Below are positions 1-34,092 of a stretch of DNA of 34,092 nt, in pieces (the first letter of the stretch is position 1; the number at the start of each line of letters is the position of its first letter). The translations under genes were made by a program, and so were the position numbers. Location: NCBI GenBank assembly GCA_023146115.1, contig JAGLCS010000057.1:1-34092 (forward strand), in the 5' to 3' direction. Source of the DNA: Abyssibacter sp. (GTDB taxonomy: Bacteria; Pseudomonadota; Gammaproteobacteria; Nevskiales; OUC007). The notes below the pieces were generated by a model. The model had not been told where the DNA came from. It saw only the letters and a program-made list of their open reading frames with translations, and did not search any database.

Positions 1-1662
1 GGATTTGCCGCATGGACGTTCGTCCCCGCGGCGATCCGCCTGTTTCAGATACAGCCGACCATGTGGCCCCCCATGGAGTCCAGGCTTGTTGCAGGCGCAA
101 ATCGTGTCGCCGCGTTTGTCATCGCACATGACAAGACGGTGGTGAGAACGGGTGTTGTCGCGTTGGTGGTGCTGACCATCGGCGCCCTGCTGGTCGAGCC
201 CGGCGCGCGCTACATTCGGGACCTGCCTCGCACGCACCCGGAGCGACAAGCCTATGAGTCAATTTCGGCACTGTTCGGTGGCGCCAACACGTTCCAGATC
301 GATATCGAAGGCGCCGGTCAGGATGCGATTCTGCTCCCGGAGATCCTAAGCGCTGTCGATCGTCTGCAAACCTGGCTAGAGGCGCGCCCGGACGTCGGCT
401 CGGCAATCTCATTGCCGGACTATGTCAAGAGCATTCACCAAGCTCTGCAATCCGGCGAACCCGCTCAGTGGAAGATCCCCGACGACTCCTCACTGATCAA
501 GCAAATGATGATCATCGCGGCTCCGCGAGACATCTATCAGTACACGGATCTCAACTTTTCGCGGCTCCACATCCGGATCAACACACCAGTTGTGGAGACG
601 CAGGCCCTGCGACAACTTTTCGATGAAATCGAACATGAGTTGGCCTCCTTCCCGCCAGGGTTGAATCCGACACTCAGCGGAAACGCAGTCCAGCTCACCT
701 CGACGATTGAATCACTCACCGGCGGGCAAATTCGATCACTCTCACTGGCGGCCGTTGCGATCTTCATCGTGCTAGCGCTCTTGTTCACGTCAGTGAAAGT
801 GGCGCTGATGGCCATGCTGCCAAACCTGCTTCCCGTGATCGCCTACTTTGCCCTGCTCGGCTTTACTGGCACGCCGTTGGGGCCGACCACTGCGCTGGTC
901 GCTTGCATCGTACTGGGCATCGCCGTCGATGACACTTTGCATCTGTTGGTTCGCTTCAACCAACGTGCACGTGCCTGTGGAAACGAGCGCCAGGCATCGC
1001 GTGAGTCGATTGCCCAGGTGATTCGACCCATCACGCTGACAACTGCAGCCGTTTCGCTCGGCTTTCTGACGATGCTGTCGAGCCCGTTTCACAGCCAGGC
1101 CGTATTCGGGCTACTGTCCGCGGTCACCTTGGTCCTGGCCTGGGCCTCGGACTTGCTGCTGGCACCCGCAGTCTCCGCGCGCGCGTCGATCGTCACCCTT
1201 TGGGATGTCATGCGGATCGACCTCGGCGCCAACCCGCAGCAAACCATTCCGTTCATGCAAGGCATGAGCAACCGGCAGGCACGACTATTGGCGCTAGCGG
1301 GTGAATTCAGAACGCTCAAGGCCGGACAAATGCTGACTTACAAGGGTGAGGAACGGCGGGAGTTGTACGTCATTATTGATGGCGAATTCGACGCTTGGCT
1401 AATCCGCCGGGCCGGCGAACGCGTCGACCTGGCCCGCCTCACTCGCGGCGCCTGCATCGGCGAAAGCGGCCTGTTCATGCAGCGGCGGACAGCGAATGTA
1501 TCCGCCAGAACCGACAGCCGCGTGCTGGTCATCAAGCTGGACGCCCTGGAGCGGCTCCGCCGTCGCCACTCGAAGGTCAGCGCCTTGGCCTATCGCAATC
1601 TCAACCTGATTCAGGCCGAGCGTATGGCACGAACCACCGATCGGGTATACGACGGATCATGA
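1..1662 (+). CDS. RND-superfamily exporter (MMPL/COG1033 type), C-terminal half, with fused cyclic-nucleotide-binding domain; 5' partial
   Basis: The frame is open from base 1 (the first codons read GFAAWTFVPAAIRL), so the ATG at 61 is internal and the gene starts outside the window. What remains is the second half of an RND-type transporter: a membrane segment at about 145-210, a large periplasmic loop, then a five-segment membrane block at about 735-1190. That block contains GIAVDD at about 916-933, the acidic pair typical of COG1033 RND proteins. From about 1270 the chain continues into a cNMP-binding domain. It has the phosphate-binding cassette G-E-S-G-L-F followed by R-T-A at about 1458-1496, so the nucleotide pocket looks intact. 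RND exporters use proton motive force to move lipids or hydrophobic compounds; the substrate here is unknown. The cNMP domain suggests gating by a cyclic nucleotide (inference). The CRP-like gene starts 76 bases downstream. Confidence 0.85.
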   Translation, partial: GFAAWTFVPAAIRLFQIQPTMWPPMESRLVAGANRVAAFVIAHDKTVVRTGVVALVVLTIGALLVEPGARYIRDLPRTHPERQAYESISALFGGANTFQIDIEGAGQDAILLPEILSAVDRLQTWLEARPDVGSAISLPDYVKSIHQALQSGEPAQWKIPDDSSLIKQMMIIAAPRDIYQYTDLNFSRLHIRINTPVVETQALRQLFDEIEHELASFPPGLNPTLSGNAVQLTSTIESLTGGQIRSLSLAAVAIFIVLALLFTSVKVALMAMLPNLLPVIAYFALLGFTGTPLGPTTALVACIVLGIAVDDTLHLLVRFNQRARACGNERQASRESIAQVIRPITLTTAAVSLGFLTMLSSPFHSQAVFGLLSAVTLVLAWASDLLLAPAVSARASIVTLWDVMRIDLGANPQQTIPFMQGMSNRQARLLALAGEFRTLKAGQMLTYKGEERRELYVIIDGEFDAWLIRRAGERVDLARLTRGACIGESGLFMQRRTANVSARTDSRVLVIKLDALERLRRRHSKVSALAYRNLNLIQAERMARTTDRVYDGS

Positions 1663-1738
1663 CCGTATTGGTGCGCGGTTTCGGCGAAACTGCCGGTGTA
1701 GAATCTCGTTCTCGCCGTGTGGGAGTCCGCCAATCGAA

Positions 1739-2359
1739 TTGTCATCAGAGGTTCAGCAGCTCCTGCTGCAGGCGGGCCACCGTCGACGATACTGCGCCGG
1801 CGATACGATCGTGTCGGAGACGTCCGATTCACGCAGCCTGTTCTGGCTGGCCAATGGACAGGCCGCCATCCGGCTTAGCAACTGGCGTGGTCACGAAGTG
1901 ATCCTCGGCTATGTCGACACCGGAGGGTTCTTCGGCGAGATGGGCCTGTTCCCGAATGATGCATCACGGTTCGCGACCGTGGTTGCCACCCGTGAATGCC
2001 TCGCCTTGGAAATCGGCTACGACCGGTTTCGGCGGATTGCCAACGCAAACGACAGCTTGTGGCTCGCCCTGATCGCACAAGTGTCGTACCGGCTGCGAGA
2101 TGCCAATCGGCGTCTCGTGGATACCGGCCTGCTGCGCGTGCAAGAACGGTTGCTCGCAATCCTTCACCAACTAGCAGCCACGAATCCGGTCGAGCGCGCA
2201 GCCGACGGCCCTATGCTCAAGATCACCCGCCAGGAACTCGGCCACCTGGTGGGTTGCACGCGAGAAGTGGCTGGACGAACGCTGAAGCAGCTGGAAGAAA
2301 ACGGTGCGGTCCGCTTGGATGGACACTCAATCATCGTCCTAGACCGTCAGGACCCTTGA
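1739..2359 (+). CDS. CRP/FNR-family transcriptional regulator (CRP-like)
   Basis: This 206-residue protein has an N-terminal cNMP-binding beta-roll (about 15-105), a dimerisation helix (about 108-140) and a C-terminal winged helix (about 150-202). The phosphate cassette G66-E67 with R77 matches the E. coli CRP residues that hold the cyclic phosphate. The recognition helix CTREVAGR keeps R175, E176 and R180, equivalent to the three CRP residues that read TGTGA half-sites. At the adenine-contacting Thr127-Ser128 of CRP this protein has Ala122-Asn123, so ligand preference may differ. No ATG lies upstream in frame. The TTG at 1739, preceded by GGGAG at 1721-1725, is the only reasonable start. The SLOG-like gene begins 22 bases downstream, so the genes are probably co-transcribed. 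The FNR alternative is unlikely because there is no N-terminal cysteine cluster. Confidence 0.88.
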   Translation: MSSEVQQLLLQAGHRRRYCAGDTIVSETSDSRSLFWLANGQAAIRLSNWRGHEVILGYVDTGGFFGEMGLFPNDASRFATVVATRECLALEIGYDRFRRIANANDSLWLALIAQVSYRLRDANRRLVDTGLLRVQERLLAILHQLAATNPVERAADGPMLKITRQELGHLVGCTREVAGRTLKQLEENGAVRLDGHSIIVLDRQDP

Positions 2360-2381
2360 CCGCGGCTCGTCTCGCAATTTG

Positions 2382-3032
2382 ATGGAAGCACCAGACAGCC
2401 TGGTGATCGGAGTGACCGGTCACCTGAACCTTGATGCCGCAGCACGCGACACAACCGCTGAAGCAGTCACCGAACAATTGCGTGGCGATGCCGGCTTCAT
2501 GGCAGCGTCGGCCGTTCGAATCGTCGCCGGCCTGGCGCCAGGCGCCGATTTGCTTGTGATCTCTACCATCTCACGACTCTGCGCCATGCTCGGCAAGCGC
2601 TGTCACCTCCACGTGCTGATGACGACAGATGTCGACAACATGCTCCAGGCTTGGCGTCAACGGACCGCCGAGCTGAACGACCCGCCGTCACCGGCGGCGC
2701 AAAAGCAGGTCTCAATGCAGATTGCATACTGGCTGCAGCAGGCAGCCACGGTCGAACACGTTCACCGGCGCACGGATACCAACTACAGCAGCCATGAGTG
2801 CCTGGCGGCCCGGCTTGCCCTGGAACCGGATCTGCTGGTCGCCATCATCCGGCCCAGCCATCCGGGTCAACGTGGCGGGGCACAATCCGTGCTCGCATGG
2901 CGCAATCACCCGGACCGGATTCCACCATCGCTGAGCGGCGTTTCATCACGCCTCAAGAGTGGGGCTCGCAGCCTGGCCATCGACCCGGATGACGGGAGCT
3001 CGACCCTGATCGAGCATTCATCCGGCAGCTGA
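2382..3032 (+). CDS. SLOG-like Rossmann nucleotide-sensor protein
   Basis: A 216-residue soluble protein with no signal peptide or membrane segment. Near the N-terminus it has VIGVTGHLNL, then VAGLAPGADLL, and later a segment reading EPDLLVAII followed by a GG-containing loop and VLAWRNHPDRIP. This is the pattern of SLOG domains of the GxTGH class: a Rossmann-like fold that binds or processes nucleotide-derived ligands and is common in bacterial conflict and signalling operons. The family role is established knowledge; the domain call is by motif only. The ATG at 2382 is preferred over the TTG immediately before it. It lies 22 bases after the CRP-like gene and upstream of the cyclase gene, an arrangement I recognise as recurring for TPR-S cyclases. 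The last 30 residues are low in pattern and may be a tail. No catalytic activity can be assigned. Confidence 0.65.
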   Translation: MEAPDSLVIGVTGHLNLDAAARDTTAEAVTEQLRGDAGFMAASAVRIVAGLAPGADLLVISTISRLCAMLGKRCHLHVLMTTDVDNMLQAWRQRTAELNDPPSPAAQKQVSMQIAYWLQQAATVEHVHRRTDTNYSSHECLAARLALEPDLLVAIIRPSHPGQRGGAQSVLAWRNHPDRIPPSLSGVSSRLKSGARSLAIDPDDGSSTLIEHSSGS

Positions 3033-3194
3033 ACCCCCGCCCGCAGCGCGGCCAGAACGCCTTCACGACCACGCGCTATGAGGTCGCTGCTATGCTTCCG
3101 ATGCACAGCGCGGGGCGGCCAGCAGATCGGGGAACTGCCGAACCGCAGCTCGGGAAGAAGGCGCACTGCCGCCGACACAGGGATGCGATCGCGA

Positions 3195-4823
3195 ATGGCG
3201 AGATCGGACTTAATCCGTGAGATTCGTCGTGCTTTGGCGCGAGGGAATGCGCTCACGGCTCATGATCTGGCGACACGAGCGCTGGAAACCGATGACAGCG
3301 TTGGCCTGCGTTACTGGTATCTACTGAGCCTCGCGGCAGCCGGGAGTGTTCGCAGAGCGCTGACACAGTTTGAAGCACTGGCACCAGCGCCGGCAGAGCG
3401 AAACGAGGACTGGCTGGCGCTGCCAGCACGACTGCACAAGGATCTCGCATTTCGAGACGTTGATCCCACCTTCAACCTATCTCGTGCGGCCAAGCTCTAT
3501 GCCGACGCCTTCGCCCGGACGGGCGGTGCTTTCTCGGGCATTAACGCGGCGACGACCTCGCTCTTGTCCGGTCGAGTCACCACCGCGCGGCAGTATGCGC
3601 GGGCGGTACTCGCGCTTCCCAGCGCCCCTCAGTCCGGCGATCTTGACCGCTACTACACGCTGGCGACCACAGCCGAAGCCGCACTGATTCTCGGTGACCT
3701 CGAAACCGCTAAAACGGCACTGAACACCGCCAATACGCTGATCCGCGACCAGCTGGCAACACGGGCAAGAACGCGTCAGCAACTACAACGCATTGTTGAA
3801 TACTCCGGCCTTGATGAGCGTTGTTTACGCCTGCTAGAGCTTCCGGATGTCTATCGGCTAAAACTGGATCGACCCACTCCCGACAGAGGCGAACACTTGG
3901 AGGCGTTCCGCCTGCAGGACGCCCCAGTGACCACGTCCGCCCCACGAACGCCACGCGGCTGGTCAACACTCAGCGTCATCGCTGACTTGGGCGCAAAGAT
4001 CCATATGGTGATTCCCGGCGAGGTGGACCGATACCTTGCGACGGCCATGGCTGTTGCCCCCACAGGAGTGTCCCCAGAACAGATCATCGACGCCTGCGAG
4101 CAGATCACACCGATTTCCGGTTTTCTCCCAGAGGAAGATCGTTGGCTGACCGAATGCAGCGATCGGCTTTGCGCCGGTTTGGCAGCGCTGAACGGTCAAC
4201 GCCTGGGGCAGCCCGTGCGCCGACTCTTCGCGACACAGTCCGGCCACTGGCTGACCGAGAACCCCAAGACCAGCCATGCTCCGGCTGGACCGGACCATCG
4301 AGCGCAGGTCGGCCTCGTGTTCACCGACTTTGTAGGCTTCAGCACATTCTCGGAAATCGAAACCGTTACGTACTGGACCGACGTGGTGCCCAAGCTGGCC
4401 GCGGCACTCAAAACGAGCAACGCCAACATACTCCTTCAGCAAACCTGGGGCGATGCGCTGCATATCGTCACCGATGACGCGGACAGCGCGTCGCGTGTGG
4501 CCCTGCTCCTGATCGACGAGGTCCAGACCTTACGCGGACAATGCCACGGCAAGCTGCGGGATCTGGAAATACGGGTGGGGGTCCACTTCGCGCCTGCTCA
4601 TCACGGTTTCGATGCCATTGCCGAGGCCTCCACGTATTTTGGCAGTCAGCTGTCATTCGCAGCCCGAGTCGAGCCGGTGACCCCGCCGGGCATGGCCTAT
4701 GTCACTGAGCACTGCGCAGCTGAACTGGCACTGAGCTCAGCGGCGGCCGGCCGTCTTGAATACGCAGGTGAAATAGCGCTTTCGAAGCAATACGGCCGCT
4801 TCCGCCTCTACGCGCTCAACTGA
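3195..4823 (+). CDS. TPR-S-like sensor fused to a class III nucleotide cyclase
   Basis: About 542 residues. The N-terminal two thirds is an alpha-helical repeat region with the GINAATTSLLSG segment typical of TPR-S (DUF4071/TRAFs-binding) domains. The C-terminal domain (about 370-540) is a class III adenylyl/guanylyl cyclase. The metal-binding aspartates are D378 in FTDFVGFS and D420 in WGDAL, and the catalytic arginine lies in SFAARVEPVTPPG. Two usual residues are changed: the base-selecting Lys is Gln (QTWGD), and the Asn that precedes the arginine is Ser. The product is therefore a cyclic nucleotide of uncertain base. The frame is open from 3078, but the extra 39 residues are arginine-rich and unlike the family. 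ATG 3195, with AGGG at 3179-3182, is my choice; ATG 3183 is possible. It is the last gene of the cNMP cluster and has no membrane segment. Confidence 0.82.
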   Translation: MARSDLIREIRRALARGNALTAHDLATRALETDDSVGLRYWYLLSLAAAGSVRRALTQFEALAPAPAERNEDWLALPARLHKDLAFRDVDPTFNLSRAAKLYADAFARTGGAFSGINAATTSLLSGRVTTARQYARAVLALPSAPQSGDLDRYYTLATTAEAALILGDLETAKTALNTANTLIRDQLATRARTRQQLQRIVEYSGLDERCLRLLELPDVYRLKLDRPTPDRGEHLEAFRLQDAPVTTSAPRTPRGWSTLSVIADLGAKIHMVIPGEVDRYLATAMAVAPTGVSPEQIIDACEQITPISGFLPEEDRWLTECSDRLCAGLAALNGQRLGQPVRRLFATQSGHWLTENPKTSHAPAGPDHRAQVGLVFTDFVGFSTFSEIETVTYWTDVVPKLAAALKTSNANILLQQTWGDALHIVTDDADSASRVALLLIDEVQTLRGQCHGKLRDLEIRVGVHFAPAHHGFDAIAEASTYFGSQLSFAARVEPVTPPGMAYVTEHCAAELALSSAAAGRLEYAGEIALSKQYGRFRLYALN

Positions 4824-4909
4824 ACTGGCGGCAGTCGTCGAGATCAACAACGGTCCGCCCAACCTCGTTGCCCGCCTTCCACCCGTTCGCACGCCATCCC
4901 GACTCAGGT

Positions 4910-4915
4910 CACAAT
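4910..4915 (+). promoter_or_regulatory. Possible -10 box for the PH-domain/membrane/GNAT gene group
   Basis: CACAAT at 4910-4915 lies 18 bases after TTCGCA (4886-4891) and about 33 bases before the TTG start of the next gene. Both boxes deviate from the sigma70 consensus. The 124-base gap after the cyclase gene makes a new promoter here plausible, but this is weak evidence. Confidence 0.25.
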
Positions 4916-4947
4916 CCGCATGACCCACACCAGACAGGACGCCACTC

Positions 4948-5322
4948 TTGGAACCGAAATACTCCGAGCACCCCGCCATGTTCAAGAACAACCCGATGGG
5001 CTTCATTCTGGCCGTGCTGCTAGTGCCGCTGGCGATCGGTGTCCTCATCCTGCTCTGGTGGTATCTGAAATGTAAGTCCACCAAGCTGGAGTTCGTGGGC
5101 AATGACATCGTGCTGGAAAAGGGTCTGCTCAGTAAGGACCGCACCGAGCTAAATGCGGAGACCGTACGGACGGTGAATGTGTACCAGTCGTTGTTTGACC
5201 GGATGTTCGGCGTGGGTCGCATTTCGATCTACACCGCCGGTGATGTCCCAGAAGTGGAGGTCTCCGGCATTCCGCGTCCGCATGATTTCCGTGATCTGAT
5301 CAAGCAGCAGCAGGCAGATTGA
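4948..5322 (+). CDS. Bacterial PH-domain (bPH2/DUF304-type) membrane protein
   Basis: A 124-residue protein with one N-terminal membrane helix (FILAVLLVPLAIGVLILLWWYL, roughly residues 19-40) followed by a compact beta-rich domain. The pattern of that domain (TKLEFVGNDIVLEKGLLSKDRTE, then VRTVNVYQS and FGVGRISIYTAG) is the bacterial pleckstrin-like DUF304 fold. Such proteins sit at the inner membrane with the PH domain in the cytoplasm; their ligands are generally unknown. TTG 4948 is preferred because AGGAC at 4936-4940 lies seven bases before it. ATG 4978 is the alternative and keeps both domains. The stop overlaps the region where the next small membrane protein begins, so the two are probably translated together. 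Confidence 0.8.
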   Translation: MEPKYSEHPAMFKNNPMGFILAVLLVPLAIGVLILLWWYLKCKSTKLEFVGNDIVLEKGLLSKDRTELNAETVRTVNVYQSLFDRMFGVGRISIYTAGDVPEVEVSGIPRPHDFRDLIKQQQAD

Positions 5323-5324
5323 TC

Positions 5325-5639
5325 ATGGTGGGCGACATGGAACAACAGGATCGCCGCGAGGCACGGCTGGTGGTCATCGCGCTCGGCGTGTTGGTGCTGG
5401 TCGGCCTGATTGCCGCGTTGATCGCCCTGCCCGCGCTGGCGGATTTTCATTCCACGCAACTGGCACCGGGTCTGGGCCTCAAGGGCGCGGCCATCGCGTC
5501 CTTTGTCGTCACGTTCGTCACCTTTGTGATTTTTGCGGTGGCGGCCGGTGACGGTCTGATCGGCGAATTACAGTTCATGCTGCTCGGTTTCTTCGCGTTC
5601 TTTCTGATTCTCTGGCTGCTGATTGCCTGGATACTCTGA
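5325..5639 (+). CDS. Small integral membrane protein, unknown function
   Basis: About 104 residues with three predicted hydrophobic segments: VVIALGVLVLVGLIAALIAL, AAIASFVVTFVTFVIFAVAAG and MLLGFFAFFLILWLLIAWIL. The charged N-terminus (MEQQDRREAR) is probably cytoplasmic. I do not recognise a named family. The ATG at 5325 begins two bases after the stop of the PH-domain gene, and a second ATG at 5337 is equally acceptable. It lies between the PH-domain gene and the acetyltransferase and ends four bases before the latter starts, so the three probably form one transcription unit. Confidence 0.7.
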   Translation: MVGDMEQQDRREARLVVIALGVLVLVGLIAALIALPALADFHSTQLAPGLGLKGAAIASFVVTFVTFVIFAVAAGDGLIGELQFMLLGFFAFFLILWLLIAWIL

Positions 5640-5643
5640 CGCC

Positions 5644-6135
5644 ATGACCATTGACGTCCGTCGCGTCGACTACCGCGACCCTGATCAGGCCCGCTTGCTC
5701 GGCGAATTGCTGTCCGCCTATGCCGCCGACTCCATGGGGCGTGGGCGCGCCCTCACCGCGGAGGAACAGAGGCGGCTCGGACCGGCGCTGGCACAACGTC
5801 CGCACGCGTTCTCGCTGATCGCGTATTGCGATGGGGTACCTGCTGGCCTGGCGAATTGCCTGGAATCGTTTTCGACCTTCGCCTGTCAACCCATCGTCAA
5901 CATCCATGATCTCGCGGTGTTGTCCGATTTTCGTGGTCGCGGCATCAGCCAGGCGCTGCTCGGCGCGATTGAAGCCATCGCCGCCGACATGAACTGCTGC
6001 AAAATCACGCTGGAAGTGCTGAGCAACAATCATCCGGCCAAGGCCGCCTACGAGAAATACGGATTCAAGGGCTACACGCTCGATCCCGAATCCGGCCATG
6101 CGTTGTTCTGGGAAAAACCGCTCGCGGCGTCCTGA
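5644..6135 (+). CDS. GNAT-family N-acetyltransferase
   Basis: About 163 residues, the usual length for a single GNAT domain. The acetyl-CoA-binding motif A is visible as LAVLSDFRGRGISQALL (R-G-R-G-I-S, matching Q/RxxGxG/A). It is followed by a helix and the typical end region VLSNNHPAKAAYEKYGFKGY, whose tyrosine may act as general acid. GNAT enzymes transfer an acetyl group from acetyl-CoA to an amine; the substrate cannot be read from sequence. ATG 5644, four bases after the previous stop, is preferred to an in-frame TTG at 5623 inside the preceding gene. The gene ends convergently, 23 bases from the end of the hydrolase gene on the other strand. Confidence 0.88.
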   Translation: MTIDVRRVDYRDPDQARLLGELLSAYAADSMGRGRALTAEEQRRLGPALAQRPHAFSLIAYCDGVPAGLANCLESFSTFACQPIVNIHDLAVLSDFRGRGISQALLGAIEAIAADMNCCKITLEVLSNNHPAKAAYEKYGFKGYTLDPESGHALFWEKPLAAS

Positions 6136-6158
6136 GCTTGGCCGGCGCGCTTGCCGGG

Positions 6159-6995
6159 TCAGGATGCAAAGAAGTCCTGCAGCAATCGGGCCAGGCGCTC
6201 CGGTTGTTCCAGCGGAATCCAGTGCCCTCCGGCCAAGCCCTGATACTCCCAGTGACCGTCAACCCAGCGTTCGGATCGCTTCATCTGCGACTCGACCAGA
6301 AAGCGATCACCATCGCTGAAGATCCCCAGCGTGTCGCAATCCACCGCCGGGTGTGAGCGCAGCAGGACATCAACAAGCGACGCCCGATAGATACTCAGCG
6401 CGGCGGTAAGACGGCCCGGCTCACGCATGCGCTCCACAACCTCGTCCATGTCCGGGTGCGAAGCGAACACGCGAGCCAGGCTGAACCGGCCGCTCCCCTG
6501 CAGCAGACGTTCTGACAGGCCAACCAGCTGAAAGAACAGGATGTACCAGCCCATGATCTTTTGCCGGAACTCGGCTCGGGCATACGCGGTGGGGTGTCCC
6601 ACCGAAATCGGGACCAGCCGTGATACTCGCTCCGGATGGTAGGCGGCGAGAAACCACCCCACCGCAGCGCCCCAGTCGTGGCCGACAACGTGGGCTCGAT
6701 CAATTCGCAGATGTTGCAGCAGCGCGGCGTGGTCGCTGGCGATGTCACGCGCTCGATAGTCCCGCGTCCGCAAGCCCAGCGCTGACTCGCCGCAACCCAG
6801 CGTGTCCGGCGCCACGCAGCGATACCCGGCCGTGTGCAGCGGTGCGATCACCTCGCGCCACATCTGTGCGGAATCCGGAAATCCATGCAGCAGCAGGACC
6901 GTCGCCTTGTCGGTCGCCTGTGGATCGGTATCAAGAAAAGACAGCCCGAATCCTCGATGTTCGAAGCTGCGGCGTGTCAGCGTGGGTGGCTGCAT
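6159..6995 (-). CDS. Alpha/beta hydrolase, epoxide-hydrolase/haloalkane-dehalogenase-like
   Basis: A 278-residue single-domain hydrolase. The oxyanion motif HGFPDS is at residues 37-42. The nucleophile is an aspartate, D107 in VGHDWGA, as in epoxide hydrolases and haloalkane dehalogenases rather than serine esterases. An acidic turn SDGD lies at 227-230 and the catalytic histidine is H258 in GGHWIP. These enzymes hydrolyse substrates through a covalent alkyl-enzyme ester. The exact substrate is not determined. It is cytoplasmic, with no signal peptide. GGGAGA lies about seven bases upstream of the ATG and supports the start. It is divergent from marR with a 157-base gap, a common arrangement in which the MarR protein controls both sides (inference). 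Confidence 0.87.
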   Translation of the reverse strand: MQPPTLTRRSFEHRGFGLSFLDTDPQATDKATVLLLHGFPDSAQMWREVIAPLHTAGYRCVAPDTLGCGESALGLRTRDYRARDIASDHAALLQHLRIDRAHVVGHDWGAAVGWFLAAYHPERVSRLVPISVGHPTAYARAEFRQKIMGWYILFFQLVGLSERLLQGSGRFSLARVFASHPDMDEVVERMREPGRLTAALSIYRASLVDVLLRSHPAVDCDTLGIFSDGDRFLVESQMKRSERWVDGHWEYQGLAGGHWIPLEQPERLARLLQDFFAS

Positions 6996-7093
6996 CTGAA
7001 GTCTCCCGAATCAGCGACGCATTGAACACGACTTTCATACCTCACGCTGCCCCTGGGCACCAGCGCCCTTAGAATTGCGTACCGCCGACATAC

Positions 7094-7121
7094 TTGCTAA
7101 CTCAATCACCTCGCATATACT
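7094..7121 (+). promoter_or_regulatory. Sigma70-type promoter of the marR-VOC-DUF4153 operon
   Basis: TTGCTA at 7094-7099 and TATACT at 7116-7121 are separated by 16 bases, placing transcription start near 7128. This is 25 bases before the ATG at 7153 and supports that start over the longer open frame that begins at 7075. The sequence ATACTTGC occurs twice, at 7090-7097 and 7117-7124, overlapping both boxes. This could be part of a repressor site. Confidence 0.65.
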
Positions 7122-7152
7122 TGCACGATCAACCACTATTAAAGAGTTGGCC

Positions 7153-7572
7153 ATGTCCGCTAAAACCGCGAGCGGTTTGCTTATGCACTTGGTTCGAAAT
7201 CAGTCCCGTGTAACCAAGCGGCTGGACCAGTACCTAAGCGCCCAGGGCATTAGCCTGTCGGAGTATCAGGTGCTGGACGCCCTGGCCGCTGCGCCAGGGC
7301 AGCAGTTGCGTCGCATTGATCTCGCCGAGACAGTCGGCCTCAGCGCTTCCGGCGTGACCCGATTGCTAAACCCGATGGAAAAGATCGGCCTGGTCCGCAA
7401 GGAACTAAGCCCACGGGATGCGCGGGTCAGTCTGGTCGCGCTGACCGAAGCCGGATCACGTACGCTCCAGGACTCGCAATCACGGGTCGCGCAATGTGCG
7501 GATCTGGTGTTTCAGTCGCTGGACACCCAGCAACGCGGCCAGTTGGCCAAACTCATCACACACCTGCGCTGA
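7153..7572 (+). CDS. MarR-family transcriptional regulator
   Basis: About 139 residues, the normal MarR length. The winged helix is clear: QGISLSEYQVLDALAA, then RIDLAETVGLSASGVTRLLNPMEKIGLV as the helix-turn-helix, and RDARVSLVALTEAGSRTL as the wing with the conserved D-x-R. MarR proteins are dimeric repressors usually released by small aromatic or phenolic ligands. The open frame extends upstream to 7075, but the promoter boxes at 7094-7121 lie inside that extension, so ATG 7153 is chosen. AAAGAG six bases before it can serve as ribosome-binding site. The VOC gene starts nine bases downstream. Confidence 0.9.
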   Translation: MSAKTASGLLMHLVRNQSRVTKRLDQYLSAQGISLSEYQVLDALAAAPGQQLRRIDLAETVGLSASGVTRLLNPMEKIGLVRKELSPRDARVSLVALTEAGSRTLQDSQSRVAQCADLVFQSLDTQQRGQLAKLITHLR

Positions 7573-7581
7573 GAAGACGAC

Positions 7582-7995
7582 ATGCAACCAAGAATGAGCA
7601 TGGTCACCCTGGGCGTCAGCGACCTCGCGCGCTCCATCGCGTTCTATGGACAAGGCCTGGGCTTTCCGAGAATGGAATCGCCACCCGAGGTGGCCTTCTT
7701 TACGCTCAACGGCACCTGGCTTGGATTATTTGGTCGTGAATCCCTGGCCGACGATGCCCAGGTCCCCAGCGGGGGTTCGGGGTTTCCAGGCTTTTCGATT
7801 TCGCACAATGTGCCATCCGTAGCCGAGGTGGACGCAGTGTTCGGGCAGGCGCTTGCTGCCGGCGCGACGCCCACCAAGCACCCGCAAACCGTGTTCTGGG
7901 GCGGCTACTGCGGTTACTTCAAGGACCCGGACGGTTTTTTATGGGAGATCGCCCACAACCCGATGTTCTGGGTCGGCCCCGAAGACTCGCAATGA
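7582..7995 (+). CDS. VOC-family (glyoxalase/bleomycin-resistance-like) protein
   Basis: A 137-residue protein with two beta-alpha-beta-beta-beta modules. The first reads VTLGVSDLARSIAFYGQGLGF. The second ends in GYFKDPDGFLWEIAHNP, whose glutamate is the usual C-terminal metal ligand of the vicinal oxygen chelate fold. The first-module ligand position is not a clear histidine, so enzymatic activity is uncertain. Members include glyoxalases, extradiol dioxygenases and antibiotic-binding proteins. It is soluble and cytoplasmic. GAGAAG upstream supports the ATG. Its stop overlaps the start of the next gene as ATGA, indicating translational coupling. Co-transcription with marR suggests a role in handling a small toxic compound (inference). 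Confidence 0.88.
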   Translation: MQPRMSMVTLGVSDLARSIAFYGQGLGFPRMESPPEVAFFTLNGTWLGLFGRESLADDAQVPSGGSGFPGFSISHNVPSVAEVDAVFGQALAAGATPTKHPQTVFWGGYCGYFKDPDGFLWEIAHNPMFWVGPEDSQ

Positions 7996-9830
7996 CCCCC
8001 GTGCCAGCAGACAGTCGCTACGTCCCGTCTACGCAGATCCGGATCGGGATTGTCGCGACATTCACGCTGCAGTTCCTGCTGCTGTACCACCTGAACGTGA
8101 CCTGGAGTGATGCGCCCAGCCGCTGGCTGGTCGCGAGCTACACGGTGGTCACGGCAATGCCGATCTGGCTGGCCATCACGGTATCCGATGCGCGTCGATG
8201 GGCAGCCTGGGTCGTGGCCCTGACAACCACGGCGCTATTGGCGGCACTGGGCTGGTTTGCCGGAGGACGCTGCGCCCCTGCGCTGGACGTGGAGTGCGGC
8301 CCGGTGCTCGCGCCCTATGTGCTGCTACTTTCGCCGGCGCTTCTGGTCGCGGGCGTGTTCGTCCGCAGCGCGTTGGTCTGCGGGTCGGGGTGGCGAAGCT
8401 GGCCCGACTATCACGTGCTTTATCGCGAGGCTTGGCAAGTCGGTCTTGCCCTGGTCCACGCGGCTCTGGTCACGGGTTTGGCCTGGCTGTTGCTCGCAAT
8501 CAGCGGCCAGCTGTTCCACCTGCTCGGAATCGACGTAGTGCGCGCTCTGCTGGGCGACGAACGCTTCGTCTACGGCTTTACCGGGTTTGCGTTGGGCATG
8601 GGCGTCGCGGTCTGGCTGTCCCTGGTCCGCGCGGTGGAATCCGTGCGTCAGATCATCCTCGGCATGGCGCATTTGCTGATGCCGCTCGCCTCGGTCATCG
8701 TCATTGGTTTCACGCTCGCGGTGCTGATCACCGGCCCTGCCAATCTGTTCGAAGCCTATGAAGCAAGCTGGTGGATGCTTGGCATCGCAACGGTTGTCAT
8801 CGTGCTTTACAACGGCGTGTTTCAGGATGGCGAGACTGCGCCCCTCTCGCGCGGCTGGTCGCAGGTGGAGTTCTGGATTCGCCACGGCGCGGTCAGCGCG
8901 TTGGTGCCGATCCTGGGACTGGTCGCCTACGGTCTGGGTTCGCGGGTGCTGGCCTACGGCTGGACGGTTCCCCGGGTGTACGGCGCGGTGTTCGCGCTGT
9001 TCATCGCGTTGTACGTTATCGGTTATCTGACCGCGCTGCTCTGCCGTCGCATTCAGGCGGGCGTGCAGCTCACCAACCGACTGCTGGCCGTTGGATTTGT
9101 GGTGATCGTGGTCGTCCTGCTATCCCCGCTGATGACCCCCTCCGGCATTGCCGCGAATAGCCAGCTCTCGCGACTGGAGTCCGGCGCCACCCAGCTGGAT
9201 GATGTCGACTTTCACTACTTGCGGCACCGATCGGGCATGGCCGGCTACCGAGCCTGGGAATCCCTGGGAAACGACCCACGCGTTCGCCAGAACGAAGCAC
9301 TACTCGCCCGATGGCAACATCCGACGCGCCGCCCGTTGCAAACGAGTGCCGCTTCGGACCACGAACTTGCGTCGCTTTACTCGACCTGGGTCGGCGAGGT
9401 TCAGCCGCCACAAGGCTTGTTGGAATCACAGGTTTTCCGTCAGGCAGCGGCGCGCTGCGTCGAGCAAAACTGCTGGTTACGCCCGGCGACGATTCCATCC
9501 TCGCCGCCGACCGAAATCTGGATTCTGCTGAGACACGACGATGCTAACGAGTCTGAGCGAGCGTTGGTCAGAGGCGAGATCTTTCAGCGCGCGCTCGCGC
9601 AGGACCGAACCTGGCAGCGCGCTGGCCACGTCAGTTCAACGGGGCCGATACCGTATGACGCGCTGCTAACCGCTGTTGAGCACCCAGCTGCCACGACGGT
9701 CCCGAAGAATTGGCCAGATCTGATGCTTGGAGGTCTGCGGCTGGAGACCGAGCCGTACCGGCCACCCAGCGGCAGGGGCGGCGATCACGATCCAGCCGCG
9801 TCAACGCCTGCCGCGGACCCTCAGCGGTAA
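7992..9830 (+). CDS. DUF4153-type polytopic membrane protein
   Basis: About 612 residues. Roughly the first 390 contain many hydrophobic helices, starting with IGIVATFTLQFLLLYHL and ending near AVGFVVIVVVLLSPLMTPSG. The region GATQ onward (about 210 residues) is hydrophilic and probably soluble. The block LVYGFTGFALGMGVAVWLSLVRAV and the segment WSQVEFWIRHGAVSALVPILGLVAYGLGSRVLAYGWT are characteristic of the DUF4153 family, whose function is not established. The frame is open from 7941, but ATG 7992 overlaps the VOC stop as ATGA and is preferred. The 3' end overlaps the end of the sulfotransferase gene on the opposite strand by ten bases. Confidence 0.85.
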   Translation: MTPVPADSRYVPSTQIRIGIVATFTLQFLLLYHLNVTWSDAPSRWLVASYTVVTAMPIWLAITVSDARRWAAWVVALTTTALLAALGWFAGGRCAPALDVECGPVLAPYVLLLSPALLVAGVFVRSALVCGSGWRSWPDYHVLYREAWQVGLALVHAALVTGLAWLLLAISGQLFHLLGIDVVRALLGDERFVYGFTGFALGMGVAVWLSLVRAVESVRQIILGMAHLLMPLASVIVIGFTLAVLITGPANLFEAYEASWWMLGIATVVIVLYNGVFQDGETAPLSRGWSQVEFWIRHGAVSALVPILGLVAYGLGSRVLAYGWTVPRVYGAVFALFIALYVIGYLTALLCRRIQAGVQLTNRLLAVGFVVIVVVLLSPLMTPSGIAANSQLSRLESGATQLDDVDFHYLRHRSGMAGYRAWESLGNDPRVRQNEALLARWQHPTRRPLQTSAASDHELASLYSTWVGEVQPPQGLLESQVFRQAAARCVEQNCWLRPATIPSSPPTEIWILLRHDDANESERALVRGEIFQRALAQDRTWQRAGHVSSTGPIPYDALLTAVEHPAATTVPKNWPDLMLGGLRLETEPYRPPSGRGGDHDPAASTPAADPQR

Positions 9831-10741
9831 CCAAACGCCCGCGCCTGCTCCATCACGTCGCCAACAAAACCGGGCAAGTCATCCCGCCACGGCAAGGGCC
9901 CATCCAACATCTGCGGCTTGGATTGCTGCGGCCTGAAGACCGGGTTTTCCAGAAATTTGGGGTCGGAGCCGTAGGGTGCAGATGGCGGACCGAGGCGGGC
10001 GAAGATCGAGCGCTCAGGATGCAGCATGGCCTCGATGGCCTCGGCATCAGCGCGCATGCCCGCCCAGGTGGCGATCTCGGCCAGATAGCGCTCCGGGTCG
10101 GCCAGCACGTCTTCCCCACGTACGCGCATCACCTGTTCGCTCGGCACGTCGTCCAGCGCCCGCAGGATGTTCTGATGAATCTGCAGCCACGCCAGTTGCG
10201 GGTCGAAGGTCGGGGGCGTTGTCGAAAAATCCTTCAGATCGTTGGCGACGGTGTCCTCGCGGTGACCGATCATGTTCACCAGCGAACTGCACTGCCCACG
10301 CGGATGCCGGACCAGGTGCAGAAACTTCGCGTGAGGCGCCGTCTCGCGTAACCGACGTAGAAACAACGGCCGCCACACCGTGGCGATGCTCTTCTCCACC
10401 AGAACCTGCGGCGCCACCTTGCGCGCGATGGTGCGAAACATCTCGCCCGTGCCCATGTGGCGGCGCTGTGCCAGCCAAGCCTTGGCCTGATCCACGGTGG
10501 CATCGGTCTGATCGCCGAAATAAAGCTGCGCCACAGACCGCAGCAAGCCATCCTGCAGATTGCCGGGCGTGAGTGCGAAGAACTTGAGCACCTGATCCAT
10601 CTCATCGGCCATGAACAGCTGCAGTTCCGGCAGGCCGGCCGACTGCGGATGGGCACCCAGCATGGCGGAGATCAGCGACGAGAAGGATCGCGGTGGCGAC
10701 AACACCACCAGTGGCGCCGGGTAGTCGGTGAGATCAGGCAT
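9821..10741 (-). CDS. Sulfotransferase-family protein (PAPS-dependent)
   Basis: About 306 residues. The 5'-phosphosulfate-binding loop is visible near the N-terminus as VVLSPPRSFSS (residues about 12-22), and the 3'-phosphate-binding region as LHLVRHPRGQCSSLVN (about 141-156). VEKS at about 115-118 supplies a conserved lysine. The family moves sulfate from PAPS to a hydroxyl or amine of a small molecule, carbohydrate or peptide. No signal peptide is present, so it acts in the cytoplasm. The open frame extends upstream to 10873, but the ATG at 10741 overlaps the end of the propeller gene by eight bases and begins just before the PAPS loop, so it is preferred. As the last gene of the export operon it may modify the exported compound (inference). 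Confidence 0.85.
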   Translation of the reverse strand: MPDLTDYPAPLVVLSPPRSFSSLISAMLGAHPQSAGLPELQLFMADEMDQVLKFFALTPGNLQDGLLRSVAQLYFGDQTDATVDQAKAWLAQRRHMGTGEMFRTIARKVAPQVLVEKSIATVWRPLFLRRLRETAPHAKFLHLVRHPRGQCSSLVNMIGHREDTVANDLKDFSTTPPTFDPQLAWLQIHQNILRALDDVPSEQVMRVRGEDVLADPERYLAEIATWAGMRADAEAIEAMLHPERSIFARLGPPSAPYGSDPKFLENPVFRPQQSKPQMLDGPLPWRDDLPGFVGDVMEQARAFGYR

Positions 10742-12314
10742 GCTCGGACCCCGGCGGGTTCGCACCGCGCCAGATCTCGCAGCCGCCGCGTGGGTTGTGA
10801 ACATACTCCCACTTGCCGTTGCGCTTGATCGCCCGGTCCGGCGCCAGCACGTTCGAGGTGGCGATGAAGACACCGTAAGGCGTCGACAGAATCTGGCGAA
10901 TGCCCCAGTTGCACTCGTTATCGAACCCGTTGCGGGTCATGCAGTCCCAGTGAATGCCATCCGCTGTGGACCACACATCACAGCCACCCATGTTGTTGAC
11001 GAACCAGTCCACGCCCATCTTGGCGATGCGCCGCTGTCCCTCTTCGCCCCATTTATGAATCGGGCAGTACGGCAGTAGCTGCGCCCAGCTGAAGGTGCCG
11101 ACATATAGGCGGCCGGCGTGCACACCCATGCGCCACACATAGCCGTTGAAAAACTTGTTGAAACCTGGCCGGAAGCCGGACAGCGGATACCGCGCGCCCT
11201 GCGGCGTGATCCTCGATTCTCCGACGATCAGCTCCCAGGAATCATCCGGATGAATGCGGATGACCTCGGCCGCCGCAGGCCCCACGTTCAGCTTGCGGTG
11301 ATAGCCGCCGTTGACGATGCCGGAACCGACATAAAGTGCGCCCTTGAACTCGCAAAGACTCACTGCGACCTCATTCAGCGGTCCACGACCGGCGCCATGC
11401 GAGATGACACGCTTCCAGTCATAAGGCGGATCACCGCGGGCGCTGGTCTTCCAGATCTCAAAGCCATTCCGGGCGTTTACCGTGCCGGCGTAGAGATGGT
11501 TGTTGAACGCCGCCATCTCGAACACGGTGAGGTTTGCCGGATCGCCAAAGCCCTGGCTCGACACCGCGCGCCAACCCGTGCGCGGATCCGCGGTCTCGAA
11601 GATAGCGGGCCGGCCACCGACGCACTCCTGGGACTGCCGATCGCCGGTGGTTGAGCCGGTCGGTGAGGTGTAGAGCCGACCGTTGAAGACCTGCATGGTG
11701 CGGAACGAGCGGACCTGATCGCCCCAGTTCGGACCGGGCAGTTCTTCGAAATGAATGCCGTCTTCGGTGCGCATGACGGTCGGCCGAGGCGCCTTGCGCG
11801 GCGCCCAGGTGGCGATGTAGAGCACAGGCTCGTCGTCGCTCGTGCCCTGAAACACCGCCATGCCGCGGTAACCGATAAACCGCGGCACATCGCTGCCGTC
11901 GTCCCCTTTCACCCAGGGGGCACGGTAGGCGCAAATCCAGCCCTCGTCCGAGGCCGGATCATAGGACCAGATTTCCGCCCGGCGATCGAGATCGTAGATG
12001 TCCTTGGGCGGCGTCACCGGCCAGGGATCCAACGGCGGCAACGGATCGTTGTGGGCGAGCATCTGGAACGTCGCCCGCGTCGTACCAACGTACAGCCTGC
12101 CCTTGAACCAGGCCATGCTGTGCGGATAGTTGTTGTAGCCATCGCCGAAGCCGTTCTCGGAGACGAGCTTGAAGTGCTCGCCGCCCAGGGCATGGGGCTC
12201 CGGCTCGTCCAGAGACAATGCCTCGGCCCCCGGCGGCCATACCGGCGTCGGGATGATCAGGTCGGGATCGACGTCAGCGTCGGCGTCGACTTTGTTTCTG
12301 GCTAGGGAATCCAA
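10734..12314 (-). CDS. Seven-bladed beta-propeller-like protein, function unknown
   Basis: A 526-residue protein with no recognisable signal peptide or membrane helix. Seven copies of an LYVGT-like strand occur near residues 74, 165, 214, 274, 327, 403 and 482. Most are followed by an xIW or xVW strand, and often by a G-x-x-W turn (for example GFEIWKT, GCDVWST, GCEIWRG). The regular count suggests a seven-bladed propeller. I do not recognise a named family. Propellers act as enzymes or as binding scaffolds; neither can be chosen here. The start is a TTG that overlaps the end of the HlyD-fusion gene by 13 bases, with GAGG about seven bases upstream. No ATG occurs in frame before residue 67. 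Tight overlap on both sides indicates that it belongs to the same operon as the HlyD fusion and the sulfotransferase. Confidence 0.75.
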   Translation of the reverse strand: MDSLARNKVDADADVDPDLIIPTPVWPPGAEALSLDEPEPHALGGEHFKLVSENGFGDGYNNYPHSMAWFKGRLYVGTTRATFQMLAHNDPLPPLDPWPVTPPKDIYDLDRRAEIWSYDPASDEGWICAYRAPWVKGDDGSDVPRFIGYRGMAVFQGTSDDEPVLYIATWAPRKAPRPTVMRTEDGIHFEELPGPNWGDQVRSFRTMQVFNGRLYTSPTGSTTGDRQSQECVGGRPAIFETADPRTGWRAVSSQGFGDPANLTVFEMAAFNNHLYAGTVNARNGFEIWKTSARGDPPYDWKRVISHGAGRGPLNEVAVSLCEFKGALYVGSGIVNGGYHRKLNVGPAAAEVIRIHPDDSWELIVGESRITPQGARYPLSGFRPGFNKFFNGYVWRMGVHAGRLYVGTFSWAQLLPYCPIHKWGEEGQRRIAKMGVDWFVNNMGGCDVWSTADGIHWDCMTRNGFDNECNWGIRQILSTPYGVFIATSNVLAPDRAIKRNGKWEYVHNPRGGCEIWRGANPPGSEHA

Positions 12315-14653
12315 CTCCAGACCTCGATCATGAAGAAGCGGGCCAAGCCACGGGTGAAGGCCAGTCCTGCTGGTTGCGTGTCGCCTTCGACCTTCGCGTG
12401 TCCGGTCATTTCAGGCCGGAGCCGACCGTCGGCATTCTCGATTTCCATCTGCACGCGCACGACGCGACCGTATTCGCTGACTTCCGCGTTGGGTGCGATG
12501 CCGGCCACCGTGCCAACAAAGCTCACGCCAGGATACGCCCAGGCCTTGGCGGACGCCGGCGCGCCAACCTCGACGTCGCCGATATCGTTCTGGGGGATTT
12601 TGATCTCTGCCAGAACCTTTCCGGTTTCCTCGACGCTGAGCAGCAGGTCGCCACGAGCCAGATAGGCACCCTGGGCGAAGCGTAGATCTTCCGAGACGAC
12701 ACGACCGGCGCGAGGCGCCTTGATGTCGGTGTACTCGAGCTGTTGCCGCGCGTAGGCCAGTGTCGCCTTCTCGGCAGATATCGATGCCTTGAGCGCCGTG
12801 ATCTCCTCATCGGACGAGCCGGCCCGGACGACATCCAGCGAGTTCTTCGCCTCGGCAAGGCGTTCGCGGTCCAGATCCGCCTGCGCCTGCGCCTGATTCG
12901 CCACCTGACCGGTCGCCGCGCCGCGCTGGTAGGCGGAGTCCAACCGCTCCGCTTCCCGTTTGCTGGAATCGTATCGCCGCTGCGCCGTGATCACGCGTTG
13001 TTCTGCCAGCGCGATCTCCTCGGGCTCGGCGCCGCGCTCGGCCAAGGCCAGTTCAGCCTGGAGGCGGGCCAGGCGAGCTTCGCTGGTAGCCACCCGGGCG
13101 CGCTCCTCGTCGTCGGATAACCGCGCGAGCAATTGGCCCGGCTCCACCCGCTGCCCTTCCTGCACCAGCACCTCTCGCACCTCCCCGGCGATCAGCGCCC
13201 GAACGTCCGAACGCTCATTGGGCAGGATCTTGAAATCCCCGGTTGGCTCATAGGTGTACGGAATCAGCGCGAGCAGTAGCAGCACGGCGATACCGATACC
13301 CCACTTGATCACGGTGGTGCCGCGCTTCTTGCGACGTCTCGCGGCCAACTCCGGATTTCTCGCTTCCATTTCTTGCGCCAATTTATTGCGCGCCCGTGTT
13401 CGTTTCATTGGATTCCACATGGCAACCCCGCAAAGGACGAGGAACAAGACAACACCCAGGCCGGCCCACTCGCGTTCGAGCCACACACCAACCAGGTGGA
13501 ACAACACCCACGCGACGACCCCCATCCAGGCGACGACAGCCAAGGCGTACAGACGAATGACCGGCGTGGATACGCCCGTCGGTTTCAGACGGCGCCAGAT
13601 TCGGCCCCGGCCCAAAATGGAAGCGACCGCGACATCGCGCAGATCTGGTGTGTCCAGCCGCGTGGCCAGTAACTGATAGCCCTCATGCCGCGACATGGGA
13701 TTGAGCCGCAGCAGAAACACCCACCCTGACAGCACGGCGACGCCGGCATAGAGCAAGGGTAGATGGGATGCGGACTGGCGGCTGACAAACCAGCCCAGCG
13801 TTGCCAGCACCAGCAGCGAAAGCATGGCCACCAGCGACGACCCGAGCACGGCCATGCGATCGGTTGTCGCGAAACGTTGGTCGTGATTCGCGATCACCGG
13901 CGACACATCCGCGTAAAAGCGAGGTATCACCCGCAACATAAAGGTGATGCCAAACGCCGGCAGATTGCCAACCCGGCGCAGATACTCGGCAGCGCGAGCA
14001 ATCTGCCCCAGCAGATTCACCGAGAAAAAACCCAGCGCCGCGATCTGGATGATGGCCCAGGGCCCGACCAACCGTTGCAGGTCCACCCAGACCCCCACCC
14101 GATTGTTGTAGACACCGAGCCCCAGGCAAAACAGCACCACGCCCAGCGCAGCCATGCGCCAGCGGGCGTGCATCGGCCAGTTCAGTAGCCGGCCGGCCCA
14201 CAGCAACCAGCGCGTGGGCAGGTGAATGGCGATGTCCGGTGTGCGGGCTTCGCGCAGGGCATGCTGACGCGCCAGTCGGGACTTGGCCAATGGCTCCGCT
14301 TCGCGATTCGCCCGCTCGGCATTCCATTCGCCCGGCGTCGCTTCGGCGAGGTCGGAATCATTGGCCGCGGTTTGCCATGCAGCCGTCTCGGCTTCGAGCA
14401 GCCCCGCACGGTCCAACTCGCTCAGAAACCGCTTGGCCGCTGCGATATCGGTATCCGTACCCTGCGCCCTGGCCACCTCCACGGCCTCGGCCAGCGAACG
14501 CGTCCCGTCAAACAGCGACGCCAGGCGAAACTCGGTTTCGTCGAAGCGATAGACCCGACCGTCATCCTGGCTCGTAAGCAGGATGATCTCGGCATAGCGC
14601 GTGGAAATACGCGACTGACGCCGATAGACCAGTTGTGGGTGGGCCGAACTCAT
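12302..14653 (-). CDS. PqqD-like / inactive M50 (site-2-protease-like) / HlyD membrane-fusion protein
   Basis: A 783-residue fusion. Residues about 10-95 resemble PqqD/RRE winged-helix domains (SRISTRYAEIILL, YRFDETEF, LASLFDG). About 150-420 is a polytopic membrane region like the M50 domains found in peptidase-HlyD fusions, including VIPRFYADVSPVI and LRLNPMSRHEGYQLL. The catalytic HExxH is replaced by NLLGQ at 213-217, and the third zinc ligand Asp of the NPLLRxDGY motif is Glu324, so proteolysis is unlikely. About 450-465 is another membrane helix. The rest is a periplasmic adaptor with a lipoyl-like half (LIAGEVREVLVQEGQRVEPGQ), a long alpha-hairpin (about 515-640), the second lipoyl half (IKAPRAGRVVSE) and beta-barrel. 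It starts 4 bases after the TolC-like gene ends. No ABC ATPase lies nearby. Confidence 0.8.
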   Translation of the reverse strand: MSSAHPQLVYRRQSRISTRYAEIILLTSQDDGRVYRFDETEFRLASLFDGTRSLAEAVEVARAQGTDTDIAAAKRFLSELDRAGLLEAETAAWQTAANDSDLAEATPGEWNAERANREAEPLAKSRLARQHALREARTPDIAIHLPTRWLLWAGRLLNWPMHARWRMAALGVVLFCLGLGVYNNRVGVWVDLQRLVGPWAIIQIAALGFFSVNLLGQIARAAEYLRRVGNLPAFGITFMLRVIPRFYADVSPVIANHDQRFATTDRMAVLGSSLVAMLSLLVLATLGWFVSRQSASHLPLLYAGVAVLSGWVFLLRLNPMSRHEGYQLLATRLDTPDLRDVAVASILGRGRIWRRLKPTGVSTPVIRLYALAVVAWMGVVAWVLFHLVGVWLEREWAGLGVVLFLVLCGVAMWNPMKRTRARNKLAQEMEARNPELAARRRKKRGTTVIKWGIGIAVLLLLALIPYTYEPTGDFKILPNERSDVRALIAGEVREVLVQEGQRVEPGQLLARLSDDEERARVATSEARLARLQAELALAERGAEPEEIALAEQRVITAQRRYDSSKREAERLDSAYQRGAATGQVANQAQAQADLDRERLAEAKNSLDVVRAGSSDEEITALKASISAEKATLAYARQQLEYTDIKAPRAGRVVSEDLRFAQGAYLARGDLLLSVEETGKVLAEIKIPQNDIGDVEVGAPASAKAWAYPGVSFVGTVAGIAPNAEVSEYGRVVRVQMEIENADGRLRPEMTGHAKVEGDTQPAGLAFTRGLARFFMIEVWSWIP

Positions 14654-14657
14654 GACC

Positions 14658-16031
14658 TTAGTCGTCCAGCATCCGGTTCACGGACATCAGATCGGGCGTG
14701 CCCAGGGTTCCGGCCGCGGCCTTGAGCCGCAGGCTGTTGAGCAGATAACCGTGCACCGCGCGGGTGAGAGCCCGTTCGGCATCGAAACGCTCGCGCAGCG
14801 CCTGGACGAGATCGACTTCTGTCCTCGTGCCGGCAAAAACCCCGCCTTCGGTGGCTTCCACGGCGTCATAGGTGGCCGACCGGGCCGTGCGCAAGGCTGC
14901 GACCTGTTCGCGCCCGAGCAGCAAGGCGGAATGCGCGCTGGTCGCCTGGAATTCGGCCTGCCGCTGGGCACGGGCCTGGCGGGCCAGGGCCTGCTCATAG
15001 CGGGCGACAGCGGCCGTGGTTCGGGCGCGTGTGGCACCGCCGTCAAACACCGGCAGCCGCAGTTCCAGACCGATCAAATCCTCGGAATCCTCCCGCTCGC
15101 CGGATACGCCGCCCGAGTTGTCGATGTAGTCACGCTGGGCGATCAAATCCAAGGTCGGCAGTCTGGCGGCGCGTTCGATGTCCACCGCACGCGAGGCCAC
15201 CTCGGATTCCAGCCGTGTGGCCACCAGTAGCGGGTTGCTCTCCCGTGCCTGTTGTACCCAGGCTTCGCGATCCGTCGTCGACAGCTCGGGCAGATACCCG
15301 TAACTGCGGATGGCGGACAGCACCATGGTCGGTTCACCGGTGATTAGCGCCAGCTCCGCACGGCGGGTCAGCAGAGCCTGCTCCGCGCGCAAGACCCGCG
15401 CGCGGGCCAGCTCGCGCTGGGCATCCGCTTCGGAGCGACCCAACTCGGTGGCGATTTCCAGCTGTGCCTGCTCGCGCACCTGATCCGCACGGTCCGAGAT
15501 AGCGCGCAACTCCGCCTTGGCGAATTCGAGATCCTGCTCGGCGTCCAGCGCAGCGAAATACGCATCCGCCACGCGCAGCATCAGATCGACCTCGGCTGCG
15601 TTCAGGCGTGCGGCAGCAGCGGCCACCCGCAGCGACGCGGCGTCGCGCTGTCGCCAACGGTCCAGCCGGAGTATTGGCTGTCGAAGTTGGATGGAGTACC
15701 CGAAGGCTTCGAAATCATCGGATCGATCAATGTCCTGAAGCCCGAAATAATCACCGACCACCTCGCGATGATTCGCAGTCGCGCGCCCGGCCACGGTGAG
15801 CACCGGGTGGTAGCCCGCTCGCGCAAGGTCACCGTCGGCCAGCACCTCGGCGTAACGTGCCCGCGCTTCGGCCCAGGTCGGGTCCTGTTCCATGGCGTGG
15901 GCGAAGGCGTGGGTGAGCCCTTCTGCCTGAACGATGGGACTGACCAGAGCCAGCGCTGCGCCGAGCAGACCTGCCCGAAGTTCAGCCCAATAAATCCACT
16001 TCCCTGTCACGTGCTCCCCAGTGGCTTCCAA
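14658..16031 (-). CDS. TolC-family outer-membrane efflux/secretion channel
   Basis: About 457 residues, normal for TolC-like proteins. It has a signal peptide (AELRAGLLGAALALVSPIVQA) and two repeats of the family pattern: AFAHAMEQDPTWAEARARYAEVLADGDLARAGYHPVL near the start, and AWVQQARESNPLLVATRLESEVASRAVDIERAARLPTLDL in the middle. Each is followed by long helices and a strand segment (GYSIQLRQPIL, GLELRLPVFDGG). It forms the outer-membrane exit duct for the adaptor encoded directly downstream. The start is either TTG 16031 or GTG 16010 (GGGGAG three bases upstream); both retain the signal peptide. A possible small gene overlaps its 5' end. Confidence 0.9.
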   Translation of the reverse strand: MEATGEHVTGKWIYWAELRAGLLGAALALVSPIVQAEGLTHAFAHAMEQDPTWAEARARYAEVLADGDLARAGYHPVLTVAGRATANHREVVGDYFGLQDIDRSDDFEAFGYSIQLRQPILRLDRWRQRDAASLRVAAAAARLNAAEVDLMLRVADAYFAALDAEQDLEFAKAELRAISDRADQVREQAQLEIATELGRSEADAQRELARARVLRAEQALLTRRAELALITGEPTMVLSAIRSYGYLPELSTTDREAWVQQARESNPLLVATRLESEVASRAVDIERAARLPTLDLIAQRDYIDNSGGVSGEREDSEDLIGLELRLPVFDGGATRARTTAAVARYEQALARQARAQRQAEFQATSAHSALLLGREQVAALRTARSATYDAVEATEGGVFAGTRTEVDLVQALRERFDAERALTRAVHGYLLNSLRLKAAAGTLGTPDLMSVNRMLDD

Positions 16032-16197
16032 GACGGTTCCGGCAGTCTACCGACCCCGCAAAATCCACCACCATGGAGAGGTGACGCGCGGCCGTGTAGG
16101 AAATTTCCGGCAACCGCTGCGAATCCGCGCCGATTGTCGCTGTAACTGCGGGCAAGAGCGCTTCTTCGATGTACCGGTACGCCTTGCCTTGGGCCAT
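15982..16197 (-). CDS. Possible small protein upstream of the export operon, unknown
   Basis: A 71-codon frame starting 10 bases after the stop of the response-regulator gene and overlapping the 5' end of the TolC-like gene by about 50 bases. The N-terminal part (MAQGKAYRYIEEALLPAV) is amphipathic and the third codon positions in the non-overlapping part are mostly G or C, as in neighbouring real genes. There is no clear ribosome-binding site, no signal peptide, and I recognise no family. Translational coupling to the upstream stop is possible. It could equally be an accidental frame in a 176-base gap. Confidence 0.3.
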   Translation of the reverse strand: MAQGKAYRYIEEALLPAVTATIGADSQRLPEISYTAARHLSMVVDFAGSVDCRNRLGSHWGARDREVDLLG

Positions 16198-16207
16198 CTA
16201 TTGGGAA

Positions 16208-16909
16208 TCAGTCCGCGTGTTCGGCGACCCACCCGCGCTCCTGGGCGACACGCATCAGCGCCAGGCGACTACTCACTCCCACCTTCTGGTAGATATTGTG
16301 CAAATGGGTTTTCACGGTGCCTTCGCTCACATGGGCGCGCGTGGCGATTTCCTTGTTGCGCAGGCCTCGGCAGACAAAACGCACCATTTCCAACTCGCGA
16401 TCCGACAACAAGGCTTTGGCGGACTGCTGGGCTTGGTCGGTCGCCAGCATCCGCTCAATGGCACTCCCCAGGGATCGCATTTCGACCCAGCGGCCGCCCG
16501 CAGCCACCTTGCGCAGGCAAGCGATCAGCAAATCCGTCGGCATAGTTTTGAGCAGCAGCCCGTGAACGTCGTGGCGAACCGCATCGATGGCCGCTGCAGC
16601 ATCCAGTTCCGCAGCCAACAAAATAATCTTGGTCTCGGGCGACGCGCTACGGATCCGCGACAGCTGCTCAAAACTGCTGCCGCCCTCGAGCTTCATGTCC
16701 AGCACGGCGAAGGCGGGTTTCGCCCGCTCCACTGACTCATGGAGGTCGGCAATCGTCGACACGCAGCTCACCACCGTGAACTCGTCCGCCCCATCAATCA
16801 TGGCGCGCACGCCCTCTGCGAATAATGGCTGGGTATCAGCGACAACCGTGGTCCCTGCCAACCGATTGATCGCCGGCTGAGGTGCCGGGACCTGACCATC
16901 GTCCTTCAT
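16208..16909 (-). CDS. LuxR/NarL-type response regulator with atypical receiver
   Basis: About 233 residues: a receiver domain (about 20-125) and a LuxR-type helix-turn-helix (about 169-226; LSDRELEMVRFVCRGLRNKEIATRAHVSEGTVKTHLHNIYQK). The phospho-acceptor is D71 in FAVLDMKL, and the conserved lysine is K121 in LLLKTM. The acidic pocket has A-D instead of D-D (VVADTQ), and the switch Thr/Ser is Ala (LLAAEL), so the domain may respond weakly or without normal phosphorylation. The frame is open to 17056, but the receiver begins just after ATG 16909. There is no kinase gene beside it. The hybrid kinase encoded at 19740-22820 is a possible partner. It lies upstream of the export operon on the same strand and may regulate it (inference). 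Confidence 0.88.
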   Translation of the reverse strand: MKDDGQVPAPQPAINRLAGTTVVADTQPLFAEGVRAMIDGADEFTVVSCVSTIADLHESVERAKPAFAVLDMKLEGGSSFEQLSRIRSASPETKIILLAAELDAAAAIDAVRHDVHGLLLKTMPTDLLIACLRKVAAGGRWVEMRSLGSAIERMLATDQAQQSAKALLSDRELEMVRFVCRGLRNKEIATRAHVSEGTVKTHLHNIYQKVGVSSRLALMRVAQERGWVAEHAD

Positions 16910-17108
16910 TCCGAGTATTCCCCAATCCCGCGTCGTACGTTGCTTGCCTCGCTCAGCACATCCTACCTGCCCGAGCAGCCCCGCTACTCTATCGTTCGGT
17001 ATAGCACCACCACCCACATGGGGCAGCGAGATTTCTACCCACCCACCGATGTCCACCTGATGCGTCTGCCTTCAAGCTAGCGACATCGGTTATGCAGCGG
17101 ACACGAAT

Positions 17109-17393
17109 ATGGAACGACGAGTCGCCAAACGCTTTGCGATTCAGCGCGATGCCACGGTCGACGGAAGCCATGCACTGGTGGCCAACGTTAGCCAAAGTGG
17201 GGCATACGTTCTGCTGGATCAGCATCGCTGCGTTGGCGATCGCGTTGAGCTGTGCTTTCGCACCGAAAGCCTCGCTGGGCCGCTCGACTGGGAGTGCCTG
17301 GGAACGGTTCGCCGCGTCTCGATCCGGGGTGGTCTGGGTGTGGAGGTGCAAGCCTTGACGGTATCCGACCCCTATCTGCTGTTGAACGACTAA
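17109..17393 (+). CDS. PilZ-domain c-di-GMP receptor
   Basis: A 94-residue stand-alone PilZ domain. The two c-di-GMP-binding motifs are present: an arginine-rich RxxxR at the N-terminus (ERRVAKRF) and NxSxxG in VANVSQSGAY. It ends in the expected beta-strand GLGVEVQAL. Single PilZ proteins bind c-di-GMP and change the activity of a partner. ATG 17109 puts the RxxxR motif at residues 3-8, as in relatives. It is divergent from the response-regulator gene with a 199-base gap, and is followed after 38 bases by a small secreted protein. Confidence 0.85.
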   Translation: MERRVAKRFAIQRDATVDGSHALVANVSQSGAYVLLDQHRCVGDRVELCFRTESLAGPLDWECLGTVRRVSIRGGLGVEVQALTVSDPYLLLND

Positions 17394-17417
17394 AACTATT
17401 GAATCGCTATACCCCAC

Positions 17418-17423
17418 GGGAGG
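17418..17423 (+). promoter_or_regulatory. Strong ribosome-binding site for the small secreted protein
   Basis: GGGAGG lies eight bases before the ATG at 17432. It decides the start within a longer open frame that begins at 17252 and overlaps the PilZ gene in another frame. Confidence 0.75.
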
Positions 17424-17431
17424 GAACACCT

Positions 17432-17914
17432 ATGGCCAAGCTCATCGCCGCATTCGCAACCTTGTGCGTGATCGTCCTGTTCACATTATCAACCGGCTCG
17501 GCTGAATCAGCCGACACCAATGAACTCCGCCTGGTCCTTGCGTTACCAACGGCATCCGGTGGTGCTCAACAGTTGGCACTTGATGCAGCACCAGGCGAGT
17601 CGATTCAAATGACGAATCTGGCCAGCGAGCAATCGCCCGCTGAACTTCCGGCAGACGCCTACCGCATTCACGGCACGTGGACATCCAAAGACACCTTGGA
17701 ACTGGATGTTTTTGTCGCCGAAACCGTGTCCTTTCGCGACAACGAAACGACATGGGCGCCAGAGCGCGAACTTCGCCACCACCGCCTTTCGGTCCAGCGC
17801 AGTCACGGAAACGGAATTGGCGAGTTGCAACCGGCACCGGGTGGCGTGCCGCAAGCCCTGCTGATGTCTGCCGCGTCGGGCAACGCGGTCGCGAATCGTC
17901 AGCGCACCCTTTAA
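17432..17914 (+). CDS. Small secreted/periplasmic protein, unknown function
   Basis: A 160-residue protein beginning with a clear signal peptide (MAKLIAAFATLCVIVLFTLSTGSAESA, cleavage probably after the GSA or ESA). The mature part reads as short beta-strand-forming stretches (NELRLVLALPTA, YRIHGTWTSKDTLELDVFVAE) with conserved-looking tryptophans. I do not recognise a family. It is 38 bases downstream of the PilZ gene and probably co-transcribed. It ends convergently, eight bases before the end of the REC-GGDEF-EAL gene. Confidence 0.7.
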   Translation: MAKLIAAFATLCVIVLFTLSTGSAESADTNELRLVLALPTASGGAQQLALDAAPGESIQMTNLASEQSPAELPADAYRIHGTWTSKDTLELDVFVAETVSFRDNETTWAPERELRHHRLSVQRSHGNGIGELQPAPGGVPQALLMSAASGNAVANRQRTL

Positions 17915-17922
17915 CGACGGTG

Positions 17923-19743
17923 TTAGGCAGGCACTGCTGGCTTGCCCAGCAGTGCCATGAATTCGCCCCCTGGCAACGCCGGGCTGAACAGAAACCCCTG
18001 AACCTCGTCGCAACCGTGGGACTCCACGAACTCGAATTGGCGTGTGGTGGCGACGCCTTCGGCGACCGTCTTGAAGTCCAGCCGCTTGGCCAACGCGAGT
18101 ATCGCGCCGACGATGGCCCGATCTTCCGCATCGGTTTCGATGTCGCGGACAAAGCTTTGATCAACCTTCAACACGTCAAATGGCAGACGCTTGAGATAGG
18201 CCAGCGACGAGTAACCGGTGCCAAAGTCGTCCAGGGCCAGCGTGACGCCCATCTCGCGCAACGCATGGAGCCGGTGAATCACCGACTGCACGTCTCCCAG
18301 CAACGTATGCTCGGTTAGCTCGAACTCCAGACAAACCGGCTCCGGCGCGGCGCCCAGCACTTGGCGGGTGACCTGCAGCAAGTCTCTTGAACCGAAACTG
18401 GCCGCGGACAGATTCACGGCAATCCGCACGCCGTACTGCGCGACAGCGCGCCAGAGCGACGCATTGGACACCACGGTTTCGAGCACATAGCGATCCAACG
18501 CCACGACCAAGCCGGTGTCCTCGGCCAACGGCACGAATTCAGACGGGCTGATGAAGCCGCCCTGCCCATCCGGCCATCGCACCAGGGCCTCGGCGCCACT
18601 GATATGACGATCGCTGACCCGAATCTTCGGCTGAAAATAGACTTCGAGCACGCGATTGCGCAGCGCATCGCGCAGGCGCTGCTCAAGCTGCAGCTGATGG
18701 CCCAGGTTGGCATCAAGCGTAGGCGAGTAGCGGCTGATCTGATCACGGCCACTGCTCTTGGAGTGGATCGTGGCCGCCTGCAATCGCTTGATCAGCCCCA
18801 GCGGTTCGTCGCCGTCATCCGGGAACAGCGTGACCCCGCCGCTGGCGGTCACTTCGATCGGCCCGGCGACCCCGGTGTCACGTAACTCGAAGGGGCGGCG
18901 TACTGCGGCCAGCATGCGCTCACCCAGCTCCGCCGCGGCCGAGGGTAGATCGTCGCCGGACAATCGTTCGTCCTCGCTGAGCAGCGTGACGAACTCGTCC
19001 GGGCCGATGCGAGCCAGCAGGTCGGTGGCGCGAATGCACTGTCCCAGCCGCTGGGCCACGGCCCGCAGCAGGCGATCGCCAAACTGTTCGCCATGCGCGG
19101 CGTTGACCATGTGGAATCGGTCGAGGTTGATCGAAACCAGCGCCAGCCGTTGCTTTGCACGCCGCACCCGGTCGGCGGTGCGTTCCAGGCGCATGACGAA
19201 ATCGTGCCGGTTGGCAACACCGGTGACCGTATCGAAACTGAGCAGATAGTCGGCCCGCGCCGTCGCGCTGGCATGTTCCCGGCGCTCACGCTCCAGGGCG
19301 TCCAATGCCTCGGTGAGTTCCAGCGTACGCTCGCGAACGTTGCTCTCCAACGCAATCCGCTGATCCACCAGGGCCAGATGCGTGGCCACCCGGGCTTCGA
19401 CAATCGGCGGGCTGATCGGCTTGGTGATGTAATCGACCGCGCCCACTTGAAGCCCGCGACGTTCGTCCTCCATGTCCGAACGTGCGGTGATGAAAATCAC
19501 CGGGATGCGCCGCGTGCGCGGGTCTTCTTTCAGCTTGCGACAGACTTCGTAGCCGTCCATGCCCGGCATCATCACATCGAGCAGAATTAGATGCGGTGGC
19601 TCGTCGCTACGCGCAATCTGTAAGGTGCGCTCACCGTTGGTGGCCACCTTGACCCGATACTGAGTGGAGAGGATGCCGTCCAACAACTCGATGTTCTCCG
19701 GCGTGTCGTCCACGACCAGCACGGTGGCCGCCGGCGACCTCAT
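17923..19743 (-). CDS. Response regulator with degenerate GGDEF and intact EAL domain (c-di-GMP phosphodiesterase candidate)
   Basis: 606 residues: receiver (about 5-120) with phospho-acceptor D56 in LLDVMMPGMDG and K108; a coiled-coil linker (about 130-165); a GGDEF domain whose signature is GPDEF (247-251), so cyclase activity is doubtful; and an EAL domain (about 350-600). The EAL signature E385-A-L is present, as are the metal/substrate motifs NLSAASF, ELTEHTL, DDFGTGYSSL, K in VLKVDQSF, and VAEGV. The phosphodiesterase should therefore hydrolyse c-di-GMP. The degenerate GGDEF may act as a GTP-binding regulator, as known in other tandem proteins. The start overlaps the stop of the hybrid kinase gene as ATGA, so the two are translationally coupled and the kinase is the likely phosphodonor. 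Confidence 0.92.
   Translation of the reverse strand: MRSPAATVLVVDDTPENIELLDGILSTQYRVKVATNGERTLQIARSDEPPHLILLDVMMPGMDGYEVCRKLKEDPRTRRIPVIFITARSDMEDERRGLQVGAVDYITKPISPPIVEARVATHLALVDQRIALESNVRERTLELTEALDALERERREHASATARADYLLSFDTVTGVANRHDFVMRLERTADRVRRAKQRLALVSINLDRFHMVNAAHGEQFGDRLLRAVAQRLGQCIRATDLLARIGPDEFVTLLSEDERLSGDDLPSAAAELGERMLAAVRRPFELRDTGVAGPIEVTASGGVTLFPDDGDEPLGLIKRLQAATIHSKSSGRDQISRYSPTLDANLGHQLQLEQRLRDALRNRVLEVYFQPKIRVSDRHISGAEALVRWPDGQGGFISPSEFVPLAEDTGLVVALDRYVLETVVSNASLWRAVAQYGVRIAVNLSAASFGSRDLLQVTRQVLGAAPEPVCLEFELTEHTLLGDVQSVIHRLHALREMGVTLALDDFGTGYSSLAYLKRLPFDVLKVDQSFVRDIETDAEDRAIVGAILALAKRLDFKTVAEGVATTRQFEFVESHGCDEVQGFLFSPALPGGEFMALLGKPAVPA
17930..17956. terminator. Perfect 11-bp hairpin between convergent genes
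   Basis: GGCACTGCTGG (17930-17940) and CCAGCAGTGCC (17946-17956) form a perfect 11-bp stem with a five-base loop. It lies just after the stop of the secreted-protein gene and inside the last codons of the REC-GGDEF-EAL gene. No T-run follows on either strand, so it is not a classic intrinsic terminator, but it may stop or stabilise transcripts from both sides. Confidence 0.45.
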
Positions 19744-22700
19744 ACCTCGACACCCAGCGCTGCCGCCAGCGTATCGATCTCGCGACTCGCTTCCTCGAAG
19801 GCGTACGCCGTCATCAGCGCGCGGATAGTCGACAACACGGGCGGCGGGTCATCCAGCATCTGCTCCAATTGCTCCAGAGAAGCCCTGGCGCGGGTGTCGC
19901 CCTCGGCCAGAGCGGTTCGGAGATCACGCAGAATCGGGGCCACGTCTTTCCCGGCAGCGGTCACCGGCTTACCGGCTCCCGGCATCACGGATTCGGCCGC
20001 GGTTTGCGCTGCCAGCAGGTGCGACAACGCACGTTCGATGTCGTCGACCGGAGCGGCAGCGGCACGAAGGTCGTTCTCGTCCCGTGCCAGCGATTCCAGT
20101 CGGCCCGCGCAAGTCTCCAGCGCAGGGAACCCGATGGTGCCTGCCGAGCCCTTGAGCGCATGCCCCAACTGGCGCAGGGTTTCCCAATCCTCTTCGGCCA
20201 ATGCAGTACGCAAGCGCTCAGGGTCGTCACGATGGTGATCGATGAACACATGGAGCATGCGGTCACGCAACACCGGGTTGCCACCGGCTCGCTGCAGAGC
20301 GAGCTGCGCATCGATGCCAGCCTCCGGCGAAGCCGTCGCATCGTCCCCTTCGCCAACCCAGCGCACCACCGTTGCGATCAGACTGCGGGCGTTGACCGGC
20401 TTGGCAATATGGTCGTTCATGCCGGCATCCAGACAGCGCTGACGATCCGCAGCCATGGCATTGGCTGTCATCGCGATGATCGGGATGTTCCGCGATGGGC
20501 CTGACTGGCGGCGAATGGTCCGGGTCGCCTCCAAGCCGTCCATCTCCGGCATCTGCATGTCCATCAGAACCGCGCCGTAGGTCTGCGTCATGGCCTGATC
20601 CACGGCCTGCCGGCCGGTCACTGCGACATCAACCTGGGCACCCGCCGACTCCAGCATTTCGACCGCGATCTCACGGTTGACGGGGTTGTCCTCCGCCAGC
20701 AACAACCGAGCGCCCGCCAGCGGCCGGCTCGTCTCGGCGGGGACGACCACGACGCCATCTTTGTTTTTCGGATTGCGTAATTCGACCAGGGTGTCCAGCA
20801 ATGTGGATGCCGATACTGGCTTGATCAGATAACCGTCGAAACGCTCGGAATCCACCTGGGCGAGAACCTCCTCCCTCCCGTAGGCGGTGACGAGGATCAT
20901 CTGCAGATCATGGCCACAGCGCCGGCGGATTTCAGCCGCCGCCTCGATGCCGTTCATGCCGGGCATGCGCCAGTCCATCAGCACCAGATCAAAGCGCCGG
21001 GGCTGCACCTCCTCGACGGCCTCCTCACCCGAGGCCGAGCAGACCACGCTAAGCCCAAAACCCTCCAGCGTGGCGGAGAGGATGTCCCGTGCGGCCGGAT
21101 TGTCATCGACCACCAGGCAACGCAGGCCGAGCAGGTGGTCGCCGGCGCGTTCGGCCAGGCTGCGCACGTCGGCGCCGGTCGGGAAAGCCAGCACAAAGGA
21201 GAAGGTGCTACCGACTCCGAACTCGCTACTCACCTTGATCGTGCCGCCCATCATCCCGACGAGCCGCTGGGAAATGGTGAGCCCCAACCCGGTGCCACCG
21301 AACCGGCGAGTGGTGGAGGCATCAGCCTGGGTGAACGCCTGAAACAACCTGGCAACCTGCTCCGGCGTCATGCCGGCACCTGTGTCGCGGATGGAGAACT
21401 GCAGTTCAACGTGCGTATCGTTACGCTCCATCACCTCCACCCGCACGATCACTTCGCCTTGCGTGGTGAACTTGATCGCGTTGCCGACCAGATTGATCAA
21501 CACCTGACCCAGTCGCAGCGGGTCGCCCATCATCTCCGTCGGCAGGGTCGGCGGCAGATCGAACAACACCTCGATCTCGGCGTTGGCAGTGCGTGTCGCC
21601 GCAATATCCGCGACATTTTGCATCACCTCATGCAGCGAGAAACGTACCGACTCCAGGTCCATCCGGCCGGCTTCGATCTTCGAGAAATCCAGAATGTCGT
21701 TGATGATGCGCAACAGGCTTTGCGCCCCGGACTCGATCTTCTTCAGATAGTTACGCTGCCGGTCGTTGAGATCGGTTTGCAATGCCAGATGCGCCATCCC
21801 CATGACTGCGTTCATCGGCGTGCGAATCTCATGACTCATGTTGGCGAGAAAATCGCTTTTGGCCTGATCGGCCTGCTCCGCGGCGTCCTGAGCCTGCCGG
21901 GCCCGCCCCTCGGCTTGCTTGCGCAGCAAAATGTCCGATTGGATGGCATCCGCCATGCAATTGAAATCCGCGCCCAAGTGCTCCAATTCGCGCACCGAAT
22001 CAATACGAACGCGATGGTGATAGGCGCCGGAGGCAATGCGGTTGGCGCCGTCGGTGAGCCGGCGCAGCGGCCGGACGATGCTCCGCTCGGCCATGACCAA
22101 CAAGCCAGTGCAAACCAGAACCAGCAGCATTACCAGAAACACCTGATATTGCAGCAACGACCGGCTTTGGCGTGCCAGCGCCGCCACCTCGGCACCGGTG
22201 CGGGCATTCACCAGACCGATGAAGGATTCCACCGATGCCATGATGCGGTGCTTGTAATCGAAGTATTCGGGGCCGGTCAGCCGCTGATAAAGCGGATAGA
22301 CCGCCTGGTAGTACGCCGCGGTTCCTGGCGGCTCCCCGATGGCTTCCAGCGCCTGCATTACCTCGGTCTCGATCTCGGCCAGACGGTCGGATTCCTCGCG
22401 CGAGGTATTCAGCGTCGTGAACTCCGAATCCGCAAATCGGGCTTCCTGCATCATGTCGACGAGGGATTTGGCCGCTCCATAGTCAACAACCACATCCGGA
22501 TCCGCCAGGCGGCGATCCCAGAACGAGCCATCGTAGTCTCGCGGCCTGGCCGACTGGCCGTTGCGAATCGCCAGAATTTCGTTGAAATACTCGCGATAGC
22601 GGACATCGCCGGTGGCGACATAAAGCCGCACCATCATCGTCAGCTCGTTCGAGCTCTGACGCATGCGCTCAGCCAGCTTGAAGGTCTGCGTACGGCGGTT

Positions 22701-22820
22701 CTCCGCGACCGCCTGCTGCTCACTAATGCCGAGCTGTAGGGTTGTCACATAGATGAGTAACGCGACCACGGCACCAATCCCGCCCAGTGCCAGCCCCACC
22801 GCCCATCGCATCGACATCAT
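19740..22820 (-). CDS. Hybrid sensor histidine kinase (HAMP-HisKA-HATPase-REC-REC-Hpt)
   Basis: 1026 residues. Two membrane helices (about 7-28 and 225-245) bracket a helical periplasmic sensor of about 195 residues. HAMP follows at about 246-300. The kinase has phospho-accepting H330 in [10 protein letters not shown], the N box N447, and G boxes at about 480-515. Two receivers carry D616 and D754, with K667 and K807. An Hpt domain carries H887 in [11 protein letters not shown]. This is the full His-Asp-Asp-His phosphorelay layout of BarA/ArcB-like kinases. A further helical segment of about 100 residues follows the Hpt. The sensor resembles four-helix-bundle types and its ligand is unknown. 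AGGGA upstream supports the ATG. The downstream REC-GGDEF-EAL gene is coupled through ATGA. Confidence 0.93.
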
Positions 22821-22965
22821 GTCCCTGCCCCAACACAGTCCAAGTTTCCCGAATGGGCCGCCAGCGTGCTCGTATCCACTTCTACCAGACCTGCGACCGC
22901 AAACGCGAACCTGGGCCTCTCACAATCGGGCAGTCTCGCCCGGTATGCCGACGTATCCAATGCAC

Positions 22966-22991
22966 AAAAAAACCGCGCCTGTGCGCGGTTT
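22966..22991 (-). terminator. Rho-independent terminator of tRNA-Ala
   Basis: On the minus strand the sequence reads AAACCGCGC-ACAG-GCGCGGTTTTTTT: a nine-pair stem including the A/T pairs, a four-base loop and a run of seven T. It lies about 28 bases beyond the 3' end of the tRNA and about 145 bases before the hybrid kinase gene, separating the two transcripts. Confidence 0.9.
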
Positions 22992-23018
22992 CTTTTGGTC
23001 CGAATCGGACGACGAACT

Positions 23019-23094
<76 letters not shown>

Positions 23095-23105
23095 AAGTCG
23101 CCGCT

Positions 23106-23134
23106 ATTGTCCGCGATGCTCGCAGAGCAGGCAA
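23106..23134 (-). promoter_or_regulatory. Promoter of tRNA-Ala
   Basis: On the minus strand TTGCCT (23134-23129) and GACAAT (23111-23106) are separated by 17 bases. The predicted start is about five bases before the mature tRNA. The stretch after the -10 box is G/C-rich (AGCGGCGAC), a feature of stable-RNA promoters under stringent control (established for enterobacteria; inferred here). Confidence 0.6.
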
Positions 23135-23146
23135 CAAGCCCTGCTC
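23125..23146. terminator. Hairpin after the RND pump gene, overlapping the tRNA promoter
   Basis: GAGCAGG (23125-23131) and CCTGCTC (23140-23146) form a perfect seven-base-pair stem with an eight-base loop, starting four bases beyond the stop codon of the RND transporter. On the minus strand no T-run follows. The stem contains part of the -35 box of the tRNA promoter. Confidence 0.4.
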
Positions 23147-23149
23147 CAA

Positions 23150-26100
23150 TCAGGCGACCTTGGCCTCGCGGGTGGAGAAATCGCGCCCCAGGACCATGTA
23201 CATGCCGGGTACGACAAACAACGTGAACAGCGTGCCGATGGTCATGCCGGAGGCGATCACGACGCCGATCGCAAAGCGGGACGCTGCCCCCGGCCCGCTG
23301 GCGGTGATCAGCGGCACCACAGCGATCACCAGCGCCGCGGTGGTCATCAACACGGGCCGCAGCCGAATGGCCGCTGCCTTTTCGATGGCGGTACGCTTGT
23401 CGAAGCCATCCCGCGTCTGCAACTGATTCGCAAACTCCACGATCAGGATGCCATGCTTGGAAATCACTCCGATGAGGGTGACCAGTCCGACCTGGGAATA
23501 GATGTTCAGCGACGTGAGTCCGAGGCTAATGAAGATCAACGCACCGCAAATCGACATCGGTACCGTAACGAGCATGATAATCGGGTCGACGAAGCTCTCG
23601 AACTGCGCTGCCAGAACCAGATAGATGATGACGAGTGCAAAAAAGAACGTTGCCACGAGCGCACTACCCTCAGCTTTAAACTGGCGAGACTGGCCCGCAT
23701 AGTCGACGGTATAGCTTTCTGGAAGAATCTCTTCCGCCGTTTTCTCCATAAAGCTCAAGATGTCTCCCAACGCAATACCCGGAACCGGAACACCCTGGAT
23801 GGTCGCAGCATTGAGTTGCTGAAAGCGCTTAAGCATCCGAGGCCGGACGACCTCGTTCAAGGACACCACAGTCGATAGCGGAACCATCTCGCCAGCAGGC
23901 GTGCGGACATGGTAGGTGCCCAGTTGATCCGGATTCAGCCTGTCCTCACGGGCAACCTGCGGAATCACTTTGTAGCTGCGTCCTTGAATCGAGAAGCGAT
24001 TGACGTAACCACCGGACAACATCGCCGCAAGGTTCGTCCCAATGTCCTGCATCGAGAGGCCCATCGCGGCAACCTTCTCACGGTCAATCTCAACCTCTAC
24101 CTGCGGCTTATCGATCCGCAGGTCAGATTCAACAAAAATGAACATCCCGGACTCGCGGACGCGTTGAAGAAATTCCTGGGTGACGTCGTAGATCGCACGC
24201 GATTCGTCGGTGGACCCAATGATGAACTGAACCGGGAGTCCGTTGCTGCCGCCGGGCAATGGTGGCGGTATAAATGCAGCGGTATCCAATCCGGCTATCT
24301 GCGAGATCACACCCTGCATCTCCTGCTGGACTTGTTTGTTGCTCTTGTCCCGGTCGCTCCAAGCATGCAACGTCGCTCCGGTAATCGCCGAATTGACCGC
24401 TGGACCCGAAAACCCGACGCCGTTGATCTGAAAGATATTCTCGACGCTCTCATTCTCACGGATCTTGCCGGCCATGTACTCAGTCCACATGGTGGTTTGG
24501 TCAATAGTGGAATTGGGAGCACCCGTCGACAACATGAACACGATGCCCTGGTCTTCCTCGGGTGCAAGTTCGCTATTTGCTGACACAAACAAGAAATAAC
24601 AAGAAATCAGCACTACGCCACCGAATACCAAAATTACGGGCACCGTGTTGAGTGCCCCATGCAAACGACGCTCATAGCCGTTCTCAAGTTTTGTAAACTG
24701 GCGATCCAGAAAGCCCGCGAATCCGCTCTGATCATTGCCGTTATTCGCCTTGAGCAGCTTGGCGCACATCATCGGGGATAACGTAAGTGCCACGATCCCC
24801 GAGATCAGAACGGCACCGGCGAGCGTAAAGGCGAACTCGATGAACAACGTACCGGTCAGCCCACCGAGTAACCCGATTGGGGCGTAGACAGCCACCAGTG
24901 TGATGGTCATGGCCACGATAGGGCCACCTAACTCCCGCGCACCTACCAACGCGGCTTCTTTCGGTTCCATGCCGTCTTCGATATGACGGTGGATATTCTC
25001 GACAACGATGATGGCGTCATCCACCACCATGCCAATCGCGAGGACCAGCGCCAGCAAAGTGAGCAGGTTGATCGAGAACCCCATAACCAACATGACGAAA
25101 CCTGCGCCCAGCAGCGACAGCGGTACGGCGATCGCCGGGATGATCACGCTTCGGACACTGCCAAGGAAGAGAAAGATCACGACGATCACGATCACCATCG
25201 CCTCGATCAGCGTGGCCTGCACCTCGGAGATCGAATCCTCGATGTAGCGCGTGGCGTCGTAGACGATCTCGGCTTCAAGGCCTTCTGGAATTTGCTCAAC
25301 GATTCTGGGAAAGAGTTCACGAACGTCCGCAATCACATCGAGCACGTTCGCGCCTGGTACCACGTTGATTCCGAAGAAGGTTGCCTTTTGCGAGTTGAAC
25401 TGAACATCGACGTCATAGCTTTCGGCGCCGAGGACAACTGACGCCACATCACCGAGCCGGATTAACGCGTCCCTCTCCTCCCTTACGACGAGATTCTTGA
25501 ACTCCTCAGCGGAATGCAGATCAGTCTCTGCGGTCAGATCAAACGAGATCATCGACCCCTTCGTCTGCCCAACGGCAGCCAGCACATTGTTTGCGCCCAA
25601 AGCCGCATATACATCAGCAGGCGTTACCCCCAGTCCCGCCATGCGTTCCGGCTGCATCCATATCCGCATAGCAAAGGTTCGTGCACCCAAGATCTCGGCC
25701 TTCTGTACACCCTGCACGGTCTGCAATTGGGGCTGCACCACGCGAGTGAGGTAATCCGTAATCTGATTGTTCTCCAGCACCTCCGAATAGAACGATATGT
25801 ACATCGTGGCCGTAGTCTCGCCAACCGTTAGATCGATGGTCGGATCTTCGGAGCCGCTCGGCAGATCAGCACGGATCTTGTTGACCTTAGAAGTGATCTG
25901 AGTGAGCGCCTCGTAGGCGTCGTAGTTCAGCTTCAGGTTGGCCTGGATCGTGGAGACGCCCTGCTGGCTGAATGACTGCAGATAGTCGATACCGTCGGCA
26001 CTAGCAATCTCTCGCTCCAACGGTGTCGTGATGAATCCCTGGACCAAGTCTGCATCCGCACCGGTGTATACCGTCGTCACGGTAATGACTGCATTCTCGG

Positions 26101-26218
26101 CCTGTGGGTATTCCTGCACGGTCAACGACTGGAACGCACGTAGCCCGACGATAGCGATCAGCAGGCTGACCACCGATGCCAACACGGGCCGGCGGATGAA
26201 AATATCGGTGAACGCCAT
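23150..26218 (-). CDS. RND multidrug efflux transporter, inner-membrane pump (AcrB/MexB-like HAE1 family)
   Basis: 1022 residues, the usual size. It begins with the canonical FTDIFIRRPVLASVVSLLI and has the family repeat of large periplasmic loops and 12 membrane helices. The proton relay is present: the aspartate pair in IGMVVDDAIIVVENIH (helix 4) and the lysine in GVISKHGILIVEFANQL (helix 10). VQEYPQAENAVITVTTVYTGADADLV is the typical porter-domain entry. It exports hydrophobic compounds from the periplasm or outer leaflet using the proton gradient, with the adaptor and TolC-like channel encoded just upstream. It follows the adaptor gene after nine bases. The substrate range cannot be read from sequence, so no gene symbol is given. 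Confidence 0.95.
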   Translation of the reverse strand: MAFTDIFIRRPVLASVVSLLIAIVGLRAFQSLTVQEYPQAENAVITVTTVYTGADADLVQGFITTPLEREIASADGIDYLQSFSQQGVSTIQANLKLNYDAYEALTQITSKVNKIRADLPSGSEDPTIDLTVGETTATMYISFYSEVLENNQITDYLTRVVQPQLQTVQGVQKAEILGARTFAMRIWMQPERMAGLGVTPADVYAALGANNVLAAVGQTKGSMISFDLTAETDLHSAEEFKNLVVREERDALIRLGDVASVVLGAESYDVDVQFNSQKATFFGINVVPGANVLDVIADVRELFPRIVEQIPEGLEAEIVYDATRYIEDSISEVQATLIEAMVIVIVVIFLFLGSVRSVIIPAIAVPLSLLGAGFVMLVMGFSINLLTLLALVLAIGMVVDDAIIVVENIHRHIEDGMEPKEAALVGARELGGPIVAMTITLVAVYAPIGLLGGLTGTLFIEFAFTLAGAVLISGIVALTLSPMMCAKLLKANNGNDQSGFAGFLDRQFTKLENGYERRLHGALNTVPVILVFGGVVLISCYFLFVSANSELAPEEDQGIVFMLSTGAPNSTIDQTTMWTEYMAGKIRENESVENIFQINGVGFSGPAVNSAITGATLHAWSDRDKSNKQVQQEMQGVISQIAGLDTAAFIPPPLPGGSNGLPVQFIIGSTDESRAIYDVTQEFLQRVRESGMFIFVESDLRIDKPQVEVEIDREKVAAMGLSMQDIGTNLAAMLSGGYVNRFSIQGRSYKVIPQVAREDRLNPDQLGTYHVRTPAGEMVPLSTVVSLNEVVRPRMLKRFQQLNAATIQGVPVPGIALGDILSFMEKTAEEILPESYTVDYAGQSRQFKAEGSALVATFFFALVIIYLVLAAQFESFVDPIIMLVTVPMSICGALIFISLGLTSLNIYSQVGLVTLIGVISKHGILIVEFANQLQTRDGFDKRTAIEKAAAIRLRPVLMTTAALVIAVVPLITASGPGAASRFAIGVVIASGMTIGTLFTLFVVPGMYMVLGRDFSTREAKVA

Positions 26219-26227
26219 ATCCGTCCC

Positions 26228-27358
26228 CTACTTGTTGGCCGGGTTGGGCTTAGGATTGTTGTCCGGAGTGACATCATTATTGATGTTCAGACGAGAACCG
26301 TTCCGAAGCTTGAGTTGACCAGAGGTGACGACCTGCGCGCCGGCATCTACACCCTCGAGTACCGAAACCTGGTCGCCTCGGCGATCCCCTATCTTCACGA
26401 AAACTCGTTCCGCAACCTTTGACCGGTTGCCGTCGTCCCCTGCGTCGCCGTCGGTCACGAGGTAGACCGAATCTCCGTAGGGGTTATACGAGATAGCCGT
26501 TGCCGGCAAGGTGATATGTTCCTCCACTTGAGGCATCACGACGTTGATGCGGGCGAACAGCCCGGGTCGCAGCTTGCGCGAAGCATTGTCAACACGGGCT
26601 TCCACCGCGAAATTGCGAGTCGCTTGTTCGACACTGGGCTCGACTGCAGTGATATGGCCGGTGAAAACCGTGTCGGACACGCTGTCGACCTGCATCCGCA
26701 CGATCTGTCCTGGCTCAACGTCATTGAGGCGCTGTTCTGGAAGCGTAAAGCTGACCAGCATCGGGTCGAGCTGTTGCAACGACACAATTCCCGTACCGGC
26801 ACCGGCATACTGTCCGATATCCACCTTGCGTATGCCGGCAACGCCATCGAAGGGGGCCTTGATGGCTTTCTTGTCGATGGTCGCCCGTTGGCTTTCAATT
26901 TGCGCTTCAAGCTGCGCAGCGGTGGCCTGCGCCGCATCTAGGTCGGCTTCGGCATTGGTGCCGCGGCGGCGAAGTTCATTCTGGCGCTTCAGTTCGGACC
27001 TCGCGAGACGAAGTTGAGCTTCCAGCGCCGCCAACTGCGCCAGATCGGTGCTGGTATCAAGCTGAATCAGTAGGTCCCCACGCCGAACCGATTGGCCAGA
27101 ATCAAAGTCAATGCTCTCGACCACTCCCGGCAACTCGGCCGAGACAACGACACCATTCACGGCCCGCAACGTACCAACAGCGGGAATCGTGGGCTCCCAA
27201 ACCGTTTTTTCAGCCGTTGTCGTGGTAACAGCCACCGGCGGCTGTTGCATGTTCTCGAAATATTTCGACATCTGGGCATTCATGAATGCCTTGAAGCCAA
27301 AAATGGCGCCGAACAGCACACCGAGTGCCAGTAGGACGATGACAAGTCGTTTGGTCAT
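26228..27358 (-). CDS. RND efflux periplasmic adaptor (membrane-fusion) protein
   Basis: 376 residues with an N-terminal signal anchor (LVIVLLALGVLFGAIFGFKAF). There follow the first lipoyl half (VVSAELPGVVESIDFDSGQSVRRGD), a short alpha-hairpin (about 115-165), the second lipoyl half (KAPFDGVAGIRKVDIGQYAG), the beta-barrel (MLVSFTLPEQRLNDVEPG) and the membrane-proximal domain. It bridges the inner-membrane pump and the outer-membrane channel. The start overlaps the stop of the TolC-like gene as ATGA, and the pump gene follows nine bases later, so the three components are made together. The C-terminal tail is Asn/Pro-rich (NINNDVTPDNNPKPNPANK). Confidence 0.94.
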   Translation of the reverse strand: MTKRLVIVLLALGVLFGAIFGFKAFMNAQMSKYFENMQQPPVAVTTTTAEKTVWEPTIPAVGTLRAVNGVVVSAELPGVVESIDFDSGQSVRRGDLLIQLDTSTDLAQLAALEAQLRLARSELKRQNELRRRGTNAEADLDAAQATAAQLEAQIESQRATIDKKAIKAPFDGVAGIRKVDIGQYAGAGTGIVSLQQLDPMLVSFTLPEQRLNDVEPGQIVRMQVDSVSDTVFTGHITAVEPSVEQATRNFAVEARVDNASRKLRPGLFARINVVMPQVEEHITLPATAISYNPYGDSVYLVTDGDAGDDGNRSKVAERVFVKIGDRRGDQVSVLEGVDAGAQVVTSGQLKLRNGSRLNINNDVTPDNNPKPNPANK

Positions 27359-28713
27359 TTCACATTCCCTGTCTCATTGCCGGTGAACACGGCGTCAATC
27401 TTGGGGATATCGGCATCCGTCACGGTGCCGGCCGCCAGCTTCAAGTCCACGACTGCCACCACGTAATCGTGGCGCGCCGCATTGAATTCCTGGATGGCGC
27501 GCAACGCAGACTGCTCCGCCGCAAGTACATCACTCAGCGTCCGCGTCCCGACCTCGTAACCGTCACGGACGGCCCTGAGTGCCGTGCGTGTGGACCGCAT
27601 GGCCCGCTCACGCGCGGCGATACGCCGCTTCGACGCCCGGACCGTGCGCCAGGCCGTGCGAACTTCGGACTCCGCCAGCTCACGAGCGGCGCGTAACTCC
27701 TCGGAACGTTGCAGATAGGTCGCCCGCGCTGCGTCCAGCCGCGCCACATTGGCACCGCCGGTAAAAATCGGAACCGTCAGGTTCAAGCCGATTCGGCCCT
27801 CCTCGGCATCCTGCCCGATCATGGATTCCGAGGTGTCATTGCGGCCGTAGCTTGCGGTCAGGTCCAACTGCGGCAGGCGCGAAGATTCATTGGTGCGAAT
27901 ATCCAGTCGCGCCACCTCGGCCCGAAGGCGCGCCGCCACCACGTTGGTATTGCGCTCCTGCGCGGCGATCAACCAGTCGGCCAGCGGGCGGCTGGTTGCC
28001 TCCTGCAGCGGCTCCACGCTTTGAACCGGGGCCAGCTCGAACGCCGCCGTGCCGATGATTCTGGCGAGCTGATCCACCGCATCGTCGACGCGCAGCTGCG
28101 CGTCGATCACTTCGGCCTCGGATAGATCGAACTCGGCTTCGGCTTCACGTAACCCGGTGATCGCAACCGCCCCGACATCCACCTGATCTCGGACCTGATC
28201 CAGTTGCCGCTGAACTGCCTCGCGGCGCGATTGCGCCGTCTGCAAGCCATCGTTGGCGCCCAACACCTCGACATAGGCGCGCGCCAGGCGCCCCATCAAT
28301 TCCTGACGGGTCCGCTTGAGAGCAACTTCAGCGGCGACCACCTCGACACGGCCGATATCGAGCTGCGACAGCAGATCCCAACGAAACAGCGGTTGCGTCA
28401 GCGAAACGCCATAGTTGTACTCGTCGTAGTTTTCCTCAAAAGCGCCGCCGGAACCGCCTGTGAAGAATTCGGATTCGATACGCCGGTCAACGCGCGCAAC
28501 GCCAGCATTGGCCGATAGACTCGGCCGCACGCTGGCGCGACGAATACGATAGGCCTGACTACCGGCCGCCTGCTCAGCAACGGCGGCGGCATATACAGGG
28601 TCATGCTCCAACGCGAGAGTGAAGACATCGTCCGGTGTCAGCAGGGGCACCTCGGCCGCCACCCCCACGACCGACCATGCGGAGACTGCCGCAACAGCCA
28701 AGTATCTAAGCAT
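27355..28713 (-). CDS. TolC-family outer-membrane channel of the RND pump
   Basis: About 452 residues with a signal peptide (MLRYLAVAAVSAWSVVGVAAE). It has two repeats of the TolC pattern: FTLALEHDPVYAAAVAEQAAGSQAYRIRRASVRPSLSANAGV and LIAAQERNTNVVAARLRAEVARLDIRTNESSRLPQLDL. Each is followed by a beta-strand segment (GVSLTQPLFRWD, GLNLTVPIFTGG). It is the exit duct of the tripartite efflux system. The frame is open to 28797, but ATG 28713 is chosen because AGGA lies four bases upstream and the signal peptide then begins correctly. The start overlaps the last codons of the tetR gene by eight bases, so the repressor and pump genes form one operon. Confidence 0.93.
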   Translation of the reverse strand: MLRYLAVAAVSAWSVVGVAAEVPLLTPDDVFTLALEHDPVYAAAVAEQAAGSQAYRIRRASVRPSLSANAGVARVDRRIESEFFTGGSGGAFEENYDEYNYGVSLTQPLFRWDLLSQLDIGRVEVVAAEVALKRTRQELMGRLARAYVEVLGANDGLQTAQSRREAVQRQLDQVRDQVDVGAVAITGLREAEAEFDLSEAEVIDAQLRVDDAVDQLARIIGTAAFELAPVQSVEPLQEATSRPLADWLIAAQERNTNVVAARLRAEVARLDIRTNESSRLPQLDLTASYGRNDTSESMIGQDAEEGRIGLNLTVPIFTGGANVARLDAARATYLQRSEELRAARELAESEVRTAWRTVRASKRRIAARERAMRSTRTALRAVRDGYEVGTRTLSDVLAAEQSALRAIQEFNAARHDYVVAVVDLKLAAGTVTDADIPKIDAVFTGNETGNVK

Positions 28714-29476
28714 CATCCTGTGACTCCGACTCGTCCTTGCGTCCACTCCACCGCGGGACCGGATAATCTGAAAACAACTCGCTGTGCACACGCTCAAAAA
28801 ACATGTGCAACGCGTTTTCGTCTCCGGGGTCCTGCAATGGCATCCAGTTCAGCGCGTTCAACAGCGCCTGATAATTGCGCGCCAACATGACATACGGCTG
28901 TCGCACGTCCAAACGTTCGATCAGCCCTTCCGCGTGGGTCATCGTGTGGGTGCCCACGGACATCGTCCAGAACCCGAAGGCGATCTGCTGGGCGGTCCGG
29001 TCTTTGAGGTCCAGATCGCCCATCCGCGCCGCGTCTCCAACGATCCCGAACACCAACCGGGCGCAAGCCTCACCGTAATCCATCGTCGATTCGCGGACCT
29101 GCGGTGTCGCCCGCATCCAGATATCGGCCGCGCGCACCAACTGCTCAAGGCGGAAATGATCAGGATGTGCCTCCACGAACAACCAGTCGGCATACCCCGT
29201 CGCCGCCATGCGATCACGAGAATTGGCGTCCCAATCGACGACCCGTCTCAACATGATCTGGCGTTCCTGCATGCCTTCGGTGGCGAGCATATAAAGCAGG
29301 TCTTCCTTACAGCGGAAGTGGTGGTAAAGCGTGCCGGTTGCATATTCCGAACGGCGCGCCAACTCAGCCATCTGCAGGTTCAGAAACCCTGCTTCGCGAA
29401 TCATCGTCCGAGCGTGGCCCAGAATGGCTTTTTCCCGGGCAGCGAACTCACGTTCGCGCCGCTGCGCTGTGCTCAT
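28706..29476 (-). CDS. TetR/AcrR-family repressor of the efflux operon
   Basis: About 256 residues. The N-terminal helix-turn-helix reads FAAREKAILGHARTMIREAGFLNLQMAELARRSEYATGTLYHHFRCKEDLLYML, the standard TetR layout with the Y-H-H-F recognition-helix end. The remainder is a helical ligand-binding domain of somewhat more than usual length, with a hydrophilic tail. TetR proteins bind as dimers to palindromic operators and are released by pump substrates. The frame opens at 29530, but that ATG lies inside the predicted -10/operator region. ATG 29476 is therefore preferred. Being the first gene of the pump operon with an operator in its own promoter suggests autorepression (inference). Confidence 0.9.
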   Translation of the reverse strand: MSTAQRREREFAAREKAILGHARTMIREAGFLNLQMAELARRSEYATGTLYHHFRCKEDLLYMLATEGMQERQIMLRRVVDWDANSRDRMAATGYADWLFVEAHPDHFRLEQLVRAADIWMRATPQVRESTMDYGEACARLVFGIVGDAARMGDLDLKDRTAQQIAFGFWTMSVGTHTMTHAEGLIERLDVRQPYVMLARNYQALLNALNWMPLQDPGDENALHMFFERVHSELFSDYPVPRWSGRKDESESQDDA

Positions 29477-29500
29477 GGGGTGATCGGCCGACGATGAGTC

Positions 29501-29550
29501 AATGAACTCTAGCCCATAAATGAACGGCATTCATTTTGCGCATAATGAAC
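29501..29550. promoter_or_regulatory. Likely TetR operator cluster
   Basis: AATGAA-CGGCA-TTCATT at 29519-29535 is a perfect inverted repeat that overlaps the -10 box of the efflux-operon promoter. The motif AATGAAC occurs three times in the same orientation, at 29501-29507, 29519-29525 and 29544-29550. Together they look like a repressor-binding region spanning the promoter core. Confidence 0.6.
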
Positions 29551-29561
29551 GCGCTTTGCAA
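29533..29561 (-). promoter_or_regulatory. Sigma70-type promoter of the tetR-tolC-mfp-RND operon
   Basis: On the minus strand TTGCAA (29561-29556) and CAAAAT (29538-29533) are separated by 17 bases. Transcription would start near 29526, leaving a leader of about 50 bases before ATG 29476. Confidence 0.6.
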
Positions 29562-30003
29562 CCCGAGATTGACCATCCACAATCAAGATGGCGGGAGTCT
29601 GAGATCTTGACCGATATCGCGTGCGTGGTGCCCGGATTCCGATCAGACCGATCGGCGACACACACGGTTAGTGCATTGATTTAGATTGAAAAACAGCAAG
29701 AGGTTAGACAAGCATTCTGACTTGGCTGTTAGCCAGCAGTTGCATAGCGTGGGACCGATGCACCGTTGGCGCCTCCGCGCGCAGCGTCCGCCCCGTGCCA
29801 GGGCACTGCAATCGTTGAGAGCCAGAGAGCGATTAGCGACGCTTAATCGTTTCAGACAAGAGACACGCGCCAATTCGCAGAGGGCGAATCAACGCTGCTT
29901 GGACCGATCTCACCGAGGGGGGCAGACTGCTCGCTGGCCCACGCATGCCCTGTGCTTTGGGGCTCTTACGCAAGCCATCTACGGTAGGCGTGGGGTCTCC
30001 AGC
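29562..30003. other. Non-coding stretch between efflux and TonB operons
   Basis: About 440 bases without a convincing gene; short frames on both strands lack ribosome-binding sites and family resemblance. It contains a 20-base near-palindrome at 29830-29849 (CGATTA arms plus GCG/CGC), a perfect six-pair hairpin at 29873-29889 (ATTCGC-AGAGG-GCGAAT) and a small hairpin at 29723-29735. The part around 29665-29725 is clearly more A/T-rich than its surroundings. No T-tract terminator for the TonB operon was found. Confidence 0.6.
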
Positions 30004-31284
30004 TCAGAGTTGACCGATCGCGCGCTGCCGGGCGATTTCCTGGTTTACGAAGGTCACCCATTGCGCGGCCTGCTTCGTGTAATCCGGATAAGAGCGGGCT
30101 TCTTTGAACGCCTGCAGCGCCGGACCGTAGCGTTTCAAATTGAAATACGCCGTGCCCAGCTGCATGTAAACGCTGCCTGTCCGATCCAGATCGCCAATCG
30201 ACAGTGCCTTGTTCAAGGACTCGGCAGCATCCGCCCACTGGTAGAGCGCCACCTGGGCTTGCCCGAGGTACAGGTACTGGCGCGCTTCGCCGGATAGCTC
30301 GGCGGCCTTCTTCAACACTGGAATCTGGCCCTCATGATCTTTGGCCAGGGCCATGGCTTGGGCGAGTAACTGCAGATTCTCAGCCGTTTGCTCGATCTCG
30401 CCCTGCCTCAAGCCTTGTTTGATCAGCTCAACGGCGGGAAAGGGCGCATCCTCTGCCATGTACAGGCGAGCCATGTTCAGAATCTCGGATTCGGCTTCCA
30501 GCATGCCTGCACTGTAGGCCGCGTGCATGACGTAGAGTTGGCCCTGCTGCTGCCCCATCAGTCCCAGCATGCCGGCGAGCTGCTTGTAATAGTTCGGATT
30601 TGGCCAGCGTTCGACCAGTTCGCCGAGCACCTTGACCGCCTTCTTGTACTCACCCTGCTCGTAGTAGATGGCGCGCAACAGCGCCAACCAGTTTTCCTGC
30701 AGTGACTGCTGACGCCGCCTTGCTTCCTTCATCGCCGAGATCACCGGGCCTTCGGCCTGCTCGTACTGCTCGAGCTGGTAGTACGCCTGCGCCTTGAGCA
30801 TATGCGCTTCCGGTCGCACCGACTCGACACGCTGCATCCACTCATCAAGGATGCGGACAGACTTTTCGTACTCTTCCTGGACGAAATACAGCTGCGCCAG
30901 ACGAAACAGTGAGTTGTTGCGAATCTGCTCCGGCGCCTCTTCCAACTTCAGAATGTCGATGTAGTCCTGAATGGTGGCGTCGGTGCGGTTTTGCTCGTAG
31001 TGGATCGCAGCGAGAAAGTTGTAGGTCTGGGCCTTTTCGTAGTCATTCAGTTTGTCCGCCTTGGCCTTCAACTCGTTCATGAGTGCTTCGGCGTCGTTCA
31101 GGCGCTTTTCTTCCAGGGCGGTCTGCGCTTCTTCAATCTTCTGATACACCTCAGGCGACAGCTTCTCGGTCACCTTGGTCGGCGGCTTACGCCGCTTGTC
31201 ATCGTCATTGGCACTCCAGGCCGCCTGACTGTTCAGCAACGTGGAGACGATGAGCGATAGCAAAGTGATGTGCAGCAGACGCAT
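30004..31284 (-). CDS. TPR-repeat periplasmic protein of a TonB2-type system
   Basis: About 426 residues, starting with a signal peptide (MRLLHITLLSLIVSTLLNSQAAWSA) and then a charged linker (NDDDKRRKPPTKV). The rest is a chain of TPR-like helical pairs, for example YNFLAAIHYEQNRTDATIQDYIDIL, LFRLAQLYFVQEEYEKSVRIL and YMQLGTAYFNLKRYGPALQAFKEA. Proteins of this type follow tonB in TonB2 operons of marine gammaproteobacteria and are thought to assist energy transduction in the periplasm. Three in-frame residues (MID) precede the chosen ATG and overlap the tonB end; the signal peptide and GGA spacing favour 31284. It is the last gene of the operon. Confidence 0.87.
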   Translation of the reverse strand: MRLLHITLLSLIVSTLLNSQAAWSANDDDKRRKPPTKVTEKLSPEVYQKIEEAQTALEEKRLNDAEALMNELKAKADKLNDYEKAQTYNFLAAIHYEQNRTDATIQDYIDILKLEEAPEQIRNNSLFRLAQLYFVQEEYEKSVRILDEWMQRVESVRPEAHMLKAQAYYQLEQYEQAEGPVISAMKEARRRQQSLQENWLALLRAIYYEQGEYKKAVKVLGELVERWPNPNYYKQLAGMLGLMGQQQGQLYVMHAAYSAGMLEAESEILNMARLYMAEDAPFPAVELIKQGLRQGEIEQTAENLQLLAQAMALAKDHEGQIPVLKKAAELSGEARQYLYLGQAQVALYQWADAAESLNKALSIGDLDRTGSVYMQLGTAYFNLKRYGPALQAFKEARSYPDYTKQAAQWVTFVNQEIARQRAIGQL

Positions 31285-31285
31285 A

Positions 31286-31972
31286 TCAATCATCCAGCTT
31301 AAAGGTAATGAGATGCTCGACGCCGGTGACGACCTGGGGTTGTCCGTTGACCACCCGGGGTTTGTACTTGAAGCGTTCGACGGCCTTTTTGGCGGCCGAG
31401 TCGAAGACGCCCGAGGGTTCGGCGTCGATGACCTGCGGGTCGATCACGCTGCCGGTTTCGGTCACGGTAAAACTCAGCAGCACCCAGCCTTCGATGCCGC
31501 GGGTCTGGGCCCGCCGGGGATACACCGGCGCCACCTTGACGATGGGCAGGTATTCGCCGTCGGAGGCCGACAGGCCCGCGCTGGTGTCCACCGCCAGGTC
31601 GCTGTCCACCGACATCGCGCCGATGTTCACGGTGTTGCCCTGTGGCTTGACCGCCTGGGTCTGCACCTGCGGCGTCTTGGGCGCGATCTGCGGCTTGTTC
31701 GGCTTCTCCGGCTTGGGCTGCTCGGTGCGCAGCTGCGGCGGGTTGGGCACGCGCACAAAGTCGACAATCCGCCCCGCCGGGGCTTCGGTGAGCGCGTTCT
31801 TGCCCGCCGCCACCAGCACCGACATCAGCCAGTACAGCAAGAAGGTCATCAGCAAGCCGATGGCGATGCCGATCAGCGTGCGCACCAGGCCGTGCATCCA
31901 GTGGATGCGGATGACCTCGTCGATGGCGCTGGGTGGGGCGGTGGTCGCTGTCGCTTGGGTCGGTGTACTCAT
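31286..31972 (-). CDS. tonB: TonB-family energy-transducing protein
   Basis: 228 residues with one N-terminal membrane helix (LVRTLIGIAIGLLMTFLLYWLM, about 29-50) and a Pro/Lys/Gln-rich periplasmic linker (about 75-115). The C-terminal domain (about 145-228) contains the conserved VAPVYPRRAQTRGIEGWVLLSFTV. The C-terminal domain contacts the TonB box of outer-membrane receptors and passes on energy from ExbB/ExbD. A cytoplasmic extension of about 25 residues precedes the helix. It follows exbD after 11 bases, and its stop is followed almost at once by the TPR gene. The order and size match TonB2 rather than the longer TonB1 of enterobacteria. Confidence 0.92.
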   Translation of the reverse strand: MSTPTQATATTAPPSAIDEVIRIHWMHGLVRTLIGIAIGLLMTFLLYWLMSVLVAAGKNALTEAPAGRIVDFVRVPNPPQLRTEQPKPEKPNKPQIAPKTPQVQTQAVKPQGNTVNIGAMSVDSDLAVDTSAGLSASDGEYLPIVKVAPVYPRRAQTRGIEGWVLLSFTVTETGSVIDPQVIDAEPSGVFDSAAKKAVERFKYKPRVVNGQPQVVTGVEHLITFKLDD

Positions 31973-31983
31973 CGGCCTGCCCC

Positions 31984-32394
31984 CTAGTTCGAGGCGATGG
32001 AGACGTTGTAGACGCCGGCCTTGCGCGCCGCGTCCATCACCGTGATCAGCCGCTCGTTGGCCGAGTCGTCCTCGGCCTGGATCACCACCGCGCCCTTCGG
32101 GTTCTCGGCATGCAGGCGCTTGATGTTCGCCGTCAGCGCCCCTGCATCCACCGGCCGACGGTTGATAAACAACTGCCCGTCGGCTGCGATGCTCACCAGG
32201 ATGTTCTTGATCTCGTCCTTCTTCGGCGGCTGGTTGGATTGCGGCGGCCGGTTCACGTCAAAACCGGCCTCTTTGACAAAGCTGGCGGTGACGATGAAAA
32301 AAATCAGCATGATGAAGACGACATCCAGCATCGGTGTCAGGTCGATCTCGGAATCGACCGCATCGTCATCGCCTTCACTCAGAAAATCCCTCAT
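31984..32394 (-). CDS. exbD: ExbD/TolR-family proton-channel component
   Basis: About 136 residues. The single membrane helix contains the essential aspartate D24 in LTPMLDVVFIMLIFFIVTASF, equivalent to Asp25 of E. coli ExbD. The periplasmic domain follows, with ILVSIAADGQLFINRRPV and AVVIQAEDDSANERLITVMDAAR typical of ExbD/TolR. Together with ExbB it forms the proton-driven motor for TonB. The frame is open to 32466, but ATG 32394 overlaps the exbB stop as ATGA, and the protein then begins at the normal cytoplasmic N-terminus (MRDFLSEGDDD). Confidence 0.93.
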   Translation of the reverse strand: MRDFLSEGDDDAVDSEIDLTPMLDVVFIMLIFFIVTASFVKEAGFDVNRPPQSNQPPKKDEIKNILVSIAADGQLFINRRPVDAGALTANIKRLHAENPKGAVVIQAEDDSANERLITVMDAARKAGVYNVSIASN

Positions 32395-32948
32395 GCCGGC
32401 ACCTCGTCGCTGTGCTCGGTCACCAGGTGATCCGCCAGGTGCTCCATGCGCCGCTTGGCCTGCCATTCCAGCCAGTAGATGGCGAAGACACCGGAGAGCG
32501 CCCCCACCATGCCGGCCATGGTCGGCACCGTGGCCTTGGCCACGCCGTCGGCCATCAGCCGCGGGTTGCCCATGCCGGCCGAGGCCATCACGTCAAACAC
32601 GGCAATCATGCCGGTCACCGTGCCCAGCAAGCCCAATAACGGGCAGATGGCCACGACGGTCTTGACGGTGTTGATGTAGGCACGGGTCTGCTGACGCATG
32701 GCGTTGAGCAGCGCCAGGCGGATCTTGTGCGCCTGCCAGCTGTGGTGGTCGCTGCGCGCCGCCCACAGGTTGCGGATGCGCCGCGCCTTACCGGGATAAC
32801 GGACGTAGAAAAACAGCGCCCGCTCGACAATAAACCCCCACATGATGAAGATCGCCGCGGCAATCAGCAGCAGCACGTCGCCGCCCAGGATCATGAAATT
32901 GGTCACCTGGAAGGTGATGTCGGCCAGGAAAAACTCGAAGGATTCCAT
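32391..32948 (-). CDS. exbB: ExbB/TolQ-family proton-channel protein
   Basis: About 185 residues, a short ExbB of the ExbB2 type. It has a first membrane helix (DVLLLIAAAIFIMWGFIVE), a cytoplasmic loop, and the two conserved helices ICPLLGLLGTVTGMIAVFDVM and VPTMAGMVGALSGVFAIYWLEWQA. These form the pentameric scaffold around ExbD. ATG 32948 is chosen over an upstream frame that overlaps the preceding gene. It starts ten bases after the TtpC-like gene ends and overlaps exbD as ATGA. The paired presence of a TtpC-like protein and this short ExbB is characteristic of TonB2 systems. Confidence 0.92.
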   Translation of the reverse strand: MESFEFFLADITFQVTNFMILGGDVLLLIAAAIFIMWGFIVERALFFYVRYPGKARRIRNLWAARSDHHSWQAHKIRLALLNAMRQQTRAYINTVKTVVAICPLLGLLGTVTGMIAVFDVMASAGMGNPRLMADGVAKATVPTMAGMVGALSGVFAIYWLEWQAKRRMEHLADHLVTEHSDEVPA

Positions 32949-32958
32949 GAGTCGGTGA

Positions 32959-34092
32959 CTACGCGGCCCGGCGCTCGGCCCGGGCTTCCATGCGCTCGGC
33001 AATCAGTCCGGCGGTCTGGTGCTTGAGCGTGTTGATCAAGGCGGTGGCCCGGGCGTTGACCACCGCGTGCAGCAGCACGGTCGGGATCGCCACGGTCAAA
33101 CCCTCCACCGTGGTCACCAGGGCCTGGGAGATCCCCCCGGCCATGGTCTTGGGATCGCCGGTGCCAAACAGGGTGATGGCCTGGAAGGTCGCGATCATGC
33201 CGATCACGGTCCCCATCAGACCCATCAGCGGCGCCACCGCCGAGATGACCTTGATGGTGCCGACAAAACGGTCGATCTTCGGCCGCTCCTCCAGAATCGC
33301 CTCGCCCAGGCGCATTTCCAGGGTCTCGGTGTCCTGCTCCTTATTGTCTTCGTAGATCTGGAGCATCCGCCCCAGCGGGTTGTTGGCCCGGGGGTGCTGG
33401 ATGTCGGCGCGCTGACGGGCCACCTTGGCGCTGACGATCATGATGCTGATCAGCTTGAAGACGGCAATGGCCACGCCCACCGCCCCCAGGGTGAGAATCA
33501 GGTTGCCGATCAGACCGCCGGCAGCAATGCGATCACGCAGCCCCGGGGCATCGACCAGGCGGCTGAGCAACGAGCCGGCCGTCGGGTCAATGGCCACCGA
33601 CGCCACTCCGCGGGTGTTGGTCAGGTAATCGTCAATCTTGTAGAGCGCATCGCCTTCAGGCTGACGCTTGAGCAGCGAGGCCCGCTGGCTGTTCGTGTCC
33701 CAGGTCAGATACGCCGGCGCCGGGTCACGGGTGATCAGCCCAAACTTGCCCAGGCGCACGAGCTCGCGAGTCTCGCGCGCGCCCGATTCTCCCAGTACCT
33801 CGGCCCGCAGCGAGGCGATCTTTCCAGAGGCGGTGATCTCCTGCTGCATCAAAAACCACAGCTGCTCGAGCTCGTCGATGGTGAAGATCTCGGAGGATTT
33901 CTCCATGCGCTCGATGAAGTCGCTCAGCCAGGCATCCCGGTTGGGGTATTGCAACGAGGTCGAGGAGTTGCGAAATACGCCGATCAGTTCGGAGGAGATG
34001 CCCTGCAAGGTCCCAAACAGCGCCGCATTGGGGCCCAGTTCGGTGCGCAGGGCACCGATCTTGGTCTCCAGCACGCGCTCGTTGCCGCGGGC
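32959..34092 (-). CDS. TtpC-like MotA/TolQ/ExbB proton-channel protein with periplasmic extension; 5' partial
   Basis: At least 377 residues. The frame continues open to the window edge (ARGNERVLETK), so the GTG-coded start at 34074 is not the real one. The signal peptide and beginning of the coiled coil lie outside. The visible N-terminal part (about the first 190 residues) is a periplasmic helical domain. Then comes a membrane helix (LIGNLILTLGAVGVAIAVFKLISIMIV) and the MotA/TolQ/ExbB domain with SAVAPLMGLMGTVIGMIATFQAITLFG and ALVTTVEGLTVAIPTVLLHAVVNARA. TtpC is required for TonB2-dependent iron uptake in Vibrio (established for that genus). It is the first gene seen of the ttpC-exbB-exbD-tonB-TPR operon. 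Confidence 0.9.
   Translation of the reverse strand, partial: ARGNERVLETKIGALRTELGPNAALFGTLQGISSELIGVFRNSSTSLQYPNRDAWLSDFIERMEKSSEIFTIDELEQLWFLMQQEITASGKIASLRAEVLGESGARETRELVRLGKFGLITRDPAPAYLTWDTNSQRASLLKRQPEGDALYKIDDYLTNTRGVASVAIDPTAGSLLSRLVDAPGLRDRIAAGGLIGNLILTLGAVGVAIAVFKLISIMIVSAKVARQRADIQHPRANNPLGRMLQIYEDNKEQDTETLEMRLGEAILEERPKIDRFVGTIKVISAVAPLMGLMGTVIGMIATFQAITLFGTGDPKTMAGGISQALVTTVEGLTVAIPTVLLHAVVNARATALINTLKHQTAGLIAERMEARAERRAA

Follow-up and report, generated by a model that had tools for sequence, protein, structure and literature searches.

Our analysis points to a Nevskiales signalling system, of which the first genes of the window would be one copy, in which an enzyme with SLOG, TPR-S and class III cyclase domains and a TIR protein form the core and relay a signal to a CRP-like transcription factor of a group that we call CRP-2. 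The window is the whole of contig C146, 34,092 bp long, in a draft genome from the order that contains Solimonas, Nevskia and Sinimarinibacterium. We put the probability of this reading at roughly 45%. Gene content, linkage, co-occurrence, folds and the conservation of catalytic residues are what we observe; from them we infer the trigger, the two messengers and each of the steps as follows. The TIR protein would respond to stress or to an invader by making an NAD-derived nucleotide, which the SLOG domain would bind as the SLOG domain of ThsA binds its ligand in Thoeris. Binding would turn on the cyclase via the TPR-S domain, and the cyclic nucleotide would act on CRP-2 to control transcription and, in this genome, possibly also on the cNMP-binding domain of the adjoining exporter. 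The sensing of a TIR product by SLOG is proposed by analogy with the TIR-to-SLOG logic of Thoeris, in which the cADPR isomers that a TIR protein produces are ligands of a SLOG domain (PMC10022894).

The locus consists of four genes on one strand (positions 1 to 4823) with intergenic gaps of 76, 22 and about 150 bp, an arrangement to which an earlier note on this DNA had drawn attention. Neither a sigma-70-like promoter nor an Rfam element was found in these gaps, and terminator-like sites between the genes were not more numerous than in shuffled sequence. About 125 bp downstream, on the strand of the cyclase, positions 4948 to 5639 encode a bPH_2 (bacterial PH-domain) protein and a small hydrophobic protein. 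The window also carries two export sets, one with a 783-aa HlyD-domain protein and an outer-membrane efflux gene (12302 to 16031) and one with an AcrB-type pump and HlyD, OEP and TetR genes (23150 to 29530).

A split SLOG/TPR-S/cyclase enzyme

Gene 3 (about 2382 to 3032, forward strand) has no Pfam match, and used alone as the query in a contig scan it matched nothing. Its AlphaFold model (pLDDT 91) has a Rossmann-like fold that Foldseek matches to YpsA, a founding member of the SLOG superfamily (2nx2, E=1.2e-5, the sole PDB match below 0.001); on this model and its relatives, gene 3 is assigned to that superfamily. Gene 4 (3183 to 4823, forward strand, with an alternative start at 3195; either is likelier than a start at 3078) encodes a TPR-S domain (about 3261 to 3554, from Pfam), a middle domain (about 3849 to 4235, from the AlphaFold model) and a class III cyclase domain (about 4299 to 4817, from Pfam and Foldseek). 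The Pfam matches are to TPR-S (2.3e-10; for PF20308, 41.4 bits against a gathering cut-off of 27.6) and Guanylate_cyc (1.4e-6). The model (pLDDT 88) shows the helices of the TPR part and a middle domain that is Rossmann-like; its cyclase fold matches CyaB, CyaC, Rv1900c and others in Foldseek. Both the SLOG-like protein and the TPR-S-like cyclase proposed in the earlier note are therefore borne out.

Since SLOG, TPR-S and cyclase form a single polypeptide of about 770 to 990 aa in most relatives, we regard genes 3 and 4 as one split enzyme. They share a frame and are parted by a stop and a spacer (3033 to 3182) that, in this frame, does not look like coding sequence in its codon-position composition and three-frame translation. 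The same division between SLOG and TPR-S-cyclase is seen in about five other relatives, with differing gaps. A recent frameshift is disfavored as its cause by the single frame, the spacer and the split relatives; an assembly error is possible.

Both metal-binding Asp residues of the cyclase (378 and 420), the catalytic Arg491 and the triphosphate-binding Lys531 are conserved, and with the fold they identify gene 4 as a class III nucleotidyl cyclase. The positions that we take to specify adenine through Lys and Asp are occupied by Gln416 and Thr480, and Trp418 stands where, we assume, an aliphatic residue is usual. The presumed transition-state Asn is replaced by Ser487, which counts against the reading that we prefer. 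Judged by these residues, the domain fits no known nucleotide-specificity signature. A few kilobases from the ordinary crp gene of this genome, G000 (contig C15, 13314 to 13898), lies another class III cyclase (9261 to 9770).

The TIR partner and the exporter

Of the 85 genomes of the order, 31 have the cyclase, leaving out a weak 32nd match in genome G056; it was absent from the three nearest relatives searched. A search with the TIR protein encoded on another contig of this genome, C160, likewise gave 31 genomes: 29 had both proteins, two the cyclase only, two the TIR only and 52 neither. Genomes are related, so these counts are not independent; shuffling of labels within genera equalled the observed concordance 2 times in 20,000. 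In about ten genomes the TIR and cyclase genes are neighbors. The Solimonas cyclase has a divergent TIR-WD40 gene at its side, and in Sinimarinibacterium CRP-2 and the cyclase have a TIR-TPR gene between them. The two are apart in Nevskia and in genomes G077 and G058, a second point against the preferred reading. The TIR Glu is conserved, the TIR matches the ThsB_TIR Pfam model, and the proteins consist of TIR plus TPR or WD40 only. This partner, although encoded outside the window, supports the conflict-type setting that had been suggested for the four genes.

Gene 1 (1 to 1662, forward strand) encodes the C-terminal 553 aa of an RND/MMPL-type exporter, as identified by Pfam (ACR_tran, 1.1e-8; MMPL, 2.7e-8), a cNMP scan of its own genome and its relatives, which are about 910 aa at full length. 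It is open at its 5' end and lacks the N terminus because the contig begins inside the gene. A C-terminal cNMP-binding domain (about 1309 to 1569; cNMP_binding, 1.4e-17) was found as previously claimed, and both the Gly-Glu and the Arg-Thr of its phosphate cassette can be read from the sequence. The end of contig C160 holds the sole truncated N-terminal piece in the genome that fits this exporter type, preceded upstream by a LolA-like gene and a divergent TIR-TPR gene. Contig C160 therefore very probably adjoins the start of the window, with about 350 bp missing between them, and probably carries the N terminus of the exporter; this join was made by elimination, which also weighs against the preferred reading.

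Beyond the genus of this genome, the cyclase and CRP of the window and the TIR on C160 each have their nearest relative in a single Sinimarinibacterium locus. In a second Sinimarinibacterium locus (L279; genome G048, contig C2:219001-236000), genes for a distantly related TPR-S cyclase, a CRP-like protein and a TIR stand side by side. Three more matches to the TIR family lie on contigs C97 and C2 of this genome, G000 (L274 and L275), one copy on C2 having an in-frame stop; its sister genomes have none.

The exporter is not a general partner of the cyclase. Members of its family occur in 57 of the 72 good genomes, irrespective of the cyclase, and a search out to about 9 kb around 27 related cyclase genes turned up none; we therefore conclude that the four genes do not travel together. 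This genome also has a paralog of the exporter with 47% identity. The gene usually upstream of the exporter is LolA-like (six of six loci in which the upstream gene could be read).

The earlier note had proposed that the four genes form a self-contained circuit, perhaps acting on the envelope, whose cyclic nucleotide would have two readers, the CRP-like factor and the exporter. The order and strand of the genes in the window are consistent with this, as are the Gly-Glu and Arg kept in the cassettes of both cNMP domains, the LolA-like gene that abuts the Sinimarinibacterium cyclase and an EmrAB-type efflux pair beside CRP-2 in Nevskia. We nevertheless consider it improbable, and the least probable of the alternatives weighed here. 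The exporter is widespread without the cyclase, no second locus with all four genes linked was found among the related cyclase loci examined, the TIR partner is not included, and the base contacts of the exporter C-helix cannot be aligned reliably to those of CRP-2. What stands of the proposed circuit is the pairing of synthesis with a transcriptional reader (below). The exporter as a regular partner and the conserved linkage expected in other genomes are not supported.

No phage homolog of the cyclase was found, its plasmid homologs are distant only, and it has no PADLOC match. Its chromosomal contexts are stable in several cases, including Nevskia. Together, the stable contexts and the lack of phage homologs and PADLOC matches argue against a typical mobile defense island and so leave room for stress signalling.

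A CRP-like factor and its possible ligand

Gene 2 (1739 to 2359, forward strand) encodes the CRP-like factor, assigned to CRP-2 by Pfam, profile search and an audit of its sites; its cNMP_binding (1.2e-17) and HTH_Crp domains confirm the regulator that had been predicted. Equivalents of Gly71, Glu72 and Arg82 of the cassette are kept and Phe replaces Ser83, so that the intact cassettes once claimed for both cNMP domains hold for the exporter and, in gene 2, for all of these but Ser83. A profile built from the window protein and five relatives scores 315 to 373 bits in nine genomes, with three of the nine members lying outside the profile; the remaining CRP matches of the order reach 231 bits at most. 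No other genome in a class sample of 369 genomes has a match at this level.

All nine genomes with CRP-2, out of 85, have the cyclase (hypergeometric 4.9e-5, uncorrected for relatedness, with about five lineages represented). The two are linked in three loci. In the window CRP-2 adjoins SLOG and cyclase, in Nevskiaceae Bin_35_3 CRP-2 and cyclase overlap by 4 bp, and in Sinimarinibacterium flocculans the TIR gene, a small ORF and the LolA-like gene lie between them. Where CRP-2 is unlinked to the cyclase (the L194-L199 set, from genomes G060, G059, G077, G015, G072 and G074), it lies in or beside ccm haem-export genes in Nevskia and adjoins an EmrAB-type efflux pair in G015, G072 and G074. A shared clade of the cyclase-linked CRPs was not robust after the addition of paralogs, and the group therefore rests on the gap in profile score and on co-occurrence; the window protein has a long branch and an unstable position in the tree. 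The best reading of CRP-2 is that it serves some of the genomes as a dedicated transcriptional reader. It is absent from 22 of the 31 genomes with the cyclase, a further argument against the preferred reading, and another output must therefore exist there.

All nine CRP-2 proteins have Asn at the position of Ser128 in Escherichia coli CRP (Asn123 in the window protein), a site that is Ser or Thr in the order's ordinary CRPs; the window copy has Ala at the position of Thr127. Asn at Ser128, with Leu at Thr127, also occurs in a second group of CRP paralogs from genomes that lack the cyclase (G052, G080 and G018; L158, L159 and L160).

These residues bear on two further explanations. One is an ordinary cAMP circuit, in which the cyclase makes cAMP, CRP-2 is a diverged Crp paralog and nothing serves immunity, the association with TIR having arisen incidentally as genes were lost and gained together. 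The closest PDB structures to gene 2, Vfr and CRP, would fit such a circuit, as would the class III fold of the cyclase, the presence in this genome of many cNMP domains and of class III cyclases at four further loci, and the stable contexts in Nevskia. It is unlikely, however, given the replacement of the adenine-specifying residues by Gln416 and Thr480, the Asn of CRP-2 and the strength of the co-occurrence with TIR.

The other is a Pycsar-like pyrimidine system: the product of the cyclase would be cUMP or cCMP, which CRP-2 would read through its Asn. PycTIR binds cUMP and reads uracil through an Asn, N143 (PMC11224242), which corresponds to the Asn of the nine CRP-2 proteins; a TIR is part of the system here too, and the cyclase is without canonical purine-specifying residues. 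On the other side, the cyclase differs from the specificity residues described for PycC and lacks a PADLOC match, the TIR has no cNMP domain, CRP paralogs from genomes that lack the cyclase carry the same Asn, and Phe replaces Ser83 in the CRP-2 of the window. We hold this explanation, too, to be doubtful.

Relation to known systems and meaning

The system that we favor resembles Thoeris (ThsB TIR and ThsA SIR2-SLOG) in pairing a TIR of the ThsB_TIR type with a SLOG protein. It differs in that its SLOG domain belongs to an enzyme with TPR-S and a cyclase; Pfam finds no SIR2 domain in genes 3 and 4, and hence no SLOG effector such as the SIR2-SLOG protein ThsA, and the system would act through a cyclic nucleotide and transcription rather than through NAD depletion. 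With Pycsar (PycC with PycTIR or PycTM) it shares a class III cyclase, a cNMP receptor with Asn and a TIR protein. However, the receptor is a DNA-binding CRP protein with an HTH and the TIR is a separate protein; the locus contains neither a TIR-cNMP fusion nor a cNMP effector with membrane segments, and the cyclase lacks the PycC signature when its residues are compared with those in PMC11224242.

The order of TPR-S and then cyclase is that of the PF20308 TPR-S cyclases of predicted conflict systems, to which the locus adds an N-terminal SLOG and a dedicated CRP. Distant TPR-S cyclases also have conflict-like neighbors: an nSTAND1-WD40 protein directly beside the one in genome G422, and TIR and DUF4231 genes close to the one in Caballeronia; the upstream neighbor of the Caballeronia cyclase was considered as a SLOG protein and is not one. 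Gene 2 has the CRP fold and the conserved cassette Glu and Arg of CRP and Vfr, but CRP-2 is a separate paralog group with Asn at the base-reading position and a linked cyclase without ATP-specifying residues. The locus is thus neither Pycsar nor Thoeris, though its workings may combine the two.

In its most specific form, which we consider unlikely, this would be a relay of two messengers: an NAD derivative from the TIR would act through SLOG to turn on a cyclase that makes a noncanonical, possibly pyrimidine, cyclic nucleotide, which a CRP-family factor would read via its Asn, changing transcription and efflux and not killing the cell. A relay of this kind was not described in the literature searched; papers beyond it on TPR-S and SLOG systems may predict a similar architecture.

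TIR, SLOG and cyclic-nucleotide signalling are familiar from separate immune systems of bacteria, in which the usual outcome is NAD depletion or membrane damage. The inheritance of this enzyme with an immune-type TIR across related bacteria suggests a signalling relay. If this is true, the locus would link TIR signalling to bacterial gene regulation by way of a class III cyclase gated by SLOG and a transcription factor dedicated to the system; it also puts directly to the test whether a regulator of the CRP family reads a nonpurine cyclic nucleotide.
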